In this document: piece by piece, positions 1 to 64,000 of the stretch
Layout: every line of letters starts with the position of its first letter
How positions within the stretch are numbered: the stretch's first letter is position 1
Source: Anaerolineaceae bacterium
GTDB taxonomy: Bacteria; Chloroflexota; Anaerolineae; Anaerolineales; Anaerolineaceae
Direction: 5' to 3'
Length of the DNA: 64,000 nucleotides
Assembly: GCA_029975475.1 (NCBI GenBank)
Contig: JARKPB010000008.1
Coordinates: forward strand, 1-64,000
Translations under genes and position numbers: made by a program
The notes under the pieces: model-generated
Databases searched by the model: none
What the model saw: only the letters and a program-made list of their open reading frames with translations
What the model was told of the DNA's origin: nothing

Positions 1-5
1 ACGAG

Positions 6-34
6 AACCGTAGTCCCTGGGGCTACGGTTTTTT
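6..34 (+). terminator. Rho-independent terminator of an upstream gene
   Basis: AACCGTAG (6-13) pairs perfectly with CTACGGTT (23-30), and four more T follow. The hairpin plus T-run fits an intrinsic terminator for a gene lying left of the window. It separates that gene from the recombinase gene that follows. Confidence 0.7.
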
Positions 35-114
35 GATCCCCAAAGGGGCGCAGAGCGAGAGCCTGAGGGTCGATGGTTACGAAAAATCACTTTTGCCGTA
101 GGCCTGCTTCGCGA

Positions 115-154
115 GGAGGATTTTTCGATGAACCTGAATCCCTCTGGCCTGTGA
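115..154 (+). promoter_or_regulatory. Strong RBS and short reading frame ending in an in-frame TGA before the recombinase
   Basis: GGAGGA at 115-120 lies 7 bases before an ATG at 128. That ATG opens eight codons (MNLNPSGL) that end in TGA at 152-154, and the next codon in the same frame is TTG 155, where the recombinase frame continues. The best translation signal therefore belongs to a frame interrupted by one stop. The stop may be a nonsense mutation, a leader stop with re-initiation at TTG 155, or a read-through site. Confidence 0.65.
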
Positions 155-1141
155 TTGTCTCTTTGTATTGACGGCTTCGTCAAATACAAAACCGCCGAAG
201 GCTTAAGCCAACGGACGGTCGATTCGTATGAGTGGGTGCTGCGTAAGTGGATGGACAAGATAGGCGACCAGCCGGTCGGTAAGATCACTTCTGCCGACGT
301 GCTCGATTACATGACCTATCTGCGTACCGAGTATGTTCCCCACACCTTCGCCAAACCGAATCCTGCGCATGATGCGCCAACACGCAAACTCTCCCCCAAG
401 ACACTGCGAAACCACTGGATCACTTTCAAAGCTTTCTTCGGTTGGGCGGTTGCAGAGTTCAAAATCAAGAACCCCATGGAAGGCATCCCGGGACCACGTT
501 ATAAAGAAGCACCGGTAGCCGCATTTACTCAGGAAGATCTTGCTGCACTGCTCAAAGCCTGTACCTACTCCCGTGAGTACAATCCAATCAATCGCCATAA
601 TTTTGTTACCCGGCGACCATCCGCTAAACGAGATGAAGCCATGATCCTGTTCATGTTGGATACTGGTTTGCGCGCTTCCGAACTTTGCAGTTTGAAAATC
701 GGCGAACTGGATTTGCGAACCGGTAAAGTTGTTATCAAGCATGGGGACGAAGGTGGGGCAAAAGGCGGCAAAGGGCGCACGGTGTTCATTGGAAAGAGCA
801 CCCGCCGGGCTGTATGGCGCTATCTGGCTGACCGCGAAGATCGCGATGACCCAGAATCGCCAGTATTTGTCAACCGTGGCAATCATCCGTTTAACTCCAA
901 TAGCCTGCGTCATCTGATCGTGCGCCTGGCTGATAAAGCGGGTGTCAAAGGGGCTCATCCACATAAATTCCGGCATACTTTTGCAATCACTTACCTCCGT
1001 TCAGGTGGGGACGTCTTTACCCTGCAAGCCCTGTTAGGCCATAGCTCGCTGGACATGGTACGACATTATGCTCAGATCGCTGAGATGGATATCGAGCGCG
1101 TTCACCGAAAAGCCAGCCCAGTAGATAACTTGAGGTTCTAA
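155..1141 (+). CDS. Tyrosine recombinase/phage-type integrase (XerC/D-like)
   Basis: This 328-residue protein is a site-specific tyrosine recombinase that would cut and rejoin DNA at attachment sites through a 3'-phosphotyrosine intermediate. An N-terminal SAM-like core-binding domain covers about residues 1-110. The catalytic domain shows Arg173 (TGLRASELC), Lys206 (GGKGRT), His270/Arg273 (HPHKFRH), His296 (LLGHSS) and Tyr305 (RHYAQI), so the active site is complete. The TTG start at 155 is forced by a TGA just upstream. The natural start is probably ATG 128, which has a good ribosome site, giving an N-terminus eight codons longer if the stop is read through. It sits at the edge of an accessory region and probably mobilised it or maintains it. 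Confidence 0.9.
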   Translation: MSLCIDGFVKYKTAEGLSQRTVDSYEWVLRKWMDKIGDQPVGKITSADVLDYMTYLRTEYVPHTFAKPNPAHDAPTRKLSPKTLRNHWITFKAFFGWAVAEFKIKNPMEGIPGPRYKEAPVAAFTQEDLAALLKACTYSREYNPINRHNFVTRRPSAKRDEAMILFMLDTGLRASELCSLKIGELDLRTGKVVIKHGDEGGAKGGKGRTVFIGKSTRRAVWRYLADREDRDDPESPVFVNRGNHPFNSNSLRHLIVRLADKAGVKGAHPHKFRHTFAITYLRSGGDVFTLQALLGHSSLDMVRHYAQIAEMDIERVHRKASPVDNLRF

Positions 1142-1212
1142 AAACGATCATTTTCTCTTTACGCCAGAGCTGGAGGAAGGGATTCAATAAAACCTTCCTC
1201 CAGCCATTCAGG

Positions 1213-1422
1213 CTATTTACGTTTTTGGGCCTGGCAGGGAAGCTTGCATGTTGGGCGGAGCGACGGCGAATCGCAGCATTGCTTGCGCACCAGAATGATT
1301 GAACCATTTGCCATGATTTCATAATCCAGGCAGTCACCAGGTTGTAAATCCAACAGGTTACGAACCTTTTTGGGGATTGTGATGGCGTTGGTCGCGGTAA
1401 TGATAATCGGTCGTTTTTTCAA
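1213..1422 (-). CDS. AbrB/MazE-type SpoVT-fold DNA-binding protein
   Basis: This 69-residue protein has a swapped-hairpin AbrB domain at about residues 5-48, with the typical TIPKKVRNLLDLQPGD stretch. Such proteins are small transcription regulators or antitoxins. I chose TTG at 1422 because AGGAGGTG lies directly upstream. The longer reading from TTG 1470 adds 16 unrelated residues. The start overlaps the stop of the upstream gene (TTGA), so translation is probably coupled. The tail carries several cysteines (QCCDSP, TCKLPC) and no second domain. No toxin gene is adjacent, so an antitoxin role is not supported here. Confidence 0.75.
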   Translation of the reverse strand: MKKRPIIITATNAITIPKKVRNLLDLQPGDCLDYEIMANGSIILVRKQCCDSPSLRPTCKLPCQAQKRK

Positions 1423-1775
1423 ATAATCACCTCCTTTCCTTCCGAGATTGCTGAAATTTTCATAATCCAAATCAGCCGGATATTCTGAAACTCAACCGGG
1501 AACATGGCTTTCACCCACAAGAGGAAACGCTGGTTGGTATTCAAGATTTCCTGTAATTCTGCTTGATCCAATCCTTTCTCGACTTTCTGAAAAAGGAAAT
1601 CAGGGAGACTGGTGTTGATAGTCGGCACTGATCCAAATGGTTGTGAGCCAGCCCAGAGAAGCAGCTCTTTAAGATGCTCGAAATCAGTAGAAATCTGAAG
1701 CGATGAACGCCCATGAACATCTCGTGAAAATTTCAGGAACAACTTAACCTTGAGATAGTTCTGCCGATCCAGCAT
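1419..1775 (-). CDS. Hypothetical protein of the mobile-element block
   Basis: I do not recognise this 118-residue protein. It is mostly helical in appearance, rich in Leu and Phe, with no signal peptide and no clear motif. It overlaps the 3' end of the upstream HTH/zinc-ribbon gene and touches the AbrB gene downstream, so the three form a coupled operon. ATG 1775 follows GGGATTTGGA; a TTG at 1796 would add seven residues. Its position suggests a role in regulation or maintenance of the element, which is inference only. Confidence 0.55.
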   Translation of the reverse strand: MLDRQNYLKVKLFLKFSRDVHGRSSLQISTDFEHLKELLLWAGSQPFGSVPTINTSLPDFLFQKVEKGLDQAELQEILNTNQRFLLWVKAMFPVEFQNIRLIWIMKISAISEGKEVII

Positions 1776-2178
1776 TCCAAATCCCGCGATTAACAATCCC
1801 GCCGCAGATGGGACATATGCCTTTCAGATGGCTCAGGTGGCCTTTGACAGGGTGAATTTCCCCATTTTGGATTTTGACGATGGTATTGCAGCGCATGCAA
1901 AAACCTTCCCCTGCTTGAAGCGGATGGGTTGGTTTCTTTCTGGCGTTCCGTTGACTGTCAACCCAGGCGGCAAATTCCTTGCCGTCGATCCAGATGTGAT
2001 TGGATTCATCCCGATTGTGTGGCGCGCCATGATTGAGCCAATCCCGCAAGGTGGTTTCAGGAATGTCCAGGTCTTCAGCGATTTCCCGCGGCGTGTAAAG
2101 CATGGGCAGCAAACCGGGCGCTTTGATCAAAACATTTCTGGAAATCCGGCAGTTTGAAGTATTTTGGTTTTCTGACAT
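1744..2178 (-). CDS. HTH and zinc-ribbon DNA-binding protein
   Basis: In this 144-residue protein, residues 28-50 (YTPREIAEDLDIPETTLRDW) read as a helix-turn-helix of the MerR/excisionase or terminase-small-subunit kind, and the following HIWIDGKEF segment looks like the wing. Cys94, Cys97, Cys122 and Cys125 (CMRC and CPIC) form a four-cysteine zinc ribbon. AAGGAG four bases before ATG 2178 supports the start. It lies between the replication ATPase gene and two small regulator genes. A role in origin binding or element control is plausible but not shown. Confidence 0.7.
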   Translation of the reverse strand: MSENQNTSNCRISRNVLIKAPGLLPMLYTPREIAEDLDIPETTLRDWLNHGAPHNRDESNHIWIDGKEFAAWVDSQRNARKKPTHPLQAGEGFCMRCNTIVKIQNGEIHPVKGHLSHLKGICPICGGIVNRGIWNAGSAELSQG

Positions 2179-2218
2179 TCTTCTCCTTTGTTATTTGTGA
2201 ACTTTGCAACGAACGAAC

Positions 2219-2266
2219 ATACGCCAGCCAAGCCAACCTCTTAAGGGAATGGCAAGGCTGGCGTAT
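2219..2266. repeat. 11-bp inverted repeat enclosing the helicase stop codon
   Basis: ATACGCCAGCC (2219-2229) and GGCTGGCGTAT (2256-2266) are perfect inverted copies separated by 26 bases. The stop codon of the minus-strand helicase gene (2241-2243) lies in the loop. No T-run follows, so a simple intrinsic terminator is unlikely. A processing or attenuation stem-loop between two operon genes fits better. Confidence 0.6.
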
Positions 2267-3701
2267 CCTCTTCCCATTGAGAGGTGTTGAAAGATCCTCG
2301 TTTTGTAACTCTGATTCGCGGATCATTATTGAGTTTTGAAAATACCCGGTCGATCGTCCTGGCACTGCTGTTGATTTGAAGCGCCGAGATGAGCTCGTTC
2401 TTCTTGAATTCCTGCGCCGGTACGCTTTGCAGATATTCCAGAATATCCGCAAAGATCAGTTCCGCCTGACCAGGAACGCGTACCTGTTCAGAAGCATTTG
2501 TTTCAGAAAATCGAAGTGCGATGCTCTCTTCGGTCGATTCAATTTGAAACTGCAACTGTGCGGGTGGCAGGGATTCACGCACCTTTTGTGGAATGATCGT
2601 TCGCGTCGAGTGGGTTGAATGTTGGTTTTCGTGCGCAACCACGATGGCGGTATCGACAGATCCTAAAATATCGGAGGAGCCCCGGACACGATAGGAAAGA
2701 TCGGTGTTCCCACCCTTATTGAGGTGATGAATCAGAATAAAGGTCGTTCCGGACTGGTTGGCTATTTCTCGCAGGGTGTTCATCATCGGTGAAATTTCTG
2801 CGACCGAATTTTCATCTGCGCCAGGCATAAACTTGGCCATGACATCAAAAATGACGACAGAGGCATCCAACCGGTGAATGCGTTGACGCAATGCCAGCAC
2901 CTCGGAAGTAACTTTCAGGTTAAGCGGAGAAAAGTCGAAAATTAAGTTCGCTGGCGGTTGAATTCCCCGCGCATGGCACAGTTTGAGAACGCGTGAGCGC
3001 ATACCCCGATAGCTGCCATCCAGGAAGTGATACAGCACTTTGCCCTGGGTTACCGGCCGGTTATCCCATGCCAGACCCGAAGAAGCCATACCAATCGCCA
3101 GGTCCAGAGCGAGAAAACTCTTTCCGGCTGCCGGCATTCCGGCAATCAAGTTGATTCCACCGGCCATAATCCAATCTTTGAGAATCCAGGTCAATTCGCC
3201 CATCTCCGACAAACACAATTTGTCTGCGGTCATAACCATTCGCTCCGTGACTCCCGACAAGTCGGATGATCTGACAAAGAATTCTTCCATTTGCTGCAGA
3301 GCTTCAGAAAGCGGTTTATCTTGAATAGCATTTTGCGCAAGGTTTGTAGCGACCTCCAATGCTTTTCGCTTAAATGCTTTTTCACGCACGATCTTCGCGT
3401 AAGACTCGGCATGCATTGACGTTGGAGTCACATTGAGTAAGCCCATGATATATGCTGGCCCACCAAATTCCTTGAGACGCCCACTGGATTTCAAAGCATC
3501 ACACAGGGTGACAAAATCAATCTGTAACCCAGATTCCGTCAGATGACACATTGCTTCCCAAATCCAGCGGTGTGAGATGCGGTAAAAATATTCCGCTTTG
3601 ACGATGGTGACCAAATCTACAAATAGATAAGGTGCAATCATGATCGAACCGAGTAAGGCTTGTTCGGCATCAATATCTCTGGGCGGAATGGGATCGGACA
3701 T
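2241..3701 (-). CDS. DnaB-like N-domain fused to a RepA/RecA-like replicative ATPase
   Basis: This 486-residue protein starts with a DnaB-type N-terminal helical domain (about residues 5-110; DIDAEQALLGSI is typical). A RecA-fold ATPase of the RepA/AAA_25 kind follows, with Walker A GMPAAGKS at 188-195 and Walker B VVIFD at 282-286. The C-terminal part after about 405 looks like a winged helix (AQEFKKNELISALQI). Proteins of this type act as replicative helicases or helicase loaders on plasmids and integrative elements. ATG 3701 has GGAG six bases upstream; TTG 3713 would add four residues. Neighbouring small DNA-binding genes and the recombinase fit a mobile element. Confidence 0.8.
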   Translation of the reverse strand: MSDPIPPRDIDAEQALLGSIMIAPYLFVDLVTIVKAEYFYRISHRWIWEAMCHLTESGLQIDFVTLCDALKSSGRLKEFGGPAYIMGLLNVTPTSMHAESYAKIVREKAFKRKALEVATNLAQNAIQDKPLSEALQQMEEFFVRSSDLSGVTERMVMTADKLCLSEMGELTWILKDWIMAGGINLIAGMPAAGKSFLALDLAIGMASSGLAWDNRPVTQGKVLYHFLDGSYRGMRSRVLKLCHARGIQPPANLIFDFSPLNLKVTSEVLALRQRIHRLDASVVIFDVMAKFMPGADENSVAEISPMMNTLREIANQSGTTFILIHHLNKGGNTDLSYRVRGSSDILGSVDTAIVVAHENQHSTHSTRTIIPQKVRESLPPAQLQFQIESTEESIALRFSETNASEQVRVPGQAELIFADILEYLQSVPAQEFKKNELISALQINSSARTIDRVFSKLNNDPRIRVTKRGSFNTSQWEEDTPALPFP

Positions 3702-3775
3702 CAAAGGCTCCAAATGGTTTGATATTTACTCCTAACAACAACACAAAGGTCATCTGAGAAAACGAAAAGCGACCG

Positions 3776-3799
3776 GCATAACAAATGGCTTTGTTATGC
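3776..3799. repeat. Perfect 10-bp hairpin upstream of the helicase gene
   Basis: GCATAACAAA (3776-3785) and TTTGTTATGC (3790-3799) form a perfect stem with a TGGC loop. It sits about 75-98 bases before the ATG of the minus-strand helicase gene. No T-run follows. It could be an operator, part of a replication origin, or an RNA hairpin in the helicase leader. Confidence 0.55.
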
Positions 3800-4289
3800 G
3801 GCCGCTCCTACGATTTGATTGATGTCCAAGGAGATCAGCGACCCGAAACGATACCATTTTTATTCTACAAATAAATCAGGCATGATCCAAGGTGGTCAGG
3901 TCAATTTTTGTGTTCAGCGATTTGGACAGGCCGGAACTGACAACCATATGCGGCAGGTTTACCCAGCATCGTCCAGGACAATCGCTCAACCGTTTTCCAC
4001 CAGATATCCGGGATTTTATACCAGGCTGCGCTTGAAGGACGTAAGGTTCACCGGCTCGCGAAGATGCGAAAGCGGACCTGCAAAGATTTCACCCAGCAAA
4101 CCTGGTTGTTTACTATTTCGCGTAAAGAGGTGAGAAATGATCGGGTTGCCTCAACCTCTTCTCTTCGGCCAGTTTGAAGAACTATAAGTAAGTGATCTAC
4201 TCAATGTAACCACCGTAATTGATGCTATCGTGTTTGAGGAGTATGTTGCAAAAGCCCCAGATTTTTTGTACGACGTCCATGAATTATTC
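3800..4289. other. Gap of about 490 bases with no convincing gene
   Basis: This stretch lies between the helicase promoter side and the kinase stop. A plus-strand frame at 3819-4133 is open but shows no family features or ribosome site. A second plus frame from about 3940 to 4182, without a start codon, reads more like protein (KVHRLAKMRKR, TWLFTISRKEV). It may be the 3' remnant of a broken gene. No repeats or RNA genes were seen. Confidence 0.35.
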
Positions 4290-5774
4290 CTAATCTATTG
4301 GCAGGTGAGAAGGGAATCTTAGTTGACCATTTACCGCTTTGGCCAATAATTCAGCCCAGCGGTCACAAAAAACCTCAGTATATTCATCGTCAATCAGCTT
4401 AGGTTTCGATCCAAACTGAACATGAGCCATGCCAGGAGATGCTGCAAGGTCAGCATTAGAAATATTCTCTTCAGCGTACGGTTCATACCCCGGATGCGAA
4501 CGCATGAGCGGACTGGTCATATAGCTGACTTCCCACCAGCGGTATTCTTGTCCCTTTCCAAGGTTCGTATACCATAAATTGGCGCTCCAAATATAGGGTT
4601 CTCTCGTTTTTTGCGATACCCTGGCAATGACACCCGTTAGTACATCCCATCCACTCCTCTGAAATCCATCTGTAGGGATGGTGGAAAATCGAACAAAATC
4701 GAAAGATAGTTCTGCATCACCCAAAACAATTGAGCGATTAGGGAAAGGAGCATAACTGCTAAAGGTTTTGGCAGATGTTGAAACAATTGCGTTAGGTGCG
4801 TGATCTTGAATACGTTGAAAGAGGGTATCCACGATCTGCAATAATATTTCTTGCGCTTCACGTGCGATCGTTTTTCTCCGCTCTTCTACACTTTTCGCCG
4901 AGAGTTCGCGTGCTTCTTCCTTACTCGAATTCTCAGCGATTTTTGCGGCGGCTAAAGATAGAGCCTGCAAACCACCTGATGGGTTGTGATCTCCCGAAAC
5001 AATTATCTGCTCTAATTGATTTTTAACCCTTCCCAAAGAAGGCCTAGTTATTGGATTTTTTCGTAACATCATTCCCACCAGTGTTTGAAGGCGAGAATTG
5101 GTTATTTTGGAAATAGGTGGCTGTTGATAAAGATGTTGCTCTTTCAATTCCTCTGGTGTTCCTAAGAACGGTGGTGTTCCAATCAGGAGAGTAAATGCAA
5201 TACATCCCAAGGCATAAATATCGACGGCGTTGGTTGGATGCTCTAAATTCCACTGTTCGGGCGCAGCATAAGAAGGTGTAAGGCATTCACGTAACGTCTG
5301 AAGAGAGGTAGATTCTTCGATAAACTTTGCGATACCGAAATCTGCAATTTTCCAAACACCAGAATGGAAAAGAACATTCCCTGGTTTTAAATCGCGATGA
5401 ACAAGACTTGGGACTTCCAACAGCCCATTGACAATTTGCAACAAAATAGAAACCGCTTCATGATCTTCGAATTTTGGCTTTACCTTGATTTCATCTTGAA
5501 GACTTTTTTGTGCCTTTGCCATCACAAGATAATTCTTTCCAGATTCTGTATCCTGGCCAGCATCATATATCGGAATTACATATTGATATTCCCTATTTAA
5601 TAGTTCGTCGGCTATGCGGATCTCACGCTGTGCTTCCTGAGTGATTTCTTTGACAGCTACCTCACCTAGTTTTTCTGAGTAACCAGCGAAAACAACCCCA
5701 AAGCCTCCTCGCGGTCCAAGCTTTGTGTTTGAATCATATTGCCATATGCCGTTGGGTAAATAAATTGTATTCAT
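4290..5774 (-). CDS. Hanks-type Ser/Thr protein kinase with unknown C-terminal domain
   Basis: This 494-residue protein has an intact kinase domain at about residues 10-260: glycine loop GPRGGFG (20-26), ATP-binding Lys42, catalytic HRDLKPGN (126-133), metal-binding DFG (145-147) and APE (171-173). A charged, probably coiled linker (about 275-320) leads to a C-terminal domain of about 170 residues that I do not recognise (WDVLTGVIARV, WSANLWYTNLG). There is no membrane segment or PASTA repeat, so it is cytoplasmic, unlike PknB-type growth kinases. ATG 5774 has GAGG ten bases upstream. It is 25 bases downstream of a two-HTH gene and probably co-transcribed with it. Location in accessory DNA suggests a stress or phage-response role, which is inference. 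Confidence 0.85.
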   Translation of the reverse strand: MNTIYLPNGIWQYDSNTKLGPRGGFGVVFAGYSEKLGEVAVKEITQEAQREIRIADELLNREYQYVIPIYDAGQDTESGKNYLVMAKAQKSLQDEIKVKPKFEDHEAVSILLQIVNGLLEVPSLVHRDLKPGNVLFHSGVWKIADFGIAKFIEESTSLQTLRECLTPSYAAPEQWNLEHPTNAVDIYALGCIAFTLLIGTPPFLGTPEELKEQHLYQQPPISKITNSRLQTLVGMMLRKNPITRPSLGRVKNQLEQIIVSGDHNPSGGLQALSLAAAKIAENSSKEEARELSAKSVEERRKTIAREAQEILLQIVDTLFQRIQDHAPNAIVSTSAKTFSSYAPFPNRSIVLGDAELSFDFVRFSTIPTDGFQRSGWDVLTGVIARVSQKTREPYIWSANLWYTNLGKGQEYRWWEVSYMTSPLMRSHPGYEPYAEENISNADLAASPGMAHVQFGSKPKLIDDEYTEVFCDRWAELLAKAVNGQLRFPSHLPID

Positions 5775-5799
5775 AGAGATTTGCCTCAATGTTATTTGA

Positions 5800-6240
5800 C
5801 TATTCTGCTATTGCTCGATTAATTTCTGCCAGCCAGTCTTTCAACCAGCCGCCAATGTCTCGGTTTTTCCGAACACATTTTGCTACTTCAGTCTCATCCA
5901 GCAGTGTCTTTCGACCCTCTTTGCCCAATTGGTGGATCAGCCCTCGCTGCATCCAGCGCGTGAGCGTGGAGGTGTTGAGCTTGTATTTCCGGCCGGCTTC
6001 ATTGATGCTAATCGGAACGCCTTTCAAGCCGGCATTGAGCTGATATTCAGGTAAGGCTTCCTTGGGCAGCAGATGATTCACGCTGATTTGACTGATGCCG
6101 ATACTTCCATCGGTCATCACGGCTGCCTGAAGTTTTCCCTCATCTGCCAACTGATAAATGGAATCTAAATCCAACCCAAGCTGTTTGGCGGCCTGTTCGG
6201 GAGTGATGTAATATTCCAAACGGGATTGATCGAGTTTCAC
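5800..6240 (-). CDS. Small protein with two helix-turn-helix segments
   Basis: This 146-residue protein contains two MerR/excisionase-like HTH segments: residues 11-40 (ITPEQAAKQLGLDLDSIYQL) and 77-105 (SINEAGRKYKLNTSTLTRW). A C-terminal helix rich in Trp follows. The GTG start at 6240 is the first in frame. It precedes the kinase gene on the same strand, and its upstream region holds a 12-bp direct repeat. It could be the kinase module's regulator or the kinase's DNA-bound substrate. Neither is proven by sequence. Confidence 0.65.
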   Translation of the reverse strand: MKLDQSRLEYYITPEQAAKQLGLDLDSIYQLADEGKLQAAVMTDGSIGISQISVNHLLPKEALPEYQLNAGLKGVPISINEAGRKYKLNTSTLTRWMQRGLIHQLGKEGRKTLLDETEVAKCVRKNRDIGGWLKDWLAEINRAIAE

Positions 6241-6280
6241 GGACTGCTCACAGAATGCAATTTACTACAAGTTAATCATA

Positions 6281-6316
6281 CAGTGAAAGTGAAGGATCGT
6301 CCAGCACTGAAAGTGA
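6281..6316 (-). promoter_or_regulatory. 12-bp direct repeat in the promoter of the HTH-kinase operon
   Basis: CAGTGAAAGTGA (6281-6292) and CACTGAAAGTGA (6305-6316) differ at one base and start 24 bp apart, close to two helical turns. They lie 41-76 bases upstream of the GTG start of the two-HTH gene. A minus-strand TATGAT overlaps this area. The spacing suits cooperative binding by a regulator, perhaps the two-HTH protein itself. Confidence 0.5.
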
Positions 6317-6327
6317 TCCCAATTTTC

Positions 6328-6381
6328 TTTACTTGTTATCAAAATAAGCGTATAATGATAACAATAATTTCCTTATTATCA
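6328..6381 (+). promoter_or_regulatory. Promoter and operator of the Fic gene
   Basis: TTTACT (6328-6333) and TATAAT (6351-6356) are spaced by 17 bases. An imperfect palindrome starts at the -10 box and runs from TGATAAC (6356-6362) to TTATTATCA (6373-6381), in the expected transcription start region. A repressor there would block transcription. The same half-site, TTATTATCA, recurs in the palindrome at 13367-13400. Confidence 0.6.
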
Positions 6382-6397
6382 CTTGTGAGAAGATAGC

Positions 6398-7558
6398 ATG
6401 AACCCTGAAGATTTCCGGGAAAGTATAAGTGGACAATTAATCTCTATTCCCGAGGGGGGATTTGCCTATGTGCCGAATCCCCTTCCGCCAACCAACTTTA
6501 CTTGGGATTCCAGATTGGTCGAAATGCTCTCGCTTGCTGACCGCGCGTTAGGGGAATTGGCTGGTATAGGTAGATCATTGCCCAATCCACATTTGTTGGT
6601 GCGCCCTTTCCTCAGGCGTGAGGCCGTCCTTTCTTCCCGGATTGAAGGAACGCAGGCATCGCTTGCGGATGTGTTAGCCTTTGAAGCAATCCAATTGCCG
6701 CTTTTTGACGCCTCGGATGATGTGAGAGAAGTACATAATTATGTTCGCGCTTTGGAATATGGCCTCGAGCGGATGAGCAGTTTACCTGTCAGTTTACGTT
6801 TGATCCGCGAATTACACGGCATTTTACTGGATGGGGTACGTGGAGAACAGTTCCGAGCGGGTGAATTCAGACAAGGCCAGAATTTTATTGGTCCTCCGGG
6901 GAGCAGCCTTGCCACTGCCACCTATGTTCCACCCCCACCCAAAGAGATGCTGAAGGCATTGCAGCAATTGGAGTTGCACATCAATGAGTCATCCAATCTT
7001 CCTCCACTGATCCGTTTGGGCTTAATCCACTACCAATTTGAAGCCATCCACCCTTTTCCGGATGGTAATGGACGATTAGGCCGGCTGTTGGTTTCTATAC
7101 TGTTGTGCGCCTGGAATTTGCTGCCTCAGCCTTTATTATATTTGAGCGCCTTTTTTGAAACCAACCGGCCTGATTATTATGCCAATCTGCGTGGCGTTTC
7201 TGAAAAAGGGAATTGGAATTCTTGGTTGACCTTTTTCTTATCTGGTGTTTCCTCTCAATCCCTCGATGCAGCAGCGCGGGTAAAACGCATCAACGATCTG
7301 AGAGAGAATTATCGCCAGCGTTTCCAGCAAAGGCGCTCTGCAGCTCGTTTACTCCAGGTTGTGGATCTTCTTTTTGCCCGGCCACTTATTTCTGTACGCA
7401 CGGTTGAAGAGGAACTTGCTCTGCCTTATCCAACTGCTGAACGTTATATTGATGAATTGGTAAAGCAGGGGATTCTAGAGGGCACTGGCAAGGCGCGTAA
7501 TCGTATCTTTAAGGCATCCAATATTATTAACTTGTTAGAAAGTAGAGAGAGTTACTAG
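6398..7558 (+). CDS. Fic-domain protein (AMPylase/nucleotidyltransferase)
   Basis: This 386-residue protein matches the Fic_N-Fic-winged-helix layout. The catalytic motif HPFPDGNGRLGR is complete (His218, Arg226, Arg229), so transfer of AMP from ATP to target proteins is expected. An N-terminal inhibitory motif of the (S/T)xxxE(G/N) type is present (Ser79, Glu83, Gly84), making this a self-inhibited class II Fic protein. Residues about 310-380 form a winged-helix domain (RTVEEELALPYPTAERYI) that could bind its own operator. ATG 6398 lies behind GAGAAGA. It is divergent from the kinase operon. Such genes are often horizontally acquired. Confidence 0.88.
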   Translation: MNPEDFRESISGQLISIPEGGFAYVPNPLPPTNFTWDSRLVEMLSLADRALGELAGIGRSLPNPHLLVRPFLRREAVLSSRIEGTQASLADVLAFEAIQLPLFDASDDVREVHNYVRALEYGLERMSSLPVSLRLIRELHGILLDGVRGEQFRAGEFRQGQNFIGPPGSSLATATYVPPPPKEMLKALQQLELHINESSNLPPLIRLGLIHYQFEAIHPFPDGNGRLGRLLVSILLCAWNLLPQPLLYLSAFFETNRPDYYANLRGVSEKGNWNSWLTFFLSGVSSQSLDAAARVKRINDLRENYRQRFQQRRSAARLLQVVDLLFARPLISVRTVEEELALPYPTAERYIDELVKQGILEGTGKARNRIFKASNIINLLESRESY

Positions 7559-7633
7559 GGCAATGATGTTCAATCAATTTCTTTCGATTATTGACCAATA
7601 TGTTGCGATTACTTTTTACTCATTATCAGTCAT

Positions 7634-7666
7634 TGAATGCATTCATGTTTTTACTAATGCTATAAT
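7634..7666 (+). promoter_or_regulatory. Extended -10 promoter with a 12-bp palindrome at -35
   Basis: TGCTATAAT (7658-7666) is an extended -10 element and there is no good -35 box. In its place lies the perfect palindrome TGAATGCATTCA (7634-7645). The layout suggests control of the downstream restriction-modification-like pair by a dimeric regulator at the -35 position. Confidence 0.5.
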
Positions 7667-7695
7667 CGGTTTGAAGCTTCAGCCAGGAGACGATA

Positions 7696-9159
7696 TTGCC
7701 AAACAATAACTTCAAAAGTGATGAAAGTTTCTTAGAAAAACTCGCTGTAGGTGCTGCGGGTGTTAATGCAACCATGGATTCACTTGTGAAACTTGGTTAC
7801 CTGCCCATAGAACTTGAACGCGGCTCATCTGGGTACAAAATTTGGAAAAGAATAAAAATAAAAAGGGTAAGGGTTCCAGACATTTTATGTTTGCGAAGTG
7901 GCGTAAGATTTGAATCTAGGGGTAAAACAAAGCTTGAAATTTCTATGTCCCATTCATTAAAAGATCCTAACAGAGCTTGGGATGCAGGATTACGCTCCGA
8001 TGACCTTGTATCCTTTGTGCTATTTGAAAAAGCAGATAATACACCAGTAAATTGGGTTGTGGCATCTCCTGTACATTTTATTCGTGTTGAAGATATGCGT
8101 GAAGCATTTTCAAAAGAGTTAATCCAGATTTCAAAACCTAAAGGTGTTGAAGAAGGATCAGAAATTCGCGTTATCTGGCCTTGTACAGTCGCTAACGAGG
8201 ATTCAATAGTGACCGAGATTAACGAAAAAAATATCAAACTTACCTACGCGAATAAACCAGGCCATCAAAGATGTATTTTGACAAGAAAGAAATTTTCTCT
8301 GGTTCCCCAATGTAAAACTGGGCAACATATAAAGAAAAATCAAATTATCGCATCAACAGTACCTGTCCTATTTGAACCAATATGTAAAAAAGAAGTAAAA
8401 GAAGATTTTTTCAGAGAACGGTTAACAAGCGTGTCTTTAAGTGAAAGATACGCATCAGCAAAAGCATTAAGATTTAGAGGATACAAAGATTCCTTCAATA
8501 CTTTGTATGACAGAATGGTAGATCCAGAAGAGGATATCTATGTTCAATTAGAAGCAGCCGCTGCGTTAGCTGCTCAAAATGATAAGACTGGTTGGGATTT
8601 TTTAACCAATTCCCTAAACAGCCCTTATCTTACTGTTCAACTTGAAACTGTAATTGTACTTTCCGAAATTTCAGACGTTAAGAGTGAAAGCTTGCTCATA
8701 CAAGTGTTAACCGATTCAAATCGTGAAAGTGAAATTAGGGCTGGTGCAGCCTGGGGTTTGGGCAATTTTAAGTCACAAGAAGCAGCGAAATCTCTAATAA
8801 ACACATTCAACCTGGCTAACAATGAAATCAAGATCGAAGCTGCAAGAGCGCTTTTGAAAATCGCTCCCCCCCTTGTTCATTTCTTAGAAGATTCGCTCAA
8901 GAAAACTAATGTAGAAAATAGAGATGGGATTGCATGGACTTTAGCTCGTTTAGAAGGTCTTGATTTACTGAAATTGTTAGAGGGTAACCCAGATCATAAT
9001 TTACGCATTTGGACCAGTTATATTGCTGGTTATGGGAAAGACCATTTTACTGAAGAACAAATATCAAAATTATGTGAAAATGATCCTGAGGTCTATTTTG
9101 CTGCTAGTGTATTATGGCAAGTTCTATCAAGTTGGATTTATGAATTAGGTGAATATTAA
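7696..9159 (+). CDS. HEAT-repeat protein with candidate nuclease domain, probable restriction endonuclease
   Basis: This 487-residue protein has two parts. Residues about 10-130 contain a short conserved-looking block: VRVPDILCL (Pro61-Asp62), then FESRGKTKLEISMSHS (Glu73, Lys77, Lys79, Glu81), which resembles but does not exactly match a PD-(D/E)XK core. Residues about 235-480 are HEAT/ARM-type helical repeats (AAAALAAQNDK, IRAGAAWGLGN, IEAARALLKIA). The stop overlaps the start of a cytosine-N4-type methyltransferase by one base (TAATG), so expression is coupled. The usual partner of such a methyltransferase is a restriction enzyme, and this is the only candidate. TTG 7696 has AGGAG six bases upstream. 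Base composition is visibly more A+T-rich than the metabolic genes downstream, suggesting transfer. Confidence 0.6.
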   Translation: MPNNNFKSDESFLEKLAVGAAGVNATMDSLVKLGYLPIELERGSSGYKIWKRIKIKRVRVPDILCLRSGVRFESRGKTKLEISMSHSLKDPNRAWDAGLRSDDLVSFVLFEKADNTPVNWVVASPVHFIRVEDMREAFSKELIQISKPKGVEEGSEIRVIWPCTVANEDSIVTEINEKNIKLTYANKPGHQRCILTRKKFSLVPQCKTGQHIKKNQIIASTVPVLFEPICKKEVKEDFFRERLTSVSLSERYASAKALRFRGYKDSFNTLYDRMVDPEEDIYVQLEAAAALAAQNDKTGWDFLTNSLNSPYLTVQLETVIVLSEISDVKSESLLIQVLTDSNRESEIRAGAAWGLGNFKSQEAAKSLINTFNLANNEIKIEAARALLKIAPPLVHFLEDSLKKTNVENRDGIAWTLARLEGLDLLKLLEGNPDHNLRIWTSYIAGYGKDHFTEEQISKLCENDPEVYFAASVLWQVLSSWIYELGEY

Positions 9160-10184
9160 TGAGTATTAAAGATTTACCATTATATAAAACAGACCTGGGT
9201 CATGCATATGTTGGTGATGCATTGAATTATCTTGCAGAAATTGAGGATTCAACTATAGATTTAGTAATGACTTCTCCTCCATTTGCGTTACGAAGGCAAA
9301 AAGCATATGGTAACGTGGAGGAAAGTAAATACCTTAATTGGATAAAACCTTTTGGGAAAGAGGTGTTCCGGGTTTTAAAAGATAGCGGAAGTTTCGTTTT
9401 AGATTTAGGAGGGGCATATAAGTCAGGGAAACCCTCACGGTCTTTATATAATTTTCGAGTATTAATGTGTTTATGTGATGATGTTGGTTTTCAGCTTGCT
9501 GAAGATTTTTATTGGTTCAATCCAGCAAAGCTGCCTTCTCCAATCGAATGGGTTAATAAACGAAAAATTCGTGCAAAAGACGCAGTAAACACGGTTTGGT
9601 GGTTCAGTAAAACAGAGTGGCCTAAAGCTGATGTGCGTAATGTTTTAGTGCCGTATTCTGATCGAATGAAGAAATTAATTTCAGATCCGGAAAATTTCTA
9701 TTCGCCCCAAAAAAGACCTTCGGGTCATGATATTGGTGCGAATTTTGGAAAGGACAATGGTGGCGCGATTCCATCAAACCTATTATCGATACCAAATACT
9801 GATAGTAATTCCAGTTATTTGAGGCTTTGTAAAGAACTAGGTCTGGAGAGACATCCAGCTCGATTCCCTGAAGATTTGCCAATGTTTTTTATCAAGATGC
9901 TTACTGATGCAGGTGATACAGTTATTGATATTTTTGCTGGTTCTAATACAACAGGTTCAGTTGCCGAAAAACTTGGTCGTAAATGGATAGCATTTGATAC
10001 CTCACAAGAATATCTTAAAACTTCAATATTGCGTTTTCTTGAAAATCCGTCCGTAAAAGACGCATCGAAGATTATTGATTTATTAGAAAATCCACAAGCA
10101 GACTTTTCATTAACAGAGACCAGCTTTTTTTCAAGAAGATTGTTCGATGGGGATGATACGTTAAATAAATACAAGATTAAATAA
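9159..10184 (+). CDS. Site-specific DNA methyltransferase, cytosine-N4 type
   Basis: This 341-residue S-adenosylmethionine-dependent DNA methyltransferase has catalytic motif IV TSPPF at residues 38-42, near the N-terminus, and the cofactor motif (DIFAGSNTTG) from Asp257, near the C-terminus. This is the beta-type order. SPPF is typical of enzymes making N4-methylcytosine, for example the PvuII and BamHI methyltransferases. The region between (about 170-245) is the likely target recognition part. It overlaps the HEAT-repeat gene by one base. The pair probably forms a type II restriction-modification system in which this enzyme protects host DNA. The recognition sequence cannot be read from sequence. 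Confidence 0.85.
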   Translation: MSIKDLPLYKTDLGHAYVGDALNYLAEIEDSTIDLVMTSPPFALRRQKAYGNVEESKYLNWIKPFGKEVFRVLKDSGSFVLDLGGAYKSGKPSRSLYNFRVLMCLCDDVGFQLAEDFYWFNPAKLPSPIEWVNKRKIRAKDAVNTVWWFSKTEWPKADVRNVLVPYSDRMKKLISDPENFYSPQKRPSGHDIGANFGKDNGGAIPSNLLSIPNTDSNSSYLRLCKELGLERHPARFPEDLPMFFIKMLTDAGDTVIDIFAGSNTTGSVAEKLGRKWIAFDTSQEYLKTSILRFLENPSVKDASKIIDLLENPQADFSLTETSFFSRRLFDGDDTLNKYKIK

Positions 10185-10407
10185 ATACTTAAAATTACAT
10201 TATTAAAATGTGTATGGCGCTTACTTACTCAAATGGAGATGGTAGATTCTAAAAAAAACCTTCTTCTTCAGGGTGTGAATTTAACAATTAGTTCACTTTG
10301 TTCCCCCCTATGAGTTTTCGGGAACGACCAAAAATAACGACCAGCCGAGTCGTTCTCCTTAATTCCCGGGTCAAGATAAAATCAAAATTAGGCAAGATTA
10401 TTAAAGG

Positions 10408-10992
10408 ATGACTCCCGACAACTCACTCACCATCACCCAAAATACCTGGATCATTTCCGATACGCATTTCTTCCACACGAATGTGCGCCCTTGGTGCGAG
10501 AACATTGGAAGATACTGCAATCGCCCCGAAAATTGGCAGGAGCTGATCATCAAAAACTGGAACGACCTGATTTCCCCCGATGAAAATGTCCTGCACCTGG
10601 GCGATTTTGCATTGGGAAAGAAAAGCAATTTTGAGCTGCTGATCGGCAGTTTGAATGGCAGATTATTTTTAATCCAGGGAAACCATGACCGGTTGAGCCA
10701 GTCTTTTTGTGAAGCCCATGGCGTGACCCTGATTAAAAATTCATTACTGGTTGAATTAGAAAATCAAATGAAGCTGATCTTTTCACACCGTCCGATTGTT
10801 CCTTTGGAAGATGGATGGATCAATTTTCATGGTCATATTCATAACGTTCCACCGCCTCCTGAGGGTTCTAATTTGGGACCCGACCATATCAATATGAGCG
10901 TTGAGGTCAGAGATTATCGGCCCTGGCGGTTGGGTGATATTCTCAAAACCAGCAAAGACCATCCAACAGAGAACGATGTGTCACTCCGTTGA
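10408..10992 (+). CDS. Calcineurin-like metallophosphoesterase
   Basis: This 194-residue protein carries the full set of metallophosphoesterase motifs: Asp18-x-His20 (SDTHF), Asp66 (LGDFA), Asn92-His93 (GNHD), His127 (SHRP) and His143/His145 (GHIH). It is a two-metal phosphodiesterase or phosphatase of the small YfcE-like group with no extra domain. The substrate cannot be told. It is cytoplasmic. The start at ATG 10408 lacks a well-spaced ribosome site. It stands alone between the methyltransferase and the XRE-ImmA gene. Similar small phosphoesterases occur as cargo on mobile elements. Confidence 0.85.
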   Translation: MTPDNSLTITQNTWIISDTHFFHTNVRPWCENIGRYCNRPENWQELIIKNWNDLISPDENVLHLGDFALGKKSNFELLIGSLNGRLFLIQGNHDRLSQSFCEAHGVTLIKNSLLVELENQMKLIFSHRPIVPLEDGWINFHGHIHNVPPPPEGSNLGPDHINMSVEVRDYRPWRLGDILKTSKDHPTENDVSLR

Positions 10993-11278
10993 CCCGTTCC
11001 CCCTTATGACTCTAGGGGATCGAAGTGGGAAGAACGATGTACCGCACCTTTCTCCCTAGCTAGGATAATTTTTCCTGCACAAAAAAAGCGGGCGATTTGT
11101 TTGTACCAAAAATAGAAGCTAATCAGCACTTGTTGAATGGTAATTTTGATCTCAAACCAGCACTGGAATCCAATTAATAAAACCACTTCCAAGGCTATTG
11201 GCCGGACTTTTAACTCTACGGTATATTTTGTACCTCCCTATCAAAAAGAATGCTGCAAAAAGTGTCCTGGTCGATCAA

Positions 11279-11355
11279 CGTCAGCGGCAGTGTCTGCGTC
11301 AACGTCTGCGGCGTGTCAACATCACGTCTGCGGCACGTCAGCAAGGACGCAGACG
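11279..11355. repeat. Clustered CGTCTGCGGC repeats with inverted copies
   Basis: Within the 540-base gap 10993-11531, which holds no convincing gene, CGTCAGCGGC (11279-11288) and CGTCTGCGGC (11303-11312 and 11325-11334) recur at 22-24 base steps. GTCTGCGTC (11292-11300) is inverted as GACGCAGAC (11346-11354). The tract is G+C-rich in otherwise A+T-rich DNA. It could fold as RNA or serve as a binding array. It has too few units and too short spacers for CRISPR. Confidence 0.45.
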
Positions 11356-11473
11356 ATGTTATTTTCTGATTAACATTAGTAGGGTTTTTCTGGATAAGAG
11401 TAAAATGATTTTTGCATAAAGAGGGTGGCTTCTTTTAACCTCCAAAGACGATCTCTTTTAAGTAAAATTGCCG

Positions 11474-11509
11474 GTTTACAAAATTAGTTATTAATGCTAT
11501 TATGTAAAC
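11474..11509 (+). promoter_or_regulatory. Promoter of the XRE-ImmA gene flanked by an inverted repeat
   Basis: TTTACA (11475-11480) and TATTAT (11498-11503) are 17 bases apart, a good sigma-70-type promoter. GTTTACA (11474-11480) and TGTAAAC (11503-11509) are perfect 7-bp inverted copies lying on the two promoter boxes. A dimer bound there would shut the promoter, consistent with autoregulation by the XRE domain of the downstream gene. Confidence 0.65.
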
Positions 11510-11531
11510 TGAAAGAGAAAAGGAGATGACC

Positions 11532-12584
11532 ATGACCATCGGAGGGCGTATCAAACAGGCTCGGAAAGCGGGCAATTTTTCTTTGCGAAAACTGGCGGAT
11601 GAAATTGGGGTCAGCGCCATGGCGATCTCAAAATATGAACGCGACCAGGATGTGCCCAGTTCAGGCGTTCTGCTGCGTTTATCCCAGGCTTTAAAGGTCA
11701 AGGTGGACTTCTTCTTTCGCCCGAGCACGGTCTCCGTTCAACTTCAGGCCTATCGAAAACATGCTGTACTGGGTGCCAAAGAACAGGAAGCCATCCAAAT
11801 GCGTATCCAGGACTGGGTGGAGCGTTATCTCGAGGTTGAAAGCCTTTTCCCTGAAGAACAACACACGGCTAACCTCCCCCTGCGCAAAGTGACCTCACTG
11901 GATGAAATTGAAACCGCAGCTCTCGAATTACGTGACCACTGGAGCTTGGGCTATGATGCAATCGAAAATCTGGTCCAGTTGCTGGAGGACCGGGGAATCA
12001 AAGTGGGGATCATCTCCGGTTTCGAGCATTTTGACGCCTGCACTTTCAAAGCAGATGGCGATCCGGTAATCGTAACCAAAGGCGAGTTATCAGGCGACCG
12101 GCAGCGATTCAATTTAGGGCATGAACTGGGACACCTGATCCTGGATATTCAGGGCGACCTCAAACCAGAACAGGCAGCCAATCGGTTTGTCGGGGCTTTC
12201 CTCGTCCCGGCGGCAACGGCTCGCTTTGAACTTGGCACCAACCGAACAGATCTGAACATCAACGAGCTACACATGCTTAAGCATAAATATGGTTTAAGTA
12301 TGCAGGCCTGGATTTACCGTGCAAAGGATCTTTCCATTATTTCTGAAAACACTGCGGCGCGTTTATTCCAGCAGTTCCGTGTCAATGATTGGCATCGCCA
12401 GGAACCAGGAAAACCTTATCCATCTGAAACGCCCATGCGGATGGAACGGTTAATTTATCGCGCTTTGGCTGAGGATTTGATCTCGCGTTCCAGGGCGCAG
12501 GAATTGTATGGCAAGCCATTACAACTAGGGTGGGAGATGGAGGCACTGCAGCTAAATGACCTTGCCATCCGTTCTGGTAACTGA
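11532..12584 (+). CDS. XRE-family HTH with ImmA/IrrE metallopeptidase domain
   Basis: This 350-residue protein fuses an XRE helix-turn-helix (about residues 5-60; SLRKLADEIGVSAMAISKYE) to an ImmA/IrrE zinc peptidase domain with HELGH (His197, Glu198, His201) and a probable third ligand at Glu213. Relatives cleave phage or element repressors, or act as regulators of toxin-antitoxin pairs. ATG 11532 has AGGAG six bases upstream. ATG 11526 would abut the ribosome site and is less likely. The following PIN gene starts inside its 3' end, so the two are coupled. The promoter is flanked by an inverted repeat that the HTH could bind. Confidence 0.88.
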   Translation: MTIGGRIKQARKAGNFSLRKLADEIGVSAMAISKYERDQDVPSSGVLLRLSQALKVKVDFFFRPSTVSVQLQAYRKHAVLGAKEQEAIQMRIQDWVERYLEVESLFPEEQHTANLPLRKVTSLDEIETAALELRDHWSLGYDAIENLVQLLEDRGIKVGIISGFEHFDACTFKADGDPVIVTKGELSGDRQRFNLGHELGHLILDIQGDLKPEQAANRFVGAFLVPAATARFELGTNRTDLNINELHMLKHKYGLSMQAWIYRAKDLSIISENTAARLFQQFRVNDWHRQEPGKPYPSETPMRMERLIYRALAEDLISRSRAQELYGKPLQLGWEMEALQLNDLAIRSGN

Positions 12585-13050
12585 TACGAATATTTGGATC
12601 GACCTCGAGAACGGCAAGATATTAGCCGCTGTTTTCCATCTTCCATATCAATTTTTCACCACTGATTTTGCGGTAGAAGAGTTTATTCATCCCAGGTGGG
12701 CAACGCTGCAAGATCTGGGATTGCAAACACATGGTCTTGAACCTGAATATGTGCTCGAATTAGTCCGGTTAAGGCAAATCCATCGTCAATTATCAGCCAT
12801 CGACCTGGCTGCATTATTGCTTGCCAGGGTATTGGATGCAAGTTTGGTGACCGGCGACCGAAGACTTAATGAACTTGCCAAAGCGCAGGGGGTACCGGTT
12901 CACGGGGTGTTATGGATATTGGATGAAATGGTATTACACTGGGTTCTTACAGAAAACCAAGCAGCTATTGCCCTCCGTGAAATGCTCGATCAAGGGGCAA
13001 GGCTGCCAGATTGTGAATGTCAAAAGCGTTTTGATTGTTGGTCATCTTGA
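12556..13050 (+). CDS. PIN-like domain protein, probable toxin partner of the XRE-ImmA protein
   Basis: This 164-residue protein has a PIN-fold pattern: Asp10 (VTDTNIWID), Glu41/Glu42, Asp83 (AIDLAALLLA) and Asp101 (LVTGDRRL). These acidic residues would bind Mg or Mn for RNA cleavage. It overlaps the upstream XRE-ImmA gene by 29 bases. XRE-ImmA genes followed by PIN-like genes are a known predicted toxin-antitoxin arrangement, so an RNase toxin is likely. The Cys-rich tail (DCECQKRFDCW) is unusual and might bind a metal. ATG 12556 is the only reasonable start, and GGAGG lies about 14 bases upstream, rather far. Confidence 0.75.
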   Translation: MTLPSVLVTDTNIWIDLENGKILAAVFHLPYQFFTTDFAVEEFIHPRWATLQDLGLQTHGLEPEYVLELVRLRQIHRQLSAIDLAALLLARVLDASLVTGDRRLNELAKAQGVPVHGVLWILDEMVLHWVLTENQAAIALREMLDQGARLPDCECQKRFDCWSS

Positions 13051-13067
13051 CCAGAAAAGATATTCGA

Positions 13068-13265
13068 ATGAGTAAACCCAAAGGTACAATGCACAAGCCG
13101 GGTCAGAAGGCCCCGGAATCTGGACAATATGGCGTAGTTGGTCCAAAAGGCAGAAAAACCGGGACTGAAGTCACCGTTACCAAAGGCGAAACCTTGCCGC
13201 CAACGCCAAAACCAGGCCAGGGATTTATCCTGGTGGACAAGACCAAACACAAAGATGATAAATGA
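13068..13265 (+). CDS. YjzC-like small protein
   Basis: This 65-residue, basic protein begins MSKPKGTMHKPGQKAPESGQ and has a Pro/Gly-rich, probably beta-stranded body with a PTPKPGQG loop. The layout PGxxAPxxGxY followed by GETLPP resembles the YjzC family of small proteins of unknown function. It starts 18 bases after the PIN gene on the same strand and may be the third gene of that operon. No catalytic residues are evident. A longer reading from TTG 13035 is not supported. Confidence 0.6.
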   Translation: MSKPKGTMHKPGQKAPESGQYGVVGPKGRKTGTEVTVTKGETLPPTPKPGQGFILVDKTKHKDDK

Positions 13266-13366
13266 TTTAGCCAAGGATAAAACACTAGTCCGGAAATATT
13301 TCGGATGAATACCTTTGATGTTGTCTTCAGGTAGTGGCTATTATCATAAATGAGAGCACATCCAAT

Positions 13367-13400
13367 GTTATTATCATTTCAGTCTGAAATTGATAATAAC
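13367..13400. promoter_or_regulatory. 34-bp near-perfect palindrome
   Basis: GTTATTATCA (13367-13376) and TGATAATAAC (13391-13400) are perfect inverted copies, and the inner TTTCA/TGAAA continues the symmetry with one extra base on one side. A further ATTATCA half-site lies at about 13340. It is 167 bases upstream of the lone XRE gene. The half-site TTATTATCA matches the Fic operator at 6373-6381. Confidence 0.6.
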
Positions 13401-13566
13401 AAGTGCTTACTTTGATTGGAACTGACGCAAGAAATAAAGAAATCTGGATTATGATAATTTAGGTTTCTTTAGCGATAGATCTGATTAGTGCAGGTGGAAT
13501 AGTTCTTGCGGGCATTGATCATCTAGACCTGAAAGATTCAATGGATTTGGCATTGAAGGAAGTAAA

Positions 13567-13839
13567 TTGCCAAAATTTGAAGATTGGGAAGCTGAAAAGA
13601 TTAAAGCCCCGGATTTCCTGGCTGCTGCCGAGGAATTGGAACCCGGCTACCAGGTTGCCCGGCTCCGCATGTTAAGGGGTTTAACTCAGGCTCAACTTGC
13701 TAAGATGGTTGGCACTCGGCAACCTTCCATCGCTAGATTAGAGAATGGCTCAAGCACTCCGAGTTTATCCTTCCTTGCGAAGATCGCTGAAGCGTTAGGC
13801 GCAAAGATTGAATTCAAGTTAATACCCGACACAAAATGA
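13567..13839 (+). CDS. XRE-family HTH protein, HigA/antitoxin-like
   Basis: This 90-residue protein has an N-terminal stretch ending in ELEPGYQVARLRMLRGL and a Cro/XRE helix-turn-helix (LTQAQLAKMVGTRQPSIARL) at about residues 40-85. Such proteins normally follow a RelE/HigB-type toxin gene. Here the 300 bases upstream contain no toxin-like frame, so it is an orphan antitoxin or a solitary regulator. TTG 13567 has GAAGGA six bases upstream. A long palindrome lies 167 bases upstream and could be its operator. Confidence 0.8.
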   Translation: MPKFEDWEAEKIKAPDFLAAAEELEPGYQVARLRMLRGLTQAQLAKMVGTRQPSIARLENGSSTPSLSFLAKIAEALGAKIEFKLIPDTK

Positions 13840-13920
13840 CCTTATTTGGGTTTTGATTGCCTGGAAGTGTGCCAGGTAAGACTTATTATGTGTAAACCTG
13901 GTTATAATCAATCCAACAGT

Positions 13921-13968
13921 ACCCACCACGCCTCTGCTTTGCATGCGCACCGAGGTGGGTCATTTTTT
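13921..13968 (+). terminator. Intrinsic terminator after the XRE gene
   Basis: ACCCACC (13921-13927) pairs with GGTGGGT (13954-13960), followed by CATTTTTTATT. The long loop weakens the call, but the T-run and position after a gene fit a terminator. The rest of the 300-base gap to 14140 shows nothing else. Confidence 0.55.
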
Positions 13969-14139
13969 ATTAAACCAAAACGTCAACAAGTGATGTCCTT
14001 TGAATTGCATAGCATTACGTGTGATCAGACAGTTAGTGTAAAATTCAAAGGGGTACTAAAATTCTCATTATGTAAATAACCAAAAAAGATGCCCGCCTTC
14101 ATAGTTTTCACGCGGGAGTAATAAAAAGGATTACTTTCA

Positions 14140-15717
14140 ATGATGAAGCCTTATAATATAATGACAACCGTTTTGATGACAATAATCCTTACAGCCTGTA
14201 GCGCGTCCGCAGTGACTACGACCCCATCAAACCCAGTTGCGGAGGTCACGACGACCTCGTCTCTTGTTGAGACATCGATGTCCGATATCGTAACCTTTGC
14301 TGATCCAGTGTTAGAAGCAATGATACGCAGCGCGATGGGCAAACCTGAAGGTGAAATCACCCTCGCGGAAGCCCAGGGCGTCACCCGCATGGATCTCACC
14401 GACTCTTTGCAGCGACAGCTCTCCGAATTCACCCCAATCACCAACCTCAACGGCCTGGAAGCCTTTACCAACCTCGAAAGCCTCGACTTGTCTCAAAACG
14501 CCGTGTCCGACATCTCCCCTCTGGCCGGGCTCACCAAACTAACCGTCTTATCCCTAGCTGGCAATCCCGTCACGGATGTCGCACCTCTGGCCAAATTAAC
14601 CAACCTTAAGCTCTTGATCCTTTCCAACTGCCAGTCGGACGATTACAGCGCCCTCGCCAACCTGGTCAACCTGCAGGTGCTCCTGCTTGACAATTCCACC
14701 ATCCGCGACCTCAGCCCGCTCGCCGCTCTCACCATCCTACGCCAGCTCTCCCTGGCCAACACCTCCGTGGATGACCTTTCTCCACTCGAAACCATCTACC
14801 CCAACCTCGAACAAAAGGATTTCATCATCCCCTCCACCTTGGTTGACCTGGGCTTCAACCTGGATCCCAACAATCACGAAGCCTACTTCGAAAGCGAGTT
14901 AGCCACATTCACCGTCACCCATGACAAGTGGGGGCCGCCATCCAGGGAAGACAACCAGAATATCATCCGCATGACCCTCTACCTGAATGATGAATACAAA
15001 ACCTCCATTGGTTATTATGACATGCACAAGGTCTACCTCTGCCAAATGGATAAGGAAGGCCAGCCGCCCGTGAACTACCTCTACGACATCGCCACTGGCG
15101 AATATTCCATCGAAGGGCAAGATCGGGCGAACTCAGAACAGATGATCCGTGCCGCCATGGAAGTTGAAAATGGCGAAGATCCATTGTATGCGCCTGTCCG
15201 CTTCTTTAATAAAACCATTCAGAACACCTTCCACATGCCCCCCGCTAAACTCTTCGCCCTGCCCTATGAGCCGCCATCTCTCAGGAACCTGGGCTTTTTC
15301 CCGGTGCAGGAAGAAGCAGTCTACCGGTACGAATATCGAAGTGAAAATGACGTCAATGTCCAGGTTCACCGCCCAGATTGGGGAGAGCAAGATTTCGACG
15401 TTCAATTTTTCACCGAGATCAGTGATGAATACCGCCTTGTGGTCAATTATCACCTGGTAGAAAAAAGGATTTCGTTTAGTGCGGATGATAACGCACAGGG
15501 TGGTGCAAGCTTTGTCTATTATGAAGAAACCGGTGAGTTCGTCGACGAATGGTGCAGCTATCCTGATCTAACCGTGAGAGATTACTTCATCAAAGCCTTC
15601 AACGACCCCGCCATCCAAAATGTTTACCAGCATTCCATGGAACTGGCGGAGCAATACTTCGTCGATACCTTTGGCATGACCGCCGGGGAATTGTATGCGC
15701 TCCCGACGGGCGAATAA
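14140..15717 (+). CDS. Leucine-rich-repeat lipoprotein (internalin-like repeats)
   Basis: This 525-residue protein has a signal peptide with lipobox ILTAC (Cys20), so it is membrane-anchored and faces outward. A Thr/Ser-rich linker leads to an N-cap (ADPVLEAMIRSAMGKPEGEI) and about five 22-residue leucine-rich repeats (about 100-225) of the internalin type, for example LESLDLSQNAVSDISPLAGL. The C-terminal 290 residues are unrecognised and contain two similar halves, each beginning near LxxLGF (VDLGFNLDP and RNLGFFPV), which suggests a duplicated domain. The repeats imply protein binding. No operon partners. Confidence 0.8.
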   Translation: MMKPYNIMTTVLMTIILTACSASAVTTTPSNPVAEVTTTSSLVETSMSDIVTFADPVLEAMIRSAMGKPEGEITLAEAQGVTRMDLTDSLQRQLSEFTPITNLNGLEAFTNLESLDLSQNAVSDISPLAGLTKLTVLSLAGNPVTDVAPLAKLTNLKLLILSNCQSDDYSALANLVNLQVLLLDNSTIRDLSPLAALTILRQLSLANTSVDDLSPLETIYPNLEQKDFIIPSTLVDLGFNLDPNNHEAYFESELATFTVTHDKWGPPSREDNQNIIRMTLYLNDEYKTSIGYYDMHKVYLCQMDKEGQPPVNYLYDIATGEYSIEGQDRANSEQMIRAAMEVENGEDPLYAPVRFFNKTIQNTFHMPPAKLFALPYEPPSLRNLGFFPVQEEAVYRYEYRSENDVNVQVHRPDWGEQDFDVQFFTEISDEYRLVVNYHLVEKRISFSADDNAQGGASFVYYEETGEFVDEWCSYPDLTVRDYFIKAFNDPAIQNVYQHSMELAEQYFVDTFGMTAGELYALPTGE

Positions 15718-16181
15718 GGATTAAAGGGTGTCATCGAGACATGTCGGGCTAGATGACATTAGGTCAAGTACAAATGGGTAACCTTGAAAATTGATGACTC
15801 TTGTTCGGTTCAATTTCTGTCTTTCGAGTTCAAACAAACCTGGTTTTTGGGATTATTGTTAAATTCCTAAATCGTCAATTTTTCCACAATTTGACGATTT
15901 AGGAAGTGGTTTATTGAATGATGATTGACACACATCCATTTTTTGCAACGATTGACCTTTTGTGACAACAAAAATCTTGATTAATCTTTACAAATCACAT
16001 AAGAACGATAGAACGAAAAGGTCGTGGATTTTTGACGTTCGTTCATCAAAACTCAACCATCGTCCTCCGGGTCGCGAAAAAAGTCCTACTTGACCCTGTC
16101 ATAAAAAGTCGCTATCATACGACTAATAACTCGTAACCAAAGATCCTCCGGCCTCTTCAGAAGAGCGTCCCTCAGGCCAGG
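15718..16181. other. A+T-rich gap between the LRR gene and a minus-strand remnant
   Basis: About 460 bases without a supported gene. The most notable element is the 15-bp inverted repeat at 15864-15905. Near 16010-16050 there are related short runs (GAACGATAGAACGAAAAGG and GACGTTCGTTC). No RNA gene was recognised. Confidence 0.4.
15864..15905. repeat. Perfect 15-bp inverted repeat
   Basis: TTCCTAAATCGTCAA (15864-15878) and TTGACGATTTAGGAA (15891-15905) are perfect inverted copies with a 12-base loop. No T-run follows. It lies about 150 bases after the LRR gene, near the right boundary of the accessory region. It could be a recombination or attachment site core, a transposon-end remnant, or an mRNA 3' stabiliser. 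Confidence 0.6.
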
Positions 16182-16439
16182 CTAAAATGCGCAGCCTGAG
16201 TGGAAATCGTTCCGAAACCAGGAAAATCTCTCATAACCCGGAGGCCAGTGGTAAGTGCCCCGGAGGGGTATCGGAGTGTGACTGACTTGCAGATCATCAG
16301 CAAACAAGGTCTGTAGGTCAGAGAGTTTCGCGCCCTCCAGTACATCACCAGCAAGCTGAGTGAGAAAGTCGCCTTCCTCCTCTGGGTAAATCGCGCCTCC
16401 CGCTTCATCCCTATAAACAATCTGCGCGGCTTTTATAAA
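16182..16439 (-). pseudogene. Possible gene remnant: open frame without a start codon
   Basis: An 85-codon minus-strand frame is open between stops at 16440-16442 and 16182-16184 and reads like protein (YRDEAGGAIYPEEEGD, WPPGYERFSWFR). It has no ATG, GTG or TTG near its beginning and no ribosome site. I do not recognise the family. It may be the tail of a decayed gene. Confidence 0.3.
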
Positions 16440-16628
16440 TTAACGAGGTGGTTTTACCTCTGGTATGAAATAATCCCCTGGTATCCTCCTGCACGATCGT
16501 TTTCCCAGCATACCCCTCGGGGGTGAATTGAATGGGGGCACTTGCCGGGTTGCCCCCAACGGTTTTCTATGCTAATCTGTGTTTATGGAATGGCGCCGTT
16601 CCCTCGCGAGATAAGGCCATTAACCGCC

Positions 16629-19600
16629 ATGATGTTTCAAAAAAAGAATCACCGCCCGACAATAGGTGTGCTGGCTGGCTGGCAGTTTTATCGAACAGCC
16701 ACGAATTTAAGTTACCTGATGCCGATTTTTCGGGGGATAAGCCGGGCAGGAAAAGTTTTCGATGTTAATTTGCTCTTTGGCTGCGGGATTGGGCCTTCAG
16801 CCAACCCCGGCGACCCTTACCGTCCCGCATGGCCAGAGGCGGATGAGGAGCAGGATTTTGTGCCGATCGGGCCGTGGAATGTGGACGGCTTGATTGTGGC
16901 ATTACCTTTGCATTCGCCGGCGCGGGCGAATTATCTTCAGCAGGCGCGCGCGGCGGGACTGCCGGTCTTATTTATCGGCTCTGGCGAACCTGGCCCCACC
17001 ATCAAAGCTAATAACGCGGCCGGAATAACCGCGGCTGTCAATCACCTGGTGGACCACGGCCGCCGCCGAATCGCTTTTGTGGCCGGTTCATCGGACGATT
17101 TGCTCGGCGATTCTGGCCAGCGTTTGAAAACGTTTCGGCAGGTGAGCGCTGAATTCGGCCTGGCGCAGGATGAACGTCTGATTGTCTACGGCCGCCATGT
17201 GTACGATGGTGGTTTCGCCGGCGCCCAGCAGATTATTGCCAGCGGGGTAGCGTTTGACGCTCTGATTGCCAGCAATGATGAATCGGCGATTGGAGCGATG
17301 GATGCGTTGAAACAGGCTGGCCGGCGCATCCCGGAGGATGTGGCGGTGATTGGCTTTGACAACCGCCTGGAAGGCACGGTTCAGCAACCCGCAATGACCA
17401 GCGTGCATGTCCCCCTCTTCAACATCGGCTACCAGTCCGTTGAACAGATGGTCCGGCACATATCCCACGATCAACCGCTGGCTGAGATGATTGAAGTGGA
17501 CGGGGTTCTGGTGGTTCGCCAGTCTTGCGGCTGCCGTTCAGTAGCGCCCCTCGAAGTTCTGATGGACCGGCAGCAGCCGGTATACACACAAATTGCCGAA
17601 AAAATCCACAAACAAGCGTTTGATTTATCCGAAAATGAATCCCTGGATCTATGCCGCAATTTAACCGCGGCATTTGAGGACAGCTGCCGTTCTGAGGACC
17701 CCGGTGCTTTTCGAGTAGCATTGCAGGAAGTGTTATCGCGCACTCAAAAGAGCCAGGATGGGGCGCATATCTGGCAGGACGCGATCTCGATGCTGAGCCT
17801 GACGCTAAAAGACCAGGATGATCGATCCCTTGGGGTTCGCATGTTGGATGAAGCCAGGGCAGCCATCAGCGCCAGCATGCAGCAGCAGTACCGGCAGCAT
17901 GTGATCAACGAAAGATGGAGTTCAAGCCGCTTAAGCCTGCTGACTGCCCGCCTGCTGACCGCGCTGGAAGAAAAACAGATTTATGATATTCTCGCCCGGT
18001 ATTTGCCAGATCTGGGGATAACTTTTGCAAATGTCATCACCTTTGAGCCGGAAGGGGATGATCCCTTTGCCTGGAGCGTTTTCCGCAACGCCTTGAAACC
18101 GGAAAAACCGTTGAAGCGGTTTCATAGCCGCGATTATCCTCCAACGGGAACATTCCCCGAAGACAGCGCTTATCAACACACCCTGATCCCTCTCACCGAC
18201 CAGACCGGCCAGATCGGCTATATGGTATTTGACACCGGCCAGCTCAATTTGTTCGGCGCTATCGTCCAGCAGTTAGGCAGCGCCCTGAATACTGCCCGGC
18301 TGTATCGCCAGGCGAACGAAGCGCGTCAGGCGGCTGAAGAAGCCAACCGCCTCAAAAGCCGTTTTCTTTCGACCATCAGCCATGAATTACGCGCGCCGTT
18401 GAATCTAGTGGTCGGTTTAAGCGGCCTTATTTTGGAGGAGAGCGAACAGGAATCACTCGTCCTACCAGAGCGCGTGCGCCGGGATATTGAGCGGGTGTAC
18501 GCATACGCTCAGCATCTCGGCGGATTGATCAATGATGTCATTGATCTTGCCTCCAGCGGCGCGGGGCAGCTGCGCCTGCAGTGGGAAGCGGTAGATCTGG
18601 GAGAAACCCTGAGGATCATCGCTGAAAGCGGAGCCCAACTGGCGCAGGATAAGGGGTTGGTCTGGCGGACCGATTTTCCGGCTGAACCGGTTTGGGTCTG
18701 GGGAGACCGCACGCGCTTGCGCCAGGTGGCGCTCAATCTGGTCAGCAACGCGGTGAAATTTACCTCCCACGGCGAAGTCTGTCTGAAACTCACCCACGCG
18801 GACGGTCAGGTAAAAATTTCCGTTCGGGATACCGGTATGGGGATTCCAGCAGAAGAACAGGAGCGGATTTTTGAAGCCTTTCACCGTTCAGAGCGCAGCC
18901 TTGCGGGCGGATTCCCCGGCCTGGGGCTGGGTCTTTCCATTTGCAAGACCATCATCGAGATGCACGGGGGAAAGATCGGGGTTGAGTCAAGCGGGGTGGA
19001 AGACACCGGGGCTGAGTTTTGGGCAACGCTGCCGGAATATACCGCGCGTGAGAAGCAGGTATCTCCCTTCAGCGGGCAAAGCGAAGAAAAAACCATCCTG
19101 CTCTTGTTTCAATATCCATCCGACCGCCAGTATCTCAAAGAGCGGCTGCGTCAAAGAGGCACAAAGCTGGTTGAAGCCCCGCTGGATCGCCCCAAGGAGT
19201 GGCAGGCGCTTTTAGCCGTCTCCCCGCCCCAGGCGATCGTCCTGGAGACGGATGAAGAATCCAACCAGGCCTGGCGGGCGATGAAAATGATTAAAGGTCT
19301 GCCGTTTGCCCAGGAGATACCGGTTATGTTTTACCGCGCTTCGGATCAAGGCGAATCCATTCTCAAGCTGGATTACCTGACCAAGCCGATTGAACCGGAT
19401 GCACTTTTACGGGCGCTTGACCAGAACCTGACCCTGGCAGAGGCAGAAGCGCAAACCGTGCGCACTTTCCTTGTGGTGGATGACGATGTCAACGCGCTGG
19501 AGATGCACGCCCGTATTTTGCGCCTGCATTCAGCCTCAAACCGCGTGCTGGCAGCCCAGAATGGGCGCGAGGCGCTGAACATCTTGTTGAAAGAAAAGGT

Positions 19601-20165
19601 GGACCTCGTTCTGCTGGATTTACAAATGCCCGAAATGGACGGTTTTGCGGTTCTTGAGGCGATGCATGAAGCCTCGTGGACGCGCAATATTCCGGTGATC
19701 GTCATCACCGGAAAAGATCTGACCGAGGACGATCTGGCGCGGCTTAACGAAGGGGTTGCGGTTGTGCTGCAGAAGGGAATTTTCGCGGCCGAAGAAACTA
19801 TTCTCCATATCAGCACCGTGTTGGAGAAAAAACGGCGATTAAGTATGGATGCTCAGCGGCTGGTGCGTTCGGCGATGGTGTTCATCCATGATAATTATGC
19901 CCAGCCCATTACCCGCACCGACATCGCCCGTACGATCAATATTACCGAAGACTATTTGACCTTCTGTTTTCGCCAGGAACTCGGTACCACCCCGATCAAA
20001 TATTTGCAGCGCTACCGGATTCATCAGGCGAAAAAACTGCTGGTCGATACCAATCTTAGCGTCACCGAAGTCGCTCTGGCGGTAGGCTTCAGCGACAGCG
20101 GTTATTTCAGCCGGGTTTTTCACCGCGAAACCGGCCTCTCACCAGAGACGTTTCGCCGGAAGTAA
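16629..20165 (+). CDS. Hybrid sensor-regulator: LacI-type sugar-binding domain, histidine kinase, receivers, AraC HTH
   Basis: This protein of about 1178 residues joins a whole signalling pathway in one chain. From ATG 16629, residues about 8-305 form a LacI/periplasmic-binding type sugar sensor (GFDNRLEGTVQQPAMTSV is typical), without a signal peptide, so sensing is cytoplasmic. A GAF-like region (about 420-570), a HisKA domain (His585 in STISHELRAPLN) and a HATPase domain (GDRTRLRQVALNLVSNAVKF; DTGMGIP; GLGLGLSIC) follow. Next come a receiver-like domain without phospho-Asp (about 830-935), a normal receiver (Asp997 in LLDLQMPEMDG) and an AraC HTH at the C-terminus. It precedes a glucan ABC operon and probably controls it. 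The start is uncertain: the frame extends to TTG 16542. Confidence 0.88.
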   Translation: MMFQKKNHRPTIGVLAGWQFYRTATNLSYLMPIFRGISRAGKVFDVNLLFGCGIGPSANPGDPYRPAWPEADEEQDFVPIGPWNVDGLIVALPLHSPARANYLQQARAAGLPVLFIGSGEPGPTIKANNAAGITAAVNHLVDHGRRRIAFVAGSSDDLLGDSGQRLKTFRQVSAEFGLAQDERLIVYGRHVYDGGFAGAQQIIASGVAFDALIASNDESAIGAMDALKQAGRRIPEDVAVIGFDNRLEGTVQQPAMTSVHVPLFNIGYQSVEQMVRHISHDQPLAEMIEVDGVLVVRQSCGCRSVAPLEVLMDRQQPVYTQIAEKIHKQAFDLSENESLDLCRNLTAAFEDSCRSEDPGAFRVALQEVLSRTQKSQDGAHIWQDAISMLSLTLKDQDDRSLGVRMLDEARAAISASMQQQYRQHVINERWSSSRLSLLTARLLTALEEKQIYDILARYLPDLGITFANVITFEPEGDDPFAWSVFRNALKPEKPLKRFHSRDYPPTGTFPEDSAYQHTLIPLTDQTGQIGYMVFDTGQLNLFGAIVQQLGSALNTARLYRQANEARQAAEEANRLKSRFLSTISHELRAPLNLVVGLSGLILEESEQESLVLPERVRRDIERVYAYAQHLGGLINDVIDLASSGAGQLRLQWEAVDLGETLRIIAESGAQLAQDKGLVWRTDFPAEPVWVWGDRTRLRQVALNLVSNAVKFTSHGEVCLKLTHADGQVKISVRDTGMGIPAEEQERIFEAFHRSERSLAGGFPGLGLGLSICKTIIEMHGGKIGVESSGVEDTGAEFWATLPEYTAREKQVSPFSGQSEEKTILLLFQYPSDRQYLKERLRQRGTKLVEAPLDRPKEWQALLAVSPPQAIVLETDEESNQAWRAMKMIKGLPFAQEIPVMFYRASDQGESILKLDYLTKPIEPDALLRALDQNLTLAEAEAQTVRTFLVVDDDVNALEMHARILRLHSASNRVLAAQNGREALNILLKEKVDLVLLDLQMPEMDGFAVLEAMHEASWTRNIPVIVITGKDLTEDDLARLNEGVAVVLQKGIFAAEETILHISTVLEKKRRLSMDAQRLVRSAMVFIHDNYAQPITRTDIARTINITEDYLTFCFRQELGTTPIKYLQRYRIHQAKKLLVDTNLSVTEVALAVGFSDSGYFSRVFHRETGLSPETFRRK

Positions 20166-20309
20166 ACATTTTTCGCGCAAAATCCTCCCTGATTTTCCCA
20201 GAGGCGAGATCCAGACGCCTGAGCTTCTGACAATTTTCTATGTTTTGTCCATCCAGGACACGCTTTTCTCCAAGACACTGACGCGCTCATTAATGTATTG
20301 TTAATCAAG

Positions 20310-20335
20310 TGCACAATCGTGCATCAGCGCACAAT
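20310..20335 (+). promoter_or_regulatory. Repeat elements upstream of the binding-protein gene, possible AraC site
   Basis: TGCAC (20310-20314) and GTGCA (20319-20323) form a short perfect palindrome, and GCACAAT occurs at 20311-20317 and 20329-20335, 18 bp apart. They lie 30-55 bases upstream of the solute-binding gene's ATG. Direct repeats about two turns apart are usual for AraC-family activators, and the upstream regulator has an AraC HTH. Confidence 0.45.
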
Positions 20336-20364
20336 TCACCCATTTCTTAAGAGGAGAATAACTG

Positions 20365-21699
20365 ATGACTAAGAAACTGTTTGTGTTCTTGAGCCTGTTG
20401 GTGGTTTTCGCCATCCTACTGGCTGCATGCGGTTCCCCGGCGGGAGAAACCGCCCCGCAAACCGGCGGAAGTCAGCCGGCTCAAAAGGTTACCCTGCGCG
20501 TCCTGGTGCACCAGAATCCCCCCATGGTGGCTTTCATGGAGGCGTTCAATAAAAAATTCCAGGACAAATACCCCAACATTGTGGTTGATATGTCAGTGGT
20601 GAATGCCAATGATCTCAGCACGGTTTCCCAGACCCGCCTTTCGGCGAATGACATCGACGTGCTGGATATCTTCGGCTTCGCCAACGGCGCCCAGCCGTAC
20701 ATGAAGATGGTGGACGCCCCCAACTGGCAGCAATTGATTGAGGCCGGGTTATTGATGGATCTTACCGGACAGGATTTCCTGGCTAACTATGATCAAAACA
20801 CCATCAATGATGCTGGTTCTTACAACGGGAAAGTGTACGCAGTCAATCTGGGCCGCGTCATCTACAGCGGGATTTACTACAACAAAAAGCTATTCGAACA
20901 GTTCGGCGTCAAAGTTCCCACGACCTGGCCAGAGCTGGTAACGGCCTGTGAAACCTTCAAGGCAAACAATATCCCGTGCATGACCGCTGGCGGTAAAGAC
21001 GGTTGGCCCATTTTTGTTGGCGCGTACGGCCTGCTGGGCGCGATGTATCCGGATCAGGCAGCGCTGGTTGAAGGATTATGGACCGGCAAGATCAAGTGGA
21101 ATGATGAAAAATCGCTGGAAATGTGGAAGAAAATGCAGGTCTATGCCCGCGACATGATGGAAGAAGGAGCAAGCGGGATCGCCGGTGATGCTGCGCCTGG
21201 CCGCTTCGCCTCTGGTGCGGTTGCCATGTTCCCTGGCGGCTCCTGGTATGCTCCCGCGATTGAAGCTGCTCAACCGGATTTTGCCTGGGGATATATTCCT
21301 TTCCCGGGGTCCGACAATCCCGAAGACAACAAGTACTGGTTTGGCAAATATGATCAGGGCTGGGCGATTGCCGCCAACACGCCCAACAAAGATGCCGCCC
21401 TGCTGTATGTGAAGGAGTTCTCTGATCCTGCCAATTATCAGGAATTTGTTGACGCTGTCGGTTTTATCCCCACCCAGCCGACTGCGAAGCTGAATACCCA
21501 GATTGGCGCTGAAATCGCGCCCTATCTCAGCAACTTCCGGGTTGGTTACGAGCAATACTGGATCGCCCCGAAAGGCGCTGGACAGTTCGCGAACCCCTGG
21601 GCTTCATATTTCAAGCCCTTTGGAACGGATGATGATCCGCAGGTGCTGGCTGACAAAGTTCAGGCTGATTTGCAGGCAGGCTTAGACGCTGTCAAGTAG
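20365..21699 (+). CDS. Sugar ABC transporter substrate-binding lipoprotein
   Basis: This 444-residue family 1 solute-binding protein starts with a signal peptide and lipobox LLAAC (Cys22), so it is anchored outside the membrane. The mature body has typical features of this group, such as NGKVYAVNLGR, KVPTTWPELVTACETF and the GGSWYAP turn. It would capture a sugar and deliver it to the two permeases encoded next. GAGGAG ends nine bases before ATG 20365. Neighbouring GH16 glucanases and a phosphorylase point to beta-glucan oligosaccharides as ligand, by context only. No ATP-binding subunit gene is in the operon, so a shared MsmK-type ATPase encoded elsewhere is likely. Confidence 0.9.
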   Translation: MTKKLFVFLSLLVVFAILLAACGSPAGETAPQTGGSQPAQKVTLRVLVHQNPPMVAFMEAFNKKFQDKYPNIVVDMSVVNANDLSTVSQTRLSANDIDVLDIFGFANGAQPYMKMVDAPNWQQLIEAGLLMDLTGQDFLANYDQNTINDAGSYNGKVYAVNLGRVIYSGIYYNKKLFEQFGVKVPTTWPELVTACETFKANNIPCMTAGGKDGWPIFVGAYGLLGAMYPDQAALVEGLWTGKIKWNDEKSLEMWKKMQVYARDMMEEGASGIAGDAAPGRFASGAVAMFPGGSWYAPAIEAAQPDFAWGYIPFPGSDNPEDNKYWFGKYDQGWAIAANTPNKDAALLYVKEFSDPANYQEFVDAVGFIPTQPTAKLNTQIGAEIAPYLSNFRVGYEQYWIAPKGAGQFANPWASYFKPFGTDDDPQVLADKVQADLQAGLDAVK

Positions 21700-21715
21700 C
21701 AGGCTTTTCTCTCCT

Positions 21716-21741
21716 GGGCTTCCTGCTTCGGCAGGAAGCCC
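21716..21741 (+). terminator. Hairpin between binding-protein and permease genes
   Basis: GGGCTTCCTGC (21716-21726) pairs perfectly with GCAGGAAGCCC (21731-21741) around a UUCG tetraloop. Only AACTTTTG follows, so termination is probably partial. Such a stem keeps binding-protein mRNA in excess over permease mRNA. Confidence 0.75.
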
Positions 21742-21773
21742 AACTTTTGTAAATGAAAGGATCAGGTGCCGTT

Positions 21774-22700
21774 ATGTCCTACCATTTTGGCCGCGGAAAG
21801 GCAAAGTTGATTCCATACCTTTTGCTGTTGCCCGGGTTGTTGTTTTATTTTCTGATTTCACTTGGCCCTTCGATGGCCACGGCTGTCTATTCATTTACAG
21901 ATGCCACCGGGATCAAAGGCGCGCCCATCCACTGGATCGGTCTGGATAATTACCGCGAGTTTCTCTTTATGGGCCGCGCCTCGGTTGATAATCTGGACGC
22001 GTTGAAAAGGACCCTGATTTTCTGCGTCGCGGTGACCTTTATTCAATTTTCACTGGGGCTATTGGTGGCGCTGCTGGTCAATCAGAAGCTGAAAGGGACC
22101 AACATCTTCCGCACCATTTATTTCATGCCGGTTATTCTCGGCGCGGTGATTCAAGGGTTGATGTGGTCGCTGTTTCTATATCCTCTTGGCGGCCCGGCTG
22201 CCAAGCTGCTTTCCATCTTTGGTCTGCGGTCGGAATTTTTAGGCGGCCAGCCCGCCGAGGCGTTCGCCTGGGTGATTTTTATCCAGATCTGGGCCAATAT
22301 GGGCATCACGATGATGATTTTCATCGCAGGCTTGCAAACCATCCCGACCGATATGTACGAGGCGGCGCGCATCGACGGCGCAAATTCCTGGCAGGTGTTT
22401 CGCAACGTCACCTGGCCGCTGCTCACCCCGAGCGTTAATACCAATTTGCTGCTCAACATTATCGGCAGTCTTCAGGCCTGGCAGCTCTTCCTGGTATTGG
22501 TGGGTTATCGAAACGGAACGCAAGTGCTCGGATATCTCATTTACGCCACCGGTTTTGGCCAGACTTCCGGAAGTGTAACCAGCAGTTTCAGACAGGGTTA
22601 TGCCGCTGCCGCTTCGATTGTGCTTTTCTTGCTGGTGCTGGTCATCGGTATGGCGGTGCAATATATTCTGCAACGCAGGGAAGCGAGGATTTTAGGATGA
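21774..22700 (+). CDS. Sugar ABC transporter permease, MalF type
   Basis: This 308-residue inner-membrane protein has about six hydrophobic segments and the cytoplasmic EAA loop (DMYEAARIDGANSWQVFRNV) that docks to the ATPase. It pairs with the next permease as a heterodimer. ATG 21774 has AGGT six bases upstream; ATG 21753 would add seven residues. It ends in a four-base ATGA overlap with the second permease gene. Confidence 0.9.
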   Translation: MSYHFGRGKAKLIPYLLLLPGLLFYFLISLGPSMATAVYSFTDATGIKGAPIHWIGLDNYREFLFMGRASVDNLDALKRTLIFCVAVTFIQFSLGLLVALLVNQKLKGTNIFRTIYFMPVILGAVIQGLMWSLFLYPLGGPAAKLLSIFGLRSEFLGGQPAEAFAWVIFIQIWANMGITMMIFIAGLQTIPTDMYEAARIDGANSWQVFRNVTWPLLTPSVNTNLLLNIIGSLQAWQLFLVLVGYRNGTQVLGYLIYATGFGQTSGSVTSSFRQGYAAAASIVLFLLVLVIGMAVQYILQRREARILG

Positions 22701-23533
22701 ACAGGCAACTGCGGATGGGTACAAGAATTAAGTGGAACAGAATCGCATCCTACGCGGTATTGATTTTTATCGCGCTGCTGTATCTGGGGCCGCTTTTCAT
22801 GCTGGTCAATACCTCGCTAAAAACAATGCCGTCGTTCATGAAAGACGCTACCAGTCTGGCGACCGAACCGCATTTTGAGAATTTTAGCGAAGCCTGGACC
22901 AAAGCCAATTTTCCAAAGTATCTGTTAAATTCAGTCGGGTACACCACGGCTGCGACCGCCATTTATATCGTCACAGCGGTTTTTGTGGCCTTCCCGATTG
23001 CTCGCGGGTATATAAAATATTCCGGGGCGGTGCTGACCCTGTTTGTAATTGCCCTTTTCCTGCCGCCCGCGTTGATCCCGCAATTCCAGCTGATGCTGAA
23101 CCTGGGTTTGTATAACAATCCCATTGGTTACATTATGCTATTCATTGTCAACCCCATCGGGATTGTGATTCTGGTCAATTATGTCAAGACGATCCCCAGA
23201 GAGCTGGATGAAGCGGCGGCTCTGGACGGCTGCGGTTATTTCCGTTTTGTCTGGTCGATTGTCATCCCTTTGATCCGGCCGGCAATCGCCACAGTGATTG
23301 TGATGCACGCTATCGGGATCTGGAACGAAATCATCGCTCCGACGATTTATCTGACCAGCAAAGAATATTATCCCATCACACGCGGATTAATCGTATTTCA
23401 AGGCGTGTACGGCAGCAACTGGCCAACATTGGCAGCAGCCGTTCTTCTGCTCACTCTTCCAATGCTGGTCTTGTTCCTGGTGCTGCAGCGTTACATTGTC
23501 TCCGGTTTGACCGCCGGCGCGGTGAAGGGGTAA
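22697..23533 (+). CDS. Sugar ABC transporter permease, MalG type
   Basis: This 278-residue membrane protein has six predicted spans and an EAA loop (ELDEAAALDGCGYFRFVW). It forms the translocation pore with the preceding MalF-type subunit. Its ATG overlaps the upstream stop (ATGA), and the GH16 lipoprotein gene follows seven bases after its stop, so importer and glucanases are one transcript. Confidence 0.9.
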   Translation: MNRQLRMGTRIKWNRIASYAVLIFIALLYLGPLFMLVNTSLKTMPSFMKDATSLATEPHFENFSEAWTKANFPKYLLNSVGYTTAATAIYIVTAVFVAFPIARGYIKYSGAVLTLFVIALFLPPALIPQFQLMLNLGLYNNPIGYIMLFIVNPIGIVILVNYVKTIPRELDEAAALDGCGYFRFVWSIVIPLIRPAIATVIVMHAIGIWNEIIAPTIYLTSKEYYPITRGLIVFQGVYGSNWPTLAAAVLLLTLPMLVLFLVLQRYIVSGLTAGAVKG

Positions 23534-23540
23534 TCAACGA

Positions 23541-24416
23541 ATGGACAGTCTCGTGAAACGCCTCTCCAATTTCTCTCTGCTGCTGATTTGTCTCAGCCTG
23601 GTTCTCAGCGCAACCGGATGTGGGCAGGGCAACCTGCCCACTGCTGGACCCGCGCCAACCGCGGCCGCGCTGAACACGGCGACTCCCATCCCGCCGCTGG
23701 AAGGCTGGAAACTTGTCTGGCAGGACGAATTTGACGACCCCCAGATCAACCGGCAGAACTGGACCTTTGACCTTGGCGGGAACGGGTGGGGCAATGGTGA
23801 AATGCAGTACTACACCGACCGTCCTGAAAACGCGCGCGTGGAAAACGGATACCTGGTGATCGAAGCCCTTCAGGAAAAATACGGCGGGTCTTATTACACT
23901 TCCGCGCGTCTGAAGAGTCAGGGATTGAAAGAATTTCAGTACGGACGGATGGAAGCCCGCCTGAAAGTCCCCGCAGGAAAAGGGTTCTGGCCGGCTTTCT
24001 GGATGCTGGGATCCAATTTTCCCAGGGTTGGCTGGCCGGATTGCGGCGAGATTGACATTATGGAGTATGTCGGCAAGGAACCCGATTTGATCATGGGGAC
24101 GCTGCACGGCCCGGGATATTCCGGCGCGCTGGGCATCAGTAAATGGAATCGCCAACCGTACAACATCGCCGATGATTTTCATATCTACGCAATCGAATGG
24201 GATGAGAACCAGATCACCTGGTATTTTGACGGCACAGCCTATCACACGGTGACGCGTGAGGATGTTGGCAGCCGGCCCTGGGTATTTGATCAACCCTTCT
24301 TTTTCATTATCAACCTGGCGGTTGGCGGCACCCTGGGCGGCATGGTCAGTCCGCAGACGGTGTTTCCAGCCCAATATTTAGTGGATTATGTTCGCGTCTA
24401 TGAAAAACAACCCTGA
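23541..24416 (+). CDS. GH16 endo-beta-1,3-glucanase (laminarinase-like), lipoprotein
   Basis: This 291-residue protein has a signal peptide with lipobox SATGC (Cys27) and a Pro/Thr/Ala linker, then a single GH16 jelly-roll domain (about 55-290). The catalytic motif GEIDIME gives nucleophile Glu170 and acid/base Glu175, and FWPAFWML and WNEM-like surroundings fit laminarinases. The extra Met in EIDIME (the beta-bulge) is typical of beta-1,3-glucanases rather than lichenases. It would cut beta-1,3-glucans at the cell surface. It sits between the importer genes and a second, cytoplasmic GH16 gene, whose start overlaps its last 17 bases. Confidence 0.9.
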   Translation: MDSLVKRLSNFSLLLICLSLVLSATGCGQGNLPTAGPAPTAAALNTATPIPPLEGWKLVWQDEFDDPQINRQNWTFDLGGNGWGNGEMQYYTDRPENARVENGYLVIEALQEKYGGSYYTSARLKSQGLKEFQYGRMEARLKVPAGKGFWPAFWMLGSNFPRVGWPDCGEIDIMEYVGKEPDLIMGTLHGPGYSGALGISKWNRQPYNIADDFHIYAIEWDENQITWYFDGTAYHTVTREDVGSRPWVFDQPFFFIINLAVGGTLGGMVSPQTVFPAQYLVDYVRVYEKQP

Positions 24417-25194
24417 AACCATCTTTTTTGACGACTTCAATTCATCTGGTCTTAATCGAGGATTCTGGAATGTAGAAACAACGGGCAATATCTACAACAA
24501 TGAACAGCAAGCCTATATCGATTCGGATGAGACCGTCTATCTTTCCCAAAATGAACCGGATTGCAACGGCGCGCTGGTGCTCCAGGCGCATTATCGCCCT
24601 GGTTTTCAGACCCCTCAAGGCGCAAGGCTTGATTTCGTTTCCGGGCGGATTCACACCCGCGGAAAGGTCGCGTTTCGCTACGGGAGGGTATCAGCCCGAT
24701 TAAAAATACCGGCGGTAGAAGGTGCATGGCCCGCTTTCTGGGCGCTGGGTGTTTCGGATGACTGGCCCACCTGCGGCGAAATTGACATCATGGAGTCCGT
24801 GGGCGAGTCAGACTGGGTCAGCGCGGCCGCGCACGGTCATAATTTCTTTGGCGAAGCGGCTCTGGTGAACAAAAAATATTTCCAGCCCCCGGACACTTCG
24901 GCTGACTGGCATGTGTATTCGGTTGAATGTTCACCAGAGCGCCTGTCTTTTTATGTTGACCAGGAGCTGTTTTATCGGATTACTCGCCCGATGGTTAAGT
25001 TCTTCGGTTCCTGGGCTTTTGACAACGAGAAATTTCTGATATTGAACCTGGCGTTAGGCGGAACCTATCCATACAAAACCAACGGCGTTGCACAACCGTA
25101 TTACGGTCTTTCGGCTGATTCAGTGCTGAAGGTTCAACAGCGGGAAGCCCGCTATCTGATTGACTGGGTAAAAATCACAGCGCTTGAAGCATGA
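24400..25194 (+). CDS. GH16 beta-glucanase without signal peptide, probably cytoplasmic
   Basis: This 264-residue protein is a second GH16 enzyme with motif GEIDIME (Glu127 and Glu132). It lacks any signal peptide, so it would act on imported oligosaccharides. Its sequence is only distantly similar to the exported enzyme, with different substrate loops (HGHNFFGEAALVNKK). ATG 24400 lies inside the end of the upstream gene. The reading from 24388 adds four residues. It ends in an ATGA overlap with the phosphorylase frame, showing tight coupling. Confidence 0.88.
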   Translation: MKNNPETIFFDDFNSSGLNRGFWNVETTGNIYNNEQQAYIDSDETVYLSQNEPDCNGALVLQAHYRPGFQTPQGARLDFVSGRIHTRGKVAFRYGRVSARLKIPAVEGAWPAFWALGVSDDWPTCGEIDIMESVGESDWVSAAAHGHNFFGEAALVNKKYFQPPDTSADWHVYSVECSPERLSFYVDQELFYRITRPMVKFFGSWAFDNEKFLILNLALGGTYPYKTNGVAQPYYGLSADSVLKVQQREARYLIDWVKITALEA

Positions 25195-25208
25195 TCAGAG
25201 GCAATTCG

Positions 25209-28200
25209 ATGTCATCGAGATACGCGCCAATTTATCTTGGGGATACTCTGCTTTCACCACCACCGACTGAACCTTCCGGAAAGTATGTGAGTTTTCTGGG
25301 TGATTCGTTTTATAAAATTCAGCGGGTGGATGGGATGCCTCCGTTCTTTATGACGATTGTCAGCGGAGCGGATCACTGGCTTTACATCGCTTCCACCGGC
25401 GGGATCAGCGCTGGCAGGGTTAACGCGGATAACGCGCTCTTTCCCTATTACACCGAGGACAAGCTGATTGAAAACAGCGAAAACACTGGCGCAAAGACGA
25501 TTCTACGCGTCACGCGCGGCGGTCAAACCTGGCTCTGGGAGCCGTTTTCGATCCGCCAATCCGGACAATATCAGGTTGAGCGCAGCCTGTATAAGAATGT
25601 TTCCGGGACCGCGCTGATATTTGAAGAGATCAATCATTCTCTGGAGCTGGTTTTTCAATACGCCTGGCGCACGGGCGACCGGTTTGGTTTTATTAAAACG
25701 GTCTGGCTGCGGAATATCAGCCGCTTAAAAACGCCCTGCGAAATAAGCGTGCTGGACGGGCTTCAAAACCTTTTGCCCAGTAATGTCAGCGCTGCCACCC
25801 AAAATGTGTACAGCTGCCTGCTGGATGCCTATAAACGCAGCGAACTGGATCCAGAGACCAACCTTGGGTTATTTACCCTCAGTTCTCGATTAACGGACCT
25901 TGCCGAGCCCAGCGAATCGCTGGCTGCCAATGTGGTGTTTCAGGTCGGATTGAAACCGATAAATGTTTTGCTCTCCTCCCGTCAGCTGGATCGTTTCCGG
26001 TTCCTGGGAAGCGTGGAAACTGAGGATGAGGTCCGAGGTGAACGAGGCGCGTATTTCATTCACGCAGACATAACGCTGGAACCGGAACAGGAACACAGCT
26101 GGTGCCTCGCGGCTGATGTGAATAAGGATCACGCTTCTCTGGTAAAGCTGCGCGAATTTCTTAAAACCCCGCAAGATGTGCAAACTCAGGAGATTGAGCA
26201 GGATATCGCCTTCAGTACATTTAACCTGCAGAAAATTGTGGCTAACGCGGATGGTTTACAGGTATCTGAAAACATGCTGGCCAGCGCTCACCATTTTTCG
26301 AATGTCCTTTTCAACACCATGCGCGGCGGGATTTTCCATCAATCTTACTGGATTGAGAAAAAAGACCTGGCAAAGTTTGTTGCTACCCATCAGCGCGAAC
26401 TGACGGCGAGCGTTGGCGAAATACTGAGCCCTCTGCCAGACAGGTTCCATCTCTCCGATCTGCGCTCTTTGGCAGACCATTTGGATGACCCGGATCTGCG
26501 CCGTTTGCTGTACACCTATCTGCCGCTGACCTTTAGCCGCCGGCATGGAGATCCCAGCCGCCCGTGGAACCGTTTTTCCATCAACCTCAAGAACGAAGAT
26601 GGATCAGCCCGGTTAGATTATGAAGGCAACTGGCGGGATATTTTCCAGAACTGGGAGGCGCTGGTTTATTCCTTCCCGATGTTTATTGACCCGATGATCC
26701 AAACTTTTTTGTGCGCCACAACCGCGGATGGCTACAATCCTTACCGCATCAGCCGCACCGGTCTGGACTGGGAAGTTCCCGAGGAAGGAAACCCATGGTC
26801 AAATATCGGCTACTGGAGCGACCACCAGATCATTTATCTGCAAAAGCTGCTGGAAGCCAGCGAACGCTTTAACCCGGGCGCGCTGCGAGCGCGTCTTGAC
26901 CACCCCGTTTTCAGTTACGCGAATGTGCCTTACCGCATCAAGCCCTACCAGGAGATTTTAAAAGACCCTTACAACACGATCTTCTTTGATCACGGGCTGC
27001 ACCAGCGGGTTGAGAACGCAGCCGAGCAGAAAGGCAGCGACGCACGCCTGCTGACAGACAGTGACGGCGGGGTTATTCATGCTTCTCTGGTTGAAAAACT
27101 GCTCACCCTGCTGCTGGCGAAACTGGTGAACTTTGTTCCAGAGGGCGGTATCTGGATGAATACCCAGCGGCCGGAATGGAACGACGCCAACAATGCGCTG
27201 GTGGGGTACGGCCTCTCGGTGGTCACGCTGGGTTACTTACGGCGCTTCCTGGGCTTTTTCCGCAATTTACTGGAGGATGACGCTCGCGCGTTCCACCTTC
27301 ACGGAGAAGTGGCCGATTTGTTTCATAAGGTCTACGCAGTAATGCAGGAATTCCATCCCGTTCTGGATCAAGGGTTCACACCCGAACAACGCCGGTCAAT
27401 GATGGATACGCTTGGGGAGGCGGGCAGCATTTACCGCTGGCAGCTCTATGAACGCGGATTCAGCGGTTCGTTAACTCAGCTATCCGCGCGGGATGTTTTT
27501 TCTTTCCTATCCCTGGCGCAACAATACATTGAACACAGCCTGCGCGCCAACCGGAGGGCGGATTCGCTCTATCATGCGTATAACCTGCTGCGTCTGGAGG
27601 CTGGCCGCGCTCAAATTGACCGGCTGTATGAAATGCTGGAAGGGCAGGTTTCTATTCTGTCATCTGGTTTACTGAACGCGGGGGAATCGCTGTCGTTGTT
27701 AAAAAGCCTTCGCAACAGCTCTTTATATACAGCCGATCAACATACCTACATCCTTTATCCGGATCGGCCGATCGCCCCGTTCCTGAAGAAGAACACCTTA
27801 CCGCCTGAACAGGTCAGCCACCTGGTACTGCCCGCAAAATTAATTCAAAGCCAGAATTACGCCCTATTTAACCGGGATATCCATGGCGATTATCATTTTG
27901 GCAGTCATCTGCGCAATATTAAGGATGTTCGCCGGATTCTGGACGGCCTGGAGGATCATCCCGAATTCGCGGCTGACGCTAAAAGAGAAAGGGACGCGAT
28001 CGAGCACCTTTTTGAGGAAACATTCCGACACGCGGAATTTACCGGGCGTTCAGGAACATTTTTTGCCTATGAAGGGCTGGGCAGCGTTTACTGGCACATG
28101 GTGTCGAAACTCCTCCTGGCGGTTCAAGAGACCGCGCTGCGCTTCCGCCATGACCCCGCTGCCAGCCAACTGTGCGCCGTGTATCGCGACATCCGTTCGG

Positions 28201-28670
28201 GACTGGGTTATAAAAAGTCGCCGGGTGAATACGGAGCGTTTCCAGCCGATCCGTATTCGCATACGCCCAAAGGGCGCGGCGCGCGCCAGCCAGGCATGAC
28301 CGGGATGGTCAAAGAAGAAATCCTGACCCGCCAGGCAGAAGTTGGCTGCCAGGTTCAAAACGGCCAGCTGGTGTTCGACCCCTTTTTGGTGGATGCAGAA
28401 GAGCTGCTGTCTTCGCCAATTCATTTCACATACATGGATGTTGCTGGCGAACAGCAGACTTTGTATCTTCCCGCCGGCACCCTGACTTCTTTTGTCTGCC
28501 AGACGCCCGTGATTGTGCAATTTGGGAAGAGGGACGAGATCGAAATATTTTATGATGACGAGACCTGCCGCAAGCTGGCGGGATTGAGGCTGGACGTTGA
28601 GACGAGTCGAAAAATCTTCTGGCGCGATGGAGCGGTCAACCATCTTATGGTAACCTTTGCCAGAAGATAG
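25209..28670 (+). CDS. GH94-like glycoside phosphorylase, probable beta-1,3-oligoglucan phosphorylase
   Basis: This protein of about 1153 residues is annotated in relatives as cellobiose phosphorylase-like. An N-terminal beta-sandwich (about 1-290) leads to a helical (alpha/alpha)6 catalytic domain. The general acid is probably Asp659 in the RPEWNDANNALVG stretch, matching the WND motif of GH94-type enzymes. Chain length fits GH149/GH161, families that phosphorolyse beta-1,3-oligoglucans, better than GH94 cellobiose phosphorylases of about 800 residues. With the two laminarinase-type GH16 genes, release of glucose 1-phosphate from laminari-oligosaccharides is the likely role. AGAGG seven bases before ATG 25209 supports this start; ATG 25191 is possible. 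Confidence 0.78.
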   Translation: MSSRYAPIYLGDTLLSPPPTEPSGKYVSFLGDSFYKIQRVDGMPPFFMTIVSGADHWLYIASTGGISAGRVNADNALFPYYTEDKLIENSENTGAKTILRVTRGGQTWLWEPFSIRQSGQYQVERSLYKNVSGTALIFEEINHSLELVFQYAWRTGDRFGFIKTVWLRNISRLKTPCEISVLDGLQNLLPSNVSAATQNVYSCLLDAYKRSELDPETNLGLFTLSSRLTDLAEPSESLAANVVFQVGLKPINVLLSSRQLDRFRFLGSVETEDEVRGERGAYFIHADITLEPEQEHSWCLAADVNKDHASLVKLREFLKTPQDVQTQEIEQDIAFSTFNLQKIVANADGLQVSENMLASAHHFSNVLFNTMRGGIFHQSYWIEKKDLAKFVATHQRELTASVGEILSPLPDRFHLSDLRSLADHLDDPDLRRLLYTYLPLTFSRRHGDPSRPWNRFSINLKNEDGSARLDYEGNWRDIFQNWEALVYSFPMFIDPMIQTFLCATTADGYNPYRISRTGLDWEVPEEGNPWSNIGYWSDHQIIYLQKLLEASERFNPGALRARLDHPVFSYANVPYRIKPYQEILKDPYNTIFFDHGLHQRVENAAEQKGSDARLLTDSDGGVIHASLVEKLLTLLLAKLVNFVPEGGIWMNTQRPEWNDANNALVGYGLSVVTLGYLRRFLGFFRNLLEDDARAFHLHGEVADLFHKVYAVMQEFHPVLDQGFTPEQRRSMMDTLGEAGSIYRWQLYERGFSGSLTQLSARDVFSFLSLAQQYIEHSLRANRRADSLYHAYNLLRLEAGRAQIDRLYEMLEGQVSILSSGLLNAGESLSLLKSLRNSSLYTADQHTYILYPDRPIAPFLKKNTLPPEQVSHLVLPAKLIQSQNYALFNRDIHGDYHFGSHLRNIKDVRRILDGLEDHPEFAADAKRERDAIEHLFEETFRHAEFTGRSGTFFAYEGLGSVYWHMVSKLLLAVQETALRFRHDPAASQLCAVYRDIRSGLGYKKSPGEYGAFPADPYSHTPKGRGARQPGMTGMVKEEILTRQAEVGCQVQNGQLVFDPFLVDAEELLSSPIHFTYMDVAGEQQTLYLPAGTLTSFVCQTPVIVQFGKRDEIEIFYDDETCRKLAGLRLDVETSRKIFWRDGAVNHLMVTFARR

Positions 28671-28835
28671 GGGACGATCGCTTTGCACAGGATGGTCCGT
28701 TGTTTCCCGGATAGGTCCTGGTTTGCCAGCCAATACCGGATCTTGACGATCGTCGCGAGAAGGCAGACAGTCTTCGGGCCGGGGTGACCTGCGCGGGCAG
28801 CCGCCGCCTCTTTGAGCTGCCGGAAATTAATGGTG

Positions 28836-28898
28836 CTTCCTCGCAGGCGCGCTTGAGCTTATCCTCAAAATGGATTTGCAGACGCGCTGGCGAGGAAG
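28836..28898. repeat. Imperfect 16-bp inverted repeat around the KbaZ stop
   Basis: CTTCCTCGCAGGCGCG (28836-28851) and CGCGCTGGCGAGGAAG (28883-28898) are inverted copies with two mismatches. The stop codon of the minus-strand KbaZ-like gene (28865-28867) is in the loop. It may end or stabilise the convergent transcripts that meet here. Confidence 0.5.
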
Positions 28899-30133
28899 TA
28901 CTTTTCCAGCGCCTGTTTGATGTTTTCTTTTATCATCAAAATTGGGTCAATTCGCAGCGGACCATTTCCGAGAGAATCTGAATGGACCAGTCCAAATTGA
29001 TGCAGCAGAGGAGCGGGAACGGCTGTTTGGGTTAAATTCCGCAGCAGTTGATTGAACGCGTGTTTCACTTCCGGATAAGCCCAGTAATACCGGATCCGAT
29101 CGCTGAGGCTGAACTTTCTGGCCAGCGCGACCTGCCAGGGGCTGCCGGAGTAGTATTTTTCCCAGTACTGGGGATGGTTGACCATGCAGTTCTCGATTAC
29201 CGCCAGAATATTGGAGCGTTCATCTTCCCTGAAGAGCTCATCTTCAAGCATGGCGAGGTTGAAGATCTGTTCGCGAAGGGCAAAGGTTAACGCAGGGCCA
29301 ACTTTGAGGATGCGAAAGCCGTCTTCGACCAGCCGGTTCAGGCTGGCCTGCGACTGGTAGTCAGTTGAGTGAACTTCATAGACATAGGATTGGTGAGCAA
29401 TGAATTCGGACAGATGGCGCGTTAGAGAAGAATCGTACTGGTATGCGAATTGGTCCCCGTACTCAACCCCGGGTTGAACGACCACAGCGATCACCCTGTC
29501 CCAGGCGGATTGAAGCCCTTGCCTGGCAAAGGCTGTCTGGTGGAGTTCGGTCATCTCGCGCACGGAATCCGCCGAGGTCACTTCTGGCCGTGCCTCCTGA
29601 TTCTGGATGCCGCCCGGAGCCGGGACTTCGCTCCCAATGACATAGACCGGCTTCTGAGCCAGGTGAGCGGCGGATTGTTCGGCAAGGGTAGCCAGCCGGG
29701 CGGCCCGCTGCGCGCAGATTTCCGCGTCTAACGCCCCGGGCTGGTCCTCTAATAGCGGCATACTGCAGTCAATATGGATTTTTGTAAAACCCGCTCGAAC
29801 ATAATCTTGAATCAATTTACCGGCTTTTTCCATGGCAGTGGCTGCCGGCTCGTTTTGCCAGGCAACCGGACCAAGGTGATCTCCGCCCAGCGCGATGCGG
29901 CCGGCGGGGACTGAAAGCTGACTGGCAAGTCTGGAGACGGTTTCGGCGAACGCCAGCGGGGTCATGCCGGTATATCCCCCGTACTGGTTTACCTGATTGG
30001 CTGTTGCTTCGATAATCAGCTCCTGACCGGATTCCAGGGCGGTTTCAATCACCAGCGGATGCGCGGAACAGACGGAGGGGATGCCGCGCTTTTTTTCAGC
30101 CGATTTTGCGTTAAGGATGGTTTCCAGGAGCAT
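28865..30133 (-). CDS. kbaZ: KbaZ/GatZ-type tagatose-bisphosphate aldolase accessory subunit
   Basis: This 422-residue protein matches the GatZ/KbaZ family along its full length (PSVCSAHPLVIETAL, EATANQVNQYGGYTGM, LGGDHLGP, KIHIDCSMPL). In enterobacteria it is the non-catalytic subunit that stabilises the class II aldolase KbaY/GatY, which splits tagatose 1,6-bisphosphate into glyceraldehyde 3-phosphate and dihydroxyacetone phosphate. No KbaY gene is present here; a class I LacD-like aldolase gene lies upstream instead. AGGA close to ATG 30133 supports the start. It is the last gene of the DeoR-led operon. Confidence 0.85.
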   Translation of the reverse strand: MLLETILNAKSAEKKRGIPSVCSAHPLVIETALESGQELIIEATANQVNQYGGYTGMTPLAFAETVSRLASQLSVPAGRIALGGDHLGPVAWQNEPAATAMEKAGKLIQDYVRAGFTKIHIDCSMPLLEDQPGALDAEICAQRAARLATLAEQSAAHLAQKPVYVIGSEVPAPGGIQNQEARPEVTSADSVREMTELHQTAFARQGLQSAWDRVIAVVVQPGVEYGDQFAYQYDSSLTRHLSEFIAHQSYVYEVHSTDYQSQASLNRLVEDGFRILKVGPALTFALREQIFNLAMLEDELFREDERSNILAVIENCMVNHPQYWEKYYSGSPWQVALARKFSLSDRIRYYWAYPEVKHAFNQLLRNLTQTAVPAPLLHQFGLVHSDSLGNGPLRIDPILMIKENIKQALEKYFLASASANPF

Positions 30134-30197
30134 GAATTCCTGCCAGAACTTTCAGAGCCAGGAGATTAGACCGATGGACCGCTCAACCGCGGAACCG

Positions 30198-31148
30198 TCA
30201 GTAATTCTGGTACCAGTCGAAGTCCGCGCTGGCGGTGAAGAAATCTGTCCACGGCCTGCCTGCTGAACAACAAACGGCGTTAAGCTGTTCCAGGCGCCGC
30301 ATTGCTTCTCCATCTAAAAAGGCGCGGCGTTCCTCACCCTGTACATACACCGCCTCCTGCCAGACAGCGCGGCCGACCGCCACGCCGCTTGCGCCAGCCT
30401 GGCAGGCGATTTCGGTTTGGCGGACGAAGCGGTCAAAGTTGATCCCGGAGGACAGCAAAATCCAGGGGATTTGGATGGACTGGCTGATCTGGCGGCAGGC
30501 TTCCGTCATTTCGTGCTCATCTAAATCTTCCGCATCCCCGGGGAACTCAATTTTCAGCAGATCCACACCCGGGATGCTGCCCAGCAATCTGGCCGACTCG
30601 GTTACCACGGTTTTTTTGGTTTTCGCACCGGTTGCTGCTTTTTTCAGAGGATAGGTGAGGATTTCGAGCATGAATGCCAGGTCATACTTCCGGCATTTTT
30701 CAGCCACTTTGCGGATGACCGTTTCTTGCCTGCGTGCCGCAGCCGCGTCCGGGTGGTAGTAAATCAACAGTTTTGCCATGCTGGCGCCCATGCGCCGGAT
30801 TTTTTCAACACTCCAGCCCGGGATGAGCCGGGTCTGGCGGTTGCTGGCATCGCCAACATAACCGGTGGATTCCAGGGCGACGATTAATCCGCGGTTTCCG
30901 GGAAGTACATTGGCCGCGATCGACTGGGCAGCCGAGACTTCCGGGTCCAGTAATACCGATGTAGCGGACGGCGCCAGATGGCGGACGACATCCAGCTTGA
31001 AGCGGCTCAGATTTTGAGGTAACTGGAAATCGGGGTTGATTTTTTTGAGGTTCTGGCGGTGATCCAGAGCCAGACAGGTAAACGTGCCGGCCGCCGATGT
31101 GCACTGCTGAAAGGATCGGAATTTTCCGATGGACAGGGGGGATGTCAT
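30198..31148 (-). CDS. Class I aldolase, LacD/YihT-like
   Basis: This 316-residue TIM-barrel protein resembles tagatose 1,6-bisphosphate aldolase LacD and sulfofructose-phosphate aldolase YihT. ALDHRQNL (27-34) is the phosphate-site strand, and Lys199 in LLKIEFP is the expected Schiff-base lysine. Tagatose 1,6-bisphosphate, or a related ketose phosphate, is the likely substrate given the KbaZ-like neighbour. No sulfosugar genes are nearby, so a YihT role is unlikely. I chose ATG 31148; a GTG at 31169 would add seven residues. It lies between GH4 and KbaZ-like genes. Confidence 0.78.
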   Translation of the reverse strand: MTSPLSIGKFRSFQQCTSAAGTFTCLALDHRQNLKKINPDFQLPQNLSRFKLDVVRHLAPSATSVLLDPEVSAAQSIAANVLPGNRGLIVALESTGYVGDASNRQTRLIPGWSVEKIRRMGASMAKLLIYYHPDAAAARRQETVIRKVAEKCRKYDLAFMLEILTYPLKKAATGAKTKKTVVTESARLLGSIPGVDLLKIEFPGDAEDLDEHEMTEACRQISQSIQIPWILLSSGINFDRFVRQTEIACQAGASGVAVGRAVWQEAVYVQGEERRAFLDGEAMRRLEQLNAVCCSAGRPWTDFFTASADFDWYQNY

Positions 31149-31175
31149 TTTCTTTGATCCTGAGTCCACTCTTCG

Positions 31176-32456
31176 TTATTTTTTCAACCAGCCCAGGTAA
31201 GGGCTGTTTACCTCGAGGACATCTTCCAGTAAAGCCCTGGAAAGGTCAAAATCCTGGATCAGCGGATGCATCAGCAGGCATTCCAGCATCTGGTTGACAT
31301 CCCGCTTGAAGCAGGCGTCGATCAGGGCTGTCTCATAGAGCTTCATGGTGATGACGAGCGGTTTCACCACAGCGGGCAGCGGTTCGATTTGAACGGCCTG
31401 GACGCGGTTCTTGTGGACCAGGACCGGGGCTTCGATAAAGCCCTCCGCGGGCAGCTCGGTCAGGGTGTTTTCGTTCTTGAATATCGCATAATGGATTCCG
31501 CCGCCGTCGGTGATTAAATCTTTGATCAGGTTGGCGACCACGCTGGAATAACCGTAACCGCCGCGGCGTTTTAATGCTTCCGGGATTGCAGAGGCGGTTT
31601 TAAACTCATCCAGCAGCTGTTTCTCGAGTTCGAGGACAATTTCCGAGCGGTTCTTTTCCTGGGTTTGGAGATGATCCATCACGCGGTTCTTTAGGAAATA
31701 GTATTGAAGATACGGATTGGGAATCACGCCGAGTGCGCGGATGAATTCATCCGGAAACGGCAGCCCGGTTTCCGCCTGCCGGTAGGCAGAAAGAACCTCT
31801 GCGATCCTGTTTTCTCCGTTCACGATCACCCGATCCACAAAGGTCATGTGGTTGATGCCGCGCCAGTTCATGTAAATCGATGACGGCGGGACATGCAGGT
31901 GTTCCGCCAGAATGTCGGTCAATCTCACAGAAACGTTGCACACCCCGAGCACTTTCTTGTGGCCCAGGCGGTAAAACGTCTCAGCCAGCATGCCGGCCGG
32001 GTTGGTAAAATTTAAGATCCAGGCATCCGGCGCGTTTTGGGCGATGATATGGGCATATTCGGCGACCATGGGGAATGACCGCAGATAAGTCGCAAAGCCG
32101 CAAACCGATATGGTCTCGGTGTAGGGCAGGTGATATTTATGCCCCAACTTTTCATCTTCGATCCTCGCCAGCACGCCGCCCGCGCGCAGCTGATTGCAGA
32201 CAAAGGCGGAATCCCGAACGGCCTCCACCGGATCCATGGTGGACTCCATTTGAATTGGGAGTTCATTTTTATTTATGATGCGTTTGCACATCTCTCCCAC
32301 AATATCAAGCCGCTCTTCCGAAATATCCATTAAGGAGACCGTCAGAGGACCGGTTTGACCGGCGTTTTGTCCAAGCATGGTGATCAATTCAGGGGTAAAC
32401 ACGCTTCCCCCGCCAATTACGCTGATCTTTACAGGTTTGTGATCCATTCTGGTCAT
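31176..32456 (-). CDS. GH4 family glycosidase, probably 6-phospho-beta-glycosidase type
   Basis: This 426-residue protein begins with the NAD-binding strand ISVIGGGSVFTPEL and carries the GH4 metal/catalytic segments NFTNPAG, GVCNVS and NHMTFV. GH4 enzymes use NAD and a divalent metal with a redox-elimination mechanism. The CNV tetrad resembles the CNVP/CNIP signature of 6-phospho-beta-glucosidases more than the CHS or CHG of alpha-glycosidases, so a phosphorylated beta-glycoside is the best guess. It is cytoplasmic. An FGGY kinase gene is immediately upstream. AGGAG lies eleven bases before ATG 32456. Confidence 0.82.
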   Translation of the reverse strand: MTRMDHKPVKISVIGGGSVFTPELITMLGQNAGQTGPLTVSLMDISEERLDIVGEMCKRIINKNELPIQMESTMDPVEAVRDSAFVCNQLRAGGVLARIEDEKLGHKYHLPYTETISVCGFATYLRSFPMVAEYAHIIAQNAPDAWILNFTNPAGMLAETFYRLGHKKVLGVCNVSVRLTDILAEHLHVPPSSIYMNWRGINHMTFVDRVIVNGENRIAEVLSAYRQAETGLPFPDEFIRALGVIPNPYLQYYFLKNRVMDHLQTQEKNRSEIVLELEKQLLDEFKTASAIPEALKRRGGYGYSSVVANLIKDLITDGGGIHYAIFKNENTLTELPAEGFIEAPVLVHKNRVQAVQIEPLPAVVKPLVITMKLYETALIDACFKRDVNQMLECLLMHPLIQDFDLSRALLEDVLEVNSPYLGWLKK

Positions 32457-32488
32457 TGTTCTCAAGTCTCCTTAACCAAAAAATTTGT

Positions 32489-34036
32489 TCACTGCGGACT
32501 GTCAGACAGCCGGGACACCGCTGGCAAATAATTTCGCTCGAAATACGCGAGATATTGGTCAGTCCTGGCTGTGTCCGGCCGGTAGATGGTGGTGCCGCGG
32601 CTTTGCACGACTTCTCCGATTTGTTGATAATGATCGAACCTGCCGCACCCCAGACCCGCCAGCATGGCCGCGCCCAGGGCGGATGCCTCTTTAAGTTCCG
32701 GAGCGAGGATGGGCACGCCGAGAATGTCAGATTTCATCTGCATCCAGTATTGATTGCGGGTGATTCCTCCGACGCTAATCATCTGAAGGGATTCAAGGTT
32801 TAGGAAGGTTTGATGGTATGCCAACATGCGTTTTGATTCATAACAATGCGACAGCATGGCTGCCCGCATGATGGCAGCGCGCGAAGATTTGGTGTTTAAC
32901 CCGAGGACAGCTCCTCTTGCCTGGGGGTTAAACTGCGGGAACAACTGCCCGAAAAGATAAGGAATGAAGATTTCTTCCTGCTGATCAACGCTGTCCAAGG
33001 TTTGGATTTCAGCCAGCATTGTTTCCCAGACGCCAGTTCCGGTCTGAGGCGCGTTCGCTTCCGCCGGGTAGAGAAGGTTTTTCAACCATTCGATCTGCCC
33101 GCTTCCGATGCGCTCGGTCATCAGGCTGTAGGTGTGTGGGAGCACGTGGATGTCCATCAAGCAGCGGGTGCGATCATCTTCTGCTCGCTGAACAGGAGCG
33201 GTGTGGAAGGTGGCGGTGATTTCAAAGGTTCCTTCAATGTTGAAAATTTGGCCAGGCCGGGTGCAGCCCACAGCCAGAGCGGCGCAGAGGTAATCATGCC
33301 CTCCGGAGAAAATCGGCAGCGGCTCGCGAAAGCCGATCAGGCCGGTGATTTCAGGCGAAGTCACCCCAATTGGCTCCCCGCCGTTGACAATGGAACCGAA
33401 AACGGTCGGGTCAAGTTCGAGGTCTTCCAGGATTGAATTCCAAAGGCGGTCCTGCGTGTGATCCCAGATTCCGAATGAACCGACGATGCTGCGGTCCGCG
33501 GCTTTTCCTCCTGTGAGTCGGTAGGTGATGAAATTGCTCACCGGCAGGATCAGGCTGATTTTGGCGAAGGTATCAGGATATTGTCCTTTTAACAATGACC
33601 AGATGAACCACGAGGTGGTTGGAGCCAGCGGGTAGCCGGTGATTTTCTGAAATTCAGCCGGGTTGAATGCCTGCTGGTATTTTATTAACAAGGCTGATTC
33701 GCCCGATTTATAGCTGATAACCGGGAACAACGGTTCGCCGTGAGAATCCAGCATTACAGAGGAGCATCCAACACTGGTGACCGCGGCTCCGAGCGGGCGG
33801 TAGTGGTTCGCTTTGAGAATTTCGCCAGTTTCTTTCAGGAGGTCAAGAACCGCCAGCCAGAGCAGGGTTGGATCCCAGGCGCGGTATTCTTTCTCCCAGC
33901 GGCCGTGTTTCTGTAGAACTCTGGTGGTTGGATAGCTAATCTGATCCAGCTGGCGGGCATCCAGGTCAAAAATACAACAGCGAAGACTTGTGCTGCCGAT
34001 ATCAATTCCGAGGAGGACTTCATGGGTGGAAGACAT
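32489..34036 (-). CDS. FGGY-family carbohydrate kinase
   Basis: This 515-residue protein has both actin-like ATPase lobes of FGGY kinases: the N-terminal phosphate loop GIDIGSTSLRCCIFD and C-terminal nucleotide motifs (ISVGGITRN, SALGAAMLAG). It phosphorylates a sugar or polyol with ATP. The substrate is not predictable from the N-lobe, but the downstream GH4, LacD-like and KbaZ-like genes suggest a hexose, hexitol or ketohexose that enters the tagatose route. It follows the second permease gene by 24 bases. Confidence 0.85.
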   Translation of the reverse strand: MSSTHEVLLGIDIGSTSLRCCIFDLDARQLDQISYPTTRVLQKHGRWEKEYRAWDPTLLWLAVLDLLKETGEILKANHYRPLGAAVTSVGCSSVMLDSHGEPLFPVISYKSGESALLIKYQQAFNPAEFQKITGYPLAPTTSWFIWSLLKGQYPDTFAKISLILPVSNFITYRLTGGKAADRSIVGSFGIWDHTQDRLWNSILEDLELDPTVFGSIVNGGEPIGVTSPEITGLIGFREPLPIFSGGHDYLCAALAVGCTRPGQIFNIEGTFEITATFHTAPVQRAEDDRTRCLMDIHVLPHTYSLMTERIGSGQIEWLKNLLYPAEANAPQTGTGVWETMLAEIQTLDSVDQQEEIFIPYLFGQLFPQFNPQARGAVLGLNTKSSRAAIMRAAMLSHCYESKRMLAYHQTFLNLESLQMISVGGITRNQYWMQMKSDILGVPILAPELKEASALGAAMLAGLGCGRFDHYQQIGEVVQSRGTTIYRPDTARTDQYLAYFERNYLPAVSRLSDSPQ

Positions 34037-34060
34037 TCTTTTCGGTTCCAGAGGACGGGC

Positions 34061-34897
34061 TTACCCTTTGACCGAACCAGCGACCAGACCGCCGGCGATA
34101 TACTTTCTGAAAATAATCGCGATGAAAGCGGGCGGTATCAGCGCCAGCAAACCGCCAGCGGTGATCATTCCATACTCGGTTGAGTGTTTGGTCACAAATT
34201 CAGTGATGACCACGGTCAACGGCTTGGTCTCGGGAACCGGCGCCATGATCAACGGGATCATAAACTGATTCCAGGTGTTTAAGAATATGGTCAAGGCCGC
34301 GGCAAACAGAACCGGATAGGAAAGGGGCAGGACTACCTTAAACAATCCCTGGATCCGCGTACAGCCGTCGAGCCAGGCGGCTTCTTCCAGTTCGCGCGGC
34401 AGGGTGCAGAAATGGTTGCTGAGCATCCAGACGCTTAGGGGAAAGAAGGACGACGCATAAATGATGATCAGGCCGATCTTCTTATCAAGGAGGCCCCACA
34501 ACCCAAACATTTGATAAAGGGTAATGATGGTCGCGAGCGCCGGAACCACAAAAGTGATCAGGAGTCCAATCCGAATCACCTCCCGCCCTTTAAACTTGAT
34601 GCGGCTGAAGGCGTACGCTGAAAGCACGGCGATCGGAAGCACAAACGCGATGGTCAGGATGGAAGTTGAAAGCGAATTGCGCATCCCGCGGAGAAACGCG
34701 CTGCCTGGTTTTGAATCCTGCTTGAGCAATTTTTGATAGTTGGTCAGCGTCGGTTCCTGGGGCAGGATTGTGGTCGAACTGAACATTTCTTTCTGGGTGG
34801 TAACGCTCATCACAATCGACCAGGCGATTGGGCCTAAGGACCAGATGATGAGAAAGGCGACCGAGAGGATATAAACCCACTGAAATTTCTTTTTCAT
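34061..34897 (-). CDS. Sugar ABC transporter permease, MalG type (second importer)
   Basis: This 278-residue membrane protein has six likely spans and the EAA loop (ELEEAAWLDGCTRIQGLFKV). It overlaps the upstream MalF-type gene by four bases (ATGA). With the binding protein encoded at 37223-35910 it forms the second sugar importer of the window. As in the first importer operon, no ATPase gene is present. Confidence 0.9.
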   Translation of the reverse strand: MKKKFQWVYILSVAFLIIWSLGPIAWSIVMSVTTQKEMFSSTTILPQEPTLTNYQKLLKQDSKPGSAFLRGMRNSLSTSILTIAFVLPIAVLSAYAFSRIKFKGREVIRIGLLITFVVPALATIITLYQMFGLWGLLDKKIGLIIIYASSFFPLSVWMLSNHFCTLPRELEEAAWLDGCTRIQGLFKVVLPLSYPVLFAAALTIFLNTWNQFMIPLIMAPVPETKPLTVVITEFVTKHSTEYGMITAGGLLALIPPAFIAIIFRKYIAGGLVAGSVKG

Positions 34898-35787
34898 GAA
34901 TATTCCACCTGAGCGTTAAGATAGCGGATGTAGAAGTAGGTGGGGACGGCAGAAGCGAGCATGATTAACGCCACGAAAGCGGACCCCTGGCCAAAGTTCA
35001 AGAAGGAAAACAGGCGGATATAGGCTTCGACCAGCAAGGTCCGCGTCTGACCGGAAAATCCGGTTAACGAGACGATCTCATCGAACAGATTGACCCCGAC
35101 AAAAGATGTGAGCGTCAATACAATGGCGATCGAGGGGCGAAGCATTGGTAAGGTGATATAGCGGAAAGCGGAGACAGAATTGCATCCATCCATCTGCGCG
35201 CTTTCATAGATATCCGAAGGGATGGCTGTCAGCGCGGAAAGGAAAACCATGGACGCGAGCGGGACCGTGCGCCACATCACCACCAGCGAGGCGATGGTGA
35301 GAACCAGGAAGGGTTTAGAAAGCCACTGGATTCCAGTTTCAACGATATTTAATTCAAGTAATAATTTATTGATAATGCCAAACTGAGGGTGGAACACACC
35401 CCGCCACAGCAGCCCATTCACAATTGGCGGCAAAGCCCACGGCAGGATGGTGATCGCGAGAACAAAGCCTTTGATGGGGCTGTCTTTGAACAGCACCAGT
35501 GAAGTGAAAATACCCAGGGTAATCGTGCCGACCAGGATGAGAACCAGCACGTACAGCGTGTTTGTGACCGAATGCCAGATGGTGCTGTCTGTCAGCAGGG
35601 CTTTGTAATTATCGAGGAACACGAAGCCGGTCTGCAGGGGTTTGGTGAAATCTTTGGCTTCAAAACTGGTCATGATCGTCCTGCCGACAGGATAATAGAC
35701 CAGTCCAACGATGATTAAAACCATCGGAAGGATAAGCAAGTAAGGTAGGACGGTATCCTTGCGGCTACCAGGTTTCTGCTTGAACAA
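34894..35787 (-). CDS. Sugar ABC transporter permease, MalF type (second importer)
   Basis: This 297-residue membrane protein has six likely spans and an EAA loop (DIYESAQMDGCNSVSAFRYI) with Ser in place of the second Ala. It is separated from the binding-protein gene by a strong stem-loop and overlaps the next permease gene. Confidence 0.9.
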   Translation of the reverse strand: MFKQKPGSRKDTVLPYLLILPMVLIIVGLVYYPVGRTIMTSFEAKDFTKPLQTGFVFLDNYKALLTDSTIWHSVTNTLYVLVLILVGTITLGIFTSLVLFKDSPIKGFVLAITILPWALPPIVNGLLWRGVFHPQFGIINKLLLELNIVETGIQWLSKPFLVLTIASLVVMWRTVPLASMVFLSALTAIPSDIYESAQMDGCNSVSAFRYITLPMLRPSIAIVLTLTSFVGVNLFDEIVSLTGFSGQTRTLLVEAYIRLFSFLNFGQGSAFVALIMLASAVPTYFYIRYLNAQVEYS

Positions 35788-35833
35788 ATCGCTCTCCTAT
35801 TCGCACATAGCCAAACCGGGAATATAATAGGAT

Positions 35834-35894
35834 AAGCAGCCACGGAACCCGAATGACATTTCTCCCAAGGCGAATGTCGATTCCATGGCTGCTT
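35834..35894 (-). terminator. Stem-loop between binding-protein and permease genes
   Basis: AAGCAGCCACGGAA (35834-35847) and TTCCATGGCTGCTT (35881-35894) are inverted copies with one mismatch, and pairing continues inward. It lies directly after the binding-protein stop on the minus strand. There is no T-run, so it should attenuate or protect rather than terminate fully. It matches the hairpin placement in the other importer operon. Confidence 0.65.
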
Positions 35895-35909
35895 ACCTGT
35901 TCAACGCAC

Positions 35910-37223
35910 TTACTCCTTGAGGAATGAATCTACCGCGCTGGCGATCATATCCGTCGCTGCTTCAGGCGACATCGTGCCAGTGGCGACTTTGTTGAGGGCT
36001 TCCTGGACGACAAGGCTGAATTTCGGATACCAGGCCGGAATTCCAGCCGGGGCGAAGGAGGTCACATAACCAACCTGTTCGAGCAGAACATCGCCCTGTT
36101 CGAGTTTGCCTTCATTTACATACTCTGAGAAGATCGAGGTGCGAACCGGCAGAGAGCCGTTGACTTCGAACTGCGCCAGAGCGGCTTCAGGCGATACAAA
36201 CCACTCGATGAATTTCCAGGCGGCTTCCTTGTTCTTGGAATTGACCGGGATGCCAATACCTTCCGGCAGGCCGAAGGTCGCGCTGCGCACATCGCCGTGT
36301 CCCGGGACCAGCATCCGCGCGGTCTGTCCGACCACTTTGGATCGTTCCGGGTCGTTGGTGCGGGTCAACATGCCGGGGTCGCCGTTGATGAACGACTGGT
36401 TGCCGGCGTACATGTTGGCAGCGATTTCGCGGTCAATCATCACCGTGCAGTTGGGGTCAACCAGTTTCTGGTTATAGATCAGGTCGTAGATGAACTGCAT
36501 GGTTGAGAGAACATTTTCTTTGTTCAGGGTACCATCCTCGTTGAACACCGGGCCGGAGCGGCTGAGGGTGATCAGGAGGAAATAAGTGGTAGCGCCTTCG
36601 CTCGCGGACAGGGGGAAGCCGAGCGGATACTGGACAATGCCGGCTTTTTTGATCGCCTGAGCGGCCTGAACCAGTTCATCCCAGGTTTTCGGGGGTTCTT
36701 TGATCCCGGCGGCGTCAAAGTGGGCTTTGTTGTAGGTGCCAATTCTGAAGTCGTTCGCGTAGGGAATGGCGAGGATGTTGCCGCCAGCCGTGAAGGTCTG
36801 GATCAGCGGGATGTCCTTTTTCATGTCCTCGGTGACGAATTCATTCAGGGGCATAAACCAGCCGGTGGAAGCGAATTCGCCAACCCAGGACCAGTCCACT
36901 TCGACCACGTCCGCGGCCGCGGTATTACCGGCGGCAGCGATGGCGATTTTATTGTGAATCTCATCCCAGCCGACAATCTGCATATCCACCTTGATGCCGG
37001 TCTCTTTGGTGAATTTGTCAATCAGTTCGGATGGAATTTCTGCCCATGGCGGAACCATCACGGTGATGGACGCGTCCATTTTCTGCGGGGCAGCCGTTTC
37101 TGTAACGGGGGCTTCGGTAGCCGCAGCCTCGGTCGCGGGGGCAGCTGTTGGCGCGGGCGCTTTTGGCGTGCAAGCGGCCAGCACCAGCATGGCAATAACG
37201 CAAATGAATAGTGTTTTTTTCAT
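35910..37223 (-). CDS. Sugar ABC transporter substrate-binding lipoprotein (second importer)
   Basis: This 437-residue family 1 solute-binding protein has lipobox VLAAC (Cys18) and a linker of repeated Ala/Pro/Thr/Glu (APTAAPATEAAATEAP), a style common in Anaerolineae lipoproteins. The mature part shows the usual features (KFTKETGIKVDMQ, TWDELVQAAQAIKKAG, AWKFIEWFVSPEAALAQF). The ligand is probably an amino sugar or galactose-type sugar, from operon context. AGGAG upstream of ATG 37223 supports the start. Confidence 0.9.
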   Translation of the reverse strand: MKKTLFICVIAMLVLAACTPKAPAPTAAPATEAAATEAPVTETAAPQKMDASITVMVPPWAEIPSELIDKFTKETGIKVDMQIVGWDEIHNKIAIAAAGNTAAADVVEVDWSWVGEFASTGWFMPLNEFVTEDMKKDIPLIQTFTAGGNILAIPYANDFRIGTYNKAHFDAAGIKEPPKTWDELVQAAQAIKKAGIVQYPLGFPLSASEGATTYFLLITLSRSGPVFNEDGTLNKENVLSTMQFIYDLIYNQKLVDPNCTVMIDREIAANMYAGNQSFINGDPGMLTRTNDPERSKVVGQTARMLVPGHGDVRSATFGLPEGIGIPVNSKNKEAAWKFIEWFVSPEAALAQFEVNGSLPVRTSIFSEYVNEGKLEQGDVLLEQVGYVTSFAPAGIPAWYPKFSLVVQEALNKVATGTMSPEAATDMIASAVDSFLKE

Positions 37224-37302
37224 GGCCCTTCTCCTGTTGATTAGATAGGTCTGTACACGATAGAACCGACTGATTAATGTATCTTAACGACGCACCTCCT
37301 TG

Positions 37303-38337
37303 CTATAATTCCAGCTTGACGACAGCCTGTAAATTTAAAGGCCTGTCCGGATTTAGCCCCTTTTTGATGGACCGGAAAAATGCCATCAATTGAAGGACGG
37401 GTAAATACAGGACTCCGGTTAACTCATCGGATAAGCCGCAGTCAAAAGCCACGTCTGTTCCTCTTTCTCCGATGGTGATGTTCCGAGACCCCATCTGAAG
37501 CATTTCATCCAATACTTTAAGCTCGTAAGGGCTGCTTTTCTCAGAGACCAGTCCGATGATGCCAACGCGGTTGTTGACCATGCTCATCGGCCCGTGGCGG
37601 AATTCCATAAAATGGAATGGTTCGCTGTTGGATAGGGTCATTTCTTTTAATTTCAGGCTGATTTCGCAAGCCAGACCGTAGCGAAAACCTGATCCGAGCA
37701 GGTAAAAATTTTCAAAACCCAGGTCGCTGCCCAGTTCTTGCGCCAGGCCGGTGTACTTGCGGATTAATTTCTCGCCAATCGCCGGTAATTCGTGCGCCTG
37801 GTCCCACAAATCCAGTCTGCCCGCCTGGCGGATGCTGAACAGCACGCCGGCAAGGAACATTGAGGAAAACGAGCGGGTTTGAGCAATGCTTTCTTCCCGT
37901 CCTTCGGAAATAATCAGGGATGCGTCTGATAACTGGGATAAGGTTTCATCATTGTTGCTGATGGAAATCACCTGACCGGCTTTGCGCTCTCGAAAAAGTT
38001 CAACCGCTTTCAGGGTTTCGGTGGTCGTTCCGGAACGGCTGACGGCGATTAACAGCGACTGGGTGTGACCGTCCTGTCTGTGCCTGGGCAGGACGGATTC
38101 CGGGTTGAGCAGTAATTCGCTGGACGGCACCGCCCAGGTGGAGATGCCGTTCATTGACTGGAACAAAGAGGCCAGCGCCAGGCTGAGATAATAGGTTGAA
38201 CCGCAGCCGATGACGGTAACCGAACTGAAATCCCGCAGATTTACCTGGGGAAACTGCTTCACCAGGTCAATGGTTTGCGCCCACGCTTTGTACTGAGTGG
38301 TAATCTCATTGTAGGTGGCATAATCCGATAAGTTCAT
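37303..38337 (-). CDS. SIS-domain sugar-phosphate isomerase/deaminase, AgaS/GlmS-C-like
   Basis: This 344-residue protein has two SIS domains (GCGSTYYLSLALASLF and GSGFRYGLACEISLKLKE) with the SRSGTTTET phosphate-binding loop and the FHFMEFRHGP segment typical of AgaS and the GlmS isomerase half. It would isomerise or deaminate an amino-sugar phosphate. There is no glutaminase domain. ATG 38337 has AGGAG five bases upstream; the longer open frame to 38475 runs into the DeoR gene and is rejected. Its position between the DeoR regulator and the importer recalls aga-type amino-sugar operons. Confidence 0.83.
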   Translation of the reverse strand: MNLSDYATYNEITTQYKAWAQTIDLVKQFPQVNLRDFSSVTVIGCGSTYYLSLALASLFQSMNGISTWAVPSSELLLNPESVLPRHRQDGHTQSLLIAVSRSGTTTETLKAVELFRERKAGQVISISNNDETLSQLSDASLIISEGREESIAQTRSFSSMFLAGVLFSIRQAGRLDLWDQAHELPAIGEKLIRKYTGLAQELGSDLGFENFYLLGSGFRYGLACEISLKLKEMTLSNSEPFHFMEFRHGPMSMVNNRVGIIGLVSEKSSPYELKVLDEMLQMGSRNITIGERGTDVAFDCGLSDELTGVLYLPVLQLMAFFRSIKKGLNPDRPLNLQAVVKLEL

Positions 38338-38389
38338 ACAGACTCCTGGGGTTTTCTGGTGAAACTGCGTGGTTAGAACCACAACTTTA

Positions 38390-39166
38390 TCAGGCGATGT
38401 AAACCTGAATGCCAAGCTTCGTGATCGCTTCGATGAAGTCGCGCGGCGCGTTCTTATCCGTAACAAAAACATCAATGCTGGTGATGGGGGCGAGGAAAGC
38501 GGTGGAAATCATGTCGATTTTGGTATGATCTGCGGCCACGATGACCTGCTTGCCAGCCCGCAGAATGGCGCGATCGGTCATGGTCTCGGGAAGATAATCA
38601 TTGGTGAGACCCTGCTCAACATGGATGGCGTGGACCCCGATGATTACTTTATCAACCCGAATTTCGCCCAGCGCCTGTTCAGTAATGTGGCCAATAAAAG
38701 ACCATTCGCTATCGCGCAAGAAGCCGCCCAGGGCGATCACTTTGATGTTTGGCAGCCCGGCGAACATATTCAGGACTGGCAGCGAGTTGGTAACAACCGT
38801 AAGGTCCTTGCGGTCTCTCAAATTCTTGGCGATTTCAAGGACCGTGGTTCCGGAACCGAGAAAAATGGCATCATGATCCTGAACGAGCTGAGCGGCGGCC
38901 TTACCGATGTTTGCTTTTTCTTCTGTCTGGGCCGTCTGTCTTAACAACAGCGGTGATTCCGGGGGCGCCTGCCGGGCTGAAATCGCGCCGCCCCGCACCC
39001 GCAGGATGGATTTTTGCTGGGTGAGTTCTTCCAGGTCGCGGCGGGCGGTGGCTTCGCTGATTGAGAACATCTCGCAAATTTCAGTGACCGAAATCCTTTT
39101 TTGCCTGTCCAGGATTTCCAGGATGCGCGCCTGACGTTCTAGATTGGAAAGTGTGTCGAGAGTCAT
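38390..39166 (-). CDS. DeoR-family transcription regulator
   Basis: This 258-residue protein has an N-terminal winged HTH (about 10-60; RISVTEICEMFSISEATARRDL) and a C-terminal DeoR sugar-phosphate sensor domain (FLGSGTTVLEIAKNL, ADHTKI). It is first in the operon that encodes the isomerase, importer, kinase, GH4 and aldolase, and probably represses it until a pathway sugar phosphate appears. An array of TGATT-type half-sites in its promoter fits autoregulation. Confidence 0.9.
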   Translation of the reverse strand: MTLDTLSNLERQARILEILDRQKRISVTEICEMFSISEATARRDLEELTQQKSILRVRGGAISARQAPPESPLLLRQTAQTEEKANIGKAAAQLVQDHDAIFLGSGTTVLEIAKNLRDRKDLTVVTNSLPVLNMFAGLPNIKVIALGGFLRDSEWSFIGHITEQALGEIRVDKVIIGVHAIHVEQGLTNDYLPETMTDRAILRAGKQVIVAADHTKIDMISTAFLAPITSIDVFVTDKNAPRDFIEAITKLGIQVYIA

Positions 39167-39169
39167 GTT

Positions 39170-39285
39170 TCAATCCCAATCAATCAAATTTTGTTATAAT
39201 CAATCATAAACAATCACTTATAAAAACATTATAACAAGATTAAATCAAAAATCAAGCACGAATAATCACAAACAAGCACAAGCGG
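39170..39285 (-). promoter_or_regulatory. Promoter and half-site array upstream of the DeoR gene
   Basis: On the minus strand, TTGATT (39255-39250) and TATAAT (39233-39228) are spaced by 16 bases. At least seven TGATT or TTGATT half-sites lie on both sides of the -10 box, including the doubled TGATTGATT at about 39200 and 39180. Multiple close half-sites in one orientation are usual for DeoR-family repressors that bind as higher oligomers. Confidence 0.65.
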
Positions 39286-39331
39286 CGCATTTTCCACTGA
39301 ACAGGCGGGCGGAAGACATTTTTTACTGCTT

Positions 39332-40369
39332 TCACGGCTCGATCAGCGGCACGACCCGGTTTTCTTTTGCGGATTGGTAGCCGGCCCAGACAACCCGCAT
39401 GGTGTTCAGCGTGTCCGCTCCGCTGGTTTCGAATTCCTCCCCGGTCTGCAGACAGTTGATGAAGTGCTGCTGGCAGAGGACATGCGAGGCAGCGGTTGTG
39501 TTCTTGGGGAATTTCCAGACCATGTGATCATGATCCGTGAATAAATGCAGGCTGCGGTCGGGTCGGAGCACCAGGGTACCCAGACTGCCGTCCACTTCTA
39601 ACAATCGCGGCAGCCAGCGCTCTTTTACCCGGCTGCGGTCAATTCCTGGAATGGGTACCGAGACCCAGCTGTCGTGATAGATGACGTTCAGATCCGGGTA
39701 AGCCAGCGCGGCGATATAGGCGTCTTCGCCCATCATCTCCGGGCTCACCGTCAGCTGCCTCATGTAGATGCTCTGCGGTTCGCCGAACAGAAAGCGGGTT
39801 ACATCAACCAGATGGGTCCCGACTTCGTAAAACAGCGCATGGGGCATTTCGGTGAAGTATTTCTGACTGTGTTCAAAGCGGGGAAGCATCAGGCGCAAAC
39901 GCTGGTGGAATTTTGCGAAAAAGGGTTTGCCGAGCGCGCCGGATTGGATGATCTCCTTCGCTTTGCGGTACCAGCCCTGCCAGCGAAAATTTTCATTCAC
40001 CATCAGGCGGACACCCGCCTGCTGGCATTCTTTTACCAGTTGAACGGCGTCCTCCAAATTTTCACAGAACGGCTTTTGACACAGAACTGGCAGCCCTCGT
40101 GCCGCCGCCTGGCGCACCAGGCTGACATGCGAATACGGGCGCGTGCAGATATCCACAAAATCGAGGGAAGGGTTATCCAGCATGCTGGAAAAATCATCAT
40201 AGGCGTGCGGGATGCGGTAGCGTCGAAGGATGGGCTCTCTTCGATCCGGGTGGCGGTCCGCCAGGGCGATAATGCGGGCGTTTTTAACTCCCTTCCACGC
40301 GTCCAGCTGAACACTGCTCCAGGCTCCAGCTCCGATCATTCCTCCACGCCAAATTTTCTGTGTATTCAT
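39332..40369 (-). CDS. Gfo/Idh/MocA-family NAD(P)-dependent oxidoreductase
   Basis: This 345-residue protein has a Rossmann domain starting GGMIGAGAWSSVQLDAW and the family EKP-like motif as CQKPF (a Gln-Lys-Pro variant), followed by the alpha/beta dimer domain (GTHLVDVTRFLFGEP). It oxidises or epimerises a sugar or sugar acid. D-apiose dehydrogenase belongs to this family, so that role is possible given the lactonase-like gene in the operon. ATG 40369 has GAGG upstream. The frame continues to 40564 without any good start. It is the last gene of the IclR-linked operon. Confidence 0.82.
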   Translation of the reverse strand: MNTQKIWRGGMIGAGAWSSVQLDAWKGVKNARIIALADRHPDRREPILRRYRIPHAYDDFSSMLDNPSLDFVDICTRPYSHVSLVRQAAARGLPVLCQKPFCENLEDAVQLVKECQQAGVRLMVNENFRWQGWYRKAKEIIQSGALGKPFFAKFHQRLRLMLPRFEHSQKYFTEMPHALFYEVGTHLVDVTRFLFGEPQSIYMRQLTVSPEMMGEDAYIAALAYPDLNVIYHDSWVSVPIPGIDRSRVKERWLPRLLEVDGSLGTLVLRPDRSLHLFTDHDHMVWKFPKNTTAASHVLCQQHFINCLQTGEEFETSGADTLNTMRVVWAGYQSAKENRVVPLIEP

Positions 40370-40469
40370 GCTGCCTCGCCATCGAATGCTGTTTTCGCGA
40401 TTTTTTGCGCTGTCAGGGTACCTGTCATTCCCGGCAGGTGGTTTGGGTTTGCGGATTCGCGCGGAGGAG

Positions 40470-41429
40470 TCAGCACCGCAAGCGGTTTTTACGATCCAGC
40501 GCTCGTTTGGCGGCCGCCGCGATCCACGGGGGGTTGAGGTGGTGCTTTTCCAGCAGGGCGTCATTGGGCGCGGATTCGCTGTATTCGTTTCTCAACCCGA
40601 TCATCTCAATTGGCACCGGGTAATTGGCTGCTGTAACTTCCGCCACTGCGCTGCCAAACCCGCCCTGCACATTATGGGCTTCAAGGGTAACGATGGCGCC
40701 AACATTCCGGCTGATGTCGTTGATCAGGGCGGCGTCAATCGGTTTTATGGAAGGCATGTTTACCACGCCGGCGCTAATCCCTTCCGATTCCAATAACTCG
40801 GCCGCTTCGACCGCATACGGCAGCAAAATCCCCGAGTTGAGCAGGACGACATCGCTCCCTTCCCGTAACCATCTGCCCTTTCCGAGTTCAAAGGTATAGG
40901 TTTCGTCAAACACAACCGGCCATTCATCCCGGCCGATGCGGATATACACCGGGCCCGAAAACTCAGCCGCGAACAGCAGAGCGGACCGCACTTCGTGAAC
41001 ATCGGCTGTGTCAATCACGGTCATGTTGGGCATGGCGCGCATGGCGGCCGTGTCGTCAATCATTTGCTGGCTAACTCCCTGGGCGCCGGTGAAAATTCCG
41101 GCGTACGCGCCGATGATCTTGACATTGTTGCGGCAGTAATCCACGCTCATGGATATCTGGTCAGCCGCGCGTTTGCTGGCGAAGCGGGCAAAGGTAACCG
41201 CGAAGGGGATGAATCCCAAAGACGCGAGGCCCGCAGCGACCCCGATCATATTCTGCTCGGCGATCCCGACTTCGATTGTCCGGTCGGGATATTTTTCCAT
41301 GAAGTAAATTGATTTGACGGAATTTCTTAAATCCGCGTTGACCACCAGCACCTGCGGGTAGCGGTCGCCCAGCTCGACCAACGTCTTTCCCAGCGCTTCT
41401 CGAATAGGCGCTTTCTTCCAGTTAGCCAT
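40470..41429 (-). CDS. Transketolase, C-terminal subunit
   Basis: This 319-residue protein is the pyrimidine-binding plus C-terminal half of a split thiamine-diphosphate transketolase (EVGIAEQNMIGVAAGLAS, with the glutamate that activates thiamine). It must pair with the N-terminal subunit encoded just upstream. GGAGG four bases before ATG 41429 fixes the start, eight bases inside the upstream gene. Split transketolases often handle unusual sugar phosphates; apulose-4-phosphate transketolase AptAB is one characterised case. Confidence 0.88.
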   Translation of the reverse strand: MANWKKAPIREALGKTLVELGDRYPQVLVVNADLRNSVKSIYFMEKYPDRTIEVGIAEQNMIGVAAGLASLGFIPFAVTFARFASKRAADQISMSVDYCRNNVKIIGAYAGIFTGAQGVSQQMIDDTAAMRAMPNMTVIDTADVHEVRSALLFAAEFSGPVYIRIGRDEWPVVFDETYTFELGKGRWLREGSDVVLLNSGILLPYAVEAAELLESEGISAGVVNMPSIKPIDAALINDISRNVGAIVTLEAHNVQGGFGSAVAEVTAANYPVPIEMIGLRNEYSESAPNDALLEKHHLNPPWIAAAAKRALDRKNRLRC

Positions 41430-42351
41430 GATTCCTCCCGTACTTTTCGTCAGCATATTGACTTAATTCGCTGAGTCTGGCGTTGATCTCCTCCAGCGCG
41501 ATCTGGTGAAGTTCTTTGGTCACGGTCCCTCCGTGCCACTCGACTTTGTTTTCCATGTAGGAGACGCCTTTTCCTTTGATGTTCCGAGCAATGATGACCG
41601 TGGGTTTTTCTTTAGTCTGGCGCGCCTGATGGTAAGCCTGTAACACCGCCTGAAGATCATGACCGTTGATCTCGATCGTGTGCCAGCCAAAAGCCTGCCA
41701 TTTTAAGGCAAACGGTTCGAGGCTGGGCATTACTTCCAGGGTTACCCCTCCCTGCAGGTTGTTCCAGTCCACGATCGCCAGGAGGTTATCCAGCCGGTAT
41801 TTCGCCGCGGACATCGCGGCTTCCCAGACATTCCCTTCCTGGCATTCTCCATCACCGAGCAAACAGTAGGCGCGCAGGTCTTTGGCCTGTCTTTTCGCGG
41901 CAATGGCAACCCCCACCGCGTAGGAAAGTCCCTGGCCGAGCGATCCGGTGGTCAATTCGACCCACGGCAGCCAGTTGGAGTCCACGTGTCCCTGCAGGCG
42001 CGAACCCAAACTTTCAAAAGTATCCAATTCCCGCTTTTCGATCAATCCTCTCTGAGCCAGCACGGCGTAATACCCCAGCGAACCGTGCCCTTTCGAGAGG
42101 ATAAAGCGGTCGCGGTCCGGCCATTTTGGATCGCTGGGGTCAAAGCGCAGTTCTTCAAAATACAGGCTGATCAACAGTTCCACCATCGAAAGGGACGGGC
42201 CAGCGTGACCGCGCCCGATTTTGTAGAGGGTATCAACAATGTCTCTACGGGTCGACTCACACAGGTATTCGAGGTGTTTGATCCGTTCGCTGGTCAGGGA
42301 ATAAGGCTGTCCCTGTCGATCGGTCAGTAGTACAGAAAGGTCGGATACCAT
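41422..42351 (-). CDS. Transketolase, N-terminal subunit
   Basis: This 309-residue protein is the diphosphate-binding half of a split transketolase: GHAGPSLSMVELLISLY, LSKGHGSLGYYAVL, and the thiamine-diphosphate motif GDGECQEGNVWEAA ending in VDWNN. It transfers two-carbon ketol units together with the C-terminal subunit. GAGGA four bases before ATG 42351 decides the start over GTG 42366. It overlaps the C-subunit gene by eight bases. Confidence 0.88.
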   Translation of the reverse strand: MVSDLSVLLTDRQGQPYSLTSERIKHLEYLCESTRRDIVDTLYKIGRGHAGPSLSMVELLISLYFEELRFDPSDPKWPDRDRFILSKGHGSLGYYAVLAQRGLIEKRELDTFESLGSRLQGHVDSNWLPWVELTTGSLGQGLSYAVGVAIAAKRQAKDLRAYCLLGDGECQEGNVWEAAMSAAKYRLDNLLAIVDWNNLQGGVTLEVMPSLEPFALKWQAFGWHTIEINGHDLQAVLQAYHQARQTKEKPTVIIARNIKGKGVSYMENKVEWHGGTVTKELHQIALEEINARLSELSQYADEKYGRNHG

Positions 42352-42362
42352 GTTTCCTCTTT

Positions 42363-43403
42363 TCACAGGGTTAGAACGATTTTGATGCCTGTCTCTTCCC
42401 GCCTGGCCAGAGCCTCAAAGACAGCCGCGCCGTCCTGCATGGGCACTTTTTTTATGGAAAAGAAAGCCGGGTTAACCACGTGATTGCTTAGCCAGTCGGC
42501 GGCCATCTGGAATTCAGCCGCAGAAAAATTAAAAGAGCCGTGGATGTTGATTTCCCGGGCGACGACCGGCCCCAGGTTGATGGGAACGGTCTGCCACCCG
42601 CCCATCGCGATGACCACTCCTCCTGGCTTTACGGACTGGACTGCCTGTGAAAACGTTGCGGTAATGCCCACGGCGTCAAAAGCGACGTCAGCCGCGGAAC
42701 CGTCAAATCCACGCTTCAGCGTATCTTGAAAATTCTCATCTGCTGGGTTGAGCACGGCGTCAGCCCCCATCTGGAGCGCCAGGGCTCTGCGATTTTCCAG
42801 CGGGTCCGTCATCAGGATTTTGCGCGCGCCAGCCCGTTTTGCGGCGGTCATGGTGAGCAGGCCGATTGGTCCGCAGCCCGCAATCAGGACGGCGCAATCT
42901 TTGATCCGGTTCGCGCGGTTGACCGCGTGGACGGCGACGGATAAAGGTTCGGCGAGGGTCCCGGTTTCAAACGCCAGCGAATCTGGCAGCGCAATCAGAT
43001 TGGATACCGGGATGGAAAGGTATTCTGCCATCGCGCCGGAGATGTTTGCCCCCAGAAACCTTCGTTCAGCACAGAGATTTTCCCTGCCGGTTCGGCAATA
43101 CGGACAGGTTCCGCAGGCAAAAAATGGCTGCAGGATCACGCGGCGGCCAATCCATGCCTGGCTGACATCCGGCCCGACATCTATCACTTCACCGGCCGCC
43201 TCATGCCCCATCACCATGGGCGGAATTCGCCGGCCGCTCTCGCCGGTATACCCGTGGATATCAGAACCGCAAATGCCTACTGCGCGGATTTTGATCAGCG
43301 CTTCACCGGGCTGCGGCGCAGCGATTGGCCAGTCTTCCCAGGCCAGGTTGTGCGGCCCGTGGAACACCAGCGCTTTGGTCGTGTCCGGGAATGTGGCTGT
43401 CAT
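42363..43403 (-). CDS. Zinc-dependent medium-chain dehydrogenase, sorbitol/threonine dehydrogenase-like
   Basis: This 346-residue protein has catalytic zinc ligands Cys45 (GICGSD) and His67-Glu68 (GHE), the structural zinc set Cys97, Cys100, Cys103 and Cys111, and a Rossmann nucleotide motif (AGCGPIGLL). It oxidises a secondary alcohol of a polyol or sugar acid with NAD(P). AGGAG-type signals precede ATG 43403, and it lies 11 bases before the transketolase N-subunit. Its product may be the ketose that the kinase and transketolase use. Confidence 0.87.
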   Translation of the reverse strand: MTATFPDTTKALVFHGPHNLAWEDWPIAAPQPGEALIKIRAVGICGSDIHGYTGESGRRIPPMVMGHEAAGEVIDVGPDVSQAWIGRRVILQPFFACGTCPYCRTGRENLCAERRFLGANISGAMAEYLSIPVSNLIALPDSLAFETGTLAEPLSVAVHAVNRANRIKDCAVLIAGCGPIGLLTMTAAKRAGARKILMTDPLENRRALALQMGADAVLNPADENFQDTLKRGFDGSAADVAFDAVGITATFSQAVQSVKPGGVVIAMGGWQTVPINLGPVVAREINIHGSFNFSAAEFQMAADWLSNHVVNPAFFSIKKVPMQDGAAVFEALARREETGIKIVLTL

Positions 43404-43494
43404 TGACCTGATCTCCTTTTATCGTCTGGACGACGATTCTGATGTGCTGATCTTCGCCCGCCCGCTTTACAGTTGAGGCGCGGCGTGCGGATGG

Positions 43495-43836
43495 TTAGAC
43501 TTTACTGAAAATGCCAATCAACGGCTCATCGCCGGTGTTTCTCATGCTGTGAGCAATATGAGCCGTTTTGTAAAACGCGCTGCCAGGATTGAGGGGCGCG
43601 GAATAAACCGCCCCGCCAATCTGCCAGCGCGCTTCTCCGCATCCCTGCAGGACAAAAAACACCTCTTCTTCAGGATGTTGATGGCTGATCTCTTCTCCGG
43701 GCATCAGTATGCCCATGCCGCAAATCAACCCGTGCCCATCCGGTTCACTGGATATATATCGCCTCCATTTACCGACGGGCAGGCCGCTGATTTCTGAACA
43801 ATCTTCAGGTTTGAAAAGTTTTACCCACGCCGTCAT
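43495..43836 (-). CDS. Cupin-domain protein
   Basis: This 113-residue single cupin has the metal-binding motif around HQHPEEEVFFVLQGCGE and a second His in HSMRNTGDEPL. Small cupins in sugar operons are usually isomerases, mutarotase-like enzymes or lactone-handling proteins. The reaction is not predictable here. ATG 43836 has AGGAG eight bases upstream; the longer frame to 43950 overlaps the IclR gene without a start signal. It lies between the IclR and dehydrogenase genes. Confidence 0.8.
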   Translation of the reverse strand: MTAWVKLFKPEDCSEISGLPVGKWRRYISSEPDGHGLICGMGILMPGEEISHQHPEEEVFFVLQGCGEARWQIGGAVYSAPLNPGSAFYKTAHIAHSMRNTGDEPLIGIFSKV

Positions 43837-43855
43837 GACAACGCTCCTGGAGGAT

Positions 43856-44611
43856 TTATTTTGAGGTACAGCCCATTTCCACAGAGATTTTGCGCGCAGT
43901 TTCCAGCAGCGCGGCTTTAATCTGGGGTAAATTTTCCCGAACCCGGTCAACCGGTCCGCTCACGGTGACCGCAGCCTCGACTTTGCCGTCGAAGTTGTAA
44001 ATCGGGGCGGCCACGCAATAGGCGCCAATGACAAATTCTTCTCGATCTTCTGCCCATCCCTGGCGCCGGACGATCTCAACTTCGGCTTTGATTTTTTCTG
44101 GATCCACAATGGAATTGGGCGTGCGCGCCTGAAAGCAGCTTTCCTGCGCCATGCGGTCAATGTCCTGCGCGCTGACTTCCATCAGCAGGACTTTGCCAAT
44201 GGCTGTGCAGTTATACGGGCGGTCGACCCCCAGGTTGGCATCCATGCGGATGGGGTGGTTGCTGACCACTTTGTCAATATACACCGCATAATTTCCCCTT
44301 CGGATGGCGAGAAACACCGTTTCTCCGGTAATTTCGCTGAGGTCTTCGAGATAGGGCCGGGCAACCTGACGGATATCCAGCCTTGCCAGCGCGGCAAATC
44401 CCAGGCGGATGGCTTCAGGTCCGAGGTGATAGCGGTCGGTAACGCCGTCTTTGATCACGAAGCCCTGTTCAAAGAGCGAACCGACCAGTTTTTGAACCGT
44501 CGCCGGGCTGTAACCCAGCGCACGGCTGGCTTCACGAATGCTGAGGCCATCCTCCTTTTCGATGATATATCTCAATAAAACCAGTGTCCTTTCACCCGCG
44601 AGACTGTTCAT
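43856..44611 (-). CDS. IclR-family transcription regulator
   Basis: This 251-residue protein has a winged HTH (about 5-65; LSIREASRALGYSPATVQKLV) and the IclR effector domain (PYNCTAIGKVLLME, GAYCVAAPIYNFDGKVEAAV). It probably controls the operon it belongs to, through sites near 50879-50914. GGAGG three bases before ATG 44611 supports the start, which lies 20 bases inside the upstream lactonase-like gene. Confidence 0.9.
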   Translation of the reverse strand: MNSLAGERTLVLLRYIIEKEDGLSIREASRALGYSPATVQKLVGSLFEQGFVIKDGVTDRYHLGPEAIRLGFAALARLDIRQVARPYLEDLSEITGETVFLAIRRGNYAVYIDKVVSNHPIRMDANLGVDRPYNCTAIGKVLLMEVSAQDIDRMAQESCFQARTPNSIVDPEKIKAEVEIVRRQGWAEDREEFVIGAYCVAAPIYNFDGKVEAAVTVSGPVDRVRENLPQIKAALLETARKISVEMGCTSK

Positions 44612-46685
44612 ATTCCTCCTGAGTATGAAAACCTGAATTTAGATACAGCGTTTTCATATTAGTGTCAGCCGGGTGGGCTGTCAAGCCGCAGTCGATTGTA
44701 AAAACCGCATACGGGCTGGCGAGGAATTTCATCTGGGCGGTTCCATTTTCGCAGGGGATTTTCTGTAACCGCCAGGTCTCTGGATATTTCATCGCGAATA
44801 CCACGCTGGATTCATCCAGGCAGCGGAAGGATTGAAGCGGTTGGTTTAACTTAAGGAAAAATTCAAGCGGTTCCTCAGTCAGGTTGGCGGCCAGTATGCG
44901 GGTCTGACGGCCTTTCTGCAGCCCCAGGGCGAGCAGCCTGCCGGGGTGACTGGAGTGAACCGGGTGAACGCTGACGCCGGCATACTCGCCGATATCCGCA
45001 AAGATGTGATACAGAGGATAAACGCACTCAGGGAAGGAAGCGAATTGTTCAGGATTCGGCGAGCCGGTTTTTGTTTCCAGAACTCCCCGCCAGCCCGCGG
45101 TTTCGTAGCAGGTCAGGCTGCTGACCTGACTCTCGATCAAGTATTTCAGGCTGCCCAGCGTCCAGCACGCGCCGAATAGGGAAGCCTGCCTGGGATCGAC
45201 GCTGGAGGGCAGTTCTTCCGCCGCGGAAGGGAACGGGGTGAAGGTGAGCGGATTGATTTGCGGCTTCAACGTGATGGGGGTGACCGCGAGCGGGAGGTTT
45301 CCAGACCAACCCCGCGCGCTTCGTACCATTTTCCCCACCGCCGGGAGGGATTCCATCAGCGACAGACTGTCGCTGGTATGGACCTGCGGATTTAAGGCAT
45401 AAGCAACCATATCGGCAATGGAACAAATGCTGCGGTCGCGGTTCAGGTCAGCGTAGCTGGTTCTGCCGCCGCCGCCGACCGGAACGGCCGGATAGATTTT
45501 CTTTAAAACTGGACTGACGCGTTTAAGCAGCCTGATCGGGGTGACGCGGTCATGATCGGAAAATACGAGAAAATGACTGATTCGAGGATTTACGCGCTGA
45601 ATCGCCTGCTCAAGCACAGCGAGTTCATCGTCGAGCTGGTCGGAAAAGAAGCATGCTATTTCCAACGCGGAACGGACAGCCCTGGCCCGAGACCACGCGA
45701 ATTCAAGTTTCTGGCAGGCATCCGGGAGTGCCAGCTTCAGGTCCACCCGCAAATGGTGCAAACGAAGCTGGGTGAGGCGGTCTATCTGCAGGTCGGTCCA
45801 ATCTTCAGATTCGCCGTCTAAACCCAGGCCGATCGCGGGTAAGCGGCCGGTGACTTGTTCACCCACGGATAATACCGGGATGATCGGGTCGGTTTTCCGC
45901 GGTGTTCCGCCGCGCTTTGGTCCTTTCCATTCGATTTGGATCGACTGTTCAACCCGGGAGCCCTCCCGCATGGTTTTTGGGCGCGGCAGCCGCAGCGGTG
46001 TCGGATAAAGTTTGTAACTGGCGTCAGACCAGTTGCGCTGGTCTTCCATTTCGTAGAGATCCCCGTTCAGCTCAATTTTCAGCCACGCATGGGGGTCTAC
46101 CTGATAGGCAAAGGATTGAATATCCGTGAAGAGCGGACCGGGGGTGATGTCCTCCGGGAGGCTGGCGGAGACTGTATTCCCGCCGATGGTGCCCACCTGG
46201 CAGACGCGGCCGCCCGTTGCTTGGGTGGGGATCAGCACGCAAAAACCGATCCGATTGTACGGAAAGGTTGCAACCGCCGCGCCGTTCATTGATCCAGAGA
46301 TTTTGCCGGATGGGTCTCCGGCCAGCCTGGTATCCCAATCCAACTGGATCATCCCGCGGCGGCAGCTGGCCCGGTACTGGATGAAGAAGGAATGTTCTGA
46401 GCGGTTGATTTGCAAACCGCTGATCTCAACCGGAATTTCCCGCCAGTTTTCATCCCGCAGGGTGATAAAAATCTGCCGGATGATTTCGAAATCCTTCCAG
46501 CAAATGTTTCTCAGGCTTCCGGCGTGATATACCAGGGTTAACGGGCCTGCGCGCAGGTGGACTTTCTGGCTGGCGCTCTGTCCGCTGCCAAAAACGTACG
46601 GATTTGAATCCAGTCCGCCGGCCCGCGGCTGGAATACGACCTGCGCTGGCAGAGTCCGGGGATCGCTATTTGCTTTCGCTCTCAT
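44592..46685 (-). CDS. D-apionate lactonase-like protein
   Basis: This 697-residue protein has no signal peptide and three parts: a beta-rich N-terminal domain (about 1-260), a TIM-barrel-like middle (about 275-560) and a small beta C-terminal domain. The segment YEMEDQRNWSDASYKLYPTP and the layout remind me of D-apionate lactonase (ApnL), which opens apionolactone in D-apiose catabolism. This is recognition from memory. Alternatively it is a GH-like protein of unknown activity. ATG 46685 overlaps the upstream gene by 20 bases and lacks a strong ribosome site, so coupling is likely. A reading to 46739 is possible. Confidence 0.55.
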   Translation of the reverse strand: MRAKANSDPRTLPAQVVFQPRAGGLDSNPYVFGSGQSASQKVHLRAGPLTLVYHAGSLRNICWKDFEIIRQIFITLRDENWREIPVEISGLQINRSEHSFFIQYRASCRRGMIQLDWDTRLAGDPSGKISGSMNGAAVATFPYNRIGFCVLIPTQATGGRVCQVGTIGGNTVSASLPEDITPGPLFTDIQSFAYQVDPHAWLKIELNGDLYEMEDQRNWSDASYKLYPTPLRLPRPKTMREGSRVEQSIQIEWKGPKRGGTPRKTDPIIPVLSVGEQVTGRLPAIGLGLDGESEDWTDLQIDRLTQLRLHHLRVDLKLALPDACQKLEFAWSRARAVRSALEIACFFSDQLDDELAVLEQAIQRVNPRISHFLVFSDHDRVTPIRLLKRVSPVLKKIYPAVPVGGGGRTSYADLNRDRSICSIADMVAYALNPQVHTSDSLSLMESLPAVGKMVRSARGWSGNLPLAVTPITLKPQINPLTFTPFPSAAEELPSSVDPRQASLFGACWTLGSLKYLIESQVSSLTCYETAGWRGVLETKTGSPNPEQFASFPECVYPLYHIFADIGEYAGVSVHPVHSSHPGRLLALGLQKGRQTRILAANLTEEPLEFFLKLNQPLQSFRCLDESSVVFAMKYPETWRLQKIPCENGTAQMKFLASPYAVFTIDCGLTAHPADTNMKTLYLNSGFHTQEEYEQSRG

Positions 46686-47793
46686 AGAGGTACTCTGGCA
46701 GCCATCCAACCGCCGGGTCTCCCGGGACGCGGCTGGCATTCAACCAGGCCGCACACAGGGGGGAACTGGTCACGATTACCCGGGCGCCTAACTGGCGGGC
46801 GTAATGAAGTCTCTGGCGCGCGAGCCCCTGGGCGAGATCCGGATGTGTCAACCACAGACCGTCATCCGCGCCGCAAGACTTCGCCAGTCCGCGCGTCCAG
46901 ACCCCAAATACGGTTTGCGCGCCGGTTTGCCGGACCAGTTGACGGGGTAGTTCAAAAACTTGCCCGCTCCCGAACACGGCTTCATCAGAAACAGCCTGGG
47001 GCAGGATCGACAAATGAGAAGGAAGGCTATCGGCGAGGAGACAGGCCGGGCGGCTGTCATGAATCATGACGCAGTCCGTTTTCTTTGGGACGGGGATTGC
47101 GGAAGAAGCCAGGAACTGGTCAAGCGACATCACCCGAATCCCGGCCGGCAGCTCCACCTCCAGCTGCGGAAAAATTTTCAAAAGCGCCCATCCGGTTTCC
47201 GGGCCGTCATAGATGATTGTGTCTGCCTGACTCTGAACAATCCCGGCGGCGGTCTGAAGCGCCTGCTGGCGGGCGATTTCTCTCGCGCCGAGCGCGAAAG
47301 GCAGCGCGCCGCAGCGGGTTTCCCATATCCGCATCCGCGGCGCGCCGATTTTCTGGATGGTTTCCAGGGACCGCAGGTATTCCGGCCGCGTGATCTGCGC
47401 GAGTTCTCCGGCGAGCAGCAGCGCTTGATCGCCGGCTGCCGCGGGGGGATCCGAACGCGCTGAACGGTCCTGTTCGATGATTTGTTTAATCTGCGCCGGG
47501 GCCAGCCCGCGCTCCCAGACATCCGCGCGCGCGTCCAGCATGATCTGACTGACCGGGTGGTGGAAAATGTCAAAAACTTCGCTGATGCTGTCCAGAGTTG
47601 ATTGATACAGGATTTCAGCCTCACGCGGACCCCAGGATAAATATCCCTCCGCGATGCGCCAGAGCATCAACATCCTTGCCCGGGTGGTGTGGCTTTCCAG
47701 GTTAGTCAGGCCCGCCACTTCTCCGGCCGGTTTGACCATCGTCGAGAATCGAATTTCGTAGAGGGATGGTTTATGAATATCCAGGCGACTCAT
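46666..47793 (-). CDS. GlcF/CCG-domain-like partner of the FAD oxidase, lacking Fe-S cysteines
   Basis: This 375-residue protein lies directly after an FAD-linked oxidase gene, where a glycolate-oxidase-type iron-sulfur subunit would normally be. Its C-terminal part (about 320-360) keeps the outline of a CCG domain: SCGADDGLWLTHPDLAQG, then ARQLGARVIVTSSPLC. Most cysteines of the CCG motifs are replaced, and there is no 4Fe-4S ferredoxin segment (CxxCxxCxxxCP). It may act as a structural partner or a degenerate electron-transfer subunit. GGAGG eight bases before ATG 47793 supports the start. Confidence 0.55.
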   Translation of the reverse strand: MSRLDIHKPSLYEIRFSTMVKPAGEVAGLTNLESHTTRARMLMLWRIAEGYLSWGPREAEILYQSTLDSISEVFDIFHHPVSQIMLDARADVWERGLAPAQIKQIIEQDRSARSDPPAAAGDQALLLAGELAQITRPEYLRSLETIQKIGAPRMRIWETRCGALPFALGAREIARQQALQTAAGIVQSQADTIIYDGPETGWALLKIFPQLEVELPAGIRVMSLDQFLASSAIPVPKKTDCVMIHDSRPACLLADSLPSHLSILPQAVSDEAVFGSGQVFELPRQLVRQTGAQTVFGVWTRGLAKSCGADDGLWLTHPDLAQGLARQRLHYARQLGARVIVTSSPLCAAWLNASRVPGDPAVGWLPEYLYESESK

Positions 47794-47809
47794 TGGCGGT
47801 TCCTCCGGT

Positions 47810-49258
47810 TTATCTTGGCGCGCCGAAACCCATTTTTCCGGGGTTGAGGAGATTGTACGGATCGAGAATGTCCTTTAATCCCTCAAGCACCTGGAAAGCC
47901 GGGCCGTACTGCGCGCGAACATGGCGGGCGAGTTTAAGCCCGACACCGTGGTGTTCGTTGATCACCCCGCCGTTTTCCAGATTTACCCTGACGGCCAGAT
48001 CCCAGATTTCATCATGTAATGCCAGCGCCTGATCTGGATCGCGGGGAGGGTTTTCAATCACAAACCGGTCGTAGGCCATGACGCCCCAGGGGTACCAGTG
48101 AGAAAAATGCGCGTAGTAATAAAGGTCATACGCCCGGTATTTTTCTTCCAGGGTCTGTTTCTTGATCTGATACAGATTTTCGAGTTTGTCGAAAGTGGCC
48201 ACGGTGTCGAGGGTGCCGAACATCCAGGGGAATTCCAGGGCTTTGGGCGGGAAGTAAAAATCATAGCGGTGTTCCCACCACTGGCGGCCCAATTCCTCGC
48301 CCAGGTCCTGGCCGCCGGCATCCTGGCAGATTGCGTAAGCGTGTTTTTCCTGGGCGGCGACGACGTCCTTCCATCCATCAAAACCGATAACCATGTATGC
48401 CCCGTGGTCAATATCCGTTCCCAGGACATGCTTGATGGTTTTGATGGTTGAACGTTCGTCATACAGGCGAATGACCAGCGGTTGAAGCCGATCGAGCATG
48501 ATTCGCCGGCCCGCTTCCATCCCGGAATGTAAATCCGGAAAGAGGAATGAACGAAATGAGCGAGTTTCCGGCAATTTCTCGATGCGCATGGTGGCTTCGG
48601 TGATCACCCCGAAACAGCCTTCTGCCCCGACAAACAACTGTAAAATCCCCGGACCGGCAGCGTGATTGGGCACTGGCAGGGTCTGGATGATTTCACCGCC
48701 CGGCAGGACAACCTGAAGCGAGAGGACCATATCCTCGGCTTTTCCATATTTGGTGGAGACCGTGCCTGAGCCACGGCAGGCGAGGTACCCGCCGAGGGTG
48801 GCTGAATGGACGGAAGCGGGGTAGTGCGGCAGCGTCCAGCCGCGCGCGTTCAGCGCAGTTTCAAGGTCAAAGCCGTTAATCCCCGCCTGGGCGCGGACCG
48901 TGCCGGCGGTTTCGTTGATTTCCAGGATCTGGTTCATCCTTTTCAAATCCAGGATGATGCCGCCGTACATCGGCAGAATACCGCCCTGTGATCCAGAACC
49001 GCCGCCCCAGGGGGTCACGGGGATGTGGTAGCGGTTAGCCAGCTGCAGCACAGCGGATATTTCCGCGCTACTCGCGGGTTGAACTACCAGATCGGGTAGA
49101 GGCGGGACTTTTCCGCGGTCCAGAAGCATGCGCGGGACCCAGTAGGTATCTACCGCGTACCCAAGGCGGTCAGCTTCCTCTGTAAACACATGGGCAGATC
49201 CTACGCGGCTTTTGATTTCGTTGACAATCATCTGGAATTGTAAGGGCGTGGTGTGCAT
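47810..49258 (-). CDS. FAD-linked oxidase, GlcD/alkyl-DHAP-synthase-like
   Basis: This 482-residue protein is a VAO/PCMH-type flavoenzyme. The FAD-binding domain (about 40-230) shows PDLVVQPASSAEISAVL, PVTPWGGGSGSQGG and GTVRAQAGINGFDLE; the C-terminal cap ends in NGGVINEHHGVGLKLARH and DPYNLLNPGKMG, as in glycolate and D-lactate oxidases. It would oxidise a 2-hydroxy acid or a related alcohol. GGAGG four bases before ATG 49258 supports the start. The gene lies between an FGGY kinase and the CCG-like gene, so the hydroxy acid is likely a pathway intermediate. Confidence 0.85.
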   Translation of the reverse strand: MHTTPLQFQMIVNEIKSRVGSAHVFTEEADRLGYAVDTYWVPRMLLDRGKVPPLPDLVVQPASSAEISAVLQLANRYHIPVTPWGGGSGSQGGILPMYGGIILDLKRMNQILEINETAGTVRAQAGINGFDLETALNARGWTLPHYPASVHSATLGGYLACRGSGTVSTKYGKAEDMVLSLQVVLPGGEIIQTLPVPNHAAGPGILQLFVGAEGCFGVITEATMRIEKLPETRSFRSFLFPDLHSGMEAGRRIMLDRLQPLVIRLYDERSTIKTIKHVLGTDIDHGAYMVIGFDGWKDVVAAQEKHAYAICQDAGGQDLGEELGRQWWEHRYDFYFPPKALEFPWMFGTLDTVATFDKLENLYQIKKQTLEEKYRAYDLYYYAHFSHWYPWGVMAYDRFVIENPPRDPDQALALHDEIWDLAVRVNLENGGVINEHHGVGLKLARHVRAQYGPAFQVLEGLKDILDPYNLLNPGKMGFGAPR

Positions 49259-49268
49259 CCATCCTCCA

Positions 49269-50831
49269 TCAGGTCATCGGCACGGGCGCATCCGGTTGTT
49301 TTTCTTCAACCTGGCAGGCCGGTTGGCCGCGGTTGAGCTGACTCTCATAAGCGTTGAGTTGATGGGAAATCGTTTGGGCAGCCAGGTCGGCTTGCTGATA
49401 AATCGCGAAAAGCGTTTGATAGGTTTCCGCGTTGTCCGGTACGGGGAGAATTTCTTCCTCAAGATGAATCAAAGCTTCAATTTGGTCGGGATCTTGAGGA
49501 TAAAATCCAATTCCCATCCCGGTCAGTAAGGCTGTACCAAAAGCTGCGTCTTTTTCCACTGGAATCTTCACGCCGCGCTGCAGGCAATCCGCGATGATCT
49601 GCTTCCAGACTTTGCTGCGAACGCCCTGGCCGATCAACCGGATCTCGTTAAAAGGCAAACCCAAACTGGAAGCGTATTCCAGCGCGGAACGCAGGGCAAA
49701 CGCCACGCCTTCCATGACTGCGCGGGTCATGTGTCTGCGGTCGTGGCGCAGGGTCAGGCCGATGAAATTCGCGCGCAGCCGGTCATCCCAGAACGGTGCC
49801 CATTCGCCGCCAAGGTGCGGCTGGAATAGCAGGCCGTCGCTGCCGGGCGGAACCGTTTCGCAGGCCGCGCTCATCTCGTCATAAGCAGCATTGGCCCAGA
49901 GCGAATCGCGCAGCCAGCGAAAGGCGGTGGTGGCGAATTTGGTGGCGGTCCCCGGGTACCAGAGACCGTCAATCACGTGGCGGTAATTTAATAAGCGCGG
50001 ATGATTGGCAGGGGCGGTGGTGATACTGGTGATGCGCCCAACAGAAGCCAGTTTGACGGTCGCCTGCCCGGGTCGAAAAGCGCCAGCGCCGAATACTTCA
50101 GCCACGGTGTCTGTGGTGCCGGTGATCACGGGGGTTCCGGCTCGCAGACCGGTGAGGCGAGCGCCATTTTGATCAATGTAGCCAGCGATTGAGCGGGGAT
50201 TGACGACTTGCGGAAAGACATCCTCCGGCAGCTCCAGCGCGGCGGTGAAATCGCGGATCCAGGTGTTTTCGCAAGGATCAAACAACAACGTGCCGGCGGC
50301 ATCAATAAAATCGGTTACCCGGCTCGGGGCGACCGCATTGCGCACAAAATCCTTCTGACAAAGAATGAAGCGGATTCGATTCCAAACCGCGGGTTGATGG
50401 TGTTTAACCCACAGCAACTGCGGCCAGGTCCAGACCGGGGAGGGAGTGTTCCAGGTGCGCTGGAATACTTCTGAGCCCCAGTCTTTTTCGATCTCGGTGC
50501 ATTCGGCGGCGCTGCGCGTGTCGTAAAAAGTGATGCAGGGGCGAAGCGGCTGACCGTACTCATCCAGCAGGACAACGTTGTGGGTAACGCCGTCCAATCC
50601 GAGCGCCAGAATGTCCCGCGGATCCACCCCGGATTGAGCCAGGACTTTCTGAATGGTCCTGCCCAGAGCCGCCAGCCAGTCCTGGGGGTTTTGCTCGAAC
50701 CAGCCTGGGGCGGGCAGGATCAGCGGATACTCGTCGGTCGCGTGGGCCACAACCCGACCGTGTTGGTCGGTCAGGACGGTTTTACACCCGCCGGTGCCAA
50801 AGTCGCTCGCCAGGACGAATTGATTTTTCAT
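49269..50831 (-). CDS. FGGY-family kinase, xylulokinase-like
   Basis: This 520-residue protein has the FGGY phosphate loop SDFGTGGCKTVLTD at the N-terminus, the active-site region WDPxDW-like FEQNPQDWLAAL, and the C-terminal IRLIGQGVRSKVWKQIIAD signature. It resembles xylulokinases. Erythrulose, apulose and other ketose kinases also fall in this family. It is the first gene of the ten-gene operon, 76 bases after a predicted start site. No Shine-Dalgarno sequence is visible before ATG 50831, which is unusual here. Confidence 0.85.
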   Translation of the reverse strand: MKNQFVLASDFGTGGCKTVLTDQHGRVVAHATDEYPLILPAPGWFEQNPQDWLAALGRTIQKVLAQSGVDPRDILALGLDGVTHNVVLLDEYGQPLRPCITFYDTRSAAECTEIEKDWGSEVFQRTWNTPSPVWTWPQLLWVKHHQPAVWNRIRFILCQKDFVRNAVAPSRVTDFIDAAGTLLFDPCENTWIRDFTAALELPEDVFPQVVNPRSIAGYIDQNGARLTGLRAGTPVITGTTDTVAEVFGAGAFRPGQATVKLASVGRITSITTAPANHPRLLNYRHVIDGLWYPGTATKFATTAFRWLRDSLWANAAYDEMSAACETVPPGSDGLLFQPHLGGEWAPFWDDRLRANFIGLTLRHDRRHMTRAVMEGVAFALRSALEYASSLGLPFNEIRLIGQGVRSKVWKQIIADCLQRGVKIPVEKDAAFGTALLTGMGIGFYPQDPDQIEALIHLEEEILPVPDNAETYQTLFAIYQQADLAAQTISHQLNAYESQLNRGQPACQVEEKQPDAPVPMT

Positions 50832-50878
50832 TGAGCAAAAATTTTTGAAAGAAAGGAAGGGATCACGGCAAAAATATT

Positions 50879-50942
50879 AAACAATGTTATAAATTATTGG
50901 AAACACTGTTTACATTATAGGGCGATTTTAACCGTCTGTCAA
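50879..50942 (-). promoter_or_regulatory. Consensus promoter with two IclR-like sites
   Basis: On the minus strand TTGACA (50942-50937) and TATAAT (50919-50914) are separated by 17 bases, a full sigma-70 consensus. The imperfect palindrome TGGAAACACTGTTTACA (50898-50914) overlaps the transcription start. A related core, AAACAATGTT (50879-50888), repeats AAACACTGTT (50901-50910) exactly 22 bp away. Two sites on one DNA face over the start indicate repression, probably by the IclR protein encoded in the operon. Confidence 0.75.
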
Positions 50943-51069
50943 CTGGTTGGTGTAAATTGGTCCGTCCCGCTGCTGGATGTCATGGCGAATTCCTGATCCA
51001 GACGGGATCAGAATCGAGAACACCGGTCAAACGACGCGGTGCTCTGTTCACGCTGAAAGGGTTGGTAGA

Positions 51070-51849
51070 CTACAAGAGGGGATGACCCTGCGCGCGCAGC
51101 CTGCGGGCGTCTTCCCTTTTCGGGAAGGAAAAATAGGTGGCGCCGGCGGGATCAAGCGGCCGCGGACGCGCTTCCCCCTGTTCAATCTGGCGAATGGCAT
51201 CCAAAACCGCCTGGACCCCAATCTCTTTTGAACGGATCATGAGATCATGCAGCGAGTCGTTTGCGTAAATGGGCACACTGCGCTGGATCAAGATATCTCC
51301 GGCATCCAGTTTCTCCACCATATAGTGCACGGTAACCGCGGTTTCCTTTTCGCCGTTGACCATTGCCCAGAAATTGGGCATCATGCCCTGGTAGCGCGGC
51401 AGCGGGGCAGAATGCAGGTTGATGCAGCCGTAGCGGGGTAACTGCAGCAGCGCGGAACGGAAGATCTGGCTGGCTGCGATGGACACAATCAGGTCAGGCC
51501 GCACCGTTTCGGATAGAAACGCGATGGTTTCTTTGGCGTTGATTTTGGCAATATTGTAGAGCGGGATCTGATGCCGGCGGGCGACGTCCGCGGCAGAATA
51601 AGGCCTGGTGAGGGGGGCTATCCGGTTGATCAGATTCGCGGCTTTCGCCCATATAAAACGCGCCAGCAGGCGCAGGAAATCGAGCCACCCGTAAAACTCA
51701 TAAAGACGGCGGGCGGTTTGGGTCAATTTTTCGTTAAAAGCCGGCAGCACAATCAGCCCGACCAGATCATCTTTTCGCGCCGCGCAGATGGCTTCCAGCG
51801 CTGGCGGGAGGTAAAAGGGCTCATCCTGAGTAACAAGCACGATGCGCAT
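51070..51849 (-). CDS. Formyltransferase-family protein
   Basis: This 259-residue protein has the formyl-THF transferase fold: VRPDLIVSIAASQIF, then INLHSAPLPRYQGMMPNFWA with the catalytic His and the family's LPxYxG loop, and the downstream Asp-containing VHYMVEKLDAGDILIQ. It lacks the C-terminal domain of methionyl-tRNA formyltransferase and is more like enzymes that formylate amino sugars. ATG 51849 overlaps the upstream stop as TGATG, so it is coupled to a polysaccharide deacetylase gene. A deacetylated amino sugar might be its acceptor. Confidence 0.78.
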   Translation of the reverse strand: MRIVLVTQDEPFYLPPALEAICAARKDDLVGLIVLPAFNEKLTQTARRLYEFYGWLDFLRLLARFIWAKAANLINRIAPLTRPYSAADVARRHQIPLYNIAKINAKETIAFLSETVRPDLIVSIAASQIFRSALLQLPRYGCINLHSAPLPRYQGMMPNFWAMVNGEKETAVTVHYMVEKLDAGDILIQRSVPIYANDSLHDLMIRSKEIGVQAVLDAIRQIEQGEARPRPLDPAGATYFSFPKREDARRLRAQGHPLL

Positions 51850-52697
51850 CAATCCCGTCCTCCGTTATCAGTGTTCAATTGGGGTGCGAATACCTCTCGA
51901 AGAGGGGCAAACCGAAACTCTTTTAATAAACGGCGCAGGCGGCTCTCCGTGCGGTCCAGGTTGACGTAATGGCGGAATTTTGAGAGGGCTGACGCGTTCT
52001 CGACGCGGGGCTGCTCCGGGTCAAACTCCCAGGGGTGAAGATAGACCACCGCCGGGTTGCCCCCGGCGTTGATGCGGCGGATGGCGAAGCGCGTCAACCA
52101 GGCGGGGTAGAGGCGAAAATATCCGCCGCCCGCGACCGGGAGGTTCCAGCGGGCCAGGCGAAGGGTGCTGACGGGAAATTCCCACAGGCCGACCTCGGTG
52201 CGGTGAGCGAAGCGCTGCGCATCCGGGATGCCGTAACGGTCATGCGCGGCGAGAGGGAAAATGCTGGAATCGTAGCGCAGACCGTTCTTTTTCAAAATAT
52301 CCAAAGCCCACAACGATTGTTTGGTGATCGAAAAAGCCGGCGCGCGGAATCCCCAGACAGGGACGGATACCGCCCGCTGAATGGCGGAAAGGGATTTTTC
52401 CAGGTCGGCTTCAAATTCAGCGGGGGTCTGGCGGTAAATCAACTCATGCGCGTAGCCGTGGGTGGCGATCTCGTGACCGGCGGAAACGATCTCTTGCACC
52501 AGGGCCGGAAACCGTTCGGCTATCCAGCCCAGAATAAAAAACGTCGCTCTGGTATCGCAGTCGGAAAGAATTGACAGGACACGGCGGGTATTCTGGACGA
52601 CCCGCGGGGCGTATTTATCCCAGTCCGCGCGGCGGATGACTTTTTCAAAGGCGTGGACCTGAAAGTAATCTTCAACATCAATGGAGAGAGCATTCAT
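51849..52697 (-). CDS. Polysaccharide deacetylase with DUF3473-type C-terminus
   Basis: This 282-residue protein starts MNALSIDVEDYFQVHAFEK, the typical opening of the XrtA-associated deacetylase group, with catalytic Asp in DVEDY and metal ligands in THGYAHE. The C-terminal YLHPWEFDPEQPRV block is the DUF3473 motif. It removes N-acetyl groups from a glycan; no signal peptide is seen. ATG 52697 is chosen; the open frame to 52805 overlaps the glycosyltransferase gene. It follows that gene by five bases. Confidence 0.88.
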   Translation of the reverse strand: MNALSIDVEDYFQVHAFEKVIRRADWDKYAPRVVQNTRRVLSILSDCDTRATFFILGWIAERFPALVQEIVSAGHEIATHGYAHELIYRQTPAEFEADLEKSLSAIQRAVSVPVWGFRAPAFSITKQSLWALDILKKNGLRYDSSIFPLAAHDRYGIPDAQRFAHRTEVGLWEFPVSTLRLARWNLPVAGGGYFRLYPAWLTRFAIRRINAGGNPAVVYLHPWEFDPEQPRVENASALSKFRHYVNLDRTESRLRRLLKEFRFAPLREVFAPQLNTDNGGRD

Positions 52698-52702
52698 CAG
52701 CG

Positions 52703-53728
52703 TTACCCTTTCGCCGGTTTTGCAAACCAGCCGATCCAGAACGCGGTTCCCCAGGCGCTGTGGAGGACCAGAAAGGCGACCACGATCAGCGGGATGAGCG
52801 CCCATTCGCCGGTTTTTCTCACCTGGCGCAGGGCAAAGGCGGCCGCGAGCATCAAATAGAGCAGGAGAAAGGCGGCATACAGCGGGGCTAAGGCGGGCAG
52901 GAGCAGGCTGGCCGCCAGCCCCAGCAGGACCGCCGCGACCCAGCCCGGAGCCACAAGGTGGCGCAGGCGCAGCGACCGCCAGTCTTTTTTCAACATCTGG
53001 CTTTTCCAGTAGCCGTAGCGCCAGTATTGCTTCCAGAGCGCGGCGAAGGTTTCGCGCGGCCGGTAAAACACCTGCAGCGCGGGGACGTAGAGGATTTTGT
53101 TCCCTGTTTTGCGAATGCGGTAGTGCAGGTCGTAATCTTCGTTTGAAATCAATTGCGGATCAAAATAACCGGCCAGGTCAAATATCCAGCGGCGGTAAAC
53201 CCCAAAGTTCATTGTATCGGCTTCACCTTCTTTATCCGAATAGCGGAAGCCGGAAGTGCCCGGACCAAATGGCGTGGATAGAGCGGCGGCAATTGCCCGG
53301 GCGGTCGCGGTTTGGACCGGCTTCATGACCATCCGCGGACCCAGGCAGGCGGCATCTGTAGCGGGTAATTTTGCCGCGATGCGTTCCAGATAATCCGGAA
53401 GAATGGCGCAGTGCGCATCCAGACGCACAATGATCTCTCCCCGGGCGGCATGGATACCGGCGTTCATGGCTTCAGGAATGTTGCGCTTCGGGTTGTCGAT
53501 TAAAGCGAGCCGCAAATCCGGGTGCTGGTTTTGAAATGTCTGAATGACAGTCCGGGTGCCGTCGCTGGAGAAACCGTCCACGACAATGACCTCCATTTTT
53601 TCCCGGGGATAGGTCTGCTGATCGATCGTGTCTAATAAATCCCGGATGGTCGCCGCTTCGTTATAGCACGGGATCACGATGGACATGAAAGGCAGCGCCT
53701 CTGGATCGGGAGTTGATGTTTGGGTCAT
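52703..53728 (-). CDS. Glycosyltransferase family 2 with C-terminal membrane segments (ExoA-like)
   Basis: This 341-residue protein has a GT-A domain: SIVIPCYNEAATIRDLL, VIVVDGFSSDGT, LDAHC as the DxD-like metal site, and NEDYDLHYRIRKTG containing the catalytic Asp region. Two or three hydrophobic segments at about 255-340 anchor it in the membrane. It resembles succinoglycan transferase ExoA. It is the first gene of the three-gene polysaccharide cluster. ATG 53728 is chosen over the longer frame to 53851. Confidence 0.88.
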   Translation of the reverse strand: MTQTSTPDPEALPFMSIVIPCYNEAATIRDLLDTIDQQTYPREKMEVIVVDGFSSDGTRTVIQTFQNQHPDLRLALIDNPKRNIPEAMNAGIHAARGEIIVRLDAHCAILPDYLERIAAKLPATDAACLGPRMVMKPVQTATARAIAAALSTPFGPGTSGFRYSDKEGEADTMNFGVYRRWIFDLAGYFDPQLISNEDYDLHYRIRKTGNKILYVPALQVFYRPRETFAALWKQYWRYGYWKSQMLKKDWRSLRLRHLVAPGWVAAVLLGLAASLLLPALAPLYAAFLLLYLMLAAAFALRQVRKTGEWALIPLIVVAFLVLHSAWGTAFWIGWFAKPAKG

Positions 53729-53989
53729 TTGCTCAGGTCCTTTTGGGCAGTTCCGCCCGCCGCGCTTTGCGGACCGGCGGCGCATCGGGTGGTCAGGGTG
53801 ATTCCTGGCAAGATTATACCATCCGAACAATAAAGCGGATTTTGGCTGCAAACCGCTTCAGGCTGGCGGAGGGCAGAACCGCCCGCTGGTCACTTCACCG
53901 CGCCAGCGCGTACCAGGTCCGGGTCAGCGGTGAGTGGATCAGCCAGGCGGGGAGCAGGCAGCGGCAGGCTGACGAAGAAACAAGCCGTC

Positions 53990-55411
53990 TTATTGATCGG
54001 CCGCGGCCTGCCAGTCGGTGTGGAACACGCCTTCGCGGTCAAGCCGCCGGTAGGTATGCGCGCCAAAGTAATCCCTCTGCGCCTGGGTCAGGTTGGCGGG
54101 CAACCGCTCGGCGCGGTAGGCGTCAAAGTACGCCAGAGAAGAAGCCAGGGCGAGGGCGGGGATGCCCAGGCCCACGGCGGTTTGAACCGCGGTCCGCCAG
54201 CCTTGCTGACGCTGTTCCACCGCGCTTCGGAAGTCGTCATCCAGCAGCAGGTTGGTCAGGTCTGGTTGGTGATGATAGGCGCGCATGACTTGATCGAGCA
54301 GGCTGGCGCGAATGATACAACCCGCGCGCCAGATGCCTGCGATCGATTCCAGGTTAAGGTCGTATTGATATTCCTGAGAGGCCGCGGCGAGCATCCCAAA
54401 CCCCTGGGCATACGCCGCGATTTTACTGGCGTACAGCGCCTGCCGGGCGGCCAGGATCAGGTCCGCGCGGTTGCCGGGAGGCAGGTTTTGCGGGCCGCGG
54501 AGGACGCGGCTGGCGGCGCTGCGCTGGCTTTTCAGGCTGGACAGGATGCGGCTTTCAACCGCCGCATTGATGGTCGGGATCGGGGCGCCAAGGTCCAGGG
54601 CGTTCTGGCTGGTCCATTTTCCCGTGCCTTTCTGCGCGGCTTCATCCAGGATGACGTCGACCAGGGGCAGGCCGGTCTCTTGGTCCGTCTTTCGCAGGAT
54701 ATCCGCAGTGATTTCAATTAAGTATGAGCGCAACTCAGCCTGGTTCCATTCCGCGAACAGCTCCGCCAGTTCGCCAGCAGAAATGCCCAGCCCGCGGTGG
54801 AGAAAATCGTAAATTTCAGCGATTAACTGCATGTCGGCATATTCAATGCCGTTATGCACCATTTTTACGTAATGCCCGGCGCCGCGCGGGCCGATGTAAG
54901 CCACGCACGGCTGGCCGTCCTCCGCGCGGGCAGCGATCGCGCGGAAAACGGGCGCGAGCGCCTGCCAGGCCTCGGGCTGACCTCCGGGCATGAGGGCTGG
55001 CCCCCAGAGCGCGCCCTGCGCGCCTCCGGAAATCCCGGTGCCGACAAAATGGATCCCATCGCGCTCCAGTTCGGCGCCGCGGCGCTCGGTATCAAGAAAA
55101 TAGGAGTTCCCGCCGTCAATCAAGATATCCTGCGGTTCGAGCAGCGGTTTCAGCCGGGCGATGACGGCATCCACGGGGGAGCCAGCGGGCACCATCAGAA
55201 GGATCCGCCGCGGTTTTGCCAGCGCCTGGATCAACAGGTCCGGCGACTCGACCACCAGGATTTGTTTTCCGGCCGCCGGGCCGAGGGCAAATTCCCGCGC
55301 TTTTTTCTGATCGAGGTCAAAACCGACGACTGGGAAGCCGTTCCGCTCGATATTTAATGCCAGGTTGTGGCCCATTACGCCAAGTCCAACGATGCCAAAT
55401 TCGTATTTCAT
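53990..55411 (-). CDS. gnd: 6-phosphogluconate dehydrogenase, decarboxylating
   Basis: This 473-residue protein has the length of the long, dimeric enzyme class. It shows NADP motif GLGVMGHNLALNIERNGF, the substrate segments ILIDGGNSYFLDTERR and GISGGAQGALWGPALMPGG, and the catalytic Lys in HYVKMVHNGIEYADMQLI. It converts 6-phosphogluconate to ribulose 5-phosphate, CO2 and NADPH in the oxidative pentose phosphate pathway. GGGAG six bases before ATG 55411 supports the start. It appears monocistronic. Confidence 0.95.
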   Translation of the reverse strand: MKYEFGIVGLGVMGHNLALNIERNGFPVVGFDLDQKKAREFALGPAAGKQILVVESPDLLIQALAKPRRILLMVPAGSPVDAVIARLKPLLEPQDILIDGGNSYFLDTERRGAELERDGIHFVGTGISGGAQGALWGPALMPGGQPEAWQALAPVFRAIAARAEDGQPCVAYIGPRGAGHYVKMVHNGIEYADMQLIAEIYDFLHRGLGISAGELAELFAEWNQAELRSYLIEITADILRKTDQETGLPLVDVILDEAAQKGTGKWTSQNALDLGAPIPTINAAVESRILSSLKSQRSAASRVLRGPQNLPPGNRADLILAARQALYASKIAAYAQGFGMLAAASQEYQYDLNLESIAGIWRAGCIIRASLLDQVMRAYHHQPDLTNLLLDDDFRSAVEQRQQGWRTAVQTAVGLGIPALALASSLAYFDAYRAERLPANLTQAQRDYFGAHTYRRLDREGVFHTDWQAAADQ

Positions 55412-55716
55412 ACTTCGCTCCCGATGGTTGACAGCGTCAACATGAGATAGATGAATGATTTATCATACCGCATTGAAGGCGGCTTTGCCGCAATTGTACA
55501 GGTTTTCTACCCCATCTGGTTGATTCCGCGCAAATTTCTGCGTAAAAAATCTTCCAGGTGCCCCGAAAAACCATGGATAACAGGAATATCAGACAAAATG
55601 AGAGTAAAATTTAGCATACAGATGACGTTCAACGCAACGCACATGGCCCGGAGCGGGTTTCCGGTGGGGAATCTACGCTCATCTTCATCTGTAATTAAAC
55701 GGGAGGTTTTGAAACG
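55412..55716. other. 305-base divergent intergenic region
   Basis: This region separates the divergent gnd and DUF47 genes. It holds a short hairpin (GCGGC and GCCGC around TTT, near 55481) and the GGGAGG ribosome site of the DUF47 gene. Promoters for both sides should be here, but no clear pair of boxes was found, and no Pho box was recognised. Confidence 0.4.
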
Positions 55717-56337
55717 ATGCTGTCCCTCTTTAAGAAACGCCAGAATATCTTCATCAAGTTGATTCGCGACCAGGCGGCGACAGCCCTGGCAGGGATAGAC
55801 ACCTTGCAAGCCTATCTTTCTGATCCAAACCCGGCGCTTGCCGATCAACTGACCAAACTGGAAAAGGACGGGGATGAATACCGCCGGATATTGATTTACG
55901 AGTTAAATAAAACCTTCATCACCCCGTTTGACCGGGAGGATATCTTCGCGCTTTCGCGCAGTATTGACGATGTCCTGGATTATGCCTACAGCACCCTGAC
56001 GGAAATCCAGTTATTGAAAGTCAAACCCACCCCGTATATGCTGCGGATAACCGGTTTGCTGCGCGACGCCGCCAATGAATTGCTGCTGGCGGTTGAACGT
56101 CTGGAGGATCATCCCGGCGTGGCCGCGGAACACGCGCACCGCGCCAAAGCGCTGGAAAATAAAGTGGAGATTCTCTACCGGGAAGCGCTGGCCGAGTTAT
56201 TTAACGGCGTGGAAGACACGAAGCATATCATCAAAGTGTTTAAGTACCGGGAAGTGTACCGCCACCTCAGCAACGCCGCCGACCGCGGCGATGAGGCGGC
56301 CAATGTGATCGGCAGCATCGTGATGAAGAAGGGGTAA
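55717..56337 (+). CDS. DUF47/PhoU-like phosphate transport accessory protein
   Basis: This 206-residue all-helical protein is of the DUF47 (TIGR00153) family, distantly related to PhoU. LEKDGDEYRRILIYELNKTFITPFDREDIFALSRSIDDVLD is the family's acidic metal-binding region (given here only as landmarks: EKDGDEYRR, FITPFDREDI, SIDDVLDY). It modulates the PiT transporter encoded ten bases downstream. GGGAGG lies upstream of ATG 55717. Confidence 0.9.
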   Translation: MLSLFKKRQNIFIKLIRDQAATALAGIDTLQAYLSDPNPALADQLTKLEKDGDEYRRILIYELNKTFITPFDREDIFALSRSIDDVLDYAYSTLTEIQLLKVKPTPYMLRITGLLRDAANELLLAVERLEDHPGVAAEHAHRAKALENKVEILYREALAELFNGVEDTKHIIKVFKYREVYRHLSNAADRGDEAANVIGSIVMKKG

Positions 56338-56347
56338 AAGCAGACGC

Positions 56348-57337
56348 ATGGATGCCCTGATGATTCTTTTGCTGGTGCTGGCGCTGGGGTTTGATTTCTT
56401 AAATGGCGTGCATGATTCAAGCAATATTGTCGCCACCATGATTTCATCCCGGGCGCTCTCTCCGCGAACCGCGCTGACGCTGACGGCGATTGCGGAATTT
56501 TCCGGGCCTTTCATTTTTGGAGTGGCGGTCGCCAAAACCATCGGGGATGAGATCGTCATACCGGGTGTGATGACCATGACCGTCCTGATCGCCGCCTTGA
56601 TCAGCGCGATTGGCTGGAATTTACTGACCTGGTGGCTGGGGATGCCGAGCAGTTCTTCTCACGCGTTAATCGGCGGGCTGGTTGGCGCGGTCGCGGCAGG
56701 CGTTGGCTGGCAGGCGATTAAGATTGAAGGCATTGAGAAAATTCTGCTAACGTTATTTACCTCTCCGATTATTGGACTGGTCTTTGGCTTTCTCGTGGCC
56801 CGTTTGATCATCCTGCTGTGCTGGAACGCCAGCCCAAGCGTGAACTGGATTTTTAAGAAGGGGCAGGTATTAACCGCGATCGCGCTGGCGCTCAGCCACG
56901 GAACGAATGACGCCCAAAAATCCATGGGGATCATCACCCTGGGCCTGGTGACCTCGGGCTACCTGAGTAAATTTGAAGTGCCGGTCTGGGTAATTTTCGC
57001 CTGCGCGCTGATGATCGCTTTCGGCACTTCGGTGGGCGGCTGGAAATTGATTCGCACGCTGGGCGCGAAGTTCTACCGCATCCGCCCGCTGGACGGTTTC
57101 GCGACTCAATTAACTTCCGCCGCTGTGATTCTGGGGGCGTCCCTGTTTGGCGGACCGGTGTCCACCACCCAGGTTGTCAGCACCGCGATCATGGGAGTCG
57201 GGAGCGCGGATCGGGCGAACAAGGTGCGCTGGGGCGTGGCCGGCGAGATTTTAACCGCCTGGCTGCTGACCATTCCGGCGACCGCCCTGATTGGCGCCGG
57301 GGTGCACTGGCTGCTCAGCCAGACCGGGTGGTTTTAG
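56348..57337 (+). CDS. PiT-family inorganic phosphate transporter
   Basis: This 329-residue membrane protein has about nine to ten spans and two inverted PiT signature repeats: GFDFLNGVHDSSNIVATMIS near the N-terminus and ALSHGTNDAQKSMGII in the C-terminal half. It imports metal-phosphate with protons or sodium. The DUF47 gene ten bases upstream is its usual partner. Confidence 0.92.
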   Translation: MDALMILLLVLALGFDFLNGVHDSSNIVATMISSRALSPRTALTLTAIAEFSGPFIFGVAVAKTIGDEIVIPGVMTMTVLIAALISAIGWNLLTWWLGMPSSSSHALIGGLVGAVAAGVGWQAIKIEGIEKILLTLFTSPIIGLVFGFLVARLIILLCWNASPSVNWIFKKGQVLTAIALALSHGTNDAQKSMGIITLGLVTSGYLSKFEVPVWVIFACALMIAFGTSVGGWKLIRTLGAKFYRIRPLDGFATQLTSAAVILGASLFGGPVSTTQVVSTAIMGVGSADRANKVRWGVAGEILTAWLLTIPATALIGAGVHWLLSQTGWF

Positions 57338-57346
57338 CGGAAAGGA

Positions 57347-57365
57347 AGCCCGCCCTCGGCGGGCT
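57347..57365 (+). terminator. G+C-rich hairpin after the phosphate transporter
   Basis: AGCCCGCC (57347-57354) pairs with GGCGGGCT (57358-57365) with a three-base loop, ten bases after the PiT stop. No T-run follows, so termination is uncertain. Confidence 0.5.
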
Positions 57366-57443
57366 GGCGGATGGTCTGAACTGCCCGGGTCAATGATTTT
57401 GAGCAGGCAAATTTTTTCTTAATTCTCACTGGCGGGGTGAAGG

Positions 57444-58316
57444 ATGGCGGTTTCAAAACAACTGCTTACCGAGAGCATCCAAAATGACCATCTTCGGCTG
57501 GAATACCTTGCCAGCGCCGGTCCGAGGATCACCGGCCTTTTCTACCGGGGTGGAAAGAATTTACTGGCGGAAGTCCATGAGCTGTATGAAGACACCCCCC
57601 AGGGCCGTTTCTGGTTTCGCGGCGGGCACCGCCTGTGGCGCTCTCCCGAGGTGATGCCGGATACCTATACCCCGGACAATGAGGGGCTTGAAACTCAAAA
57701 GATCGCGAACGGGGTGATCTTGCGGCAGCAAGTTGACGGAGGGATTTCAAAGCAGATCGAAATCCGGCTTGAACCAGAGCGGGCTGTGTGTGCCCTCAAG
57801 CACAGGCTGATCAATTCCAGCGCCGCCTCGGCGCGTCTGGCGGTCTGGGCGCTGACCATGTTCAAGCCGGGGGGCATCGGAATTTTTCCCCAGCCGGTTG
57901 GACCTGCGGACCCGGCGGGATTTCTGCCCAACCGGCGGCTGGCGCTGTGGCCGTACACGCGCATGCGGGATGAACGCTTTGTTTGGGGGGATGAGGCGGT
58001 GTTGATCAAAGCGCAGCCCAAACAGCCGCCTATCAAGTTTGGCTATTTCAACGACGCGGGCTGGACGGGGTACGTTCAGGATGGGATATTGTTTGTGAAG
58101 CGCTTTCAGGCTAAGGGCGAGGGCGAGTATCCGGATTTTGGCTGTAATTGCGAGATGTACTGCAACGATCGGTTTATTGAACTGGAAACCCTCAGCCCGC
58201 TGGCAACCCTGCAACCCGGCGAGGCGCTGGAACATGACGAGGAATGGGAGGTTCATCCGCTTTCGGATGACGATGCGCTGACCGAGCGCTGCCGCCAGTT
58301 GATAAACCACCTCTAA
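57444..58316 (+). CDS. Aldose-epimerase-superfamily protein (DUF4380-like)
   Basis: This 290-residue, beta-rich, cytoplasmic protein fits the galactose-mutarotase fold: LRLEYLASAGPRITGLFYRG at the start, GGHRLWRSPEVMP, and a C-terminal ELETLSPLATLQPGEALEHDE strand pair, which is common to DUF4380 and aldose 1-epimerase relatives. The precise substrate is unknown. It stands alone between the phosphate transporter and clpB. Confidence 0.7.
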   Translation: MAVSKQLLTESIQNDHLRLEYLASAGPRITGLFYRGGKNLLAEVHELYEDTPQGRFWFRGGHRLWRSPEVMPDTYTPDNEGLETQKIANGVILRQQVDGGISKQIEIRLEPERAVCALKHRLINSSAASARLAVWALTMFKPGGIGIFPQPVGPADPAGFLPNRRLALWPYTRMRDERFVWGDEAVLIKAQPKQPPIKFGYFNDAGWTGYVQDGILFVKRFQAKGEGEYPDFGCNCEMYCNDRFIELETLSPLATLQPGEALEHDEEWEVHPLSDDDALTERCRQLINHL

Positions 58317-58382
58317 GCCTGCCGGGCAGTGATCAACGATATGGATTCCTAGATTTTTTTAATATTTTGTTGATGGATTTCG

Positions 58383-58416
58383 AATAATCCTTTTCTATGG
58401 TTAGAAAAGGATTATT
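58383..58416 (+). promoter_or_regulatory. Perfect 15-bp inverted repeat in the clpB leader
   Basis: AATAATCCTTTTCTA (58383-58397) and TAGAAAAGGATTATT (58402-58416) form a perfect stem with a TGGT loop, six bases before the clpB ribosome site GAGGTGG. It is not the CIRCE sequence (TTAGCACTC-N9-GAGTGCTAA). It could be a repressor site or an RNA hairpin that opens with heat. Confidence 0.65.
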
Positions 58417-58431
58417 TTATCGAGGTGGACT

Positions 58432-61011
58432 ATGAACATTGATCGTTATACTCAAAAAGCACAGGAAGCGTTGATTCATTCTCAGGACCTGGCGCGCAAT
58501 TATTCCCATCAATTTATCGAGCCAGCACATCTGCTTCTGGCGTTGATCCAGCAGCCCGATGGGGTGGTGCCGGCTGTGATCACTCGCCTCGCGGGCAGCA
58601 CCGCGGCTCTGCGGGAAGAATTAACCCAGGCGCTCGAGCGCATGCCGCGGGTGAGCGGCCCTGGAGCCGGAGAGGTCAGCCTGGCCAGGACCACGGCGGA
58701 TATCCTGCAGTCGGCGGAAAAATACGCAAAGGGCATGCAGGATGAATACGTCTCAACCGAGCATATTTTGCTGGCGTTGACTCAGAGCGGGGAGGGGAGA
58801 CGCCTTGCACAGTACGGCATTACCTATGATGCCGTATTGAAAGCGCTGGTGGAGGTCCGCGGGAATCAGCGGGTGACTTCGCAAAATCCTGAAGATACCT
58901 ACCAGGCGCTGACGAAATACGGCACTGACCTGACCGCCATGGCGCGGCAGGGCAAACTCGACCCGGTGATCGGGCGGGATGAAGAAATCCGGCGGGTGAT
59001 CCAGATCCTTTCGCGCCGCACGAAAAACAATCCGGCGCTGATTGGCGAGCCAGGCGTCGGAAAGACCGCCATTGTGGAAGGACTGGCGCAGCGGATTGTT
59101 AAAGGGGACGTGCCTGAAAATCTGAAAAACAAACGCCTGGTCGCCCTGGATATGGGATCTCTGCTGGCAGGCGCAAAGTACCGCGGCGAATTTGAAGAGC
59201 GCTTAAAAGCGGTGCTTAAGGAAGTCCAGGCTGCCCAGGGAGAGATTCTGGTGTTTATTGACGAAATGCACACCGTGGTTGGCGCGGGAGCGGCGGAAGG
59301 CGCGATGGACGCCGGTAATATCCTCAAACCGCTGCTCGCCCGCGGCGAACTGCACATGATCGGGGCAACCACGATTGACGAGTACCGCAAGTATATTGAA
59401 AAGGACGCGGCTCTCGAACGGCGGTTCCAACCGGTTCAGGTCGATGAACCCGGGGTTGAGGACACAATCAGCATTTTGCGCGGATTAAAGCAGCGCTACG
59501 AAGTGCACCACGGCGTGCGGATCACGGACAGCGCGGTCATCGCTGCCGCGGTGCTGTCGCACCGCTACATCCCCGACCGCCGTCTGCCGGACAAGGCGAT
59601 TGATTTGATCGACGAAGCCGCCGCGCGCCTGCGGACGGAGATCGATTCGAAGCCTCAGGCGCTGGATGAAGTGGACCGCCAGATGATGCAGCTGGAGGTG
59701 GAACGCCAGGCGCTTCAAAAAGAGAAAGATAAAGCCTCTGCCGAGCGGCTGGAAAAAATCGAAGCCGAACTGGCGAATTTGCGCGAGCGTTCGCGGGAGC
59801 TGACCACCCGCTGGGAAACCGAGAAGGGCGCTATCGCCGAGCTCCAGAAGATTAAGGAGCAGGTGGAGCAGGCTCTGGCGGAGATGGAGGACGCGGAACG
59901 GCGGAATGACCTGGAGACAGCCGCGCGGCTGCGCTACGGCACCCTGCGAGAACTGGAGCAGAAACGCTCGGCTGCCGAAGCGCGCCTGCAGCAACTTCAG
60001 AAGGAAGGCGCGCTGCTTAAGGAAGAGGTGGACGCGGAAGAGATCGCCAGCATCGTCGCCCGCTGGACGCATATCCCGGTTGAGCGGCTGCTGGAATCGG
60101 AGATGCAGAAATTACTGCACATGGAAGAACGGCTGCGCCAGCGGGTGGTCGGCCAGGAAGAAGCGCTGCGGGTGGTTTCCAATGCGGTTCGCCGCGCCCG
60201 GGCGGGGCTGCAAGACCCCAACCGGCCGATCGGCTCGTTTATTTTCCTGGGGCCGACCGGGGTGGGTAAAACCGAACTGGCGCGGGCTCTGGCTGAGTTT
60301 CTGTTTGACGATGAGCGCGCCATGGTGCGGATTGACATGAGCGAGTATCAAGAGAAGCACACCGTCTCGCGGTTAATTGGCGCGCCGCCAGGCTATGTGG
60401 GTTACGATGAAGGCGGTCAGCTGACCGAAGCCGTGCGCCGGCAGCCTTACACCGTGGTTTTGTTCGATGAAATTGAGAAAGCTCACCCGGAAGTGTTTAA
60501 TGTGCTGCTGCAGCTGCTCGACGACGGGCGTTTGACCGACGGTCAGGGCCGCACGGTGGACTTTCGCAACACCCTGATCATCATGACCTCAAACCTGGGC
60601 AGCAGTTTATGGCTCGGAAGCGCAACGGTTGACCGGGACGAGATCTTAAAGGCGCTGCAGACGCACTTCAAGCCTGAGTTCCTCAACCGCATTGATGAGA
60701 TCGTGATCTTCCGCCCGCTGGCGAAAGCGTTGTTGGGCGAGATCGTGTCAATTCAGCTTAAACGCGTTGAGAAACTGCTTGAGGAACGCGGCTACCGCCT
60801 TGCGGTCAGCGACGCAGCCAAAGAGTATCTGGCTGAAACCGGTTACAACCCGGATTTCGGCGCCCGACCTTTGAAACGCGCCATCCAGCGCGAATTGCAG
60901 GATCCGCTGGCCATGCGCATTTTGAGCGGCGAGTTTTCGCCTGGAGCGACCATCCGCGTTGACCGCGCTGGAGATGGGTTAGCGTTTACCGGTGTGGATG
61001 CCGCCGCATAA
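58432..61011 (+). CDS. clpB: ClpB disaggregase (Hsp100 AAA+ chaperone)
   Basis: This 859-residue chaperone has an N-terminal Clp_N repeat domain (1-145), AAA-1 with Walker A GEPGVGKT near 205 and Walker [10 protein letters not shown] near 273, the middle-domain coiled coil at about 400-525 that distinguishes ClpB from ClpA/ClpC, and AAA-2 with [10 protein letters not shown] near 608. No ClpP-binding IGF loop was noted. It works with DnaK to rescue aggregated proteins. GAGGTGG precedes ATG 58432. A perfect inverted repeat lies just upstream and a strong terminator follows. Confidence 0.96.
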
Positions 61012-61023
61012 GCGAATAGAAGA

Positions 61024-61058
61024 AGCCAGCCGTTCCTTTGGAACGGCTGGCTGTTTTT
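61024..61058 (+). terminator. Intrinsic terminator of clpB
   Basis: AGCCAGCCGTTCC (61024-61036) pairs perfectly with GGAACGGCTGGCT (61040-61052), followed by GTTTTTA. A clear Rho-independent terminator 12 bases after the clpB stop. It may also serve the convergent gene. Confidence 0.9.
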
Positions 61059-61063
61059 ATTGA

Positions 61064-61648
61064 TTATAGCAGGCTTGCCAGGCGCCGCGCCCAGGCGTGG
61101 ATGAAATCCCAGTCGCGATAATCGCCCGGGGACGCCTGGACGAACGCCATGAGAAAAGCAGCCTGCCACCACTTCAGACGATACAGATCGAGCCTGCCGT
61201 GAAAGAAAGCCACGCTTACCGGTTTTTTCTGCGGCGTGGAGGCAAGCATCGCATGAAGATACCGTCCAAGTGAAGTAAAGCGCTCTTTGATGGTGAAAGC
61301 GGCGGGATTTAGGGGGGCAGCGGCCAGGCCGGGATCGATGGCGAGGTCGATATCCAGCACGGGCTGGTCAGGCGCAACGGTCAGGCGCATGGCGCAGGCA
61401 AACAGGGCGATTTTCCGCCCGCCAAGCGCTTTTTGGTTGCGCCTTAGAAATCGGCGCGCATCAGCATGCCAGCCCAGGATCATTGGCGCGCCCAGGACGA
61501 GGCTGTCGCAGTCTTCCAGCCCTTCCACCTGATGAAGCGGGAGGACGCGGGTGGAATGACCGGCGCTCTGGAGGATAAAAGCCACAGCGTTGGCCACCTC
61601 GGCGGTTGAACCGGAGTTGGTGGCATAGGTTACCAGAATACGGCTCAT
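61064..61648 (-). CDS. Flavodoxin-domain protein (menaquinone-dependent protoporphyrinogen oxidase-like)
   Basis: This 194-residue protein has a flavodoxin fold: FMN phosphate loop TYATNSGSTAEVA at residues 6-18, then DSLVLGAPMILGWH and KIALFACAMRL. It resembles flavodoxin_5/HemG-type proteins. The C-terminus (RDWDFIHAWARRLASLL) also fits. The substrate is uncertain. ATG 61648 matches the family start; the frame extends to 61939 only as Arg/Pro-rich shadow of the neighbouring gene. The CoA-binding gene ends 14 bases upstream. Confidence 0.82.
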   Translation of the reverse strand: MSRILVTYATNSGSTAEVANAVAFILQSAGHSTRVLPLHQVEGLEDCDSLVLGAPMILGWHADARRFLRRNQKALGGRKIALFACAMRLTVAPDQPVLDIDLAIDPGLAAAPLNPAAFTIKERFTSLGRYLHAMLASTPQKKPVSVAFFHGRLDLYRLKWWQAAFLMAFVQASPGDYRDWDFIHAWARRLASLL

Positions 61649-61662
61649 AGAATGGCTATAGA

Positions 61663-62103
61663 TTAGTACTGGCCGAATAAACGGGCAAAAAAGCGGTGGA
61701 AGGCGTGGATGGACTTCACTTCTCCGGCGTACATCAGAATGCATTTGCCGCTGACCGGGGTGATGCCCAGTTCGCGGGCGGTTTTTTCCGCTTCCAGCGA
61801 GGTTGCGCCTTGCTGGATCCAGACTTTTCGGATGCCGGCCGCGGCCGCTTCGCGCAGGACCTGCGGGACTCCCGCCGGCGGGATGCAGATGACTACACCG
61901 TCCACTTCCGCGGGAAGATACGCCAGGGAAGGATAGCAAGGATCGCCCGAAATGGCATCCAGGGCGGGATTGACGCCAAAGACATCAAAACCGCGTTCCT
62001 TCAGTTCATTGTAAATGAGGGTACCGAATTTTTGTGGGCTGCGCGAAACCCCCACCACCGCCAGGCGTCTGGCGGTCAAGAAATCCCTGGTAATCGTGTC
62101 CAT
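61663..62103 (-). CDS. CoA-binding domain protein (YccU-like)
   Basis: This 146-residue protein is a single Rossmann-type CoA_binding_2 domain: RRLAVVGVSRSPQKFGTLIYNELKERGF, then GVNP, and VVICIPPAGVPQVLREAAAAGIRKVWIQQGA (cited here as landmarks VVGVSRSPQK, FGVNPAL, VICIPPAG, VWIQQGA). It binds CoA or a related nucleotide. Function is unknown. It appears to be the first gene of a two-gene unit with the flavodoxin-like gene. Confidence 0.88.
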   Translation of the reverse strand: MDTITRDFLTARRLAVVGVSRSPQKFGTLIYNELKERGFDVFGVNPALDAISGDPCYPSLAYLPAEVDGVVICIPPAGVPQVLREAAAAGIRKVWIQQGATSLEAEKTARELGITPVSGKCILMYAGEVKSIHAFHRFFARLFGQY

Positions 62104-62234
62104 GCCATCTCCGTTTTAAAATTAACAATGGATCTTATAAATATACGAACGGGAGGCAGAAAAGTTGCACGGACCGGCTTTCAGAGAGACGAATTCAGGT
62201 TGTGTGCTATGCTTAAGAAAAACAAGGAGGATTT

Positions 62235-62687
62235 ATGCGGCCCGACTGGGATTCTTATTTTATCAAGATTGCTTACGCCGTTTCCGAGCGCAGCACCTGT
62301 GATCGGGCGCAGGTGGGATGTGTTCTGGTCCTGGACAAGCGCATCCTGACCACCGGATTTAATGGATCGCCGACCGGCCAGGCGCACTGTGATGAGGTTG
62401 GTCACCTGATGGTGGACGGCCACTGTGTGCGCACAATCCACGCCGAGACCAACGCGATCATTCAGGCCGCGCTGCACGGTGTTTCAACGCGCGGGGCAAC
62501 CTGTTATGTGACCCATTTTCCTTGCATCAACTGCACCAAAGCGCTGATTAACGCCGGAATTGTGCGTTTGATCTATCATGTGGCTTATCGCTTGGACGAA
62601 AACGCGCTGCAATTCTTGAATGCCGCGAACATTGAGATTCAACAGGTTAATTTTAATGAGCCGGCCCGGACGACCCAGGCCACTTAA
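62235..62687 (+). CDS. dCMP deaminase (cytidine/deoxycytidylate deaminase family)
   Basis: This 150-residue enzyme has zinc site HAE (69-71) and PCINC (Cys97, Cys100), with Glu71 as proton shuttle, and the N-terminal RSTCDRAQVGCVLVLD and TGFNGSP strands typical of dCMP deaminases of the ComEB type. It makes dUMP for thymidylate synthesis. GGAGG six bases before ATG 62235 supports the start. Single gene with a terminator behind it. Confidence 0.92.
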   Translation: MRPDWDSYFIKIAYAVSERSTCDRAQVGCVLVLDKRILTTGFNGSPTGQAHCDEVGHLMVDGHCVRTIHAETNAIIQAALHGVSTRGATCYVTHFPCINCTKALINAGIVRLIYHVAYRLDENALQFLNAANIEIQQVNFNEPARTTQAT

Positions 62688-62693
62688 ATAAAT

Positions 62694-62722
62694 CAGCCAG
62701 CGAGCCTGTTTCGCTGGCTGAA
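62694..62722. terminator. Bidirectional terminator
   Basis: TCAGCCAGCGA (62694-62704) pairs with TCGCTGGCTGA (62712-62722). AAAAATTTG follows on the plus side, and on the minus strand TTTATTTAA follows, so it can end both the deaminase transcript and the convergent exported-protein transcript. Confidence 0.75.
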
Positions 62723-62743
62723 AAATTTGTGAAATGCACCCGC

Positions 62744-63202
62744 TTATTTGTTTTTTCCCTTGCCCTTATTATCATTCTTGAGCTGGCCAACCCCAACCGT
62801 GGCAGGCTTGCCGTGCTCTTTAAAGAGAGCTCCGATTCCGGCGCCGGATTTAAACGCGCTGATCAGTTCTTCAACGGTGACCGGTGTGCAATCGGTTTGC
62901 CCTTCACAGAAGGCTTTTGACTCAGCCGCGATGGCATAAAATTTTACCATCACGCCAAATCCCATCCCGTCCGCATGGAGGGCGGCAATCTGATCGGAGA
63001 GGGGAGGCTGACCATCGACAGGCGCAGGCAGCAAATCGCCAAAATATGCTGATAGAACAGCGATCAGCGGATGAGGTGGAGCGCTACTGTCAGTTAAGGG
63101 TGGAGTTTCAGTCGGCAGGCTGTCATCGGCCGACACAGGCGCAGCAAGCGCAAAAATGAACGCAGCCGCGATGAATAACGCCGTGACGCGTTTGAGTGTC
63201 AT
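62744..63202 (-). CDS. Small exported protein of unknown function
   Basis: This 152-residue protein has a clear Sec signal peptide (MTLKRVTALFIAAAFIFALA, cleavage near PVSA/DD) and no lipobox. The mature part has a Pro/Thr/Ser-rich stretch, then a compact helical region (FGVMVKFYAIAAESKAFCEG, two Cys that may bond: FCEGQTDCTP) and a Lys/Gly-rich tail (NDNKGKGKNK). I do not recognise the family. AGGAG eight bases before ATG 63202 decides the start over the frame to 63268. Confidence 0.75.
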   Translation of the reverse strand: MTLKRVTALFIAAAFIFALAAPVSADDSLPTETPPLTDSSAPPHPLIAVLSAYFGDLLPAPVDGQPPLSDQIAALHADGMGFGVMVKFYAIAAESKAFCEGQTDCTPVTVEELISAFKSGAGIGALFKEHGKPATVGVGQLKNDNKGKGKNK

Positions 63203-63348
63203 AGGTAGATCTCCTTTCAACCAAAATTCAACCATAGCATATCTGGAATCGCCGTTAAAGTCAACCAACGATATTGTAAAGCGGCGCGCAGGGGGAAACC
63301 GGTAACGCGGTATAATTCACGCTACTCCATGACAGAGGATGCGAAACC

Positions 63349-64000
63349 ATGAATCGTGATGCCGTGATTGAACAGTTGAAGAAAAACAACCAGGTCAGCG
63401 TGATGATTGTCGGCGCGGGAATTAACGGCGCGGGCACCTTTCGCGACCTGGCGCTGAACGGGGTGGATGTTCTATTAATTGATCGGGGAGATTTTTGCTC
63501 GGGCGCGTCCTCCGCGTCATCCCACATGGCACACGGCGGGATCCGCTACCTGGAAAACGGCGAATTTCGTCTGGTGCGAGAAGCCGTGCGGGAGCGCAAC
63601 CGGATGATCGAGAATGCGCCGCATATTGTCCGCCCGCTGCCGACCACGATTCCAATTTTTAAGTTCTGGTCTGGTTTACTGAACGCGCCGCTGAAGTTTT
63701 TGAATCTTCTGGACCGCCCAGCGGAGCGGGGAGCATTCATAATAAAAGCCGGGTTGATCATGTACGATGCATACACCCGCAGTCAAAAAACTGTGCCAAC
63801 CCACCGGATGCGCGGCCGAACAGCGTCTCTAGAAATGTTTCCGCGCTTGAATCCAGACATTCTGTTTACCGCCACGTATTATGACGGGCAGATCCTGTCG
63901 CCCGAGCGGTACACGGTGGAACTGGTCAAAGACGGGGAAGCCGAAGGTCCCCACGCGCGGGCGGTGAATTATCTGGCGTTTCTGCGGATGGAAAACGGGA
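63349..64000 (+). CDS. glpD: FAD-dependent glycerol-3-phosphate dehydrogenase, 5' part only
   Basis: The frame is open from ATG 63349 to the window end (217 codons seen), so the gene is cut by the window. It begins MNRDAVIEQLKKNNQVSVMI, followed by the FAD dinucleotide motif GAGINGAG (22-29) and CSGASSASSHMAHGGIRYLE, typical of GlpD. The enzyme oxidises glycerol 3-phosphate to dihydroxyacetone phosphate at the membrane and passes electrons to quinone. AGAGGA nine bases upstream supports the start, and TATAAT at 63311-63316 is a candidate -10 box. Confidence 0.9.
   Translation, partial: MNRDAVIEQLKKNNQVSVMIVGAGINGAGTFRDLALNGVDVLLIDRGDFCSGASSASSHMAHGGIRYLENGEFRLVREAVRERNRMIENAPHIVRPLPTTIPIFKFWSGLLNAPLKFLNLLDRPAERGAFIIKAGLIMYDAYTRSQKTVPTHRMRGRTASLEMFPRLNPDILFTATYYDGQILSPERYTVELVKDGEAEGPHARAVNYLAFLRMENG

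What the first reader, a model, noticed from the sequence alone, without database searches (positions are those of the whole stretch)
7696..10184. HEAT-repeat protein as the likely nuclease of a restriction-modification pair
A protein with an N-terminal VPD...ESRGKTKLEISMSHS block and C-terminal HEAT repeats overlaps, by one base, a complete SPPF-type methyltransferase gene. No other nuclease is near. A restriction enzyme that carries HEAT repeats for DNA wrapping or partner binding would be unusual, and its catalytic core deviates from the standard PD-(D/E)XK spacing.
Basis: partly seen in the sequence, partly recalled or inferred. Interest (0 to 1): 0.75.

Follow-up and report, generated by a model that had tools for sequence, protein, structure and literature searches.

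The report
New restriction enzyme beside PvuII-type methylase
Two overlapping genes look like a DNA-cutting defence system whose protecting enzyme is a known type (PvuII), while the likely cutting enzyme belongs to a widespread but apparently undescribed protein family with an unusual three-part build.

Summary
A 487-aa HEAT-repeat ORF (7696-9159) overlaps by one base a complete M.PvuII-type methyltransferase gene (9159-10184; PDB 1boo, E 3e-130). Relatives of the HEAT protein occur in at least 21 phyla, archaea included. In 78 of 82 loci a PvuII-type methyltransferase gene follows directly; the other four are cut by contig ends or an insertion. On the methyltransferase tree, two genes paired with true R.PvuII nest among HEAT-paired ones (moderate support), so the nucleases seem to swap. 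AlphaFold2 (pLDDT 91.7) shows a nuclease-like domain (1-148), a sandwich domain resembling RNA polymerase beta (162-224) and a HEAT solenoid. Structural neighbours of 1-148 are mostly PD-(D/E)XK nucleases, with middling scores (best Z 7.4; Foldseek E at least 1.1). D62, E73, R75 and K77 are invariant in 70 of 70; the usual E-x-K is E-x-R-x-K. No library model matches the domain convincingly. Best reading: a new type II restriction endonuclease family, probably cutting CAGCTG. Cleavage and target are untested.

The parts
7685..7689 (+). AGGAG ribosome-binding-site-like sequence, 6 bases before the TTG start
   Evidence: read from sequence
7696..9159 (+). candidate restriction endonuclease, 487 aa: nuclease-like domain, barrel-sandwich domain, HEAT solenoid
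   Evidence: ORF, Pfam HEAT_2, AF2 model, linkage to M.PvuII-like genes
7696..8139 (+). residues 1-148, PD-(D/E)XK-like domain
   Evidence: AF2 pLDDT 82.9, pTM 0.79; VIA neighbours
7879..7926 (+). putative active site D62, E73, R75, K77
   Evidence: invariant in 70 of 70
8140..8397 (+). residues 149-234, barrel-sandwich-hybrid-like domain resembling RNA polymerase beta
   Evidence: VIA Z 9.7, 62 residues at 1.6 A; profile to RpoB chains, E 0.0014 for the chain, 0.011 for the stretch
8398..9156 (+). residues 235-487, HEAT-repeat solenoid
   Evidence: Pfam HEAT_2; AF2 helices and alphaRep matches
9159..10184 (+). M.PvuII-type DNA methyltransferase (probably N4-cytosine, CAGCTG), 341 aa
   Evidence: 1boo E 3.2e-130; PADLOC MTase_II E 2.5e-152

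Best explanation
The two genes are a type II restriction-modification system. The methyltransferase probably adds N4-methyl to the inner cytosine of CAGCTG, as M.PvuII does. The HEAT protein is the restriction endonuclease and cuts the same site when it is unmethylated. Its residues 1-148 form a PD-(D/E)XK-type metal-dependent nuclease with D62 and E73 as metal ligands and R75 and/or K77 in the place of the usual catalytic lysine. The basic stretch 48-59 probably contacts DNA near the active site. The sandwich domain and HEAT solenoid probably hold DNA or a second subunit. Shown here: gene order, linkage, conservation, predicted folds, and a tree that fits partner exchange. Inferred: cleavage, target sequence, roles of the two extra domains.
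For: Linkage to an M.PvuII-like gene in 78 of 82 loci, the four others cut off or interrupted. Among neighbouring ORFs of at least 100 aa, these two are the only families in more than 7 of the 85 distinct loci, apart from ORFs inside them on the opposite strand. Of 14 inspected PvuII-type methyltransferase loci of the same phylum without an intact HEAT gene, 3 have R.PvuII (PF09225, E 3e-65 to 2e-28), 2 HNH and 2 Mrr_cat neighbours, 1 a HEAT remnant. R.PvuII-paired L126 and L127 nest inside the HEAT-paired methyltransferases (SH-aLRT 83, 91 and 88). Nuclease-domain and methyltransferase distances correlate at r = 0.85 over 68 pairs, 0 of 999 permutations as high. Of 50 VIA rows for residues 1-148, 40 are PD-(D/E)XK nucleases by my recall of the families, including the top 19. 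E39, E41, D62, E73, R75 and K77 invariant in 70 of 70. Decay is lopsided: HEAT gene broken beside an intact methyltransferase in 10 of 89 loci, the reverse in 1 (P 0.025 against gene length).
Against: Fold scores are middling: VIA best Z 7.4, below the tool's own caution line of 8, and Foldseek E at least 1.1. In the model of 1-148 the basic stretch has low confidence (block means 73 and 55 for residues 41-60; 86 and 82 in the full model). No sequence-profile link to PDB nucleases, Hjc or R.PvuII. The canonical E-x-K lysine is an arginine in every aligned member. The host genome does not avoid CAGCTG (1673 sites), as expected if the sites are methylated, but that gives no support. The decay P treats loci as independent, which L096/L097 (one genus) and L039/L094 (sister rows) are not, and metagenome sequencing errors may contribute. 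Tree supports for nesting are moderate, from a quick search; no test of one clade was run. Six of the 14 other loci (L129, L133, L134, L137, L138, L139) have no partner with a recognised nuclease domain.
Confidence: 0.83

Rival explanations
1. The HEAT protein is an endonuclease, but with a target or mode different from R.PvuII: for example a longer site, several sites at once, or cleavage away from CAGCTG.
For: Large extra domains absent from R.PvuII; different active-site pattern; HEAT-paired methyltransferases include deep branches whose specificity is untested.
Against: In the simplest type II systems both enzymes share one site (recalled); the R.PvuII-paired L126 and L127 nest among the HEAT-paired ones, arguing for a shared CAGCTG target.
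Confidence: 0.2
2. The HEAT protein is a non-catalytic partner of the methyltransferase, such as a DNA-binding or stability factor, and the methyltransferase is effectively solitary.
For: No activity shown; HEAT and sandwich domains are typical binding modules; E-x-R replaces E-x-K.
Against: Nuclease-like fold with an invariant acidic pair; HEAT gene broken while the methyltransferase persists; its place is taken by true nucleases in several sister loci.
Confidence: 0.1
3. A base-excision restriction enzyme: the HEAT part acts like the AlkD-type HEAT glycosylases and the N-terminal part cuts the abasic site or binds DNA.
For: Restriction glycosylases exist (PMC10273834, abstract start seen); AlkD is HEAT-like (recalled).
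Against: The HEAT part matches alphaRep and PBS-lyase-type HEAT repeats; the N-terminal domain is the best conserved part of the protein.
Confidence: 0.03

Closest known systems
PvuII restriction-modification system (Proteus vulgaris pPvu1, NC_002632)
   Same: Closely related methyltransferase; same 85-row clade on the methyltransferase tree; nuclease and methyltransferase genes adjacent.
   Different: R.PvuII is a small enzyme on the opposite strand with a controller gene; here a 487-aa three-part protein lies upstream on the same strand, overlapping by one base, and no controller gene was found beside it.
PD-(D/E)XK nucleases (Hjc, SPARDA nuclease, I-Ssp6803I, MspI, DpnI)
   Same: P61-D62 at the start of a hairpin and E73 on the next strand; best VIA rows of these five Z 5.8-7.4.
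   Different: E-x-R-x-K instead of E-x-K; no sequence relation detected.
RNA polymerase beta subunit barrel-sandwich domain
   Same: 62 residues at 1.6 A, Z 9.7; profile hit E 0.0014.
   Different: Isolated domain within a nuclease-like protein; other Pfam sandwich families match weakly too.
HEAT/alphaRep repeat proteins
   Same: Residues 235-480.
   Different: Fused to a nuclease-like domain in a restriction-modification operon.

Membership tests
Type II restriction-modification system | DNA methyltransferase of a restriction-modification family | tested here: met
   M.PvuII, E 3.2e-130; PADLOC MTase_II
Type II restriction-modification system | conserved neighbouring gene that could be the endonuclease | tested here: met
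   78 of 82 loci, rest cut off or interrupted; outside the two genes the most frequent other family is a signalling kinase in 7 loci
Type II restriction-modification system | endonuclease cuts unmethylated target, methylated target protected | not testable with these tools
   needs protein and methylome
R.PvuII endonuclease family (PF09225) | sequence match to the family | tested here: not met
   no PF09225 hit for the window protein at E up to 1; hhalign to a 3-sequence R.PvuII set no match
PvuII system with controller gene | HTH controller gene beside the endonuclease | tested here: not met
   from 7559 to 10400 the only ORFs of 50 aa or more are the two genes and five inside them on the other strand; the three longest of those have no Pfam hit. 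HTH genes found by Pfam further right start at 11526 and 13567
PD-(D/E)XK superfamily | core fold | tested here: inconclusive
   40 of 50 VIA rows are such nucleases by recall, but best Z 7.4 and Foldseek E at least 1.1
PD-(D/E)XK superfamily | metal-binding Asp and Glu across a hairpin | tested here: met
   P61-D62, 10 residues, E73; 70 of 70
PD-(D/E)XK superfamily | Lys two residues after the Glu | tested here: not met
   R75 in 70 of 70; Lys is at 77 in 70 of 70. The superfamily is known to tolerate other residues here (BamHI, BglII; recalled), so this weakens but does not exclude membership
Hjc (PF01870) | sequence profile match | tested here: not met
   hhalign against 29 Hjc sequences: no match
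RNA polymerase beta sandwich domain | common ancestry of residues 162-224 | tested here: inconclusive
   Z 9.7 over 62 residues, E 0.0014 for the chain and 0.011 for the stretch; could be convergence within sandwich folds

The most novel reading that the evidence does not exclude
An undescribed restriction endonuclease family, found across bacteria and archaea, that has replaced (or been replaced by) R.PvuII on the same methyltransferase lineage. It carries an E-x-R-x-K active site and an RNA-polymerase-like sandwich domain plus HEAT solenoid that together clamp DNA, giving a PvuII-type specificity by an unrelated architecture.
Probability: 0.4. Interest if true: 0.7.

Novelty: new variant of a known kind. 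Interest (0 to 1): 0.58.

Why it matters
If true, this is a widespread endonuclease family whose catalytic domain has no convincing match in the four protein-family libraries searched here, so defence annotation may well record these loci as a solitary methyltransferase beside a HEAT protein (inference). The swap with R.PvuII on one methyltransferase lineage would be a clean case for studying how two unrelated enzymes reach the same DNA target, and what HEAT repeats do in a restriction enzyme.

Tried and rejected
Pattern search with the single window protein found no relative in genome contigs; an alignment query found 131, of which 80 were kept and 51 not seen. Plasmid and phage tblastn with residues 1-235 found none. 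Two weak hits (L003/L020 in G072, L004/L021 in G033) were rejected as short or stop-containing fragments without an M.PvuII-like gene. Residues 1-148 of 70 members match nothing convincing in the libraries: best E 0.0023 in Pfam, 0.0094 in PADLOC, 0.015 in NCBIfam and 0.0077 in PHROGs, in unrelated-looking families, each hit by at most 12 members. By sequence the only PDB row is an RNA polymerase gamma zinc region, E 4. The viral structure library gave E at least 0.11. A zinc-ribbon idea from C65-x2-C68 was dropped: position 68 is Cys in 36 of 70 only and Ser in the window. CAGCTG avoidance: the first 17.6 kb of the window has 0 sites against about 3.5 to 4 expected, P 0.002 against the whole window, but the stretch is A+T-richer, so I do not lean on it; the whole genome has 1673 sites. 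R.PvuII in the own genome: no hit, but the control set also gave none. No promoter or terminator pattern beyond chance and no tRNA in the window. Papers: eight answered full-text searches on HEAT repeats, sandwich domains, PvuII, PD-(D/E)XK or new restriction enzymes showed nothing that describes this family; I saw listings and abstract starts, often only the best 10-25 of more papers, plus passages of one paper (PMC2997769). Subscription papers and REBASE are not held, so absence from print is not shown.

Rows dropped before counts: the 89 loci include four genomes held twice (L013/L052, L015/L084, L016/L061, L017/L054), so 85 distinct loci, 68 of them with both genes intact. One search dropped L014 (frameshifted), incomplete genes and duplicates (71 rows with the window's own); A2 and A3 also leave out L100, which starts at a contig edge (70 rows). 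A4 holds 51 of 70 rows. The tree has 96 rows; L136 and loci without a near-complete methyltransferase ORF are not in it. The Hjc set has 29 of 30 fetched loci (L153 left out). Of the 22 genomes, 6 are HEAT loci, 14 were inspected, and G217 and G412 were not.

Full report
Observation. Pfam gives HEAT_2 (best stretch residues 302-386) and N6_N4_Mtase. The second protein is M.PvuII-type: 1boo, E 3.2e-130 over residues 6-308. M.PvuII methylates the inner cytosine of CAGCTG to N4-methylcytosine (PMC2997769, passages seen).

Relatives. The N-terminal part (1-235) is rare in the window's own family and phylum: 4 of 147 family genomes and 7 of 400 phylum genomes gave matches at E up to 0.01, the window's own included in each; two of the family matches were later rejected. 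An alignment of the window protein with the seven clear relatives (one, L014, is frameshifted) found 131 relatives in a collection of one genome per species, of which the best 80 were kept, plus 2 in viral contigs. The 80 fall in 21 named phyla, 3 without a named phylum; 73 are bacterial, 6 archaeal, 1 unassigned.

Linkage. In 78 of 82 loci a PvuII-type methyltransferase match starts directly downstream on the same strand; the gap between the matches is under 80 bases except in L103 (328). In L043, L046 and L091 the contig ends within or just after the HEAT gene; in L090 the gene is interrupted by a serine-recombinase ORF (Pfam Recombinase, E 1e-14) and the contig then ends. The seven relatives of the first search are also followed by it; four of those seven genomes are among the 82 under other names. 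Clustering of neighbouring ORFs of at least 100 aa gives the HEAT family in 85 and the methyltransferase in 81 distinct loci. The clusters seen in 8 to 36 loci are ORFs inside these two genes on the opposite strand (124 of 125 ORFs). One unrelated-looking family, a GAF/histidine-kinase protein, occurs in 7 loci; two clusters in 5 loci are other frames inside the two genes; other clusters outside them occur in 3 or fewer. Both genes are intact in 72 of 89 loci (68 of 85 distinct). The HEAT gene is broken beside an intact methyltransferase in 10, the reverse holds in 1, and the remaining 6 are cut by contig ends or an insertion; P 0.025 against gene length, which treats related loci as independent, and metagenome errors may contribute.

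Partner exchange. A strong PvuII-type methyltransferase match (E up to 1e-60) is in 22 of 301 phylum genomes: 6 are HEAT loci, 14 I inspected, 2 (G217, G412) I did not. L126 and L127 have an HTH fused to R.PvuII (PF09225, E 1e-63 and 3e-65) and L136 a similar protein with a run of N inside (PF09225 E 1.6e-28). L130 and L135 have MTaX1-HNH proteins and L131 and L132 Mrr_cat proteins. L134 has a protein that resembles the latter by eye but no Pfam hit. L128 keeps only a C-terminal HEAT remnant. L138 has a helicase neighbour. L129, L133, L137 and L139 have no recognised nuclease. On a 96-row methyltransferase tree L126 and L127 nest within the HEAT-paired rows (SH-aLRT 83, 91, 88), and pPvu1's M.PvuII falls in the same 85-row clade (SH-aLRT 99). 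The search was quick, the nesting supports are moderate and no clade test was run. HEAT-protein and methyltransferase distances correlate over 68 pairs: r 0.85 for the nuclease domain and 0.88 for the HEAT part, 0 of 999 permutations as high.

Structure. AlphaFold2 on the 70-row alignment gives pLDDT 91.7, pTM 0.87. Residues 1-148 alone give pLDDT 82.9, pTM 0.79, with 41-60 poorly defined. For that domain VIA ranks a SPARDA chain (Z 7.4), archaeal Hjc (7.1), I-Ssp6803I (7.0), MspI (6.3), DpnI (5.8), and lower down PvuII (4.7) and HincII (4.2); 40 of the 50 rows are PD-(D/E)XK nucleases by my recall, 4 are DXO/Rai1-type decapping enzymes, 6 are eIF3d (one of these, in a 48S complex, by recall) or Rep15. 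Against this, Foldseek's best E is 1.1, Z stays below 8, and profile comparisons find no sequence relation. The agreement of many nuclease families, the placement of D62 before one strand and E73 on the next, and their full conservation make the nuclease reading likely. Full-model VIA shows residues 162-224 on RNA polymerase beta at Z 9.7, 1.6 A over 62 residues, with a profile hit at E 0.0014 for the chain and 0.011 for the stretch; residues 235-480 are HEAT.

Active site. Invariant in 70 of 70: K7, S11, F12, G19, E39, L40, E41, R42, W50, K54, K56, R57, R59, P61, D62, E73, R75, K77, M84, S85, R93, W95, D103 in the nuclease domain. The motif reads P-D-x10-E-x-R-x-K. The usual lysine place is R75; K77 lies two residues on, on the same face of the strand (inference). 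The nuclease domain is the best conserved part of the protein: mean pairwise identity 57%, against 41% for the sandwich and 44% for HEAT; methyltransferase 66%.

Context. The pair lies in an A+T-rich stretch (37% G+C at 8001-10000 against 55% over 17601-64000) near the start of a contig, with a phage-type integrase (155-1141), a DnaB-like protein, a Ser/Thr kinase and a Fic protein to its left. This fits a mobile island, a common home of restriction-modification genes.

Verdict. A type II restriction-modification pair with an M.PvuII-type methyltransferase and a very probable new endonuclease family. The methyltransferase is ordinary; the endonuclease is a new variant of a known kind. Cleavage, target and the roles of the sandwich and HEAT parts are not shown.

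Noticed in passing
window 155-3713 and 4290-7558: Integrase (Phage_integrase), DnaB-like/AAA_25 protein, Ser/Thr kinase and Fic/DOC protein in an A+T-richer stretch at the contig start: looks like an integrated mobile element.
   Followed up: partly
window 1-17680: No CAGCTG in the first 17.7 kb although 20 occur in the rest of the window; composition differs, so this is only suggestive of site loss in the island.
   Followed up: partly
window 11526-13050: HTH-IrrE (Peptidase_M78) protein followed by an overlapping 164-aa ORF that looks PIN-like by eye (no Pfam hit at E 1e-5): possible toxin-antitoxin-like pair.
   Followed up: no
L126:2428-3264, L127:2593-3402, L136:1990-2790: R.PvuII fused to an N-terminal HTH domain, i.e. 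controller and endonuclease in one protein, convergent with the methyltransferase gene.
   Followed up: partly
L131, L132, L134: Another large protein (380-480 aa, Mrr_cat at the C-terminus in L131 and L132) just upstream of PvuII-type methyltransferases; a third kind of partner.
   Followed up: partly
L047:10103-10954 (-): A second, more distant PvuII-like methyltransferase a few kb from the HEAT pair.
   Followed up: no
L090:7063-8808 (-): Serine-recombinase ORF (Pfam Recombinase) interrupting a HEAT endonuclease gene.
   Followed up: partly
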